Origin: a virus
Strand: one strand, 5' to 3'
IMG/VR virus record: IMGVR_UViG_3300030098_004195
Location: 1 to 43,694 of that record
DNA: 43,694 nucleotides
The notes beneath the pieces are model-generated. The model made no database searches. It was not told the DNA's origin and saw only the letters and a list, made by a program, of their open reading frames with translations. The position numbers and the translations under genes were made by a program. Positions 1 to 43,694 of the stretch are shown piece by piece (the stretch's first letter is position 1; every line of letters starts with the position of its first letter).

Positions 1-511
1 TAGATGCAGATTTTAATATAGCCATAAATGATGCTTCTTCTGGGAATCTAATATCTGCAAAATCTTTTACTGTTGTAATATCAACATCTTCATCAGCCCC
101 AGTTAAGTATTTAAATCTATATATATTAAATGTACCACCTGTAGGTCTACCAACAAAAGTTCCATCTGGAGTAAAACTAAATATAGGATTTTTATAATTA
201 CCAGCATTATAATATATACTAGTTTGGTCCTCACCTCTTCTTAAGTAATCCAATGGAACTTCTTTTGCAACTCTTTTAACAGAATCTGCAGAATCATACC
301 TAGTTACAATAATTACTTTATATTCAGAAGAATCTTCTAAGCTACTACTATCATCTAACTCAGAATGTCTCCACAGCTCAGAATCATTAGGAATCATATC
401 AGCTACATAATTAAATCCTGAGCAGATTAAATCTTTATACCCATCAACAGTAGTTACGTCTTCACCTACTAAATCCTGTATTCTAGTAATTACATCTTTA
501 CTTGCCGCCAT
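1..511 (-). CDS. Hypothetical virion-region protein, 3' end outside window (partial)
   Basis: An open frame reads from an ATG at 511 to the left window edge, at least 170 codons with no stop. It begins MAASKDVITRIQDLVGE. It is the most promoter-distal gene seen in the left late block and overlaps the 3' end of the small coiled-coil gene before it by 14 nt, which suggests translational coupling. An AAAGG site lies just upstream of the ATG. I recognise no domain. Position after the capsid and small virion genes would suit a head-completion or tail-adaptor protein, but that is inference only. Confidence 0.75.
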   Translation of the reverse strand, partial: MAASKDVITRIQDLVGEDVTTVDGYKDLICSGFNYVADMIPNDSELWRHSELDDSSSLEDSSEYKVIIVTRYDSADSVKRVAKEVPLDYLRRGEDQTSIYYNAGNYKNPIFSFTPDGTFVGRPTGGTFNIYRFKYLTGADEDVDITTVKDFADIRFPEEASFMAILKSAS

Positions 512-689
512 CTACCTTTTTTTCCTCTTTAGGTTTATCTTCTTCTTTTAATTGTTCTAATACTTCTATTGCACCTAAGTACTTTAGTTTAAGTTCTTGT
601 GTTTGCATAAGAGCATCATGTAGTTCTTTTTCCTTAGTAGCTACTGCCGTCAGTTCTTTCTTCATTACTTCTAACTTCTCTTCTATCAT
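498..689 (-). CDS. Small coiled-coil protein (63 aa)
   Basis: A 63-residue charged protein, almost entirely predicted helix with Glu/Lys and Leu repeats typical of a coiled coil, and a Lys/Glu-rich tail. The start is preceded by AGGGAGATAGT, a good ribosome site. It lies in the late operon between a 185-aa virion-type protein and a partial gene that it overlaps by 14 nt. No family recognised. A small structural or chaperone-like role is possible but unproven. Confidence 0.7.
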   Translation of the reverse strand: MIEEKLEVMKKELTAVATKEKELHDALMQTQELKLKYLGAIEVLEQLKEEDKPKEEKKVDGGK

Positions 690-701
690 ACTATCTCCCT
701 A

Positions 702-1259
702 CTAACTTAAGTATTCTACATGAAGCACAAAATTTAAACTATCAGCTGCATATGTTGCAGTCCCACCTAAGCAAGTGGCAGTAAGATATACACTAGTTGA
801 ATCCGACGATGCTTGAAGTATTGTTGGATTAAATGTTGCTGGTCTTGCCTGGTCAGTATTATGGACTTGGCTTACCTTTACATTATCCAATGACGCAGAA
901 TCAGATTGGTCTGTGTCTATATAATACATAGCAAGGAGATTCCCAGCAACAAAATTATCATTTGATATATCAGCTGTCGCATTTATAGTCCCTAGAGATG
1001 TACTTTTTTCAAATAAAAAAATCTCATAATCTTGAGCTTGTTTTTCCTTATCTATCATAAACATATTTTTCAATAAAGATATCCCACCTTTAGTGCGTAC
1101 TGCTTTTGGAATTTCAACAGGGTCAAAAAGAACATCTCCAATGTCATATTGAACCGTGTTGGTAGTTGCTTGTACTCTGATAATAGCACCTTTATTTAAA
1201 CCACCATCAGAAGTAGTAGTGACCGAAGCACCTGCATGCGTTATCGTTAAATCACTCAT
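702..1259 (-). CDS. Hypothetical virion protein (185 aa)
   Basis: A Ser/Thr/Ala-rich, beta-strand-type protein with almost no charge clusters, like many capsid decoration or tail proteins. It lies two genes downstream of the major capsid gene, after a GC-rich hairpin at 1283-1309. N-terminal segment: MSDLTITHAGASVTTTSDGG. No family recognised. Gene order (capsid, 152 aa, this protein) suggests a structural product; decoration protein and tail component are both possible. Confidence 0.65.
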   Translation of the reverse strand: MSDLTITHAGASVTTTSDGGLNKGAIIRVQATTNTVQYDIGDVLFDPVEIPKAVRTKGGISLLKNMFMIDKEKQAQDYEIFLFEKSTSLGTINATADISNDNFVAGNLLAMYYIDTDQSDSASLDNVKVSQVHNTDQARPATFNPTILQASSDSTSVYLTATCLGGTATYAADSLNFVLHVEYLS

Positions 1260-1282
1260 TTTTTCTCCATTTAAAAAGTTAT

Positions 1283-1309
1283 GTTAGGGGGCCATAAAGA
1301 CCCCCCAAC
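1283..1309 (-). terminator. GC-rich hairpin, possible terminator or attenuator
   Basis: On the minus strand GTT and GGGGG pair with CCCCC and AAC around a short loop, followed after a few bases by CTTTTT. It sits between the 152-aa and 185-aa genes. The T-run is offset, so it may only attenuate transcription or protect the 3' end of capsid mRNA. Confidence 0.5.
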
Positions 1310-1319
1310 GATTACATTA

Positions 1320-1778
1320 TTATGATGGGTCAGCACCTACACCGCCAATACTAAAGCCTAAATCAGACTTTTTGCCTTCTATTAAGCATTTACTTTCTAT
1401 AGTGGTATCACCACCATAAGAAGAAGCTGTAATAGTAACAGCAGGTCTAATACCTTTAGCATCAGGAGGAAAAGGTAAGTCTTCCATAGTATTATCACCA
1501 ATAGCAACAGCTTCATATTCTAAGTCTGTCCATGTTTTGGTTCCTATACCGCTAGAAGAACTTGGGTCTACACCAACACCACCAACTGATATAGGAGTAT
1601 CATCAAGAGTATACTGCCATTTTGCAACAGCACCAGTCTCTTCATTAACCTCTCCTAAAACTACAGCACTTCCTACAACGCTTATTTCATCGCCATAGTA
1701 AGTACCATCTGAATCAACAACAGTAATGTTATTTGTTACCTCTGTCCAACCACCTACTTTTGCGTATGTTAATGCCAT
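1320..1778 (-). CDS. Hypothetical virion protein with repeated GGVG-DPS motif (152 aa)
   Basis: A Gly/Thr/Ser-rich, beta-type protein directly downstream of the major capsid gene, 12 nt after its stop. It carries the same short motif twice: SVGGVGVDPSS near residues 63-73, and SIGGVGADPS as its last residues. Such a protein next to the capsid gene is often a decoration or head-stabilising protein, but I recognise no family. The start has a good AAAGGAGG site upstream. Confidence 0.65.
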   Translation of the reverse strand: MALTYAKVGGWTEVTNNITVVDSDGTYYGDEISVVGSAVVLGEVNEETGAVAKWQYTLDDTPISVGGVGVDPSSSSGIGTKTWTDLEYEAVAIGDNTMEDLPFPPDAKGIRPAVTITASSYGGDTTIESKCLIEGKKSDLGFSIGGVGADPS

Positions 1779-1790
1779 AGTCTACCTCCT

Positions 1791-3128
1791 TTAGCTAAAC
1801 TTCAATACAGCGTGAGTTTCAGGAAGACTAATTTCTAAGCCAGCTTCAGTCAGAACCATATCTTGTCTGCCATCAATGCCATTGCCTTGAACATTAGTTT
1901 CAATGAAAGTGTCTCGACTAACACCATTACCCACCAGTGGTCTATAAGCTACATTTTTCATGTCTACAGCGCAACAATAATCCTCCCAAGGTCCTCTTAA
2001 TAGAGGGTCAGCAACAAAATGTAAATTACCAAATATAGTATTTACCATTGTTACCTGGTGTCCAAATGCGCCCTTAATACTTTGCACATCTAGATTATAT
2101 TGTGAACTACCTACTGTGTTATTAAGAAATGAACCAGCACCAAGTTTATTAAGGTAAGTAATAACTTTTCTTGAAGCAAGAACAAGCTTATTCCCAGAAT
2201 TTCCACCTTCAGGCGCAAAGAAATCTTCCATTGCGTCTAAGAAAGCATCGTATCCAGAAGAAGCATAAGTCATGTTATACACCTTACCATTTGCTTCTGT
2301 GTAAGGTACAATACCATGAGTATATCTAGTAGTTGTTGCTCCAGCGGTAGCATTCCCTAATCCAAACAAGAATGCTTGCTCTAAGTCCATTTTATGCTCC
2401 ATAAGCTTATCTGTCCAGATTCTTTGGAACTCGTTTTTCTTCCCTCTAAACTCAGTTGCAAGAGCAGTTCCAGAAAAGATGTTCATTCCAGTTTTGAAAA
2501 TTTGGCAATAGCCTTCGCTATCACTCATTAAATCTTCCCAACCAGGAGGAGCATCAGTTCCTTCAGCCCATGCTGAGCCAATTACTTGTCCCTTAGCACC
2601 AGCAGATATATCATCATTGCTCGCTATAGCATCAATAGCTGTCATCTTAGCTGCTGCAATAGTAACTTGACCATCAGTACCATCAGTACCCGCAAAAGTT
2701 AATCCAGAACCTGATACAGCATCTTCTGCTATTTTAATTCGCTTAACCCCTTGGTCAAACTGAATTGCCAAAACTAAGCCACCTACAATAAATTCAGGCC
2801 TACAATCAGCTTGTATTTTACCCTTACTATTATAGGGTGCTGCTATAACAATATTCTCAGATAACGCTGCACCAGCAGATGCTGCTGTCATATTAGTATT
2901 TGCCTCACAGACAAAATTTCGTCTCTGATATTGATGTCTCTGTTCTAAAAACTTAAAAACAGGGTCGTTAGTTGGTTTCTTTGATACTTTATTTAAATAC
3001 ACGAAGAAAGGACTTTGCTGAGGAGCAAGTTCGGCAACCCTATCACCAAAATCAAACTTTCTACGAGTATTGTCTAAGTCTACACCTGAACCAGCAGTAT
3101 TTGCACTTATACTTGTGAAATTTGCCAT
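1791..3128 (-). CDS. Major capsid protein
   Basis: A 445-aa protein directly after the scaffold gene in the order terminase, portal, scaffold, capsid, the usual place of the major head protein. The N-terminal part (residues 25-70) has the pattern FDFGDRVAELAPQQSPFF followed by a lysine/threonine stretch, typical of HK97-fold capsid proteins that start with a defined N-arm and a TPF/SPF motif. Codon use and length fit. Upstream AAAGGAG ribosome site. A hairpin at 3150-3188 lies in the leader and may set its expression level. The exact capsid family (SU10/DUF5309-like or another) cannot be settled by eye. Confidence 0.8.
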   Translation of the reverse strand: MANFTSISANTAGSGVDLDNTRRKFDFGDRVAELAPQQSPFFVYLNKVSKKPTNDPVFKFLEQRHQYQRRNFVCEANTNMTAASAGAALSENIVIAAPYNSKGKIQADCRPEFIVGGLVLAIQFDQGVKRIKIAEDAVSGSGLTFAGTDGTDGQVTIAAAKMTAIDAIASNDDISAGAKGQVIGSAWAEGTDAPPGWEDLMSDSEGYCQIFKTGMNIFSGTALATEFRGKKNEFQRIWTDKLMEHKMDLEQAFLFGLGNATAGATTTRYTHGIVPYTEANGKVYNMTYASSGYDAFLDAMEDFFAPEGGNSGNKLVLASRKVITYLNKLGAGSFLNNTVGSSQYNLDVQSIKGAFGHQVTMVNTIFGNLHFVADPLLRGPWEDYCCAVDMKNVAYRPLVGNGVSRDTFIETNVQGNGIDGRQDMVLTEAGLEISLPETHAVLKFS

Positions 3129-3149
3129 TGTGTCTCCTTTACTCTAATT

Positions 3150-3188
3150 AACCCTCTCTCAGCTGTCGTGAGACCTTCGAGTAGGGTT
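3150..3188 (-). promoter_or_regulatory. Hairpin in the leader of the capsid gene
   Basis: AACCCT and CTC pair with GAG and AGGGTT across 62 nt of non-coding DNA between the scaffold stop and the capsid start. There is no T-run on the minus strand, so an RNA-processing or translational element is more likely than a terminator. Confidence 0.45.
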
Positions 3189-3190
3189 GG

Positions 3191-4153
3191 TTACCACGGA
3201 TTTTTACTATTAAAATCCGCTATCATATTATCCATAATCGAGTCCGCATCACTTTTTGCTTCATTGCCACCACCTTGACCTGTCTGAACACCCATCGGAG
3301 ATGGTATTTGCTGAGCTCTTTGAGTTTGTTGAAACTCAGGACTTGGTCCAGCATTTGTGTTCTGAGCAGGTTGGCCTTGGCCTTTCTGCAATCGGTATAA
3401 TTGAACTAGATTGTCTAATGATAATGAATTAGGGTCAGACATTTGCTGAATAAACTCTTGAGCTTCATTTGACTCAAATCCATAATGACCTGTCAGATGC
3501 TCAGAAACACCACGCAATTGCTCTTGTTCAGCTTGATATGCTTGTTGTCTCTGAATATTAGCCTGTCTTTCTTTCTCTTGAGCTTCAAACTTCTCCTGCA
3601 TTAAAGAAACATTATATTCATTCTTTAAGCTATTATATTCAGTTATATCATCTCTCCATTCTTCATAATCATCTAAATACCTTGCACTTTCACTAGAAGG
3701 GTCAGCATACGCTTCTTCTCTAGAAAAGCTTCTAGGTTTTTTGGGCTTCGCTGGAGGTTCAGGAAATCTTTCCACTTGTTGCTCTTGAACAGGTTGCTGT
3801 TGAGTTTGAGCCGCTTGCATTTGCTGCATCTGCTCATATTGCTGTTTTTGCTGAGCTAGTTCGTTTTGAGCTTTAGCAGCTTGCGACTGCCAATATTCAA
3901 ACCTTTTCTCATCATTTTTAGCAGAATACTCTTGAGCTTGTTCCTGTATTGGAGCTTGTGTTGGTTGAGATGTTCCCGCTTCAGGGGAAGTCTCTTCCGT
4001 CGTTGGTGTTGCTGTTTCCTGGCTACCAAAGAATGCCTCCTCAACTGACGTCTGATTACTGCTAGAGTCCTCTGTAGGCCAAGGTCCTTCAAATGCAGTA
4101 TTTGCATCATTAGGATTGGCACTCTGAGGAGTATCTACGTTATTGTCTGTCAT
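3191..4153 (-). CDS. Head scaffolding protein
   Basis: A 320-aa, very hydrophilic protein rich in Gln, Glu and Ala, with a disordered N-terminus and a long helical coiled-coil centre (about residues 75-215). A Gln-rich stretch lies near residues 100-125. It sits between portal and major capsid, the standard position of the scaffold that guides procapsid assembly and later leaves. Start and portal stop overlap as ATGA. No protease domain is visible, so cleavage, if any, would be by another protein. Confidence 0.75.
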   Translation of the reverse strand: MTDNNVDTPQSANPNDANTAFEGPWPTEDSSSNQTSVEEAFFGSQETATPTTEETSPEAGTSQPTQAPIQEQAQEYSAKNDEKRFEYWQSQAAKAQNELAQQKQQYEQMQQMQAAQTQQQPVQEQQVERFPEPPAKPKKPRSFSREEAYADPSSESARYLDDYEEWRDDITEYNSLKNEYNVSLMQEKFEAQEKERQANIQRQQAYQAEQEQLRGVSEHLTGHYGFESNEAQEFIQQMSDPNSLSLDNLVQLYRLQKGQGQPAQNTNAGPSPEFQQTQRAQQIPSPMGVQTGQGGGNEAKSDADSIMDNMIADFNSKNPW

Positions 4154-6369
4154 TTCTTTTTACTCTCTTTCGGTTTGCTCTCCTTGCCGCCAGGAGAGGT
4201 TGAAACCTGGGTTTTTATTGAATCAGCGACATCTCGCTTGATTACGGCTAAATTATCGTCGAGACGTTTTTCATATACGGTACCTGCAGCCTTTGCTTTA
4301 TTGCTAACCTGGTCAAGTTCGTTTTTAAACTTCTCAACTTCAATTCTTTTTCTAAGATTTACAGCTTCTCTATCTCTCGTTTGTAAATCTCCTTTTAATT
4401 TTTGTATCTCTTGCATAGATTGTTGCACTTGAGACCTTAATTGAGATATTTCATCTGTTCTTTCTAGTACACCTTCCATATCCCAAACTTCTGTCTTCTT
4501 AAGAACTTCATTTCTATCAATGATTCCTTTGCTATACGCATCCATGTGAAACTCAAGCTCAGCATATCTATTAGAAGGTAATGTACTACCTGCTAAGTAA
4601 ATTACATCATATTTTCCAATTGTAATATCATTAAATACACTAATTTCACCTGTTTTATCGTCTACAAGCTTTTTATTTATAACAAATTCATTTAAAGAGT
4701 TATTAGGTTGTATAACTCTAAATACTTTTTCAGTTGTATATAATTGTTGCATTAAAGCTAGTGCAACTTGTCCTACTTTAGTTAATCCAGCTTCTATATC
4801 TGCTAGCTTAGACTTTATCTTTCTTTGTCCAAATTCATCTAAAGATATAGTTGCTTTATAAGTTTGTGGCGCAGCCTGAGCATTTCCCATCATCATTTCA
4901 TATAATCCTAACTGATGGTCAATGTCAGATTTTGCTGTTGTCTCACCTTGGTATAGCTCATTAGGTAGTGGTGATGGTTGAACAGGCATAGGTGCTCCAT
5001 CTGTTGGGTCGTAGGGTATAGCCACCCCTGGCTGAGCCCATTTCTGCTCAAATTCTGCCATGTCTACACTACCTTCTGGTACAAGTATCTTAGTATTAGT
5101 ACTTGTAGTTGCATGCGCTACTATCAATGAACGCATCTTATTAATATATTCTTGTAACCCTTTAACCATTCTAATGTCAGATTGAGGATAAGGTGTTCTA
5201 GTATGTAGACTCATAAATGGTATAATAGGATAATCTTCTATAGGCAATTCTCTGCTGTATAAATGTTTATCACCAATAATAACACACATATAAACTCGTT
5301 TTACTTGAATATTAACTACCTGAATCTGGTTTTGAGCAACCAAATCCATATAAGCTATTTGTTCAATATTTAATTCTTGTGGCATATTAGGAACCAAAGC
5401 ATTGTCCTCTAGTCCCATTTGGTCCATCTGACTAGCCATTTGCATTTCATGTTGCTGTTTCATCTGCTCGTACTGAGCTAGTAATTGCTTAACTTGATTT
5501 TCATCAACCATAATTTGACCATTTACAATCCATGCTGGCTTTTGAAGATATTCTTGATACTCATCTTCATCTAATAAATGCTCATCCTTGCTAAATACCT
5601 CGTAGATTCTATATCTATCAACCATTTTTTTGTAATATCTCTCATACCCTCTAACATACTCATCGTTATGAGTTCTGTCTACATCTTCTGGGAAATGAGC
5701 TGCAAAATCATTTGCTCTGCCAGTAGCAGGTCTATCATGGTCAAAGTCAGCAGTATTGTTATTAGCATTTCTAATAGCCTTTTCGTACATCGGATACAAT
5801 TTAGCTGCTTGGTCTTTAGTAAATAATCTTGATACTATAATATTTTCAGCATCATTAAAAAACTTATCTCTAGAATTAGGGTCTACATAAACATCAAGTG
5901 GGTCTACGTCATGCATGCAAACCTCACCTTTACCCATATCCATCATAGGGTCTTGATAAACTTGTATATATCCTAAACCAGTAACGTAGTAATCATCAAT
6001 CATCTGTCTTACTACTGTTCTTCCATCAGATATGTCATACATATATGCCAATAATGCACTTAATGTTTGAGCTACCTTGTTGTCAGAGTCTTCTCTAGGA
6101 GCCACTCTAAATGATGGTCTATTTGCAGACATCATAGATTTAGCTGCTTCTACAGCAGGATGTATTCTATTAACAACAATAGGGGCTTGCCCCCTTGCCT
6201 TTAAAATGTCTTCTTGCTCTTTAGTCCATTGCCTCCCTAGTCTAAACTCTTTATCTTCTTGAACATGCTGAGCCCATGAGTCTCTCTTTTTGCCATATTC
6301 TTGCCATAAATCAAGAGTTTCGTCTACTAGAGGTTTGCCTGAAAGTTTCTTTTTATTGGTATTTGCCAT
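4150..6369 (-). CDS. Portal protein (P22-like size and architecture)
   Basis: A 739-aa protein downstream of the large terminase. The N-terminus has the features of large podovirus-type portals: an early W-A-Q-H...E-F-R-L-G-R-Q-W segment (about residues 31-48), then NRIHPAVEAAKSMMSANRPS. The C-terminal 130 residues are a charged coiled coil, like the barrel/crown of P22-type portals. The portal is the dodecameric ring through which DNA enters and leaves the head. Family length for P22-like portals is about 700-750 aa, which fits. Confidence 0.88.
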   Translation of the reverse strand: MANTNKKKLSGKPLVDETLDLWQEYGKKRDSWAQHVQEDKEFRLGRQWTKEQEDILKARGQAPIVVNRIHPAVEAAKSMMSANRPSFRVAPREDSDNKVAQTLSALLAYMYDISDGRTVVRQMIDDYYVTGLGYIQVYQDPMMDMGKGEVCMHDVDPLDVYVDPNSRDKFFNDAENIIVSRLFTKDQAAKLYPMYEKAIRNANNNTADFDHDRPATGRANDFAAHFPEDVDRTHNDEYVRGYERYYKKMVDRYRIYEVFSKDEHLLDEDEYQEYLQKPAWIVNGQIMVDENQVKQLLAQYEQMKQQHEMQMASQMDQMGLEDNALVPNMPQELNIEQIAYMDLVAQNQIQVVNIQVKRVYMCVIIGDKHLYSRELPIEDYPIIPFMSLHTRTPYPQSDIRMVKGLQEYINKMRSLIVAHATTSTNTKILVPEGSVDMAEFEQKWAQPGVAIPYDPTDGAPMPVQPSPLPNELYQGETTAKSDIDHQLGLYEMMMGNAQAAPQTYKATISLDEFGQRKIKSKLADIEAGLTKVGQVALALMQQLYTTEKVFRVIQPNNSLNEFVINKKLVDDKTGEISVFNDITIGKYDVIYLAGSTLPSNRYAELEFHMDAYSKGIIDRNEVLKKTEVWDMEGVLERTDEISQLRSQVQQSMQEIQKLKGDLQTRDREAVNLRKRIEVEKFKNELDQVSNKAKAAGTVYEKRLDDNLAVIKRDVADSIKTQVSTSPGGKESKPKESKKK

Positions 6370-6385
6370 CTTGCTAATTTAACTC

Positions 6386-7882
6386 CTACATAGTCAACCA
6401 ATCAAGGAATTTCTTTTTTTGTTTTTTCTGTACTTTTTCACCATCATATTCTTTAAGTCTACATGGCTTAGCTCCATCGAGAGCTGTCCATACTCCATCC
6501 ATGACATCATCATGCTTTCCTCTGGGGTATGATAGAAATTCTTGTTGGCCTTTTATATCTTCGGGTCTCCAATAGAATTGCTTTCTAGCAAACATTGGGA
6601 TTAAAGATAGTAATCGTTCTGATTTTCTAGTCCTTGGCTTTACACCCTTTTCTAATCCAGGAATGTATAACCCTTTTTCTTTCATAATATCTCTAACGCC
6701 TACTCTAAGAGCTTCCTGATAACCAGTAGTCTCTATTTTCATTCTTCTAGGCTTATATTTCATAAAAGTATCGATAATGAGTTGTGGTTGCTTAGATGGA
6801 GACACTCTTTCTCTGACTACATCAATAACATATTTATTGTTTTCATTATCTATCCCAATAGTAGCAATAACGAAATAGTCCGCACGAGCCGACAGGGAGG
6901 AGGCTGGGTCCACTCCGCTATATACTTCTATTGGAATAACTTTTTCTTCATCGTCTATTTTTCTAACTAAACATCCTTGTCCATTTTTTATTTCAAAGTC
7001 ATAATGATGTAGCTGCATCCACTCAGGTTTAAATGGAGCATTATCAGGTGACTGAGCTATATTCATATATTCTTGATAAAAACCATTGAGATTTCCAATA
7101 CTAGCAAACTCATCTTTGATTTGCAAGATTCGTTCTCTTGGAAATCTTTCGGGCCAGATACTCTCTTCATCATCATCCCATATACTATACCATAGGACAT
7201 TCCACGACTTGGATTCTTTTATCCAGTATAAAAAACAGTCTTCAGATATTACGGTACCTATCATTACTACTTTACCATCATCTGATAATGAAGGAATAAC
7301 AGCTTCTGTCATCCATTTTTTATTTTTAGCTCTAGCTTCTGGCGTATATGCATTAAGTTCTGATTCAAAATCATCTACAACAATAAGATTAGGACGAGTA
7401 TCACCTTCAATAAATCCCCTAACTCTTTGTCCTGTACCCACAGCTATAATTCTAGTACCATTAGCTAGTATAACATCATTATTTGTCCATCTCTTAGCAG
7501 TTTCAGGGCCCATCTCTCCAAATAACTCTCTAAAAGTATCTGAATTAGTTAAATGGTATTTAATTCTAGATAAGAAGTTAATAGACTGAGTCTGTGATTC
7601 TGATATAATAACTATAAATAAATCCTCGTCACTTCTTTTAAAAGCCGCTTTCCATAAAGGGTATATTAAAGATGTAGTAGTACTTTTAGCCGTACCACGA
7701 GGGGCCGCTATTGCGACCCTTCGCTGTTCGTTATCGGATAAGGACTTGTATATATCGAAGTGGAAAGGAGGTATCTCCTTTCGGAGGGCTGTTGGGAAGC
7801 AGTACCTTCCAAACAAAGCCATATTCTTATACAGCTTTTTTAAAGCTTGTTGTTGAGCATATTGCTCTTCGTAATCACTCAT
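6386..7882 (-). CDS. terL: Terminase large subunit
   Basis: A 498-aa DNA-packaging motor. The ATPase domain has a Walker A-type APRGTAKST at about residues 60-68 and a Walker B-like LIVVDDFES near residue 170. The nuclease domain begins with a strand and catalytic Asp in GVDPASSLSARADYFVI near residue 325, the RNase H-fold nuclease signature of terminases. The start overlaps the preceding gene by 8 nt. It cuts concatemeric DNA and pumps it through the portal encoded just downstream. Confidence 0.93.
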   Translation of the reverse strand: MSDYEEQYAQQQALKKLYKNMALFGRYCFPTALRKEIPPFHFDIYKSLSDNEQRRVAIAAPRGTAKSTTTSLIYPLWKAAFKRSDEDLFIVIISESQTQSINFLSRIKYHLTNSDTFRELFGEMGPETAKRWTNNDVILANGTRIIAVGTGQRVRGFIEGDTRPNLIVVDDFESELNAYTPEARAKNKKWMTEAVIPSLSDDGKVVMIGTVISEDCFLYWIKESKSWNVLWYSIWDDDEESIWPERFPRERILQIKDEFASIGNLNGFYQEYMNIAQSPDNAPFKPEWMQLHHYDFEIKNGQGCLVRKIDDEEKVIPIEVYSGVDPASSLSARADYFVIATIGIDNENNKYVIDVVRERVSPSKQPQLIIDTFMKYKPRRMKIETTGYQEALRVGVRDIMKEKGLYIPGLEKGVKPRTRKSERLLSLIPMFARKQFYWRPEDIKGQQEFLSYPRGKHDDVMDGVWTALDGAKPCRLKEYDGEKVQKKQKKKFLDWLTM

Positions 7883-8630
7883 CTAGTTCTTTGGTCGTTG
7901 TCCTTGACGCTGCTATCTGAGATTCTTCTTTTACAATATCATCTATCATAGTAACAGATTTAGATTCTATCCTGTCGACAGTCTTCTCCATATGCTTATC
8001 TTTCATTCCATGCATATCCTGAAGATTCTCTACTGCACGCATAATATTAGAAACATCTTTCTTTTCTTTGGCCATCTTAATGCCTTCTTCAAGCAAATCT
8101 AAGGTATAACCTTCAGTTAGGCCATGGTCTTTTAATAACTTTTGTCTTTCTTCTTGTACCATTTTTTTAAAAACCTCCGATTTCATTGTTCTTTTCCATT
8201 TACGTCTTTGAGAGCTAGTTACAGCTCCTAAAGCCCATTCAATGGCTAAATCATAATCTGGCTTCAATGCAAACATCTCTGCCAGACTCTGCATTTTATT
8301 CTGTCCTGACTGAACTTCTATATAACTCTTACCTGTAAAGGTTACATTAGTTTTCCTGCCAGCCACGACGAGCTTCTTACTAGGATATTTAGGATTAAAA
8401 AAGGTATAACCCCAAGGAAAGCGAAGATATATACTATTGCGACCAGTGCTCGAAGTATATACCCTCTTGGATATGACTTGAGAAACATAGCCGTCGTCAC
8501 TCGCTCCGTAATCTCCTTCTTCAACTTCCCTCCAGTGCTTAAATGCGAGTCCAGACTCATTTGCTTCCTCCTCCCTAAAGACCTTATATGTTTTAGGTCC
8601 TTGCCTATGGTTTATTTCTATTTCATACAT
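7875..8630 (-). CDS. Probable terminase small subunit
   Basis: A 251-aa protein whose gene overlaps the start of the large terminase gene by 8 nt. The C-terminal half (from about residue 135) is helical and basic, with the pattern seen in small terminases: a helical segment, then LLEEGIKMAKEKKDVSNIMR and a coiled tail. The N-terminal 130 residues are strand-rich and I do not recognise them. The assignment rests mainly on position, so a different DNA-binding virion protein is possible. The start forms a TAATG overlap with the transglycosylase gene. Confidence 0.5.
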   Translation of the reverse strand: MYEIEINHRQGPKTYKVFREEEANESGLAFKHWREVEEGDYGASDDGYVSQVISKRVYTSSTGRNSIYLRFPWGYTFFNPKYPSKKLVVAGRKTNVTFTGKSYIEVQSGQNKMQSLAEMFALKPDYDLAIEWALGAVTSSQRRKWKRTMKSEVFKKMVQEERQKLLKDHGLTEGYTLDLLEEGIKMAKEKKDVSNIMRAVENLQDMHGMKDKHMEKTVDRIESKSVTMIDDIVKEESQIAASRTTTKELDE

Positions 8631-9475
8631 TAATAATTAAAAGCAAGTTCCTCTGTGTTTGGCATGTTATTTAAATCAAAAGCTCCCATAGATTCATCGA
8701 ATGAAGCAAGGTGACCTGCCCTTTTAGATGCATCTCCTGCCCAGTGAAAAGGAGCCCAAAATCTTTCTCCTAAATTCTTAGAATCAATCCCTTTTAATGT
8801 TGCTGAGGGATGATATCTTGTATTTGCTAAAAATAACATTTTTTGTTGCTCATCAGTTAGTTTCGAAGCATCAAAACCGCTTTTATCCATACCTTCTTGA
8901 TTAAGCCAAGCAGGAGTTTCCTGTCCTTGTTCTTCAAACCATCTGGCTAATCTATTTCTTCCAGTCATACCACCGCCTTCAGCTCCTAGCTCAAACTGGA
9001 ACAATCCTCTTCCCGGCCCGCCACCATATTGCTGTATTGCTGGGTTCATAGTCCCCGCTGACTCATGATATGCAATTCTATTCATTATATCTTCTAAGCT
9101 ACTAGAATCTTGACCCCATCGCTCACCAAGGTCTTTTACCATTTTATCGTAACTAGAGCTATCAGTTTGCTCTACTTGATTGTAATTATTAGTATTCTCC
9201 ATGTTACTAACCTCATTTACCTTCTGATTTAAAGGATTTAGAGGGTTGTCACTAGGTTTTTCGTTAACTGGGGGAGTATATTGATAATCAGGAGGTACAG
9301 GAGGACCTTGAAATTCTGGTTCCTGACTGCCTCTGCCGAACATTTCACCTATTAAACCAGGTATCCCCCCTGGAACAGTACCACTATATTCAAAGCCAGT
9401 AGTATCTCCAGCTTCATTAGTAACGTATTTATCAGGCTTTCTGCCCATTAATAATTCTATTATATTCTTAGCCAT
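8630..9475 (-). CDS. Lytic transglycosylase-like muralytic protein
   Basis: A 281-aa protein. Residues 1-125 are a Pro/Asn/Gln-rich, likely flexible arm. The lysozyme-like domain follows, with the catalytic-type motif RIAYHESAGTMNPAIQQ and then GGGPGRGLFQFE, the ES...GLFQ signature of phage transglycosylases that cleave peptidoglycan glycan strands. The candidate catalytic Glu is in HESAG. It is encoded with the packaging genes, so it may be a virion protein opening the wall during infection rather than the lysis endolysin. No signal peptide is obvious. Confidence 0.72.
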   Translation of the reverse strand: MAKNIIELLMGRKPDKYVTNEAGDTTGFEYSGTVPGGIPGLIGEMFGRGSQEPEFQGPPVPPDYQYTPPVNEKPSDNPLNPLNQKVNEVSNMENTNNYNQVEQTDSSSYDKMVKDLGERWGQDSSSLEDIMNRIAYHESAGTMNPAIQQYGGGPGRGLFQFELGAEGGGMTGRNRLARWFEEQGQETPAWLNQEGMDKSGFDASKLTDEQQKMLFLANTRYHPSATLKGIDSKNLGERFWAPFHWAGDASKRAGHLASFDESMGAFDLNNMPNTEELAFNY

Positions 9476-9490
9476 TAAAATACTCCCTTT

Positions 9491-9904
9491 TTATAAAAGC
9501 TCTTCTTCGTCTATCATACGCTTAATACCCTTCCAGCCTTCAGTTGAAAACATTTTATCCTTTACGATACCAGCAGGACTTGTCCCTACTTTTTTAGCAT
9601 CAGCTATAATTTTGTCGATATTCTTTAATCCTCTACCAGGAGCTTGTGGTGGGCCTGTACGCCTAAGACCTCTTCTGCCCATTCTCATCAATTGGTCTCT
9701 ACCTATTCTTGCCGTATCCATCACATCTTCTGGTCTAATACCCATAGTAGTTCCTAAGTTATCGGCACCTCTTAACTGACTACGAAGACCCACATCCTTC
9801 ATTGTCTTGTTTACCACTCTCTGGCTAATTCCATACTTTGGCGCCATCTTTCTAGCTGCCGCATATCCAAACTTTTTTACCAATATTAAAAATAATCTAG
9901 CCAT
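9491..9904 (-). CDS. Basic hypothetical protein, paralogue of the next upstream gene (137 aa)
   Basis: A 137-aa, Arg/Lys-rich protein. The first 40 residues have a hydrophobic start and then a G-x6-MA-x3-G-(I/F)-x2-R/N pattern, which also occurs in the 98-aa protein encoded just upstream. The segment RMGRRGLRRTGPPQAPGRG is a likely nucleic-acid-binding or membrane-active stretch. It may be a minor virion or DNA-ejection protein, but no known family was recognised. The stop of the 98-aa gene overlaps its start. Confidence 0.6.
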   Translation of the reverse strand: MARLFLILVKKFGYAAARKMAPKYGISQRVVNKTMKDVGLRSQLRGADNLGTTMGIRPEDVMDTARIGRDQLMRMGRRGLRRTGPPQAPGRGLKNIDKIIADAKKVGTSPAGIVKDKMFSTEGWKGIKRMIDEEELL

Positions 9905-10200
9905 TAAAATTCACCCATTTTATTGTTGTACCAAGCTAACTCTTCACTTAACGCTCTGTTTCTTTCGGCTATTTCCATATCTAATTTCCTCTCAGCTTTT
10001 CTAGACTGGAAATCTCCCCTCTTTGGCCTCATCTTAAATTCTTTTAAACCAATCTTTTTCTGTTCAGCATTAATACTCTTAAATGCCTTCTTGATAGACC
10101 TATTATCAAAACCTAGTCTCTGAGCCATTCTAATACCTGTTTTTACGCCATGCCTCGCCAATAAACGACCAAGCACCATTACTATCGCACTACCTGCCAT
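9904..10200 (-). CDS. Basic hypothetical protein, paralogue of the next gene (98 aa)
   Basis: A 98-aa basic protein with an N-terminal hydrophobic stretch (MAGSAIVMVLGRLLA) and then GVKTGIRMAQRLGFDNRSIK, which matches the pattern of the 137-aa neighbour. The C-terminal half is Arg/Lys/Glu-rich helix. Good ribosome site (GGGAGAG) upstream. Function unknown; the twin arrangement at the head of the late block suggests a duplicated minor structural or membrane-acting protein. Confidence 0.6.
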   Translation of the reverse strand: MAGSAIVMVLGRLLARHGVKTGIRMAQRLGFDNRSIKKAFKSINAEQKKIGLKEFKMRPKRGDFQSRKAERKLDMEIAERNRALSEELAWYNNKMGEF

Positions 10201-10203
10201 ATT

Positions 10204-10275
10204 TTACTCTCCCTTTGAGTCCATTTTATTACCAATGCTGGTGGAATAAATAACTTTCTTCTTTTTCTTTGCCAT
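10204..10275 (-). CDS. Lysine-rich micropeptide (23 aa)
   Basis: ATG at 10275 with an AAAAGGAG site seven bases upstream; the product begins MAKKKKKVIYSTS and stops after 23 residues. It is followed 3 nt later by the next start. The strong ribosome site and tight packing support translation. The short Lys run resembles small DNA-binding or nuclear-localisation-like tags, but the role is unknown. Confidence 0.5.
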   Translation of the reverse strand: MAKKKKKVIYSTSIGNKMDSKGE

Positions 10276-10299
10276 TAAAGTACTCCTTTTAACTTCACT

Positions 10300-10407
10300 C
10301 TAATACTTCTTCTTTGGCTTGCTCTTCTTTACTTTTTTAGCCTTTGCCTTAGATTTTTTAGCTGGCCTACCTACCTTACTTCCGTATGTTCCTTTACCCT
10401 TTGGCAT
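10300..10407 (-). CDS. Lysine-rich micropeptide (35 aa), first late gene
   Basis: ATG at 10407 with a GTAGGAG site upstream. The 35-aa product starts MPKGKGTYGSKVGRPAKK and ends in a Lys-rich tail; about half its residues are Lys or Arg. The GRPAKK segment resembles an AT-hook core (GRP flanked by basic residues), so binding to AT-rich DNA is plausible. It is the first gene of the leftward late block, next to the divergent control region. Confidence 0.55.
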   Translation of the reverse strand: MPKGKGTYGSKVGRPAKKSKAKAKKVKKSKPKKKY

Positions 10408-11128
10408 AATAATCTCCTACATATTTGGTTGACCTCATAAATTAAGAAAAAAACAGACAACAATGCAAATACTATGTTCTCGCGCGCAATGGTACCTAAG
10501 TAAGTACTTAAACTCTGTCTTTATTCTTAAGTAAAGTAAGTACTGAATATCAGTAGCCAACTTAAGTGCTTATAGTACTACTTATAGTACTACTACGTAG
10601 TAAAATAAGACTATTTGAGAATTTTCCAACAAAAATTTTTGTCAGATGCAAAATAAATGCCTCTATTGCACGAATAATAGACGAGAGAGTTAGGTTGAAT
10701 TTCGAAAAAATATATGTAGAATGTATGCACCTGATATACCATTGACGCCTCGGGGTTGAATTTACGGGTGTGGGGGGTCAATCTGTGTTGAAAAACCTAT
10801 GTATATTGACCCCAGCTCCACCACCACTACTAAAACCAACTCATTTACTCTTGGCTACAAACATTGTGTGCCAATCTATGTGTTTGTGCTAGTTGTTTTC
10901 ATTCGTTGCTTTTATCCGTTACGCCTTATCTTTCTTTGATGTAAATACCTGTATTATCTATTTTACTACACATACACTACCTTTAGCTCTACTCCCCGAT
11001 GTGTAGTAAAGCTCTTATTTGGTACCATTTACACAAAGAAAGAACGGGTATTCACCACCCTCCTCCGTCAATCTTTTTCCTCTTCTATTTAGCGATTATT
11101 TAAATAAACAAAAAAAGGATAAAAGAAA
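10408..11128. promoter_or_regulatory. Divergent intergenic control region with repeats
   Basis: About 720 bp without a convincing gene, between the leftward late block and the rightward early block. It holds a tandem 12-bp repeat CTTATAGTACTA at 10569-10592 within an AGTACT-rich stretch starting near 10495; a direct repeat GGTTGAATTT at 10693 and 10754; a 9-bp inverted repeat GGGGTCAAT/ATTGACCCC (10774-10782 and 10805-10813); and a perfect 11-bp inverted repeat TTTACTACACA/TGTGTAGTAAA (10962-10972 and 11000-11010). By position it should contain early and late promoters and perhaps a replication origin; I could not pick promoter boxes with confidence. Confidence 0.6.
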
Positions 11129-11470
11129 ATGAAAACACTAATAGAAACAATTCAAAAATTAAATTTAACTAAGGATATTAAATCTTTGCTAAGAACGATT
11201 GTATCTGATTCTAATGTACGCCTACAAGCTACTGAATCAGAGAAATCTAAATCTGTTGGATTTAATATCTTTGGCATACAATGTTTCAATATAGCTCAAC
11301 TTAAGGCTGATGAAACATTTAAAGCATTAGAGGATGCTGTAGCATCTCAGTCGCATCTTAGAATGATGATAAACCATGATTCTGAACAACATGCCACACC
11401 TTTGGTATGGATAGGTCAGAACTCAGGTAACACTCAGTCTAAAGAAGAAAAGCAAGAGCTATTCTCTTAG
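11129..11470 (+). CDS. Early hypothetical protein (113 aa)
   Basis: First gene of the rightward early block, with an AAAAAGGA site upstream. The 113-aa product is mostly helical with a Ser/Asn/Gln-rich tail (QNSGNTQSKEEKQ). No family recognised. As the promoter-proximal early gene it may be a host take-over protein, but the sequence gives no direct clue. A hairpin terminator or attenuator follows at 11487-11510. Confidence 0.65.
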   Translation: MKTLIETIQKLNLTKDIKSLLRTIVSDSNVRLQATESEKSKSVGFNIFGIQCFNIAQLKADETFKALEDAVASQSHLRMMINHDSEQHATPLVWIGQNSGNTQSKEEKQELFS

Positions 11471-11486
11471 ATGCGACTTATTGTTG

Positions 11487-11510
11487 AGCCCTCTTTGAGG
11501 GCTTAATAAT
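11487..11510 (+). terminator. Hairpin terminator/attenuator after the first early gene
   Basis: AGCCCTC and GAGGGCT pair perfectly over a TTT loop and are followed by a short T/A-rich tail (TAATAAT). The T-run is weak, so partial termination is likely. It would make the first early gene the most strongly expressed. Confidence 0.55.
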
Positions 11511-11547
11511 AATTAATAATTAATCAAAAATAACTATGAGGTATAAA

Positions 11548-11685
11548 ATGGAATATAAAGTAATTAATTTATTAAACGGTATGATAACAGTAGTGGTGGC
11601 TAAAAATGTTTATAGTGCATTAAAGAAAGGACAGAAACATTTTAGTGAACCTAATAGAACCAGAGTACCTGTTCAGGTATTCTAG
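11548..11685 (+). CDS. Small hypothetical protein (45 aa)
   Basis: ATG at 11548 with GAGG upstream; 45 residues starting MEYKVINLLNGMITVVVAKN. Basic second half. It ends just before the AGGAGG site of the next gene. The pattern looks like a small strand-helix protein; function unknown. Confidence 0.5.
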   Translation: MEYKVINLLNGMITVVVAKNVYSALKKGQKHFSEPNRTRVPVQVF

Positions 11686-11694
11686 GAGGTTATT

Positions 11695-12015
11695 ATGAAA
11701 AATGATGCATTTTTTAACGGGATTGCAATAGTAGTCCCGTTATTAGTCGCAATTGGTATGTTTAAGCATGGTTTACCATATTTCTGGGCTCCATATCTAT
11801 TTTCATTATTATGTTTGTGTAGATACACAGATTATTTAGAGACTAATGAAAAAGATGAGTATTTAGAGTCTGTAAAATATGATAATGTATTAGATGATGA
11901 AGTGAAAGAAGTAGATGACCTTCTTTTAAATGAGCAGTTTCACTCTTATCATAAAGCAGATTGTAATGAGTGTGGTTATGTTATTTGTGTTTGTAAACCA
12001 GTTGTTAATCAATAA
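11695..12015 (+). CDS. Membrane protein with Cys-rich C-terminal motif (106 aa)
   Basis: A 106-aa protein with two likely membrane segments (about residues 8-25 and 28-43), an acidic middle, and a C-terminal CNECGYVICVCKP. The C-x2-C-x5-C-x-C-KP pattern recurs in a soluble 81-aa protein at 22913-23158, so this phage uses the motif twice, probably to bind zinc or iron. Strong AGGAGG site. The predicted role, a membrane-tethered metal-binding early protein, is inference. Confidence 0.6.
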   Translation: MKNDAFFNGIAIVVPLLVAIGMFKHGLPYFWAPYLFSLLCLCRYTDYLETNEKDEYLESVKYDNVLDDEVKEVDDLLLNEQFHSYHKADCNECGYVICVCKPVVNQ

Positions 12016-12021
12016 TTAATA

Positions 12022-12101
12022 AATAAGGCTGTGGATTTATTAGAGGATACTCGAAACCCGCTTGGGAAAGTACAGTATTAGTCTCGGTTCACAGCTTTAT
12101 T
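12022..12101 (+). ncRNA. Structured RNA leader candidate
   Basis: A 12-bp closing stem (AATAAGGCTGTG with CACAGCTTTATT, one G-U pair) encloses a second helix ATACT/AGTAT and a CCC-GCTT-GGG hairpin, with purine-rich internal loops. It lies directly upstream of the AAGGAG site of the next gene. It resembles a riboswitch or self-processing leader in form, but I cannot assign it to a known class. Confidence 0.55.
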
Positions 12102-12122
12102 GAAAATTAAGGAGTAATTAAA

Positions 12123-12545
12123 ATGAGTGCTAAAGAAAAGTTTAGTGGTATTTTAGCAGTAGTATTATTAGTAACAATAGCATATTTATCAATGACTACA
12201 AAGACAGAAATTGTTAAAGAGATAGTAATTGATACATATGAGGTAGTTGTTAATGATACAATAACAGTAGCGTATGTAGATACTGTATGGAAATATCATA
12301 CTTGGGAAGATGATATTATTAAAAATGATGATAATCTTATTGTAAGCATGAGTTTCTTGTTAAATATAGCAGATGATAATGAAGTTGCTAATCAAATTAG
12401 GAATAATTTACCATTTGGTGATGTATTTAACTATTGGAGAGAAGAATTAGGTGCTTGTGGAATGTTTCAATGGAAAGATGACCTATATTTAACTCTTTAT
12501 AAAGAAGAAAGTATAACTGATTGCGAAGTTTATGACCAGCAGTAA
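12123..12545 (+). CDS. N-terminally membrane-anchored hypothetical protein (140 aa)
   Basis: One membrane segment at about residues 8-25 (FSGILAVVLLVTIAYLS), then a soluble acidic domain rich in Asp/Glu/Trp. The gene has a strong AAGGAG site just after the 12022-12101 RNA candidate. Topology predicts an anchored outward- or periplasm-facing domain, which could act on the cell envelope or in superinfection exclusion, but there is no recognised family. Confidence 0.6.
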   Translation: MSAKEKFSGILAVVLLVTIAYLSMTTKTEIVKEIVIDTYEVVVNDTITVAYVDTVWKYHTWEDDIIKNDDNLIVSMSFLLNIADDNEVANQIRNNLPFGDVFNYWREELGACGMFQWKDDLYLTLYKEESITDCEVYDQQ

Positions 12546-12678
12546 GATTAGATACAAAAAGTTTTTGCCTAGATGGACGAGATTGCAGTTTATTGAGTGG
12601 GCAAAGAGGAGGTATCCTGAGACCTCGTTTAGTACATGGAGCAAAAAACGATTAATAGCTCTGTACTATAATACATAA
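12532..12678 (+). CDS. Small basic protein (48 aa)
   Basis: ATG at 12532 overlaps the preceding gene by 14 nt. The 48-aa product is strongly basic and aromatic, starting MTSSKIRYKKFLPRWTRLQF. It has a Trp/Arg/Lys pattern of small nucleic-acid-binding phage proteins. Its start has only a weak ribosome site, so coupling to the upstream gene is assumed. Function unknown. Confidence 0.45.
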   Translation: MTSSKIRYKKFLPRWTRLQFIEWAKRRYPETSFSTWSKKRLIALYYNT

Positions 12679-12709
12679 CTTCAGACGACCTATTAAGGTC
12701 ATATGCCAA

Positions 12710-12760
12710 AGGGCAGACGCTTATCCACAATACCTCATCTCATCCACTTGCGTTTGCCCT
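12710..12760 (+). promoter_or_regulatory. Long hairpin in the 12679-12994 non-coding stretch
   Basis: AGGGCAGACGC (12710-12720) pairs with GCGTTTGCCCT (12750-12760), 11 bp with one G-U pair, over a C-rich 29-nt loop. The stretch 12679-12994 holds no gene but three separate fold-back units. Confidence 0.45.
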
Positions 12761-12787
12761 AAATTTTATACTACATACCTCGTAGTT

Positions 12788-12863
12788 TGGGAGTAGTCCT
12801 AAAATATTGTTGGAATCTATTCATAAACTTTTAACAATTAACTAGGAGCTAAATCTACTCCCA
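12788..12863 (+). ncRNA. Structured RNA candidate with 9-bp closing stem
   Basis: TGGGAGTAG (12788-12796) pairs with CTACTCCCA (12855-12863), with TCCT/AGGA and TTGTT/AACAA helices inside. A palindromic ATGGGATTCCCAT followed by TATAA lies just after it and resembles the 3' end of the repeated 13397/24846 element. Class unknown. Confidence 0.45.
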
Positions 12864-12904
12864 TAAATTTCAAATGAGGTGATGGGATTCCCATTATAAA
12901 GATA

Positions 12905-12963
12905 TTGACAGGCGAGTAACCATACAGGCATTAATTCCCTGTATAAATTCTAACGAGGGTCAA
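12905..12963 (+). promoter_or_regulatory. Nested hairpin upstream of the small membrane peptide
   Basis: A perfect 7-bp stem ATACAGG/CCTGTAT (12922-12928 and 12938-12944) lies inside an outer TTGAC/GTCAA pair (12905-12909 and 12959-12963). It ends about 20 nt before the AAGGAG site of the next gene. It may be a translational control hairpin; no known class. Confidence 0.4.
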
Positions 12964-12994
12964 GCCACCTATACAATTAATCAAGGAGAAAACA

Positions 12995-13081
12995 ATGGCA
13001 GATACAATAACAGGAACTATTTATATGATAGTAATGCTAGCATTTATCTATCATGTATTCTCAGGTAATGTTAACAGATAA
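12995..13081 (+). CDS. Single-span membrane micropeptide (28 aa)
   Basis: ATG at 12995 behind a CAAGGAGAAAACA ribosome site. The product has one hydrophobic span (TIYMIVMLAFIYHVF) and a short polar end. It precedes the ubiquitin-like gene by 24 nt and may be co-transcribed with the cassette. Small size limits certainty; holin-like or inhibitory membrane peptides have this form. Confidence 0.5.
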   Translation: MADTITGTIYMIVMLAFIYHVFSGNVNR

Positions 13082-13105
13082 CGATAAAGTAAAGGAGTTG
13101 TGCAT

Positions 13106-13366
13106 ATGGCAACCAATACACCTACAGTAAGAAAACTAGAAATCCATGAGAATGGCGATTGGACTAGTAAAACAGTAACTTGTAATACAATAGGAGAATT
13201 AAGAGTAGAGCTTAATATTCCTGATGGCGTGCAAGTAAACATCAGTGATACTATTTATACTGATAACACAGCAGAAATGCCAGAAAATAAAACAGCAGAA
13301 GACGGTACTATTATACCATTATTTGTTGGCTGGCAAGCGAATAATAAGACAGGAGGCTCAAAGTAA
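13106..13366 (+). CDS. Ubiquitin-like (beta-grasp) protein with C-terminal Gly-Gly
   Basis: An 86-aa protein. I chose the ATG at 13106 because the AAAGGAG site lies 8 nt upstream; the GTG at 13100 is too close. The pattern fits a beta-grasp Ubl: strand (VRKLEIHE), strand (TSKTVTC), helix start (NTIGELRVEL), then the ThiS/ubiquitin-like ending TAEDGTIIPLF and a tail NNKTGGSK. The Gly-Gly two residues before the end is the usual site that E1 enzymes activate after a protease removes the extra residues, here Ser-Lys. The E2-like, JAB and E1 genes follow directly, which strongly supports a modifier role. A stand-alone search would be weak because Ubl sequences diverge fast. Confidence 0.65.
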   Translation: MATNTPTVRKLEIHENGDWTSKTVTCNTIGELRVELNIPDGVQVNISDTIYTDNTAEMPENKTAEDGTIIPLFVGWQANNKTGGSK

Positions 13367-13396
13367 TGCCTACTGTTTAAATAAGATAATATAATT

Positions 13397-13535
13397 AATG
13401 GGGACAACAACTGGTCCTCCTGTATGGTAAAGATGACATATTTCCAATTTGGCCAGTCATCTACAGGGAAAATAAGTCCAAGAGCATATAAATGCGTATC
13501 GTTCAGGCAAAGGAATATGTGAGTCCCCATTATAA
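13397..13535 (+). ncRNA. Repeated structured RNA element, copy A
   Basis: A 9-bp closing stem (AATGGGGAC with GTCCCCATT) encloses conserved ends and a variable centre. The first 22 nt (ending AACTGGTCCT) match copy B at 24846 except for one base, and the last 31 nt (starting AGGCAAAGGAATATG) are identical in both. The centre here folds into CCTGT/ACAGG, AGATGAC/GTCATCT and a GCAT-ATAA-ATGC hairpin, unlike copy B. The copy ends 17 nt before the start codon of the E2-like gene. Regulatory RNA or processing element; class unknown. Confidence 0.72.
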
Positions 13536-13552
13536 TTACGGAGAAAATAAAG

Positions 13553-15154
13553 ATGAACTTAAAGATAAATTTTGAAGAAGATAAGAATACAGATATATTA
13601 TTTTATCAAAAAACACCTTTTCGTGTATACGAAAATGGTGCGACTCTTGATAATTGGTTTGAACGTAAAGTTACAATAACTAGAGATTTTAGTGATATTG
13701 GAGAATTAATAAACTTAGAAGATTTTGCCTATTCAACATCAATGGAAGATATAGTTAAATTTAATCAAGAGTTAGATAGTGTAAATGAAGATTACGGAGG
13801 TATGTTAAGAAGCTATGATAGTAAATATGTGTTTGGTGTATCAAAGAAATATGCATGGAAACCAGGGATATATGATGCTATTAGGCATATAATTAATTAT
13901 TTAAATGAATCTAATAAAAGAGCTGCTAAAATTGAAACGTTATTTAAAAGGATAGAATACAATAGATATGCTTATGATAGATTTAAAACTCGTATGAATA
14001 ATTTATCTATACAAAGAGACAAAGCTAAAGCTGCTAGCGGTAGTCTTGTTGATAACATGGAAGACTTAATGGATATCCAAACTAATGTTATAAATAAAAT
14101 AAATGAATCTACATTACAAGCAAATTCAATGTCAGATAAGTTTAATATTTATAATTATGTTACGAATGTTCCAGAAGATTCTGAGCCCAGCTTTACTAAC
14201 ATGAAATTATGGACTATAGTAGTTGCAGAACCTAATGAAATGACTATTATTAATAATGATGGTGGAGAATTATCTAAAATTCAAACACCAAAATTATTAT
14301 TAGCATTTAATAGAAAGCTTTATAAGGTTCTTTCAGGACAATATGATTTCAAACCTCAATTTAAAGCTCATGCTATCCAAGGTATTCACCCATACATTAA
14401 CGACCCTTTTCTTTGGGACAGAGCCTCTGAAGACAGAGCCAGAATAAATCAGCTTCCATGGGGAACATTATGCTTATCATCATTTCAAGATGATATAACT
14501 AGACCTTTAGCAAGGAATGATTATAAATCTTTCTTAATGGGAGTAATGAATTGGAATAGTATCTATAATATTGCAGATACAAATCCATACAATAACCCTG
14601 AAAAGATATATTGGTATATGGGATTCCCTGAAAAAGATATAAATAAAGCGCGTAGGTTAAAAAGCTTTGTTGGATGGAATAATAAACGTTGCTGGTCTTT
14701 TAACTTAAACAATTATATCGATGCTGAATTAAATGAAACACAACAAAGTATAAATAGAAGCATGGATATAGCTAATAGTGCAGTATATTCTAAATATGTT
14801 GTAAAAGACTGTAATAAAAAACAATGCCCATTTAGAGAAGAATGTATTCATTTCATAAGAGCTAAGAATTTTAAAGATTCTAGTGTTGATTGGCTTGAAA
14901 TAATAGAATCTTTCTCTGGATATGTAAATGATGGTATTGTATATAACCAAAATACAATAACAGCTGCGTTTCAAAGAACAATCAGCAAGTTAATGCAAAT
15001 AAGTGTTATAGATAGATGGAACTATTTAGAACAAAACTTAAATGCATCAGAATACTGGGTTGTAGATAATACTATTGAAGATAAAATGAAAAGAAAGTTA
15101 ACTAATTGGCATAGAGCCATTAACAATGAAAGGAGACCTAATTACGATGGCTAA
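13553..15154 (+). CDS. Large E2-like (UBC-fold) protein of the Ubl cassette
   Basis: A 533-aa protein. Residues 216-360 match the bacterial/phage E2-like pattern: a strand region (LLLAFNRKLYK), then GIHPYIN at 278-283, GTLCLSS at 304-310 with Cys307 as candidate catalytic residue, then a helix and SIYNIADTNPYN, like the YNP-DA ending of prokaryotic E2 domains. Residues 105-205 are a coiled coil. Residues 420-431 have C-x4-C-x5-C, a possible metal site. Ordinary E2 enzymes are about 150 aa, so two thirds of this protein is extra. It would accept the Ubl from the E1 encoded two genes downstream. The next gene starts inside its stop region. Confidence 0.65.
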   Translation: MNLKINFEEDKNTDILFYQKTPFRVYENGATLDNWFERKVTITRDFSDIGELINLEDFAYSTSMEDIVKFNQELDSVNEDYGGMLRSYDSKYVFGVSKKYAWKPGIYDAIRHIINYLNESNKRAAKIETLFKRIEYNRYAYDRFKTRMNNLSIQRDKAKAASGSLVDNMEDLMDIQTNVINKINESTLQANSMSDKFNIYNYVTNVPEDSEPSFTNMKLWTIVVAEPNEMTIINNDGGELSKIQTPKLLLAFNRKLYKVLSGQYDFKPQFKAHAIQGIHPYINDPFLWDRASEDRARINQLPWGTLCLSSFQDDITRPLARNDYKSFLMGVMNWNSIYNIADTNPYNNPEKIYWYMGFPEKDINKARRLKSFVGWNNKRCWSFNLNNYIDAELNETQQSINRSMDIANSAVYSKYVVKDCNKKQCPFREECIHFIRAKNFKDSSVDWLEIIESFSGYVNDGIVYNQNTITAAFQRTISKLMQISVIDRWNYLEQNLNASEYWVVDNTIEDKMKRKLTNWHRAINNERRPNYDG

Positions 15155-16121
15155 AATTAATAAGGACTTTATAATAGAAGAAAAATGCTGGAATATTATG
15201 CAACAATTTGCTGGATTAGCATATGATAAAGATAAGAATGAAATATCTGGCTTGTTATGTGTAAAGAAATCTGAGCATCCTGTAACTAATAAACCAGTAT
15301 ATTTATTGTTTGACCCAGTAATTCTAGAACAAGAAAATACTGGTACTACAACAGAGCTAAATGGAGATGCCATCAGAGATTATACTATTAAAGCTGGTAT
15401 GAAACATGGCAAAGACATCAAATTCTGTTGGTGGCATTCTCATCATACAATGGGTGCATTTTGGAGTGGTACAGACCAAAATGAGATAGAAGCATGGAAG
15501 AATGATTCATGGTCCATAGCATTAGTAGTTAATTTAAAACAAGAATATAAATTAAATATTAGTGTTTGGGACCCAGTAGAATATTCTGAAGATGTTCCTT
15601 TAGAGGTTATTAGACCTGTACCTAAACCAACAGCTAAGCAGAAAAAGCAATATGAAGAACTTTGTTCTACTGCTAATCCAATAGGTAATCATACTACTTA
15701 TACTATAGGCAAAGGATGGACTTCTAACTCTAAAGTAAGTAATAAAAACCAAACATCCTTTCTTCAAAATAAAGTAGAAACCGTATTAAATTGGAAAAAC
15801 TCTCAAAATATAATTGCCCTTGCTGAATTAATTGAAAACTTAGATAATGATATTGATGAATTAATTAGCTCAGCTATAGCAGGTGAAACAAGTTATGAAC
15901 TATATGCTAAAGAAGTTGAAAACATGAACAAAATGCTTTTAACTAGAAATGCTAAGATTAAAGTAATAACAATTGCTAAGGGTAAATTATTAGAAAAGGG
16001 AGCTTGTATGCAACCTTGGGAGCATATTAAATATGAAAACAATGAAATAGAAAAAGCCTATGATAATGCTAGGGTTCAGCAATATAATTTAGGCTATAAC
16101 ATAGGAGGATATTTATGTTAA
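15147..16121 (+). CDS. JAB/JAMM metalloprotease (deubiquitinase-like)
   Basis: A 324-aa protein. The start at 15147 is chosen because it overlaps the preceding stop (ATGGCTAA) and follows AAAGGAG; the earlier ATG at 15126 lies inside that ribosome site. The JAMM zinc site is complete: Glu32 (NEISGLL), then HSH at 97-99 followed by exactly seven residues and SGTD at 107-110, the EXnHSHX7SXXD signature. Family members cut at the C-terminal Gly-Gly of a Ubl, either to expose it or to remove it from a target. Residues 160-324 are helical and unassigned. The start of the E1 gene overlaps its stop by 7 nt. Confidence 0.88.
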   Translation: MAKINKDFIIEEKCWNIMQQFAGLAYDKDKNEISGLLCVKKSEHPVTNKPVYLLFDPVILEQENTGTTTELNGDAIRDYTIKAGMKHGKDIKFCWWHSHHTMGAFWSGTDQNEIEAWKNDSWSIALVVNLKQEYKLNISVWDPVEYSEDVPLEVIRPVPKPTAKQKKQYEELCSTANPIGNHTTYTIGKGWTSNSKVSNKNQTSFLQNKVETVLNWKNSQNIIALAELIENLDNDIDELISSAIAGETSYELYAKEVENMNKMLLTRNAKIKVITIAKGKLLEKGACMQPWEHIKYENNEIEKAYDNARVQQYNLGYNIGGYLC

Positions 16122-16783
16122 TAAATACTCGTAGTAGTGGGCTGGTTAATAATCTTAATGATTATGTCTTTCATATTTTAGGTTGCGGAGCTATTGGTAG
16201 CTCTGCAGCCACTCAATTGGTAAGAGCTGGAGCTACTAAATTCTTATTGTATGATATGGATAAAGTAGCAACAGAAAACCTTGGAGTATCTCAATATATT
16301 GATGAAAATATAGGAATGAATAAGACAGATGCTCTAAAAGACCAGTTATCTGCTATTAATGAAGATATCGATGTTATGAAGTATTCAGAATACTTTAAAA
16401 TGTTTAGATATCAAGATAATAATGATATTGTTGTACTTGGATTTGACAGTATGAAATCAAGAAGAGAGGCTGTAGAAAATATATGCAGCAACAAGAAAAC
16501 AAAACCATTTATGTTAATAGATGGAAGAATGGGTGGAGAACATTATCAGCAATATGTTTTTACAGATGTCAGACTAAATAAATATCTAAAAACATGGTAT
16601 TCTGACGAAGAAGGAGACCCAGAACCATGCAACATCAAAGCAACAACATATTGCTCTAATATGGCCGGAAGCTTTATTGTAAATGCTATTAGAAAAGTAG
16701 TTACTAAAAGTCCTTATGAAAGTGAATTGACTTTTAACTTTCCTATGATGACATTGCAAAAAAATACTTGCTTTCCAGCATGA
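16115..16783 (+). CDS. ThiF/E1-like adenylating enzyme of the Ubl cassette
   Basis: A 222-aa Rossmann-type E1. The nucleotide-binding loop GCGAIGSS is at 23-30, the metal/ATP Asp pair in LYDMDKVATENLGVSQY at about 45-61 (the DxDxV..NL..Q motif of ThiF/E1), and the later region has DGRMGGE. Cys172 and Cys180 (EPCNIKATTYCSN) are candidate thioester cysteines. It has only the adenylation domain, without the extra domains of eukaryotic E1. It should activate the C-terminal Gly-Gly of the protein encoded at 13106. Translational coupling with JAB is likely from the overlapping start. Confidence 0.88.
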   Translation: MLINTRSSGLVNNLNDYVFHILGCGAIGSSAATQLVRAGATKFLLYDMDKVATENLGVSQYIDENIGMNKTDALKDQLSAINEDIDVMKYSEYFKMFRYQDNNDIVVLGFDSMKSRREAVENICSNKKTKPFMLIDGRMGGEHYQQYVFTDVRLNKYLKTWYSDEEGDPEPCNIKATTYCSNMAGSFIVNAIRKVVTKSPYESELTFNFPMMTLQKNTCFPA

Positions 16784-16794
16784 CAATTAGTAAA

Positions 16795-16839
16795 TTGATA
16801 GTCCCTCGGTATCACATACTGAGGGGTTATCGTTATCAA
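16795..16839 (+). promoter_or_regulatory. Hairpin leader before the first replication module
   Basis: A 10-bp helix CCCTCGGTAT/ATACTGAGGG (16803-16825, one G-U) sits inside TTGATA/TATCAA (16795-16800 and 16834-16839). It has no T-run, and lies between the E1 stop and the ATPase start, so a leader or processing role is more likely than termination. Confidence 0.5.
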
Positions 16840-16857
16840 AATAAGGAATAAATCAAT

Positions 16858-17532
16858 ATGACACTAAAAAAAGTAAAACGCAAAGCCGTTTCTACTAATC
16901 CGACCTCATTACTTCTATATGGAGCTCCAAAAGTAGGTAAAACTACTATGCTATCTCAGTTAGATGATTGTTTAATTATTGATACTGAAAAAGGAGCCAG
17001 AATGCTAGAAGGTTACATACAAGAAGTCAATAGTAGAGATGATTTAATTAACATGTTGCTAGAAATAAAAGAAAGCAAGGATGTTAGTTATAAATATGTA
17101 GCAATAGATACCATAGATAAAGTAGCTGAATGGGCAGAACAAAGAGTGTGTGAAGAAGAAAACGTTCGTTCTATAGCTGATTTAGCATTTGGTAAAGGCT
17201 ATGGGTTAGTAAGAGAAAAGGTAGCTAAAACAATATCTGCCTTTAAAGATGTTTGCGAGCATCTAATAATAATAGGACATAGAAAAGTAGCGTATGCAGT
17301 AACAGAAGGCAATCCAATAGTTATACCTGAGTCACTTGATTTGACAGGTAAGCTTAAGAATGTTATTATGGCTGGTTGTGATGCTATAGGTTATGTCTAT
17401 CGTAATGAAAAAGAAGATTTGATGGTATCTTTTAAGGCTAATGAATCAATAGAAGCTGGAAGTAGATGCCCTCATTTAAAGGGTAAAGAAGTTAAATTTG
17501 AATGGAAAAATATATACAAGGAGAAAAAGTAA
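16858..17532 (+). CDS. Sak4/RecA-like ATPase (conventional order)
   Basis: A 224-aa P-loop ATPase of the AAA_24/Sak4 type used in phage recombination and replication. Walker A YGAPKVGKTT at residues 21-30; IIDTEKGARML at 40-50; Walker B YVAIDTIDK with Asp84; sensor-like HLIIIGH at 135-141. Such proteins anneal or load on single-stranded DNA, and normally stand beside an SSB gene, as here. A permuted relative is encoded at 23570-24331, in which the same blocks appear in rotated order. It overlaps the next start (ATG at 17532). Confidence 0.82.
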   Translation: MTLKKVKRKAVSTNPTSLLLYGAPKVGKTTMLSQLDDCLIIDTEKGARMLEGYIQEVNSRDDLINMLLEIKESKDVSYKYVAIDTIDKVAEWAEQRVCEEENVRSIADLAFGKGYGLVREKVAKTISAFKDVCEHLIIIGHRKVAYAVTEGNPIVIPESLDLTGKLKNVIMAGCDAIGYVYRNEKEDLMVSFKANESIEAGSRCPHLKGKEVKFEWKNIYKEKK

Positions 17533-18122
17533 TGGCTATATTTAAACCAGAAGACAAAGGAAGTTCAACAGGGAGCTCTTATTTAGGAGTTGTTGAATGT
17601 GGCATAGTAGGATTTGAAGACAAATCTAGCTTATTTGATTGGTCAGATATATTTATTGAAGTAGAGTTATCTATTAAGAACAGTGAATATACTAATAGAA
17701 TGTCAATTATAGGCTCATTAGATAAAGATTCTATGGGTAAGATAACAGGAGGGTCTGTATTGAAAAAGATGTACAGATTCTTTGATATGATAGGATGTTC
17801 AGCAGGACTAACAATAGATGGTAAGTGGGAAGATGAGCACGGTAATGAAATTGATGATATTGGTACATATTTAAAAGAAAGATACTGCACAACAGGACAA
17901 GAATATGTTGCCTATCTTTATAAGAAGAAGCCAAAACCGGGAAAGAAAGTGTATACAGAAGTATATCCTAGGTTGTATCCTAATACAGCAGAAGGTAAAG
18001 CTGGCTGTCAAAAAGATACTGAATGGTTAAAATCTCAAGGACACCTTAAAGAAGCTACATCAGCTGATATGATTCCTGCTTCAAATGCTACATTAGCAGA
18101 TAGTGCATTAAGTAATCTATGA
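17532..18122 (+). CDS. Probable ssDNA-binding protein (first copy)
   Basis: A 196-aa protein. I use the ATG at 17532, which has an AAGGAG site; a non-ATG start 30 nt earlier would overlap more of the previous gene. It lies between the Sak4-like ATPase and the primase-helicase, the usual place of the phage single-strand-binding protein. The N-terminal 120 residues are strand-rich, like an OB fold, and the tail is Ser/Ala-rich. It differs strongly from the second copy at 24331, so the role is inferred from position. Confidence 0.55.
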   Translation: MAIFKPEDKGSSTGSSYLGVVECGIVGFEDKSSLFDWSDIFIEVELSIKNSEYTNRMSIIGSLDKDSMGKITGGSVLKKMYRFFDMIGCSAGLTIDGKWEDEHGNEIDDIGTYLKERYCTTGQEYVAYLYKKKPKPGKKVYTEVYPRLYPNTAEGKAGCQKDTEWLKSQGHLKEATSADMIPASNATLADSALSNL

Positions 18123-19885
18123 AATATGTAGAGATAGCAGTTCAATCTCCTAGAAGTAGGGGTATATTGATACTAAAGTCTGATTTATATAAATATATAA
18201 AGAAAGATGGAGAGGCTTTGTATCGTTCTGTTTATCTTTACGATGATGATGCTAAGCAATATGCTGATATGAAGGGCAGTTTAAAAGGCTATCATGGAGA
18301 GCGTGGAATAGATAATGTTTTAATTGATATTGACAGAAAAGATAATTCCAATGAATACACATTAAAGAAGTTGAGGGAAACTTTAACTCATTTAAGAGTA
18401 TTAGAAGTACTAGATGAAAGCATTCAATGTTATTTCAGCGGTACTGGATATCACATCGTGATAACAAATAAAGTGTTTAATTTCCAACCTTCTGATAGCC
18501 TGCCCTATCAGGTAAAACAAACTATGTCAAAGCTTTTTGATGGCATTGATACTAGTATCTATATGAGAAGTGGGATATATAGAGTCGCACATACTAGAAA
18601 TCAAAAAACAGGACTGTATAAAATACCTATAACTATGAATGAAGCACATAACTGTACATACGAAGAAATACATAAACTAGCATCTGACTCTAGGGTAGAG
18701 TATCCATATGATTTATTAGATGGAGATAATGAGCTAGAAGGGTATAAATGCGTAGATAAGCCAAAAGTACAAGAATTTGGCAAGATTACTGAACCTACGA
18801 AGATAGTACCGTGCGTACAAACAATGCTTAAGAATGGGCCCTCTGAGGGCTCTAGGCACAATACAGCACTTAGAATAGCTTCTCACTTCAAAAGGCATGG
18901 CATACCAAGTGAATATGCAAAAGTATCATTATTGCATTGGAATAACAATACTTTAAACGAACAAAGTATAATAGAAAAGACAGAATCCGTATACAATGGA
19001 AACTATAACTACGGATGTCAAGATGTGTTAATGAAAAAGTATTGTCAGACCAAATGCGTATTCTTTAAGAATAAAGATTATCATATACATGTAAAAGACT
19101 CAGATGAGCTACAAAAGGAATTTGAAGATAGATTAGCAACTAACTTTGAAGGTCGAACTATTCCTTTGGCTAAAATGTTTGGGTTAAATGAATATGATAC
19201 TCAGATATATCCCGGTGAGTTAGTCACCATATTTGGACCAACAGGTTCTAATAAAACTACACTAGCACAAAATCTTGCTCTTGGAGTAGATTTTAAAAAC
19301 GATTGTATCAACCCTAAATGGCAGATACCTACATTATTTCTGTCTCTTGAATTATCAGCATGGTATATGCATAGGAGGCATTTGCAAATAGTATCTGGAT
19401 ATAGTAAAGAAGAAGTAAATGAAAACTATAAAGAACTATATAAAGAGCATGCAGATGAATTAAGACATCTGTCAATACAAACTATAACACCAACAATGAA
19501 ATCTATACAAGATAAAATAAAACAATTAAACCCATATGCAGTTATAGTTGATTATATAGATTTGGTTGATACACCACCACATATAAAAGGAGAGTATGAG
19601 CAGATAAAATACATCTCTCATAGTTTATCTAATTTAGCTGTTAATTTAGATGTAATAATAATTCAAGTATCTCAAGTAAGTAGAGAATACAGCAGAAATG
19701 AAGTACTAGATTTGTATGCAGGAAAAGGCTCAGGAGCCATAGAAAACGCTTCGCGTAAAGTGATAGGTTTGAATGGCCAAGCAAATACTAATGTAAAGCA
19801 TATACACATGTACAAGAATACTGATGGAGAATTGTTTGATGTTGAGGTTGAATGGCGTGAAAGTTTTAGACTGAGGAGGGTTTAA
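18119..19885 (+). CDS. Primase-helicase (AEP primase plus RecA-fold helicase), copy 1
   Basis: A 588-aa replication protein. Primase part: NVLIDID with D70/D72, SGTGYH at 107-112, and IYRVAHTRNQKTG at 153-165, the DxD, SxH and R motifs of archaeo-eukaryotic-type primases. Then a Cys cluster (C300, C309, C313). Helicase part: P-loop FGPTGSNKTT at 372-381, in which the usual Gly before Lys is Asn; Walker B YAVIVDYIDL. It is likely to unwind and prime the phage DNA. Its start overlaps the SSB stop as ATGA. A diverged copy is encoded at 24964. Confidence 0.85.
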   Translation: MKYVEIAVQSPRSRGILILKSDLYKYIKKDGEALYRSVYLYDDDAKQYADMKGSLKGYHGERGIDNVLIDIDRKDNSNEYTLKKLRETLTHLRVLEVLDESIQCYFSGTGYHIVITNKVFNFQPSDSLPYQVKQTMSKLFDGIDTSIYMRSGIYRVAHTRNQKTGLYKIPITMNEAHNCTYEEIHKLASDSRVEYPYDLLDGDNELEGYKCVDKPKVQEFGKITEPTKIVPCVQTMLKNGPSEGSRHNTALRIASHFKRHGIPSEYAKVSLLHWNNNTLNEQSIIEKTESVYNGNYNYGCQDVLMKKYCQTKCVFFKNKDYHIHVKDSDELQKEFEDRLATNFEGRTIPLAKMFGLNEYDTQIYPGELVTIFGPTGSNKTTLAQNLALGVDFKNDCINPKWQIPTLFLSLELSAWYMHRRHLQIVSGYSKEEVNENYKELYKEHADELRHLSIQTITPTMKSIQDKIKQLNPYAVIVDYIDLVDTPPHIKGEYEQIKYISHSLSNLAVNLDVIIIQVSQVSREYSRNEVLDLYAGKGSGAIENASRKVIGLNGQANTNVKHIHMYKNTDGELFDVEVEWRESFRLRRV

Positions 19886-20085
19886 TGGGATACATATTAA
19901 CAATAATTATTGAAGATGAATTATTCTTACTAGAGTTTTTTAAAATATTTAGAATAGGAATGGCATGGCAGAACAATGAAGTGGGTTCTGCTTCATCTTT
20001 AATATTAGGGTTTTTAAAGGCAGAAACAAATATTACATTTGCTTGGAGAAGAAGTTTAAAGTGGACTGATATAGGTGATGCCTAA
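19885..20085 (+). CDS. Small hypothetical protein (66 aa)
   Basis: Starts ATGGGATAC right after GAGGAGG at the end of the helicase gene, and overlaps that stop by 1 nt. N-terminal half is hydrophobic (GYILTIIIEDELFLLEFF). The next gene starts inside its last codons. No family recognised. Confidence 0.5.
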   Translation: MGYILTIIIEDELFLLEFFKIFRIGMAWQNNEVGSASSLILGFLKAETNITFAWRRSLKWTDIGDA

Positions 20086-20560
20086 AATGAAAAAGCAAAA
20101 GAAATTAACTAAAAAAATGAGATATTGGGAGGAGTTATTCCTCCCAAAGCTCAAAAAACATCACGGCAATCGTTCTAAAGGAGTATTTCATAGATTAATG
20201 AAAAAATCTTCTACTCTTAGAACGTCATTAAAAAGAAGGAGTAGAGAATATGAAGTATTATTTAATATTACTCTTAAAGAGATTAGGAAACTTATACTTG
20301 ATTCCTATGGAAAAAGATGTAAGTATTGTAGAGATATACTTAAAGTTAATAATATGGTTTGTGACCATAACATTCCTATTTCGCATGGCGGAGAAAGTAC
20401 TTTAGAAAATCTACAAATGATATGTGCCAGATGCAATACAAGAAAAGGTCCTTTAACTGATAAAGTCTTTAGAAAATTACTAGCATGGCTTAAAAGACAG
20501 AATCAGAATACAAGAGACTATATATTAAGAAAGATGTCAAGAAGCGATGTATTTAAATAG
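20078..20560 (+). CDS. HNH endonuclease
   Basis: A 160-aa basic protein. The core is a typical HNH: CKYCRDILK, then VCDHNIPISHGGESTLENLQM and CARCNTRKG, with two CxxC pairs for zinc and His-Asn residues in DHN...LENLQ. It may act as a homing or structural nuclease; free-standing HNH genes are common in phage replication blocks. The start at 20078 overlaps the upstream stop; a GTG three bases earlier is less likely. Confidence 0.8.
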   Translation: MPKMKKQKKLTKKMRYWEELFLPKLKKHHGNRSKGVFHRLMKKSSTLRTSLKRRSREYEVLFNITLKEIRKLILDSYGKRCKYCRDILKVNNMVCDHNIPISHGGESTLENLQMICARCNTRKGPLTDKVFRKLLAWLKRQNQNTRDYILRKMSRSDVFK

Positions 20561-20568
20561 GAGGAATT

Positions 20569-20733
20569 ATGATAAGTAAGATATATAAATCTAAACATAA
20601 GTCATTATTTGAGGCTGGAAAAGGTAAAGGAAGGAAAAGACCTAATAGACAAAAAGCTTATAAAGAGGCTGTATACATGTCTAGATTAAGTCCCTCTATT
20701 AAAAGAGTCGTAAAGTATAAAAAAACTAAATGA
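20569..20733 (+). CDS. Small basic protein (54 aa)
   Basis: ATG at 20569 behind a GGAGG site. The 54-aa product is Lys/Arg-rich (about 40 percent), for example GKGKGRKRPNRQK. It ends inside the first bases of the RNA candidate at 20730. Nucleic-acid binding is likely; the function is unknown. Confidence 0.5.
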   Translation: MISKIYKSKHKSLFEAGKGKGRKRPNRQKAYKEAVYMSRLSPSIKRVVKYKKTK

Positions 20734-20824
20734 GCAGTAGAGAACTGTTAGCGTGAGCGCAGCCGGGGCTTTTGTTGGGCACATCCTTTCGGCCCGTTTG
20801 TTTGCCCTGATTGATACTGCTCAT
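20730..20824 (+). ncRNA. Structured RNA candidate with perfect 10-bp closing stem
   Basis: ATGAGCAGTA (20730-20739) pairs perfectly with TACTGCTCAT (20815-20824). Inside are GGGC/GCCC helices separated by similar T/G-rich loops (CTTTTGTT and GTTTGTTT) and a GC-rich arm. It is markedly GC-richer than its surroundings. It starts at the stop codon of the preceding gene. No known class recognised. Confidence 0.6.
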
Positions 20825-20861
20825 AATTTAGGTAATGTCTATTGATGTTGCCTCGTCGAAA

Positions 20862-20908
20862 AGAGAATGGGGGCGGGCTAATGTAGCTTATAACAGCCCC
20901 CAGACTCT
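20862..20908 (+). promoter_or_regulatory. Hairpin just upstream of the alpha-CTD gene
   Basis: AGAG and TGGGGGC (20862-20874) pair with GCCCCCA and CTCT (20896-20908). The 3' arm ends 2 nt before the ribosome-site purines of the next gene. This spacing suits control of translation. Confidence 0.5.
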
Positions 20909-20922
20909 GAAAGGAGAAAACA

Positions 20923-21483
20923 ATGGAATTATATAAAATATATACAAAAAACAATAAATTAAAATTAGTATATCCTAAAAGTCTGGCAATGCAAATTATG
21001 TCTGAGATGAAAGTAGGTGAAAAGTTTTACTTTGATGTAACAGAAGAGAGAGCTAGACAATGGTGTAAAATATATCAACGTAAACAATGGCATCATTATC
21101 GTGATATACCTAATTATATTTTAAATGGTGAAAATTATCCTAAAGTTAATCCTAATGAAGTTAAAAGAAGGCTTCATGTAGTATTTAAAGTAAAAAGAGA
21201 AGGTGCTTTAAGATGTATACAAAAAGTAAAATCTGATTGGGTGTATACTGATAAAAAGTTTGCTTCTCAATATAAAGGCAGAGAATTAATTACTCCAATA
21301 TCAGAAGCTGAATTTAGTGTTAGAACACATAATTGTCTTTTAAATGCTGGATTTAAATATCTTGAAGAGATTATGGATATTCCTGATACTAGATTATTAA
21401 AGTATAAAAATATGGGACGTAAATCTGTAAAGGAAATAAGAGAAAAATTAAATGAATACAGGCAAATTAAGGAGACTAAATAA
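20923..21483 (+). CDS. Protein with RNA polymerase alpha C-terminal domain
   Basis: A 186-aa protein. Residues 127-180 match bacterial alpha-CTD closely: SVRTHNCLLNAGFKYLEEI, then LLKYKNMGRKSVKEIREKL. The DNA-contact residues of E. coli alpha-CTD have equivalents: R134 (E. coli R265), N137, C138, N163, G165, K167, S168. The N-terminal 120 residues (charged, with WCKIYQRKQWHHY) are unassigned and lack the alpha-NTD dimerisation domain. It probably binds AT-rich UP-like promoter DNA or the host transcription machinery. The start has AAAGGAG and lies behind the structured leader. Confidence 0.85.
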   Translation: MELYKIYTKNNKLKLVYPKSLAMQIMSEMKVGEKFYFDVTEERARQWCKIYQRKQWHHYRDIPNYILNGENYPKVNPNEVKRRLHVVFKVKREGALRCIQKVKSDWVYTDKKFASQYKGRELITPISEAEFSVRTHNCLLNAGFKYLEEIMDIPDTRLLKYKNMGRKSVKEIREKLNEYRQIKETK

Positions 21484-21827
21484 TGAGTAATAATAAAACT
21501 TGGTATACAGGGATAGCAGACAGTGAAGGTATCGAGTCTTTTACTCCTCTTGAAGAATTAAGCTCTCAAGATAGAGCTATAATGAGTATAAGAGCCGCTG
21601 CTAATCCACAGAGATTTGCTGTAGTGTATAAAGCAGAGCTAGATGATGAAACTGCTACTAATGTAAAGAGATGGTTGGTTGAAGGTAATTGGATTAATGG
21701 ATTAAAAGCATTAGGTAATGGTATTCAAAATAATAATCTAGAATCAAAAGCTACTAATAGGAAATATTGGAATCTACTAACTAAACATTTTAATACTTTA
21801 AATAAAATAACAAAGGAGCAAGAATAA
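21483..21827 (+). CDS. Hypothetical protein (114 aa)
   Basis: Starts in a TAATG overlap with the alpha-CTD gene, so the two are probably co-translated. Mostly helical 114 aa with aromatic residues (TWYTGI, NRKYWNLL). No family recognised. Confidence 0.6.
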   Translation: MSNNKTWYTGIADSEGIESFTPLEELSSQDRAIMSIRAAANPQRFAVVYKAELDDETATNVKRWLVEGNWINGLKALGNGIQNNNLESKATNRKYWNLLTKHFNTLNKITKEQE

Positions 21828-21828
21828 A

Positions 21829-22362
21829 ATGAGCAAAATAAGTGTACAACAAAGAAAGTATTTCGTTGAGAGAATACAAAACTCTATCAATGAAAAGATT
21901 GAGATGTTAAAACAATCTAATGCAGCAGAAGTGCAGAATATATCTGAAGCAGCATATAATAAATACCTTAAACATCTTAAAGTTTATAAGGACTTAAAGG
22001 AATTTGAAAAGCTTGATGTAAAACATAAAAAGCTTCAAGCTAAGTTAGTTCAAGTATATGAAGCAGTTAAAAGGAGTCAAGTTGGTAAAAGAAATAGAAA
22101 TGATTATAGCTATGACCATAATTATCCTCATCTATATAATAATTCAGATGCTGTGTCAATCAATGAAGGATACAGATACCTTTGTAATAAAACAGCTGCT
22201 AAGAATGAAGATGAAACAGAAGCAGGTAAGCTTATTAAAAAGCTTGAAGCTAAGAAAAGAGCTGCAATTGATGAATTACATGGTGTAAATGAACTTGAAG
22301 GACTTAAATCTACTGTAAATAATATTCTTAAAGGAGCTGATGTTCCTTTGTTAGGAGAATAA
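21829..22362 (+). CDS. Helical hypothetical protein (177 aa)
   Basis: A charged, mainly coiled-coil protein. It has Lys/Glu/Ala heptad-like repeats (residues 15-80 and 125-150) around a Tyr/Asn/His-rich insert (RNDYSYDHNYPHLYNN). Good AAGGAG site 5 nt after the preceding gene. No family recognised; a structural or oligomeric early protein is possible. Confidence 0.6.
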   Translation: MSKISVQQRKYFVERIQNSINEKIEMLKQSNAAEVQNISEAAYNKYLKHLKVYKDLKEFEKLDVKHKKLQAKLVQVYEAVKRSQVGKRNRNDYSYDHNYPHLYNNSDAVSINEGYRYLCNKTAAKNEDETEAGKLIKKLEAKKRAAIDELHGVNELEGLKSTVNNILKGADVPLLGE

Positions 22363-22363
22363 G

Positions 22364-22492
22364 ATGGACACAGTATATGAAGTATTGTTTGTTATAAATG
22401 ACCTTCTTGATATAATAATAAAGTGTGTGGCCTTAATGGCCATGCACTGTTATATCATATTCACTAAAATAAAGGGAGATGATTACAGATGA
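22364..22492 (+). CDS. Membrane micropeptide (42 aa)
   Basis: ATG at 22364 after GGAGAATAAG, 42 aa with a long hydrophobic helix (FVINDLLDIIIKCVALMAM). The stop overlaps the next start as ATGA, which supports translation. Confidence 0.5.
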   Translation: MDTVYEVLFVINDLLDIIIKCVALMAMHCYIIFTKIKGDDYR

Positions 22493-22746
22493 AAAAAGAT
22501 TATACTAAAATGTGGAATAAAACAGCTAATGATTTATTGCTAGGCAAGAAAATTATCAAAGTAGAGTATATGGGAAATGAAGAAGCTAAAAATGCTATGT
22601 GGGATAATAGGCCTGTAAGAATAATACTTGATGATGGTACTAATATACTGCCTATGGCTGACGATGAAGGAAATAATGGTGGTGCCTTATGGCTAGGCAA
22701 TAGAGACTTAGATACTTGTTTGCCTGTGTTGAGAGGAGATGATTAA
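22489..22746 (+). CDS. Conserved-type small phage protein (85 aa)
   Basis: An 85-aa protein with IILDDGTNILPMADDEGNNG followed by GALW and a final LPVLRG. I recall similar small DDG...DDEGN-GAL proteins in many phages and bacteria, of unknown function. Starts in ATGA overlap, ends in TAATG overlap with the next gene. Confidence 0.6.
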   Translation: MKKDYTKMWNKTANDLLLGKKIIKVEYMGNEEAKNAMWDNRPVRIILDDGTNILPMADDEGNNGGALWLGNRDLDTCLPVLRGDD

Positions 22747-22913
22747 TGATTACTGAAAATGAAATTAAGAATCAACTAGCTATTGCACAAACAAAAAAAG
22801 AAAACGAAGATTGGTATGATGAGCTTGATAAATGGGCATTATTTGGATATATTCATGCACTATTATATGTACTTGGAAAGCTAACTCCTAAGTTTAAAAA
22901 GGAGGATATATAA
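22746..22913 (+). CDS. Small hypothetical protein (55 aa)
   Basis: ATG at 22746 overlaps the preceding stop; the stop overlaps the next ATG at 22913 by 1 nt. 55 aa: an acidic helical start (KKENEDWYDELDK) and an amphipathic second half (ALFGYIHALLYVLGK). No family recognised. Confidence 0.5.
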   Translation: MITENEIKNQLAIAQTKKENEDWYDELDKWALFGYIHALLYVLGKLTPKFKKEDI

Positions 22914-23158
22914 TGGTATGTATAGAATGTAATTATAAAGTTTGCATCTGTAAACCTATCTCTAGTAAATATTATCAATGGTGGAAGGAGGAAAAAGAAA
23001 GAATGAATGAAGAATATGATAATTGGAAAGAAGTTCCTGAAGAAGAGTTGTGGGAAGATGGTGAGTTAAGTAAAGATGAAGTTATAGATAAAATTCACTA
23101 TCATGTCTTAGAACAAGGAGACTGGATACTTCTAAGAAGGAGGGATAAAGGTGAGTAG
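22913..23158 (+). CDS. Cys-motif protein (81 aa)
   Basis: Starts MVCIECNYKVCICKP, the same C-x2-C-x5-C-x-C-KP motif as the C-terminus of the membrane protein at 11695-12015. The rest is acidic and Trp-rich (YYQWWKEEKE). Probably a metal-binding module; role unknown. Strong AAGGAGG site. Confidence 0.6.
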   Translation: MVCIECNYKVCICKPISSKYYQWWKEEKERMNEEYDNWKEVPEEELWEDGELSKDEVIDKIHYHVLEQGDWILLRRRDKGE

Positions 23159-23306
23159 AATAAAAGATGCTTTATGGGATTGGCTTGAAGAATGTGGTTA
23201 TGAACTAGGATATGATTGGGATAACTATCCTGATATAAGTCAATTAAAAGATATTAAACTAAATCAAATAACAGCAAAGGAGTATTATGGACAAGAAAAT
23301 AAGTAA
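23151..23306 (+). CDS. Small acidic protein with GTG start (51 aa)
   Basis: The GTG at 23151 lies after AAGGAGG and overlaps the preceding stop by 8 nt; the frame ends inside the next gene. The 51-aa product is acidic and aromatic (ALWDWLEECGYELGYDWDNY). No ATG is available at a good distance, so GTG is the best start. Function unknown. Confidence 0.45.
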   Translation: MSRIKDALWDWLEECGYELGYDWDNYPDISQLKDIKLNQITAKEYYGQENK

Positions 23307-23493
23307 ACAAGAAAGAGTTTTAGCACATTTACAAACACATGGCAGCATAACACCACTTGAAGCTTTAGAGAAATATGGAAGCTTTAGATTAGGAGCTTTA
23401 ATATTTAATCTTCGCAAAGAAGGTCATGATATTGAGACTAATATTGTGCCTAAGAAAGGCTATGCTAAATACACATATAATGTGAGTAAGTAA
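23287..23493 (+). CDS. Winged helix-turn-helix protein (68 aa)
   Basis: A 68-aa protein of the small phage winged-HTH type: RVLAHLQTHGSITPLEALEK, then FRLGALIFNLRKEGHDI and a final strand. This matches the HTH_39-like pattern. Likely a DNA-binding regulator of the early/middle region. It starts 20 nt inside the preceding gene. Confidence 0.75.
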   Translation: MDKKISKQERVLAHLQTHGSITPLEALEKYGSFRLGALIFNLRKEGHDIETNIVPKKGYAKYTYNVSK

Positions 23494-23569
23494 TATTTCT
23501 TTTATTATTATATAAGTTATCGTATATTAACAAACTTCAAAAAATAAATAAAAAAGGAAATAATAACGT

Positions 23570-24331
23570 ATGAAAACACTATATGTTGACCTAGAAAATG
23601 GGTATAAATCCCTAGGAAGCAGAGATAGTATTAAACAAATGTTTGGATATAGTCCACTTGAATTTAATACATTTTCTGATTTCTCATCATTTATAGGACA
23701 ACTATGGACTCGTGAAAGAGTGCAATCAGTTGTTGATATAGATGGTGTTAAAGTAAATCAAACAGCTATCAAAGTTGTTCCTAAAGATAATCATAAAGTA
23801 CAATGCATGGTTATTGATACAGCAAGTGAGATGGCTAAAAAGTACGCAAGAGAGTTAAAAGGCTCTCAAGATGCGTTAAAACTACAACAATGGGGTAAGC
23901 TAAAAGATAAATTAGATAGTTTCTTTGCTTTTACTAACTCTATACCATGTAGTTTAATAGTTAATTGTCATTCTAAAGCAGAGCAAGACAATGAGAATGG
24001 TGTATTGCGAATGATGCCATATATTGAAGGTTCTACTAAGGTAGATGTCGGTAAATGGTTTGACTTTGTACTATATACTAAAGTTAAAAAGAATAAAAAA
24101 GGTGAAAGAGAGTATGTTTGGGTAACAGCACGTGACGAACACTATTGTCATGCAAAAGATAGAAGTCAAATGCTAGAACCTGAAATGCCTCAAGACTATC
24201 AGACTATTCTAAATGTAATTAAGGAAAAAGGCTGGGATTCAGCAAAGATTCTTATTATAGGAGAACCTGGTAGTGGCAAAACACTTAGTTGTAAAACATT
24301 AATTAATAATAAAACACAAGGAGAAAAGTAA
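23570..24331 (+). CDS. Circularly permuted Sak4/RecA-like ATPase
   Basis: A 253-aa ATPase whose motifs are rotated relative to the conventional protein at 16858. It begins with LYVDLENGYKSL (equivalent to LIIDTEKGARML), then Walker B VQCMVIDTAS with Asp83, sensor-like SLIVNCH with His134, the strand block YIEGSTKVDVGKWFDFVLYT, and only at the C-terminus Walker A IIGEPGSGKT with Lys237, followed by a short helix. All blocks of the family are present, so a circular permutation is the simplest reading. The frame has no stop and no frameshift sign. The next gene (SSB-like) starts in TAATG overlap, as expected for a Sak4-SSB pair. Confidence 0.8.
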   Translation: MKTLYVDLENGYKSLGSRDSIKQMFGYSPLEFNTFSDFSSFIGQLWTRERVQSVVDIDGVKVNQTAIKVVPKDNHKVQCMVIDTASEMAKKYARELKGSQDALKLQQWGKLKDKLDSFFAFTNSIPCSLIVNCHSKAEQDNENGVLRMMPYIEGSTKVDVGKWFDFVLYTKVKKNKKGEREYVWVTARDEHYCHAKDRSQMLEPEMPQDYQTILNVIKEKGWDSAKILIIGEPGSGKTLSCKTLINNKTQGEK

Positions 24332-24831
24332 TGGCAATTACTGTAAAAGAAAGTTCAGGAACATCCTTCGGTGAAGGTTGGAAAAATGTAACTATAAGTG
24401 AAGCTAAACGTGGAGATTATAATGGCTCTGGTTATGTTGACTTATGGTTTGAAGACTATCCAGAAACTCTTAAATGTAGAGTCTGGGAAGCAAGAGGACA
24501 AGATGGAGAAGAGTTTAGCGTATCTAACATGATTCGCAGCTGTAATCCTGATGTTCTTGAAGAACATGAGTCAGAAGATGGAAGTAAAATAGCATCTTTA
24601 GATGATAGTCCAGCTTCATTAAAAGGTAAGAAACTTCAAGTATTATTCTATAAAAATGCTAATGGATATGCAGAAGTAGCTCAGAAAGTAGCTCCTGCTG
24701 TACCATTTGAAAATGCAGTAGATAAATATACTGAAGATAGAATCGAAAATATAAAGCAAGCAGCTGAGAAATACATTGCTGGTAGGACACAAAAGCCTGC
24801 TGACAGTACAGCTACTGCTGACCCTTTCTAA
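24331..24831 (+). CDS. Probable ssDNA-binding protein with DPF tail (second copy)
   Basis: A 166-aa protein between the permuted ATPase and the second primase-helicase. The N-terminal 120 residues are strand-rich and acidic, like phage SSB OB folds. The C-terminus is an acidic/polar tail ending ADPF, similar to the D-x-PF tip by which bacterial SSB recruits partners. No close match to the 196-aa copy at 17532, so the two are paralogues only by position. Confidence 0.6.
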   Translation: MAITVKESSGTSFGEGWKNVTISEAKRGDYNGSGYVDLWFEDYPETLKCRVWEARGQDGEEFSVSNMIRSCNPDVLEEHESEDGSKIASLDDSPASLKGKKLQVLFYKNANGYAEVAQKVAPAVPFENAVDKYTEDRIENIKQAAEKYIAGRTQKPADSTATADPF

Positions 24832-24845
24832 ATAACTAACCTATA

Positions 24846-24946
24846 AATGGGGACAATAACTGGTCCTGTAAGTCCTACACTCGTTGGTAGCGAGTCGCCA
24901 ATAGCTTATGCTAGTAGGCAAAGGAATATGTGAGTCCCCATTATAA
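24846..24946 (+). ncRNA. Repeated structured RNA element, copy B
   Basis: Same closing stem and conserved ends as copy A at 13397: AATGGGGAC/GTCCCCATT, a 22-nt 5' part with one difference, and an identical 31-nt 3' part. The centre differs and folds as CCTAC/GTAGG, ACTCG/CGAGT and TAGC-TTAT-GCTA. It ends 17 nt before the second primase-helicase ATG, with the ribosome site between. Conserved ends with different but still paired centres argue for a functional RNA. Confidence 0.75.
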
Positions 24947-24963
24947 CCCCAAGGAGAAATAAT

Positions 24964-26703
24964 ATGATAAGAGAATTTGCTTTTAGCTATTCTGATAGAC
25001 ATCATTTCTATGATTCATCTAAGAAATCATCATTTGAGAATACAGCTAAAGATACATTTATTTCTTTGTATGGTTATGATAGCTATGCAATTAAATTCTT
25101 TAATGGAACTAAATCATTATCAGGTTTTGATGGTAAGATATATATGCCTAAAGAATTTTTGCTTGATGTAGATGGCGGTACAGTTGAAAATGCTAAAGCT
25201 AAAACAATTGAATTGCTAAAATTACTTAAATCCTTAGAAGTACCATATAATATTTATTTTAGTGGAAGAGGATTTCATGTAGGGATACCTGACACTTCAT
25301 TTAAATGGGAGCCTTGTCAAAATCTACATCTTAAGGTTAAAGATGAACTTACTAAGAAAGGTATATATAACTATGCAGACCCTTCCGTTACAGATAAAAC
25401 TAGAATCATTAGATTGAATAATACTTTAAATACTAAATCCAGATTATGGAAAATATATTTAGATGAAAATGAATTAAACAATCTATCTGGCTTAGAAATA
25501 CAAGCATTAGCATCTAAATCAAGACAAGATAAATTGCCTCAAGATTTAGTTGCAGTTAATCCAGTATTTGATGTTCTTGTTCGTAATACTAAGAAAGAAA
25601 CTGTAATGTATAAAACTGAAGTAGGTATGAATCCTGACCCAGTTAATCATCCATGTATATCTTCTATGTTACAAGGAACTTCATTTGGCAATAGACATGC
25701 AGTAGCATTGCGTATTGCTGCGTGGTTAAGATGGAGATACCCTGAACATACAGTTAGATTAATAATGGAAGATTGGAGGAAAAGAGTAAGTAGTGATGAC
25801 CATCCTTTCAATGAATCAGAAATGAGTAGGTTAGTTACTGATTGCTATAAAGGTCATGGTGGTAGTGGATATAGATATGGATGCATGGATACAGTAATGG
25901 ATAGTTTCTGTAAATCTACATGCAAGATATATAAAGCTAAGAAATCTACTAGTCTTATGTCTGCAGAGCAAATGGAAAATGCTTTAGTCAATTTCTATAG
26001 GAGTGATTTAAAACCTATAAATGTAGGAGAACATTATGGTTTAGATTTCCCTATATATCCAGGTGAACTTGTTGTAGTACAAGCTCCTCCTAAATCAATG
26101 AAGACTATGCTGATACAAAACTGGGTTAATAATCTAAAGAAACCTACTTATTTCTTAGAAATGGAAATGAGTGCTAGACAAATATGGCAAAGGTTTATCC
26201 AAATTGAAAAGGGATGGACTGAAGATGAAATCAGACAATACTATGCAACTAACATGCAGGGTATAAGCGATTCATTTAAATGGCTGTATGTAGATTATGC
26301 ACCTTGTATGGCTCTTGAGCTTGAGAAGAAAATCAATATGCTTCCAATAAAACCAGAGGTAGTAGTTATAGACCATATGGGATTAATGCAATCAAAGCAT
26401 AAAGACTTAAATCTTAAGATGGAAGAAATAGCACAAGCATTAACTGAAGTTGCTATAAGAAATAATATTGTAGTATTTGCTATTTGCGAAATAACTAAAA
26501 CTGCAATGACAGAAGGTATGAACATTGCATCTGTTAGAGGTTCGTTTAGAATAGCATATAATGCAAGTAAAATATTATCTATTTCAGCCAGGAAAGGACC
26601 TGGAGGTAATATCACTCATTTAATAGTTGATACAACTGCTAATAGAGAGAAAGAACAATTCAATGTTACTTTAAAAGTAGATAATTTAAAAATGACAACA
26701 TAA
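24964..26703 (+). CDS. Primase-helicase, copy 2
   Basis: A 579-aa paralogue of the protein at 18119. Primase motifs: FLLDVD with D68/D70, SGRGFH at 100-105, and TRIIRLNNTLNTKS near 146-159. Cys cluster C307, C316, C320 in the same pattern as copy 1. Helicase P-loop is degenerate: APPKSMKTM at 374-382 keeps Lys380-Thr381 but lacks the Gly residues; Walker B VVVIDHMGL. With the permuted ATPase and the SSB-like gene it forms a second complete replication set. The presence of the whole set, and not of a pseudogene, suggests a specialised role. Confidence 0.85.
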   Translation: MIREFAFSYSDRHHFYDSSKKSSFENTAKDTFISLYGYDSYAIKFFNGTKSLSGFDGKIYMPKEFLLDVDGGTVENAKAKTIELLKLLKSLEVPYNIYFSGRGFHVGIPDTSFKWEPCQNLHLKVKDELTKKGIYNYADPSVTDKTRIIRLNNTLNTKSRLWKIYLDENELNNLSGLEIQALASKSRQDKLPQDLVAVNPVFDVLVRNTKKETVMYKTEVGMNPDPVNHPCISSMLQGTSFGNRHAVALRIAAWLRWRYPEHTVRLIMEDWRKRVSSDDHPFNESEMSRLVTDCYKGHGGSGYRYGCMDTVMDSFCKSTCKIYKAKKSTSLMSAEQMENALVNFYRSDLKPINVGEHYGLDFPIYPGELVVVQAPPKSMKTMLIQNWVNNLKKPTYFLEMEMSARQIWQRFIQIEKGWTEDEIRQYYATNMQGISDSFKWLYVDYAPCMALELEKKINMLPIKPEVVVIDHMGLMQSKHKDLNLKMEEIAQALTEVAIRNNIVVFAICEITKTAMTEGMNIASVRGSFRIAYNASKILSISARKGPGGNITHLIVDTTANREKEQFNVTLKVDNLKMTT

Positions 26704-26719
26704 AAAGAAAGGAATCGTT

Positions 26720-27523
26720 ATGTATCCGTACAGTGAAATAAGAAAAGTCCCTCTTGATTATGAGGGCATCACATCCTCAGCTTTTGCTGTCCAAAGAAAA
26801 GATATAAATCCTAAAGGACATAGTAAATGGGTAGAATGTGGTGTAGTAGGACAGAAATATTTATTAATACCTAACAAAGATGTAAAGGAAATGGCTGATA
26901 ATATAGCTCAAGATTGTAATGCAGAGTTTGCTCCAGCTAAAGAGTTCTTTGATGGAAGAAGATATTTCTATGGATTAGTATCACAAACTCATACTGTTGA
27001 AATTGAAGAAGGCGATGATGTAGCATTAGGTCTTGGCTTTTGGAATAGTTATGATGGCAGCACTGCATTAAAAATGAGAATGTTTCTAATGCGTTTAGTA
27101 TGTACTAATGGTATGATGACTAATGACCACTTCAATTCATATAGGTTTAAACATGACCATACAAGTGAAGGTTATGAAGATGAAATGATGCAAGTGGTTG
27201 ACATAATAAATGGTTGTGGTGATAGTGTAGAGAAAATTGCTAGGAACTTTAGAGCTATGACAAATCTAGAAATGGATTTAGATGCACTAAAAATAGCTAG
27301 AAAATCTATACCTGCATTACCTACAACGACATGGGGTAAAATAACAGATAGGTATCTTGAAGGATATGTTAATGATGATGATAATTCTGCATTAACTAAG
27401 AATACTATGTGGGATTTCTATAATGCATGTACTGATGTACTATGGCATGAAAAGAAACCAACTGTTGCTTCATTCCAACACAATGCTTATGTGACGGATA
27501 ATCTGCTTTCTATAGCAGCATAA
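26720..27523 (+). CDS. DUF932-family protein
   Basis: A 267-aa protein with the family pattern: FWNSYDGSTALKMRMFLMRL followed by VCTNGMM. DUF932 proteins occur in phages and plasmids, often with replication genes, and their function is not settled. Gene has AAAGGAA upstream, follows the second primase-helicase, and ends at a strong terminator (27539-27573), so it closes this transcription unit. Confidence 0.8.
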   Translation: MYPYSEIRKVPLDYEGITSSAFAVQRKDINPKGHSKWVECGVVGQKYLLIPNKDVKEMADNIAQDCNAEFAPAKEFFDGRRYFYGLVSQTHTVEIEEGDDVALGLGFWNSYDGSTALKMRMFLMRLVCTNGMMTNDHFNSYRFKHDHTSEGYEDEMMQVVDIINGCGDSVEKIARNFRAMTNLEMDLDALKIARKSIPALPTTTWGKITDRYLEGYVNDDDNSALTKNTMWDFYNACTDVLWHEKKPTVASFQHNAYVTDNLLSIAA

Positions 27524-27538
27524 GAAAAACGAAACGAT

Positions 27539-27573
27539 AGAGGCTGGGGAGAAATCCCTGGCCTCTTTTTTTT
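27539..27573 (+). terminator. Strong intrinsic terminator
   Basis: AGAGGCTGGGG pairs with CCCTGGCCTCT over a 6-nt loop (11 bp, two G-U pairs) and is followed by eight T. This ends the main replication transcript. Confidence 0.92.
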
Positions 27574-27622
27574 AAATAATATTAGGATTAATGGTTTTAA
27601 CTTATATAATTTAGCTAGATGA

Positions 27623-27796
27623 ATGAGTTGCTTAAATTGTAAATATAAAAAAGATAATAAATGTTATTGGTTTAAATACATTAAAAATGAAGAGCCTAAA
27701 ATTATACCAGATAAAATTATTAACGAAGGATGCAAGCAATATTGTGACCATCCATTATTATTAGAGATAATTAAAATATTCAGGAGAAATAAATGA
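27623..27796 (+). CDS. Small Cys-rich protein (57 aa)
   Basis: ATG at 27623, 57 aa: MSCLNCKYKKDNKCYWF and later GCKQYCDH. The five Cys and one His look like a metal site (C-x2-C, C, C-x3-C). The next gene starts inside its stop (ATGA). It is the first gene after the strong terminator, but its ribosome site is weak. Confidence 0.55.
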   Translation: MSCLNCKYKKDNKCYWFKYIKNEEPKIIPDKIINEGCKQYCDHPLLLEIIKIFRRNK

Positions 27797-27945
27797 CGTT
27801 TAAAAAAGGTGGGTTCTTAGATAACCCTGAGAATATAAAAAAAGCTCATGAAGCTAGACGTAAATTACTAAAGAGAAAGCCTAGGACTGCTAAAGAACAC
27901 GAAGAATGGCGTAAAAACCAAAGAAAAAAGTTTAAGCTATGGTAG
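27793..27945 (+). CDS. Small basic protein (50 aa)
   Basis: ATG at 27793 after CAGGAGAAATAA, overlapping the preceding stop. 50 aa, Lys/Arg-rich (KKAHEARRKLLKRKPR). Nucleic-acid binding is plausible. The next gene starts inside its last codons. Confidence 0.5.
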   Translation: MTFKKGGFLDNPENIKKAHEARRKLLKRKPRTAKEHEEWRKNQRKKFKLW

Positions 27946-28193
27946 TATGGGGTATAGTAATTAAAGCCTATATAGCTATTATTTTACTCAATGAAATAGA
28001 TGAACAATGGAATATTAATAACCCCAGGCCATATCCTAAATCTAAATACAATAGACTTCAATGGGAAAAAGAAGATTTCTATACATTTAAAGTTAATGGA
28101 GAATGGGTGTTAAGAAAAGCTAGAAAAACTGATAGTAAATTAAAACGAAAAGTACGTAATAAGTATTGGGAGAAGAGAAATGCCAAAGGATAA
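27939..28193 (+). CDS. Small membrane-anchored basic protein (84 aa)
   Basis: One hydrophobic N-terminal span (VVWGIVIKAYIAIILL) followed by a basic soluble part (FYTFKVNGEWVLRKARK). Starts inside the preceding gene, ends inside the next. No family recognised. Confidence 0.5.
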   Translation: MVVWGIVIKAYIAIILLNEIDEQWNINNPRPYPKSKYNRLQWEKEDFYTFKVNGEWVLRKARKTDSKLKRKVRNKYWEKRNAKG

Positions 28194-28428
28194 AAAGATG
28201 ACATACAACCAATTGTTAAATTATATGGGTTCTGTTGAAAATAAATATGACCACGCTATTAATACTATAGGGCAAACTTTAGCTGATTTTATTGAATTTC
28301 AAAATAAAAAAGAAGAGTTCATGGAGTGGTTAAAAGAAGTTAAATATAAGGATACTCAAAATGCTATGCAAAAGATGCGAGAAGAAGATAAGGCAAAAAA
28401 AGATAAACCAAAGATTCACAGAATTTAA
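28180..28428 (+). CDS. Helical hypothetical protein (82 aa)
   Basis: An 82-aa charged helical protein starting MPKDKKMTYNQLLNYMGSVE with a Lys-rich tail. Overlaps the preceding gene by 14 nt. No family recognised. Confidence 0.5.
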   Translation: MPKDKKMTYNQLLNYMGSVENKYDHAINTIGQTLADFIEFQNKKEEFMEWLKEVKYKDTQNAMQKMREEDKAKKDKPKIHRI

Positions 28429-28485
28429 TAATTGGAAGAAGTTTATGGAAACAACATTCACACGTATATTAAACAAGGAGAAATA

Positions 28486-28677
28486 ATGTCGGGAACAAAG
28501 AAAAAAACCACCAAGAAATCTGCAACTAAAGAAACTAAGCACAAATCTATAGTGTCTAATGAGGAAAGTATAATGACTCGATTAGAAGTTGTAGAGAAAA
28601 TGTTAGTACACACAAGAGATGAGTTTAAAGAAATAAAACTTATTATTAATCGATTAAAAGACAGGATGGGATTATGA
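28486..28677 (+). CDS. Lys-rich coiled-coil protein (63 aa)
   Basis: I place the start at the ATG 28486 behind AAGGAGAAATA; a TTG-started longer form from 28432 is unlikely. A lysine-rich N-terminus (SGTKKKTTKKSATK) leads into a coiled coil. The tail resembles histone-tail composition; role unknown. The next start overlaps its stop. Confidence 0.55.
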   Translation: MSGTKKKTTKKSATKETKHKSIVSNEESIMTRLEVVEKMLVHTRDEFKEIKLIINRLKDRMGL

Positions 28678-28880
28678 GCTACATTTCCAAGAAATTTATC
28701 AGAAGTAGATTTAAAGATAAGGATGTTCAGATAAATGAAGAAGCTATTCAAGAATTAGATATTATGCTAAGAAGAATAGTTGAACTAGTATCTTATAATG
28801 CTTTTGATAGAAGAATAAAAAGGGTTACTAAAGAAAAGTTACCACAAATACTAGGCAAGTTTAATGAAAGCCTCGTCTAG
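28674..28880 (+). CDS. Small helical protein with histone-fold-like pattern (68 aa)
   Basis: A 68-aa protein: a short helix (SKKFIRSRFK), a loop, a long helix starting NEEAIQELDIMLRRIVELVS, a basic loop (RRIKRVT), then a short helix (KEKLPQIL). Lengths and hydrophobic spacing resemble the histone fold of archaeal histones and H4 (compare E-E and K-R-x-V-T positions). I see no conclusive signature, so this is a structural hypothesis. It directly follows a Lys-rich small protein. Confidence 0.4.
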   Translation: MSYISKKFIRSRFKDKDVQINEEAIQELDIMLRRIVELVSYNAFDRRIKRVTKEKLPQILGKFNESLV

Positions 28881-29226
28881 TAAAGCTAAAGGAAGAAGGC
28901 TTCAAAACTTTGTAAGAGATAAATTACTATCTTGCTTTCCCTTTCTTGAGCAGGATGATATAAAGGCAGCTATCATGGGAGAGTCTGGTGAGGATATCAA
29001 ACTCTCTCCTGCTGCGAGAAAAGTAATTCCTTATAGTTTTGAATGTAAAAATCAAGAAAGATTAAATCTATGGTCTTCATTAGAGCAAGCAGAATCTAAT
29101 GCAGATGATAGGATTCCTGTTCTAATATTTAAAAGAAATAGAAGTAAAACATACGTTGCTATTGAAGTAGATAGCTTCTTAAATTTAATCCAACCAGAAA
29201 AGGAGAAGAGCAAAAATGAGCAGTAA
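28864..29226 (+). CDS. PD-(D/E)XK-type nuclease (resolvase-like)
   Basis: A 120-aa protein with a basic helix (SKAKGRRLQNFVRDKLL), then GESGEDIKLSPAARKVIPYS and FECKNQE. The order Glu...Asp...E-x-K, with the D in GEDIKLS and the E-x-K in FECKN, is the PD-(D/E)XK core found in Holliday-junction resolvase-like and recombination nucleases of phages. The basic N-terminal helix would contact DNA. It lies in the last early cluster; it may resolve branched replication products. Confidence 0.7.
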   Translation: MKASSSKAKGRRLQNFVRDKLLSCFPFLEQDDIKAAIMGESGEDIKLSPAARKVIPYSFECKNQERLNLWSSLEQAESNADDRIPVLIFKRNRSKTYVAIEVDSFLNLIQPEKEKSKNEQ

Positions 29227-29401
29227 TGAACGAAAAGAGCTTATTTCTATGTGTAAAGGTATGATATTAGACAATGAATTAAGCAGTGTAATAGAGCAAA
29301 TGGATGATATTAATATTATAGATGATGAGCCTAAGATGTTTTTAAGTGTCTATAAGTTAATTAAGATGAGAAAGAAATTTAACAATTGTGCACAAGCATG
29401 A
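29216..29401 (+). CDS. Small acidic hypothetical protein (61 aa)
   Basis: A 61-aa acidic helical protein with a Lys-rich end, overlapping the nuclease gene by 11 nt. Behind a GGAGAAG site. No family recognised. Confidence 0.5.
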   Translation: MSSNERKELISMCKGMILDNELSSVIEQMDDINIIDDEPKMFLSVYKLIKMRKKFNNCAQA

Positions 29402-29475
29402 TGGAATTACTATTTTCTTTTGTAGTAATAATATTCGGATGGATGCTAATTAAATTTATATTTAATCCCGATTAA
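29398..29475 (+). CDS. Single-span membrane micropeptide (25 aa)
   Basis: ATGATG start overlaps the preceding stop. 25 aa, almost all hydrophobic (MMELLFSFVVIIFGWMLIKF). It overlaps the end of the convergent late gene by 14 nt. Could be a holin-like or inhibitor peptide; certainty is limited by size. Confidence 0.4.
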   Translation: MMELLFSFVVIIFGWMLIKFIFNPD

Positions 29476-32400
29476 GAGCTTCAACTAACGCAACTTTAAA
29501 CCCTAAGAAATCTGTAATTGGAAAAGCTGGATTAGCCATATTTATTAATTCAACTGCTCTCCAAGCTGCAGTTCTTCCATCTCCAGCAATACCAGAATAT
29601 ATTCCTAATAAAGTATCTAAAGCAAACCTAGGTGCAAATCCTATCATAGGTACTCTACTCATATAATGTTGAAGAGTTCTTTCAACTTCTTCATCATCAT
29701 CGTATCCTCCCATCATAGCCATTATAGTTAAATTAATAGGTGCTAAATATAAAGCAAGTAAATCAGAAGACATTCCTCTAGCTACTGTCTTAGCAACACC
29801 TAGTTGTTTTGATAATCTGTATGGAACTGATAATCCTCCTAGTAATAAAATATCAACCATTCCAACTAAAATTGTTTGTGAAATTACAAAATTTCTAATA
29901 GTAGCTGCTTCTGGATTTAACTTTCTAAGTTTTAAAGCATTTTTTGGATTCAATATGTCTTTCCACAGCTTCATTAAAGCTTTTACATTATCTACTCTAG
30001 TATCTAAAGGACCTAACTCCCCTTTTAAATTCTCTAAACTTTTATATGCATTTTTACCTTCATTAAGTATCCTTTTATCTCCACCAAATTTTTGTTGCGA
30101 CCAGTAAACAAACTTACCCATCTGATTACCAATTGCTCCCATATTAAATTCACCAACGTCAGAAGTTGATAGCCCATAATTTGAAAGCTTAGAGAACCAT
30201 CTACCATATTCAATAGCTAAAGATTCTTCTTGTGCATTAAATTCATTTAAAGGTTTTCTAGGTATAATTCCTAAATCTTGAGCATGTTCTACACCTATCA
30301 TAAATGCAACAGACCTAATAAATGTCTCTGTTTTACCCATAGTTATACCATATGCCTTTTTTAAATTAGGCCAAGCTGTATATGTACTTGCTACAACATT
30401 ATATAAATTAGCTTTAGACATTTTCATATCTATCCCTAGCATTTTCATTGATACTCCACTAAGATGTCTTGAAAATTGATATTCTTTATTAATAGCAAAA
30501 TTGGCAAACTTAGACATTAAATCTCTATTTCTCTGTTCTTTTAGTTTTGACATTCTTTTTTTAGCTCTGCCTTCACTAATAACAGTAATCCCTTCATGAA
30601 TTAAATTCCATGCCCTTGAATCATTTAATGCACGAGAAATTAATTCTTCCATTTCTTTCTTGTATTTAGGCTCACCTTTTCTATTCTTATTTACTTTCTT
30701 CCAATAAACTAACATTGCTCCTAATATTTTATGTGAAGTGGCAGCTTCTAATTGGGTATCAGCAATATCATTTACCATAGTTTCACTAAAGAAATCATTA
30801 AAGTCAATTACTCCAGAACGAGATATTAAATCCATCATAGGGTCATTATTTTTCATACTTAAATATCTCATTGTATGTCTATGGGTAAGCCTAATCCCGA
30901 AAAGATTAGCATGTTGAGTTATTGCTGTCATATTCTTTAACGAAGTAATAGCTCCACCTAAGTATCTTCCTGTAATAAAAGAACCTATTGTTTGAGAGAC
31001 ATGCTGCACTTTTTCAGCTTTAACAGGACCGAATCTAGTTACATTATCAGCAGAATATTTAATAGGTCCTAAAGTTCCATAAGTAGATGTTTTATTAAAA
31101 GGAACACTATAATAATTCATCATATATTCAAATATTTCTTCATTGATATTCCCATCTTTATCCTGTATCATTCCCACAGATTCTATTAGCTGTGCTGTAA
31201 GAAGGTTTCTTTCTATAGCAGTCATTCCTGTCTTAAGGTAGTCATTATAGACACCTGCATCCATTCTCATATTCATAGGATTAAATGCATTAGTAATTCT
31301 TTTTAAATGTTTTTGGTCTGCTGTAACAGGGACTAAGTCTCCTCCTTCAACATTCATACCATAATCATCTCTATTGTCACGTATAATTTCCATTCTTCTT
31401 ATAGCCGATTCTGTAGAGTTAATATCTTTTCTAAGTGCAGAATGAGCACTCATCCCTTTATAAGCTTTACCTTTATAAAAATGGTCAAATTTAGATATTT
31501 TATCAGTATCAGACTTCTTAATTGACTTATCCCAATTCTCTTTAGTCTCTTTAAGATTTTTAAGATTGTTTCTTAATTCTGCCAATGCATTATCATACAT
31601 CATATTAAACTTATCTTTATTGTAAATAATAGGGAAGTGATTCTTCTTAAAGCTAGTATCATCAGTTTGATATTGGAAAAAATCTAAACTTGTGAAGCCA
31701 TCAAATGATTTCATATATCTATCATATAATTTTTTTTGGTTGGAATTTAAAGTACCAATTGCAGTTTTGCCTACTTTAGATTTTGGATTAAAGAACATTG
31801 CTTTTATTTGGTCTTGACTTAATTTAGGAAATTGCTTGGAATAAGCTTCTAATAACTTATCTACAGATTTATCAAATTCTTTTTGGAAGTATTTAAAAAC
31901 TTCATTATCTATTTTTCTAGCTCTTTCAATTAAAGCTTCAAGTTTATCTATAGCTTCAGAAGGTAATGGTAAATTATATTCTCCATCAAATGCAGTTTCT
32001 ATAGGTTCAAAATTCTGAAATTCAAATTTAGCACTACCATCTTGTCCAGGAGCATCATAAAATTCTACCTTATCGTCTTTATCTTTCTTAGTATTGTAAT
32101 TTGTAGCTATAAAGAATTTTTTTTCAGTACCAATAACCTTACCGTCTTCATTTTTAATTTCAACATCTCTAATCTCAACCCATCCTGTCATTATCTGATG
32201 AAATAATTCCTGTATGGCTATATCATTATGCCTATATCCTGCTTGATAAGGAATATGAGTATCTCGAATAAGAACACTACCATCTTCTTTTAAACCCGCA
32301 TATTCATTAACAATTTTCTGTAGTTCTTCAACTATAGTTGCCATTCCTTCATAAAACTTACTTTTGACTACAGGCTTTCCAGATGTATCTTTAGTAACCC

Positions 32401-33022
32401 AACTTTCTTTACGACCTTTTGCAAATAAATTAATTCTATTTTGAACAGCTTCATAGTAGCTTCTCATAGCATTAGCAAATTTATATAAAGCTCCTGTATT
32501 CTCTCGCTTACCTAGCTCTTGTGGAGTATATAAACTTTTCTTAAAACTTCTTACTATACGAACGATAATGTTTCCTTTGCTCCCAAAGATACCATGGTTT
32601 TCATCAGAATCATTAAATTGAGTTAATACAGCTATCATATTTTTTAAAGTAGATAGAGGATAGTCACGAAGTCTTTTATATTTTCCTATTAAACCCTTAT
32701 TTAATAAGTAGTCTTTTAAAATAATTTTACCTACTGGATTTGTTCTTAACAATGCTTTTATTTCTATTGAGTGAAGTTCTCGTTCATTTACTTCACCATA
32801 TATATCAGAATAAGCTTGTCTAACAACATCAGTTTCTATTATATCCCCAGTATTTATACCCTTAGATTCTAATTCAAGTTCAATCTTAGATATTATTTCT
32901 TCTTCAAGTTCATCGCTGGGGAATAAATTTTCAACACTATTATCTAAATTATCAGAAACTTCTTTATGAGTTTCGTCTAAAACTTTATTAGTATTTTTTG
33001 TTATATCACATTTATCGCTCAT
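29462..33022 (-). CDS. Giant internal virion-type protein (1186 aa)
   Basis: A 1186-aa protein, the last gene of the right late block. It is largely helical and charged. The last 145 residues contain hydrophobic stretches (ISQTILVGMVDILLLGGLSV, then LLALYLAPINLTIMAMMGGY) like membrane-inserting parts of ejected proteins. No enzyme motif was recognised. Its start overlaps the 2498-aa gene by 4 nt. By size and position it resembles ejection (pilot) proteins that pass with the DNA into the cell. Confidence 0.65.
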   Translation of the reverse strand: MSDKCDITKNTNKVLDETHKEVSDNLDNSVENLFPSDELEEEIISKIELELESKGINTGDIIETDVVRQAYSDIYGEVNERELHSIEIKALLRTNPVGKIILKDYLLNKGLIGKYKRLRDYPLSTLKNMIAVLTQFNDSDENHGIFGSKGNIIVRIVRSFKKSLYTPQELGKRENTGALYKFANAMRSYYEAVQNRINLFAKGRKESWVTKDTSGKPVVKSKFYEGMATIVEELQKIVNEYAGLKEDGSVLIRDTHIPYQAGYRHNDIAIQELFHQIMTGWVEIRDVEIKNEDGKVIGTEKKFFIATNYNTKKDKDDKVEFYDAPGQDGSAKFEFQNFEPIETAFDGEYNLPLPSEAIDKLEALIERARKIDNEVFKYFQKEFDKSVDKLLEAYSKQFPKLSQDQIKAMFFNPKSKVGKTAIGTLNSNQKKLYDRYMKSFDGFTSLDFFQYQTDDTSFKKNHFPIIYNKDKFNMMYDNALAELRNNLKNLKETKENWDKSIKKSDTDKISKFDHFYKGKAYKGMSAHSALRKDINSTESAIRRMEIIRDNRDDYGMNVEGGDLVPVTADQKHLKRITNAFNPMNMRMDAGVYNDYLKTGMTAIERNLLTAQLIESVGMIQDKDGNINEEIFEYMMNYYSVPFNKTSTYGTLGPIKYSADNVTRFGPVKAEKVQHVSQTIGSFITGRYLGGAITSLKNMTAITQHANLFGIRLTHRHTMRYLSMKNNDPMMDLISRSGVIDFNDFFSETMVNDIADTQLEAATSHKILGAMLVYWKKVNKNRKGEPKYKKEMEELISRALNDSRAWNLIHEGITVISEGRAKKRMSKLKEQRNRDLMSKFANFAINKEYQFSRHLSGVSMKMLGIDMKMSKANLYNVVASTYTAWPNLKKAYGITMGKTETFIRSVAFMIGVEHAQDLGIIPRKPLNEFNAQEESLAIEYGRWFSKLSNYGLSTSDVGEFNMGAIGNQMGKFVYWSQQKFGGDKRILNEGKNAYKSLENLKGELGPLDTRVDNVKALMKLWKDILNPKNALKLRKLNPEAATIRNFVISQTILVGMVDILLLGGLSVPYRLSKQLGVAKTVARGMSSDLLALYLAPINLTIMAMMGGYDDDEEVERTLQHYMSRVPMIGFAPRFALDTLLGIYSGIAGDGRTAAWRAVELINMANPAFPITDFLGFKVALVEALNRD

Positions 33023-36000
33023 CTACATACCCTTTTAACAATTTCATTTAAAGTAGTATTAGTACCCCATTTATGTTTTTCTCTAAATAAATTTTGATTA
33101 GTAGCTTTATCCTTATTAGTCAAAGCTTCATTGTAATATTTAAAGTACTTTTCTAAAACTTTTTCATGTAAAGTTTGATATTCTTTTTTGCTACGACTAG
33201 CAGCAGGGAAACCAGCTCTACCTGCATATACTTGCTGCGAATATTGCTTCAAAAATACAAAAGTGGCAGCTACTTTAGCAACTTCTGATAATTCTTTATA
33301 TTGAGGGTCCCATTTTTCTTTAAATTCAATAAAAGTATCATTCCTATCCATAGTACTTAAACTCATAGTTTTATATTTTTTAATCCTAGAGAAGAAATCA
33401 GATGTCATATCTTCACCATAACTTCTACCCTTTTCAGCTTCAGATTTAATAAATTCATTTTTATCTAAAAGCTCTGTTTTATCTTTATTCCATGCAGATT
33501 CAAATAACTTGTCATACTCATTGACCAATCTATCTAAAGATTCTTTGTGTGCGTTAGCATGAACAACACTTAAGATTTTTATAGGACTACCATCTTCAGA
33601 TTGTACAAATCCATCTTTTTCATTTAACATTAAATATTCTTTATACATTTTATATGGTACAAGAGCTACTCTTTCTATTGGAGAAATAGAGCTAGGTTTA
33701 AATGATATGTCTACTATCCCTCCATCTCTTCCTTGCTCAAGATTAAGAAGGTATCTTTTCCTATCTTTTATATATTCAGTATAAGCTCTACTTTCTTCTA
33801 TTTGGTCTGAAAGGTTTATTTTTGAAAACTGACCATCCTGAGTTACCCCCTGACCTCTTCTAATTAGACCAGGTTTTTTATGCATATCTATTAAAGGCTT
33901 CATTTTTATAACATCAAATTCAGTAGCTGACTTTCCATTTTTATCTTTAAACAAATTAGCAAACATCTTCATTTGAGAATAATTCCATTGTCCTAAAAGC
34001 ATAAATTCTGAATTATCTACAGCTGCCTGAAGTATAATTCTTAAATAATCTTTAACTTTTATATCTACATAATGCTTCTTCTTTCCTTTGCTATCTATAT
34101 AAGAAACATACCATCTAAAAGTTTCATTAGGTTTTCTTAAAGTAAATGTAGTGTTTTCATAAGAGTCTGTATTGTAAATAGTAACTGACTCTAATGCATC
34201 TTGCAACTGTCCATAGATTGATTGAATATTTGTTATTTCACCAATAGCTTTTTTGCCCTGAGATAATGCATCCATAATACGTATTCTGTCAGCAATGCTA
34301 GACATTTTGCCACCCTGAAAGCTATTATTAACATATCTATTTAAGTCTATACCTTTAACTTCTTTATTAATTTTTTCGAAAGCTTTTTTAAATGGAGCTT
34401 CCATACCTTTAGGTAACAATTCAACTTGAACATGGTCACCATCATAATCACCTTCTAATTTAGCAAAAGTATCTGTTGCATTTAATTCTATTAATGACTT
34501 CTTAGTATGCAATCTTTTAACTCTAGCTAATATAACACCTCCAGCGTGTGGTACAGGGAATCTTGTTATAAATACATTAACCTCATTATCCTTAAGCCAG
34601 GCATTGATTTCATGTATATCTTTTTTTCTATCAAAATCAGAAAGAGGTTTTCCCATTGCATTTGCGTATGCTTGCCATATCATAGTAGAATTTTGAGTTG
34701 CTAATGAAACTTCATTTTCTTTTAAATCCCCTCTAAAATTAGGAGACATATCATATCTAGAACCTTCTTGGTAAGAAGATTGTATAGCAGGGATTGCAAG
34801 TTTGTTCATCATTAAGCTATTTAAAATAGGTTCTAATGACTGATGCCTTCCAGCACCTAATTTAGCTAGCTCTAATATAGTAGGTAAATAACCTTCATTA
34901 TCATTTTTTTCTAAATATGCTAAGAAGTCTTCAATCATTTTAGGAGACATATCTCCTTTAAAGTTATTATATAACTTTGCATAATTATCTTCTATTTCAG
35001 GTAATATATGTTCTCTAAATGCATTTATAACTTCAGGGTCAAATATATGATTATACCATTGCATACCATGTTTAGCATTTTTAGCAATTGTATTTTCAAT
35101 CTTACTTACTCCAATAGTTTTCCCAGGCATTTCAACTACATCTTCAGCTAACTCTCCATTTGATATTTTAATCTCATCTGAGGTAGATAACATATCTACA
35201 TACTCACCATTTTTATCTTTTCCGTAATAAATAATATTGCCTTTATTATCTACTTCTACTAATAACTTTTCACCAGCCTTACCATAATTTTTATATATTT
35301 TTACCCCAGGGTCAACTGCAAATTGCTGATGCTTCATCATTAATACATCATCACCTTGCTTATTATAGATAAAAGTTTTAGCCTTATGGGAATCTGAACT
35401 AAATCCAAAAAATGTTTTAAACTTCTTAAACATATCTCTTGAAGTTAAAGTAGCACCGTCACCTATATACTTACTTTTAACTCCAGGCATTGAATTGTTT
35501 CTCATTTTGGTTTCAAAAGTTTCTTCACCTTCAGTATAAACCCATGATAAATTATCTTCCATTGGATTCAATCTTGCTAATTTATAATTAGGCATTTCCT
35601 TAGAATAAGAAATACTACTAGTTGGAATAGGCAATCTTTTTAAAGTAGTAGTTAATTTTTCAGATGCATATTTAGGCCATACACCTTTTAAAGCTTCATG
35701 CACTGCAATATTAGCAGCTATTTCTTTTTGAGACAACCAATTACCATCTTCATTTTTAGTATAATTCTCAACATCTTTTTTACCTACATACTTCTTCTGA
35801 CTTACCCAATAATCTAAAATAGATTTTTTAGTCTTAGCTATTTCTCTATGAGAATCTGTTATACTTGCAAAATAAACTTGAGGCTTATCTCCTCTGGTAG
35901 ATATTAATGCAAGATTATGTTGGTCTAATACTCCTCTTAAAGCTTGAAATTCATCTGTTGTTAAAAAACTTCCTCTTGATAAATATCCATATATATTTTC

Positions 36001-39000
36001 TTGGACTCCATCTTCAATTGTTTCGCCAATTTTTCTCTTAGTTTTAAAATCACCTTCTGATAAAACATTAAATAAACCAGCTCCACCTAATACCTCAAGA
36101 AGATTAATTTTTTCCCACTGAGAATTAGATGTGTCTGTAAGTGGGTCTTTATCTTTCTTTAATTCAAACCTATCTACTACAGGACCAGTAACATTAGCTC
36201 CAGATAAATCCATTCTTAATATATAATGGTCTCTAAAATTATTACCCGTATTGCTATTAGTAGGGATAGAACTATTGAATTTATTATATTCTTGAACTAA
36301 GAAATCTTTTTGATATTCTGCCATTAAATCGTATTTAGTAACATCACCTAGCTTTAATTTATTAACTACTACATTTGCAAACGATAAAAAGGAATCAACT
36401 AATATTGGTTTTCCATCGCTATCTAATTCATTCCAACCTTCAACATACTCACCTCTTGCAAACTTAGCCATTTGTGCATATTGTGGATGAGTAATAGTAG
36501 TATTAAAAATAGCCAGAAAAACTCTTTCATTAATACTAACGGATTGATGACTAGTATCTAAATTACTCTGAGATAAATTATCTAAACCATCTCTTATGCT
36601 ATCATATAAATCTGTAACTATATCTTCGTATTTTGTATCTTCAAGCCAATAAAAATTAGAATCTCTTTTCTCTCCTTTGACTCTATCTTTTAATAATTTG
36701 CTTCCCTTAAATTCCTTATGAAACCATTCATTGAAATCTTTATGCATATCAATAGGCATTAAATCAAGCATTTGTTTTTGAAATAATAAGGGGTCTGGAA
36801 TTGCTTTTCTACCACCTATTCTTTTAACCATTTTTGTATACGTAGTTAAAGCAGTTCTAAATAATTTATTTTTTGCAGCATCTACACCTCTAGCTTGAGC
36901 TATTTGATATTTAACTAGATTAATAATATTTTCTCTATATTCATTTAAGTCTTTAGGAGTATCACCAAGTTTAATTTGATAACCTTCTTTAGTTATAATA
37001 TCAGAAAGTTCTTCTATGGTAGTATCTAAACTTAAATCATTAGATGTGATGCGAGAAGCCCATGCTACACCAAACAATTTTTCTCTAACCCAGTTTACAA
37101 ATCTATTAACTACCTTAACTATAGGATTAGAATATGAACGATATTTACCTGATGCAACTCTTCCGATTGACTCAGCTATAACCTCTATCTTAAATAAATC
37201 AGAATCAGGTTCATAACCTCTACCCTTAACTGTTTTTATAATATCTTTACCATAACTACTCTTTACTACTTGGTCATATAAATTGTTAAATAAGTCAGAG
37301 TTATTTGCATAAATTTCATCTATAAGTGGGTGTGATATTTCATGAAAGGGGGTATCCATACCAGCTTTATCAGGATTCAAGGTAATGGTTTTAGTATTTG
37401 GGTCGTATTCACCAGCCGATTCTAGCTTAGAATCTAATTTAATCTTGATTTTAGAGCCATCTGCGAAGGTTATCTTATTAGTAAGGGTACGTACTATCCT
37501 CTTTAATTTCCTCTCTTTAATGACCTGTTCTGTAGATTTAGTTTGTTTCTTAGGAGCTTCCTTCTTTTCATATTTTTTAATAAGCTTATCTAATTTTTCT
37601 TTATCTTCAAATGCTTCTTCAGGAAGTACTGAAGGTTCTTCTTTTGATAAAACATCTATCATTTGTTCCTTAGACATTTTATTTATTTCTTCATTAGTTA
37701 TTTTTCCTCTTGCTTGTAGCATACCCTTTAAATCTTCTCGGCTTCTTTTAGGCAAACCAGCTACCATTTTATCATGTAATCTTTTTCTTTCAGCTAATAT
37801 AGCAGGATGAACACCTTCTTCAGCAGGACCTTCATCCTTAGTTTTAGCTGCAAGCTCTTGTTCTTTTAAACCTTCCTCATCTATTAAAGATTTTAATTCT
37901 CTTTCCTGCCTTTTTAATGAATCTAGTTTATCAGTTGCTATCTGAGCTTTATCAGTTAAATTCCCTTCTTTATCTCTAAATTCATTCTTAGGAATACTAT
38001 CTACTTCTTTTTGTGCAATTTGAATATCTTCTTGAACTTTATTTAATTTATCAGCATAAATACTTTCTTTGCTAGGGTAAAAGGTATCTGCTTGTTCATC
38101 TTCTTTTTGTAACTCTTCCTGAAGAATATCTTTTCTAGATTTCTGCTCTTCTTGTATTGATTCTATTTGAACTTGGTCAATCTTACTAGGAGAATCTATT
38201 GCTTGTAACCTTTCTAATTCACTAGCAAGTTCTTGGTCAGTAGCTTCTGAAGGTCTAAAAGTTAAACCAGATATAAGTTCAGGAGCATCTTCTTGCGTTT
38301 CTTCTTTATCGAAAGCTTCTAATTGTTCTTGAGTAAAATCTATATCTTCTTGTTCTGTAACTTCTTCAGTGATAGTTTCATCGAAATCTAATATACTTTG
38401 AAAGTCTTCTAAAATATCTTGAGTGAAGTTTGCATCTTCATCCATATCACTTTCAACCCAAGATTCTATATTTTCTAATACTTCTTCTGGAGTTATACCA
38501 GCTTTATCAAGAACCTCTTTTCCTCTTTTCTCAATAATCTTTTTGATGAAATTAGGATTTTCATATGTTTGTTCAGATAGATTTTCTTCATTATTTTGAT
38601 GTATATCTAATTCTTCTTCAGACATATTTGCAACTCTACCAAATGCACCTTTAATTGCAACAACTTCAGAATCTATTGTATCTGTACCTTCGATATTAAT
38701 AGGTACTTCAACATTAGAACCTTCCTGTTCTAACTCAGTACGAACTTCTTTCTGTGCAGGGTCATTATAAATAGTGTTTAAACGATTAACACTAGTCTCC
38801 ATCTTTTTCTTTATTTTATTAGCATAAGAAAGAGTATCTAAAACTACCTCATCAACAACCTTACCATCTTTATTAGTAACAAATACTCTAAACTTACCAT
38901 CATCAGTTTTTTCAACATCTACTGCAGCTTCTACTTTACCATAATTCTTTCTTAATTCTTCAGCATTCCATTGATTTTGGACATCAATTTCTAAATCAGC

Positions 39001-40515
39001 AGCTGCTTCTAATGCATATTTCTTTTTATCAAAATTAAATTGAACGTTTTCACCTAACTCATTAGCAGTTAAATCAGTAACAGTATCTTTATATCTTAAA
39101 GCTAAACCCCATGTCCCATCTTCTTGTTTTTTAGCAAAAATCCTACTTTTATCAGCATAGAATTTCCTAGCTGCAAAGTTTGATAAGTTCTCGCTTAAAC
39201 CACTTGCATTGAAAGTTCCATGTGCTGATAAGGATAGTGCTCCTCCAGACAATCCACCTATAATAGCAGATTCTTTTAAGACTCCTGAATCAAAACCTTC
39301 CATAAATTCATCTTTATAACCTATAAAAGGAGCTGTTTCTGCAGCTACTTGTGCTAAATATTGTGCTGATTCAGTTATTGATTCTGCAGCTATGTCTCCA
39401 GTAATTCCCTTCCAAGCATCTACATTAAATAATCTATTTAAAAACTTGGGAGAATAAGGCTTACGCTTAACAGCACTTGCATATTTATGTAAAAAACTAC
39501 CATGAATCATCTTTTTATATGCACCTGATAATCCTGGAACATACCTCATCATTCTTGCATAAGGTAAAGATTCAAGCAAACCACCTGCAAGAGCATAAGT
39601 TAATACAGCTCCTGTATTTGCATCTTGAGCTTCTTCAACAGATAAACCTTTTTCAATAATAGTTCCATTGGGATTGAATATATAATTACCTTCTATCCAA
39701 TTATCTATAAGGGCTTTTCTTTTTTCATTTGTAATAGAAGGGTCTAAAGATTCTTGAAACTCTTTTAAGGTATTATTAAAAACTCTTCTATCAATAGGCC
39801 TATCTTCAGTTAAATAATCAAGCGAAGCCATAGCCTCATCTGAACCTTCAAACAAACCACCTAATAGAGCACCTGTAGTTACAGCTACAGTCCCTGCTGC
39901 AGAAGGATTTCTTGTACCAGCAAGTGTTACAAGCCCAGCGGTTGTACTTGTTCCCATGATGGCACCTGTAGTAATCCAATTGGAAGCAACTTTAGCCATA
40001 AGGTCACCAGAAAATACATCTCCTATACTATGAATACCTTGATTGGTTGAGTTCCATCTTTCCCATGCAGCATATTCAGGATTATTTTTTCTTTCATTCT
40101 CTTGCCATTCTTTAAAGTCTTTATAAGAATCTCCAGCCCATTCTTTCCACCCTTCATCATCTAAAAAGGGACCATCAGGAATTGCTTGAACAATATCTGA
40201 AGCTACTTCTGGCATACCATATTTAAATGTATTTATTAATTCTCTAGCATAATAAGGAGCTTGTTCTACAAAACCTCTAGGTCTATCTTCTAATGCAGAT
40301 TTTAATGCAGGGTTTCTAGAGATAGCATCTGCCAATACAATATCATCTGATATATTAGGGTCTTGCCATCTTGGATTGATACTTCTTAATTGATTTGCTA
40401 ATTGACTTTGAGTGAGCTCTCCTTCTATAGTTTTTAAGGAAACTTTATCTAGCTCTTCTTGAAGGATATCATCTTCTGTTTTTGCGTCTGGATTTATTAA
40501 AGGTAAATAACTCAC
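33019..40515 (-). CDS. Giant virion protein with RNA polymerase-like DYDGD core and HEISH motif
   Basis: 2498 aa. Hydrophobic stretches at 174-225 suggest membrane insertion on ejection. HEISH at 1058-1062 is a zincin (HEXXH) signature. At about 1985-2030 the run RFPVPHAGG...LIELN...KLEGDYDGDHVQVELLP matches the beta-prime barrel of cellular RNA polymerases (RAPTLHR...NADFDGDQMAVHVP), with three Asp at 2023, 2025 and 2027 for the catalytic Mg2+. About 100 residues earlier IPAIQSSYQEGSRYDMSPN, and near 1811 a KHG-type motif, could be partner elements. It may be a virion-packaged RNA polymerase that transcribes early genes after ejection, as known for crAss-like phages. The distance of the metalloprotease motif from the barrel suggests separate domains. 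Confidence 0.7.
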   Translation of the reverse strand: MSYLPLINPDAKTEDDILQEELDKVSLKTIEGELTQSQLANQLRSINPRWQDPNISDDIVLADAISRNPALKSALEDRPRGFVEQAPYYARELINTFKYGMPEVASDIVQAIPDGPFLDDEGWKEWAGDSYKDFKEWQENERKNNPEYAAWERWNSTNQGIHSIGDVFSGDLMAKVASNWITTGAIMGTSTTAGLVTLAGTRNPSAAGTVAVTTGALLGGLFEGSDEAMASLDYLTEDRPIDRRVFNNTLKEFQESLDPSITNEKRKALIDNWIEGNYIFNPNGTIIEKGLSVEEAQDANTGAVLTYALAGGLLESLPYARMMRYVPGLSGAYKKMIHGSFLHKYASAVKRKPYSPKFLNRLFNVDAWKGITGDIAAESITESAQYLAQVAAETAPFIGYKDEFMEGFDSGVLKESAIIGGLSGGALSLSAHGTFNASGLSENLSNFAARKFYADKSRIFAKKQEDGTWGLALRYKDTVTDLTANELGENVQFNFDKKKYALEAAADLEIDVQNQWNAEELRKNYGKVEAAVDVEKTDDGKFRVFVTNKDGKVVDEVVLDTLSYANKIKKKMETSVNRLNTIYNDPAQKEVRTELEQEGSNVEVPINIEGTDTIDSEVVAIKGAFGRVANMSEEELDIHQNNEENLSEQTYENPNFIKKIIEKRGKEVLDKAGITPEEVLENIESWVESDMDEDANFTQDILEDFQSILDFDETITEEVTEQEDIDFTQEQLEAFDKEETQEDAPELISGLTFRPSEATDQELASELERLQAIDSPSKIDQVQIESIQEEQKSRKDILQEELQKEDEQADTFYPSKESIYADKLNKVQEDIQIAQKEVDSIPKNEFRDKEGNLTDKAQIATDKLDSLKRQERELKSLIDEEGLKEQELAAKTKDEGPAEEGVHPAILAERKRLHDKMVAGLPKRSREDLKGMLQARGKITNEEINKMSKEQMIDVLSKEEPSVLPEEAFEDKEKLDKLIKKYEKKEAPKKQTKSTEQVIKERKLKRIVRTLTNKITFADGSKIKIKLDSKLESAGEYDPNTKTITLNPDKAGMDTPFHEISHPLIDEIYANNSDLFNNLYDQVVKSSYGKDIIKTVKGRGYEPDSDLFKIEVIAESIGRVASGKYRSYSNPIVKVVNRFVNWVREKLFGVAWASRITSNDLSLDTTIEELSDIITKEGYQIKLGDTPKDLNEYRENIINLVKYQIAQARGVDAAKNKLFRTALTTYTKMVKRIGGRKAIPDPLLFQKQMLDLMPIDMHKDFNEWFHKEFKGSKLLKDRVKGEKRDSNFYWLEDTKYEDIVTDLYDSIRDGLDNLSQSNLDTSHQSVSINERVFLAIFNTTITHPQYAQMAKFARGEYVEGWNELDSDGKPILVDSFLSFANVVVNKLKLGDVTKYDLMAEYQKDFLVQEYNKFNSSIPTNSNTGNNFRDHYILRMDLSGANVTGPVVDRFELKKDKDPLTDTSNSQWEKINLLEVLGGAGLFNVLSEGDFKTKRKIGETIEDGVQENIYGYLSRGSFLTTDEFQALRGVLDQHNLALISTRGDKPQVYFASITDSHREIAKTKKSILDYWVSQKKYVGKKDVENYTKNEDGNWLSQKEIAANIAVHEALKGVWPKYASEKLTTTLKRLPIPTSSISYSKEMPNYKLARLNPMEDNLSWVYTEGEETFETKMRNNSMPGVKSKYIGDGATLTSRDMFKKFKTFFGFSSDSHKAKTFIYNKQGDDVLMMKHQQFAVDPGVKIYKNYGKAGEKLLVEVDNKGNIIYYGKDKNGEYVDMLSTSDEIKISNGELAEDVVEMPGKTIGVSKIENTIAKNAKHGMQWYNHIFDPEVINAFREHILPEIEDNYAKLYNNFKGDMSPKMIEDFLAYLEKNDNEGYLPTILELAKLGAGRHQSLEPILNSLMMNKLAIPAIQSSYQEGSRYDMSPNFRGDLKENEVSLATQNSTMIWQAYANAMGKPLSDFDRKKDIHEINAWLKDNEVNVFITRFPVPHAGGVILARVKRLHTKKSLIELNATDTFAKLEGDYDGDHVQVELLPKGMEAPFKKAFEKINKEVKGIDLNRYVNNSFQGGKMSSIADRIRIMDALSQGKKAIGEITNIQSIYGQLQDALESVTIYNTDSYENTTFTLRKPNETFRWYVSYIDSKGKKKHYVDIKVKDYLRIILQAAVDNSEFMLLGQWNYSQMKMFANLFKDKNGKSATEFDVIKMKPLIDMHKKPGLIRRGQGVTQDGQFSKINLSDQIEESRAYTEYIKDRKRYLLNLEQGRDGGIVDISFKPSSISPIERVALVPYKMYKEYLMLNEKDGFVQSEDGSPIKILSVVHANAHKESLDRLVNEYDKLFESAWNKDKTELLDKNEFIKSEAEKGRSYGEDMTSDFFSRIKKYKTMSLSTMDRNDTFIEFKEKWDPQYKELSEVAKVAATFVFLKQYSQQVYAGRAGFPAASRSKKEYQTLHEKVLEKYFKYYNEALTNKDKATNQNLFREKHKWGTNTTLNEIVKRVCR

Positions 40516-40534
40516 AATATATTATTTTCTTTTA

Positions 40535-42457
40535 TTAAGCATTTTGAATTTGCAACCATTCTTCAGGAGTGGTAGCAAGACGATAGCCATCATCCATTTG
40601 ATAATATTTATCCAATAATAATTTAATATTATTAGGATTACTCTTGGGGAAAGACTTCTTTATATTAGAAGCTTCCATAGGGCTTAGTCCAAATTCTAAT
40701 GCAACTTGTTCAGTGTCTGTTTTAAAATCTTCAGGAGGGGATACTTGTTGTGGAATAGATTCTGCTATTTGAGGAGTTCCTCCTAACATATCAAGAGATT
40801 GATTGATAGAATAATTATTATCAAGATTGTTTAAAGAATTAAGTACAGCCTCATCTTTAGATTGACCAATACCATAGACATACTTATCTTCCATAAGTTT
40901 CATAGCTTGATATAACTGTATTTTAGCAACCAAATCTCTATATTCTACTCTATCATAACCCTTTTTAGTATATGTATCTTTATCAAACGGATTAAGCACA
41001 TTAGCGTCAGAAACAAAATCTAGCAAACCTTCTTCAATATATTTTCTATTTATTCCTAAATCATTAAAGTTTCCTTCAGAAGTAGTCAATTTACCACCAT
41101 ATTCTTTGCTAACTAAATTTTGTATAATATTATCTAGTACTACAGCTCTTTCTGACATAGATAAATCTCTATGATGCTTTAAATCAGAAAAATCATCATC
41201 AGCGTCTTCAAATTCCATTAATGCACTTAATCCACGAGGACCACGTTCAGCCCATACCTTGCTAGACCCTGCAGTTAATATAGATAAAAGCTCTTGAGCT
41301 ATTATATCTTTCATGCCTGTAATTTGATTTGCGTATTTAATATCTTTAGCCTTATCTATCAAATCTTCTACTTCATAATTAGAAGCCTGTTGATAAACTT
41401 CTCCAACTCTTGATTCACTTCCATCAGTTTTTTTAATAACACTAAGTAAGTTAGTTCCTTGTGTCATATAAGCAGATATTTCATCACTTTGTCTTGGAGT
41501 AAGAGAATTGGGATTTTTAGGGTCATATGGAATATCATCAGGGTCAGGCTTAGTTATAATATTAGATTCTATAGGTCCTTTAGCCCCTGGAACAATATCC
41601 CAATTTTGGTCTCTTAATTTTACTTGTTCATCTAAAGTCATATTAACATATCGACCAACAGGATTTCCATCACCATCGGATTTAATATAAACACTAGGAC
41701 CATGTTCTGCTAATTTAGCTTTTTCTCTAGATGTTATTTCAGATGACCTTGCATCAGCAATGCCTTTTCTATCTTCTAATGCCTTTAAATAACCTTCCAT
41801 TCCAGCTTGTTCAATAAACTTAGATTCATCTATACCTTCAGTTCTTAGGTCATCTACAAACATTCCAGTATCATCTAAAAAACTAAAGTCAGCAGTAGAT
41901 ATATTCTTCTTAAATTCATTCCAACTTCCTTCAAAGTTTTCACCAGAACTTAAAGTTTTATTATACATCTTTTGTTTAAAATCATCATTTACCATTTTGA
42001 TTAAGTTTAATGCTTCAATAGTCGCATCATTAGCTCTATTGGTATTTTCATAATTATCAATTAGGTCCATAATATTATTACCAGTTTCAACAGTTTTCAA
42101 TGCAATAGATTTAGTTTCATTGACTAACCCACCAGCTATTTCACTTCCAGCATCAGTAGAATCTTTATCATTTAAATTCATGATTTCATTAACATTTAAA
42201 TTCCTTGCATCTAAATCCTTCATGATACCAATAAAGTCTTTTTGATTTTGTTGTTCAGCTGATTTCCCTAAAGCAAGAGATTCTTGTATTAGTAATTTTC
42301 TAGCATCTGCATCTTCTTTCCTTTGAAGAATATCTATTTCGTGTTGCTTAGCTGACTCATATTTAGATTTATTTAATTTATAATCAGCTATATCATTAGT
42401 CATTCCAGAAAGAATCCTTAATGCATCAATAATATCAGACATCTGTTCCTCCGCCAC
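40535..42457 (-). CDS. Large helical virion protein (640 aa)
   Basis: A 640-aa, highly charged, mainly helical protein between two virion-type genes. The start lies inside the last codons of the upstream gene (23-nt overlap), so expression is coupled. Last 130 residues include a Pro/Asn-rich linker and a small helical end. It resembles middle-sized ejection proteins in position and composition; family unknown. Confidence 0.65.
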   Translation of the reverse strand: MAEEQMSDIIDALRILSGMTNDIADYKLNKSKYESAKQHEIDILQRKEDADARKLLIQESLALGKSAEQQNQKDFIGIMKDLDARNLNVNEIMNLNDKDSTDAGSEIAGGLVNETKSIALKTVETGNNIMDLIDNYENTNRANDATIEALNLIKMVNDDFKQKMYNKTLSSGENFEGSWNEFKKNISTADFSFLDDTGMFVDDLRTEGIDESKFIEQAGMEGYLKALEDRKGIADARSSEITSREKAKLAEHGPSVYIKSDGDGNPVGRYVNMTLDEQVKLRDQNWDIVPGAKGPIESNIITKPDPDDIPYDPKNPNSLTPRQSDEISAYMTQGTNLLSVIKKTDGSESRVGEVYQQASNYEVEDLIDKAKDIKYANQITGMKDIIAQELLSILTAGSSKVWAERGPRGLSALMEFEDADDDFSDLKHHRDLSMSERAVVLDNIIQNLVSKEYGGKLTTSEGNFNDLGINRKYIEEGLLDFVSDANVLNPFDKDTYTKKGYDRVEYRDLVAKIQLYQAMKLMEDKYVYGIGQSKDEAVLNSLNNLDNNYSINQSLDMLGGTPQIAESIPQQVSPPEDFKTDTEQVALEFGLSPMEASNIKKSFPKSNPNNIKLLLDKYYQMDDGYRLATTPEEWLQIQNA

Positions 42458-43694
42458 CTGTAATGGCCTGTAATTTTCTCCTAGAAGATTCTATATCAGA
42501 ATAAGGAGTAGCAACTGGAGAATATCCTGTTAATCCACCTGAACCAAATCCTGCTCCAAGCTCTTTTTGTAATCTACGTTTGCTTGTTACTCTTTCTGGA
42601 GTAAATCCTAAAATAGATTCTAACTCAGATTGATAATCATGTAAAGTTTGCATTGACTCACCTATAAAATCTCTTGCTTTAGATTTATATGTTGCAGCTT
42701 CATCTGCAAAAGTTTGGAATTGACCTTCTTGGCCTGTAGCTTGGCTAACTAATGCACTAACATCATCAGCATAGGCTGTTTCTGCATCTGTTAAATCTGC
42801 TCTACTTTGTCGTTCTGTTTCAGCTAAATCACCCATATCTGCACGACTTTGATACTTAGCTTGTTCAATAGCTTGTTGACCTGCTCCCGAATAAGCAAAT
42901 CCAGAGGCAGCAGTACCTGCTTGTGCTTGTTGCACTTGAGCTTCTCCAGAAAGATTTTGTTTTATTCTTGCTCTCTTTAAAGCAACTTGCTCAGCTTCTC
43001 TTCTTTTCTCAGCAGCTTCTAAAGTTTCCCCTAAACTGCCATAAGTATAACCGCTTACATCATCAAACATTCCTGATTCACCTGTTCCAAACATAGCAGC
43101 CAAAGCTTCATCTGTAGTTTCGTATTCAGTGCCTTCTATAGCTTGTCCCAATCTATCCATCAATTGCTCTCTAGCAGAACCTAAAACTTCATCTGCCGCT
43201 GCATCATCTGCACTAATCCATACATCTTTAATTGCAGAAAGAGCATCAGCTTTTGATTGTGCAGCTGGGGCCATATAATCTTCATATCCTGCTCCAGCAG
43301 CTCCACCTACAATTGCTTCTGGAATCCATAATTGCTCATCTCCAATATCTAAAGTTTCTCGAAGATTTTCAGGCAAGGATTTCCAACCTACATCATAGTA
43401 TGCTTCTGATTCTAATGGCTCTTTTGCCATCCAATCTAAATAAGGGTCTTTAACTGCATCTTTCCACCAATTATGAACTGTTCTAGCTGCATATCTTGCA
43501 GAACCACCTCTTCCACCTCCAGTTTCAGTAGCTGCAGCTTCTACATAAGTACCTGTTTCAGGGTCCCAAATATATCCACCTGTACCTTCATGAGTATCAG
43601 CAGCTCTCGAACCCATCAGTCTCTTGCCAAGTCCACCTTTTTTACTCCATACAGAATGTCCTCTTCTTAAATTAGCAGTAGCGGTATATCCTCT
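42435..43694 (-). CDS. Virion-type protein, 5' end outside window (partial)
   Basis: The frame is open from its stop at 42435 to the right edge (419 codons). The first in-window ATG at 43616 is probably internal, because 26 further codons upstream are open and coding-like (RGYTATANLRRGHSVWSKKGG). Ala/Gln/Glu-rich helical protein with a central AASGFAYSGAGQQA motif as found in internal virion proteins. It precedes the 640-aa and giant genes, the T7 gp14/15/16-like order. Confidence 0.7.
   Translation of the reverse strand, partial: RGYTATANLRRGHSVWSKKGGLGKRLMGSRAADTHEGTGGYIWDPETGTYVEAAATETGGGRGGSARYAARTVHNWWKDAVKDPYLDWMAKEPLESEAYYDVGWKSLPENLRETLDIGDEQLWIPEAIVGGAAGAGYEDYMAPAAQSKADALSAIKDVWISADDAAADEVLGSAREQLMDRLGQAIEGTEYETTDEALAAMFGTGESGMFDDVSGYTYGSLGETLEAAEKRREAEQVALKRARIKQNLSGEAQVQQAQAGTAASGFAYSGAGQQAIEQAKYQSRADMGDLAETERQSRADLTDAETAYADDVSALVSQATGQEGQFQTFADEAATYKSKARDFIGESMQTLHDYQSELESILGFTPERVTSKRRLQKELGAGFGSGGLTGYSPVATPYSDIESSRRKLQAITGGGGTDV

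Follow-up and report, generated by a model that had tools for sequence, protein, structure and literature searches.

A phage cassette with the predicted components of a ubiquitin-like conjugation cascade

Results

A four-gene block in a clade of uncultured phages

The window, that is, the complete 43,694-nucleotide viral record that we analyzed, contains at positions 13106–16783 a single block of four open reading frames in the order Ubl-E2-JAB-E1, all on the + strand. A first-pass annotation, made from the sequence alone, had described these frames as lying in one direction with the last three overlapping; all are present as placed, with overlaps at E2/JAB and at JAB/E1. The features of the block and its downstream neighbors are as follows.

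13106–13366, + strand: Ubl modifier, 86 aa; ATG at 13106, C-terminus ...NNKTGG-SK
13396–13532, + strand: conserved structured RNA; covarying closing stem and invariant core AACUGGUCCU...GCAAAGGAAUAUGUGA
13553–15154, + strand: E2-like (UBC-like) protein, 533 aa; HP280YI ... C307 ... W334 ... NP345YNNP
15126–16121, + strand: predicted JAMM/JAB metallo-isopeptidase; start more likely 15147
16115–16783, + strand: E1-like adenylating enzyme (ThiF/UBA5-like); candidate catalytic Cys172
16858–17532, + strand: Sak4-like ATPase directly downstream of E1 (context)
17502–18122, + strand: conserved 206-aa protein in the usual SSB position (SSB assignment from position only)
18119–19885, + strand: primase-helicase (context; the clade's independent marker)

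The four-gene order, which the first-pass annotation had proposed to look for in related phages, is invariable in the distinct complete cassettes on viral contigs (67/67), and the catalytic residues are fixed across 66 homologues (window included) despite fast divergence of the proteins. When the clade was sampled independently of the cassette, using the primase-helicase, E1 was found in 59/59 and JAB in 47/47; the cassette is a core module of this clade of uncultured phages. The genomes that bear it are those of phages (they encode capsid, portal, and terminase), and in the window it is placed in the early/replication half. Two scans of genome contigs returned no bacterial copy of the window type; the matches were limited to two short contigs of crAss-like phages in MAGs. 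Searches with terminase, helicase, capsid, JAB, and E1 found no close cultured relative of the clade. No E3 gene was recognized with the cassette, domain searches gave no clear family match for the 206-aa protein, and a scan of the neighbors, which covered part of the small ORFs, found no sulfurtransferase, rhodanese, or cofactor enzyme.

The structured RNA between the Ubl and E2 genes (z −4.1) has no match in Rfam; this covarying element is conserved in only a subset of the cassettes.

The modifier, the protease, and the E1

The window Ubl carries a short SK tail beyond its Gly-Gly (...NNKTGGSK). KxGG is kept near the C-terminus in all 67 HMM-aligned Ubls; Gly-Gly is the exact end in 35 of these, the others having short variable tails, and K81, G83, and G84 are invariant in the 66 homologues. 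The AF2 model (pLDDT 79.7) has the strand/helix order of a beta-grasp, so the 86-aa Ubl with a C-terminal Gly-Gly named in the first-pass annotation also passes the fold check suggested there; its family has the form of the beta-grasp modifiers with terminal Gly used in Ubl-conjugation cascades. Sequence searches of Pfam, PHROG, NCBIfam, and PDB gave no Ubl match aside from weak matches of some members (14/50) to the ThiS family. PDB matches of the Ubl profile were rejected as a WD40 repeat artefact.

The JAB active-site set consists of E39 and H104-S-H106-x7-S114-x2-D117, that is, the E ... HxHx7Sx2D signature of JAMM/MPN+ proteases, as the first-pass annotation had read it; all five residues are invariant (66/66 homologues, window included). 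Pfam Prok-JAB is matched in 47/47 family members, and RPN11 is matched at 8.5e-5. The ATG at 15147 (MAKINKDF...) is preceded by AGGAG and is the more likely start; the E2/JAB overlap would therefore be ~8 nt, not 29.

The E1 contains GCGAIGSS and D47MD49KV..N55L, the ThiF-type motifs that had been noted previously, and matches Pfam ThiF at 1.5e-20; GxGAIGS, D47, and D49 are invariant in the 66 homologues. Its best solved-structure match is MccB (5e-11), followed by UBA5 (9e-11); the Cap2 and Citrobacter BubCD structures are also matched. The best NCBIfam models are ThiF types, but every ThiF/MoeB equivalog cut-off is missed (at best 84.5 vs 159 bits). Cys172 is present in 63/66 raw ORFs and invariant in the curated alignment. 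Because the C-terminal half has no match in PDB, the candidate catalytic role of Cys172 is based on this conservation and on analogy with UBA5; the family thus has an adenylation domain with a conserved Cys that is a candidate for the thioester role. Because of the ThiF, Prok-JAB, and ThiS matches, the family assignments are beyond chance and, as judged by sequence comparison, E1 and JAB are homologous to known enzymes.

The E2-like protein

The third component is the weakest of the four assignments. The GIHPYI...WGTLC307L motif that led the first-pass annotation to call the 533-aa protein E2-like is present, and C307, W334, and C425 are invariant in 66/66 homologues (window included); mean column identity is 18%, and C307 is nonetheless invariant. 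In the window clade, the E2-like proteins are two-part and 427–670 aa long; the C-terminal half is helical and carries C425, and the AF2 model has the order helix-sheet-Cys-helices. Sequence searches of Pfam, PHROG, NCBIfam, and PDB gave no match (weak Pfam matches to P_proprotein and Vps52_CC were rejected as chance). The UBC fold that had been proposed around Cys307 was not recovered by Foldseek, with which the model matched no solved E2 in PDB (best E 0.9) and viral E2s only weakly; we therefore used profile comparisons with shuffled-column controls, and in these the proposed site did stand.

The profile of human E2s scores 24.3 against the window family (maximum 17.6 among 100 column shuffles) and 27.5 against an E2-like family in sister phages (maximum 24.5 among 60 shuffles); the window and sister families score 46.7 against each other (shuffle maximum 23.2). 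Sister phages have HPHIxxGxxC(L/M), and their HPHI.NG..CL is aligned to HPNI..G..CL of human E2s; Cys307 and HPYI of the window protein are aligned with the same HPN/Cys site, also via the sister phages. A search of six-frame ORFs (776,297 residues) found HPx(I/V)..G..C in five sister-family proteins only. At the level of profiles, then, the window family has the HPx...Cys site of E2s, and its likeness to human E2s is seen both directly and through an intermediate family. Compared directly, human and crAss-like E2s do not score above shuffles (30/100 as good); as judged by profiles, the sister-phage family is the bridge between human E2s, the window protein, and crAss-like phages.

Related blocks in crAss-like and Flavobacterium phages

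A block in the order Ubl-like, E2-like, JAB, E1 also occurs in crAss001 (gp79–gp76) and Flavobacterium phage FpV4, where the genes are annotated as hypothetical, metalloprotease, or thiamine biosynthesis; the main texts of the accessible papers on crAss-like phages that we checked do not mention it. Comparison of the window with crAss-only profiles gives 1e-34 for E1 and 1.3e-11 for JAB, which by sequence are clearly homologous in the two lineages; Ubl and E2 are weakly alike (8e-4 and 0.011, single profile comparisons). The crAss-like Ubl differs in having one conserved Gly (KSGA/KSGL) followed by a long C-terminal extension, and the crAss-like E2 site is HSHx...PCLGxGPI, unlike HPYI...C307. 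The crAss-like and FpV4 genomes are larger, and the window capsid and terminase are not close matches to theirs. Primase, a Sak4-like ATPase, and UDG neighbor the crAss001/Flavobacterium block; Sak4-like genes lie nearby in both lineages, and in both the block adjoins Sak4-like and primase/helicase genes. Homology of the SSB-like neighbors is not supported, and the neighbors are mostly without demonstrated orthology.

Comparison with known conjugation systems

Bil operons (BilA-D) are bacterial antiphage systems with the order Ubl, E2, DUB, E1, the order found in the 67 cassettes. UFM1/UBA5/UFC1 and Atg8-type cascades have a compact single-domain UBA5-type E1, a short tail after the terminal Gly, and a dedicated protease; the window cassette resembles them in these features, but its protease is JAMM whereas theirs is of the cysteine type, and the sequence similarity is remote.

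Bil, Cap2/Cap3 of CBASS (PMC10097602), and Bub have in common with the window E1, E2, and JAB (plus Ubl), with a JAMM deconjugase and, by prediction here, thioester chemistry. They are bacterial anti-phage systems, whereas the window cassette sits in phage genomes as a core module adjoining replication genes; its E2 is without a family match and two-part, and its E1 and E2 are separate proteins. Kinship to Bil, as suggested in the first-pass annotation, drew no profile match: among the matches listed by PADLOC 2.0.0, in which the presence of Bil models is uncertain, only Cap2-type E1-E2 models appeared. In CBASS a single C-terminal Gly or Ala suffices for conjugation (PMC10097602), which bears on the KSG/KSGA ends.

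The PRTRC or ‘row 6d’ Ubl-JAB-E1-E2 operons (PMC1779556) are likewise four-component; PRTRC models are matched weakly (PRTRC ThiF, 4e-6; PRTRC A, 0.066), the TIGR03735 and TIGR03736 cut-offs are far from reached (12.8 vs 101.8 and 26.3 vs 144.75 bits), and no other PRTRC genes were recognized with the cassette. Lambda TAPI/TAPK pairs a phage Ubl with a JAB protease (PMC1779556); unlike the window cassette, it lacks E1 and E2 and lies in a tail-assembly locus.

Discussion

The genes, their order, and their active-site residues support the full Ubl-E2-JAB-E1 modifier system that had been proposed for this phage, and we infer from the sequences that conjugation chemistry occurs. The four genes probably encode a cascade for reversible ubiquitin-like conjugation, with a role in phage replication or in early takeover. 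In this cascade, JAB would trim the short Ubl tail back to Gly-Gly; E1 would adenylate the Ubl C-terminus with ATP and take Ubl as a thioester (candidate Cys172); Ubl would next be handed on to Cys307 in the E2-like protein for attachment to an amine of the target; and JAB would later remove it. Because no E3 gene was recognized, the long helical C-terminal half of the E2-like protein may select the target.

The earlier list of targets (host, virion, defence) omits phage DNA replication and recombination, to which the neighborhood points. Two phage lineages that are only distantly related have the block next to genes of this kind, so the most likely targets in early infection would be phage replication/recombination proteins (Sak4, SSB-like, primase-helicase); this adjacency is no more than suggestive. 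We tentatively put forward, at somewhat less than an even chance, a virus-intrinsic ‘SUMO-like’ system. It would be an ancient core module among tailed phages, with distant forms in the uncultured clade and in crAss-like gut and Flavobacterium phages, and its reversible tags would go onto the phage's own machinery for replication and recombination, independently of host immunity. The same chemistry might instead act on the host, with RNA polymerase, defence proteins, or a Ubl defence system (to be swamped or reversed) as targets. This would fit the early/replication location, and a role in reversing host tagging has been suggested for the JAMM proteins of Borg elements (PMC12660748). We regard it as rather unlikely: conservation across the clade (59/59) speaks for a core function, in contrast to the patchy distribution usual for counter-defence genes, and a complete forward cascade is unneeded merely for reversing host tagging.

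Chemistry other than conjugation is less probable still. A sulfur-carrier pathway (ThiS/MoaD/CysO style), with E1 thiocarboxylating Ubl, JAB as processing protease, and the 533-aa protein as sulfur acceptor, would accommodate the ThiS matches and the ThiF-type NCBIfam models, and some bacterial Ubl+E1+JAB sets without E2 are linked to sulfur metabolism (PMC1779556); the missed ThiF/MoeB cut-offs, the lack of sulfur or cofactor genes among the neighbors scanned, and the E2 likeness of the HPx(I/V)...GxxC site in the 533-aa protein make it improbable. The top rank of MccB among solved structures would suit RiPP/microcin-like modification, in which E1 adenylates a short peptide and the product is a small molecule; here, however, the supposed peptide would be a whole beta-grasp protein, folded and with an invariant GG, the JAMM isopeptidase and E2-like partner are always present, and UBA5 matches E1 equally well, so we consider this explanation highly implausible.

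In bacteria, Ubl conjugation has been known chiefly as a defence against phages. If a reversible conjugation cascade does operate here, phages themselves would run protein tagging, a reversal of that picture; the cassette suggests that reversible tagging also serves the viruses' own purposes, besides its use by bacteria against viruses. With crAss001 and DAC15 (Bacteroides) and FpV4 (Flavobacterium) in culture, phage Ubl conjugation and its targets are directly testable. The sister families also add to the variety of E2 active sites and of Ubl termini (GG, single G) known so far.

The cassette and its distribution

The IMG/VR virus record (43,694 bases) has capsid, portal and terminase genes in one arm and, in the opposite arm, a block of four genes:

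13106–13366, + strand: Ubl, 86 aa
13553–15154, + strand: E2-like protein, 533 aa
15126–16121, + strand: JAB (JAMM protease), 331 aa; a start at 15147 is more likely
16115–16783, + strand: E1, 222 aa

Pattern scans of IMG/VR identified 295 E1-related and at least 334 JAB-related stretches, overlapping contigs counted in. After annotation with HMMs built in this analysis, all 67 distinct complete cassettes have the gene order Ubl-E2-JAB-E1, with median intergenic gaps of 111, −1 and −11 bases between successive gene pairs. We then resampled the clade via the downstream primase-helicase, which removes the bias of a cassette-based search; among loci with enough upstream sequence, E1 is present in 59/59, JAB in 47/47, E2 in 29/34 and Ubl in 25/31. 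By eye, the five E2-negative loci contain a divergent cassette in unchanged order (the sister group), and the sixth Ubl-negative locus (L208) has a small ORF at the expected place that ends ...GNKKGGIINQLLNTPFIK. Thus, given its presence in this sample and the misses read by eye, the cassette is a core module of the window's clade.

Elsewhere in the window, Sak4-like ATPase and primase-helicase sets are duplicated in the one genome (16858–19885 and 23570–26703), the second being matched in only 6–7 of 29 relatives. A 186-aa protein (20923–21483), present in 1 of the 29, carries at its end the C-terminal domain of RNA polymerase alpha (PF03118, 3.6e-18) and is a possible transcription takeover factor. 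The − strand at 29462–40515 encodes very large proteins of 1186 aa (no match in a PHROG search) and 2498 aa.

A tblastn search of 50,697 records with E1 matched only crAss-like phages (Crassvirales, Steigviridae and unclassified look-alikes) and Flavobacterium psychrophilum phages. Their blocks, whose proteins PHROGs categorizes as unknown function, have the order Ubl-like, E2-like, JAB, E1, with primase on one side and a downstream hypothetical gene and uracil-DNA glycosylase on the other; the exception is FpV4, in which the glycosylase is upstream. Between the window and this lineage, the E1 (1e-34) and JAB (1.3e-11) enzymes are homologous; the likeness is weak for Ubl (8e-4) and E2 (0.011).

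The modifier

Family searches with the window Ubl and E2-like proteins gave no meaningful match; 14 of 50 Ubl members match the ThiS family. The AlphaFold2 model of the Ubl (mean pLDDT 79.7) is strand-strand-helix-strand-strand-strand, and its top Foldseek neighbors in the PDB are mostly beta-grasp proteins (Mth1743, TtuB, ThiS, Ub-like domains; E ≥0.03, probabilities up to 1.00). All 67 HMM-aligned Ubls have a C-terminal KxGG, 35 without a tail and the others with a short variable one; some ends in the primase-helicase sample are more divergent (KRGG, NTGG, KGG), and those of the sister group are NKSG, bare or with one further residue. A fixed Gly end followed by expendable residues looks like a processed modifier. 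In crAss-like phages the Ubl continues from KSGA/KSGL, and in FpV4 from KSGG, into an extension; in phage cr106_1 (L151, 2696–3899), the Ubl domain and the C-terminal extension are separate genes, split by an inserted HNH endonuclease gene, and the resulting 92-aa Ubl ends KSGKF. In bacterial CBASS, conjugation is possible via a terminal Gly or Ala (PMC10097602).

The enzymes

The window E1 matches Pfam ThiF (1.5e-20), and an E1 profile search of the PDB identified MccB (5e-11) and UBA5 (9e-11) as well as ThiF, MoeB, Cap2 and BubCD. Cys172 (EPCNxKAT; window numbering) is kept in the window family and in the crAss-like, Flavobacterium and sister sequences inspected by eye, unlike Cys180, which is not conserved across them; by comparison with UBA5, Cys172 is the candidate thioester residue. 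The window JAB alone matches Prok-JAB at 3e-4, under that model's cut-off; the JAB profile identified RPN11 in the PDB (8.5e-5).

The E2-like family is highly divergent (mean column identity 18%), with C307, W334 and C425 invariant and P280 and P345 nearly so. Its model (pLDDT 84.8) has a helix, a strand meander, the HPY loop, Cys307 and then helices. Foldseek matched no solved E2; in the viral library it found six strong matches, which are unnamed relatives, and A0A1B0WLX5 (420 aa, E 1.6e-3), probably the Flavobacterium phage protein that has this length. The sister group was of decisive help in identifying the family: the motifs in its E2 gene (HPHIQNGRPCL, HPHIRQGSPCM, HPHISNGNACL, HPHISRGQACL, HPHIQNGSACM) are close to the classical E2 signature, and a six-frame ORF set of 776,297 residues held no further occurrence of the pattern. 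HHalign scores, with column shuffles as controls and a human E2 profile of four sequences entered by hand, were as follows:

Human E2s and sister family: 27.5 (maximum 24.5 in 60 shuffles)
Human E2s and window family: 24.3 (maximum 17.6 in 100 shuffles); GSICLDIL opposite GTLCLSSF
Window and sister families: 46.7 (shuffle maximum 23.2); HPYI opposite HPHI, Cys opposite Cys
crAss and sister families: 30.1 (shuffle maximum 22.1)

A structured RNA

Two RNA copies are located in the window:

13396–13532, + strand: structured RNA in the Ubl-E2 gap, z −4.1
about 24840–24955, + strand: second copy; both have the common core AACUGGUCCU...GCAAAGGAAUAUGUGA

The core is invariant in 26 distinct copies. 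The RNA recurs between genes in many related phages, on the + strand in every case; its sites include gaps other than Ubl-E2, so it is not exclusive to the cassette. Its closing stem is base-paired over eight positions in 16/16 distinct flank pairs and covaries, with two-sided changes at several positions. Core-less Ubl-E2 gaps often fold well too (33/48 gaps, with and without the core, have z < −2). The Ubl-E2 gap copy has no Rfam match. The RNA resembles a riboswitch-, ribozyme- or processing-type element of an as yet undescribed kind. A further compact hairpin-like stretch, ending GGCTGTG ... CACAGCT, was seen by eye upstream of the cassette (12030–12105).

Function

Ubl and JAB were noted in phage tail loci in a 2006 survey (PMC1779556), and the papers examined on crAss001 and crAss-like genomes say nothing of the cassette in their main texts. 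Our literature search found no E1-E2-JAB-Ubl cascade described in phages; because many papers were not searchable, priority cannot be claimed.

Overall, the cassette probably performs conjugation chemistry, and sulfur transfer is improbable. If it conjugates, its targets could be host proteins, which we regard as somewhat less likely than phage ones; being present throughout the clade, the cassette is better explained by a core role than by counter-defence, which is usually patchy. In both lineages the cassette adjoins Sak4-like, primase and helicase genes; these neighbors, together with the universal presence, therefore favor phage targets, and within the conjugation reading we tentatively prefer that the cassette would reversibly tag phage replication/recombination proteins.
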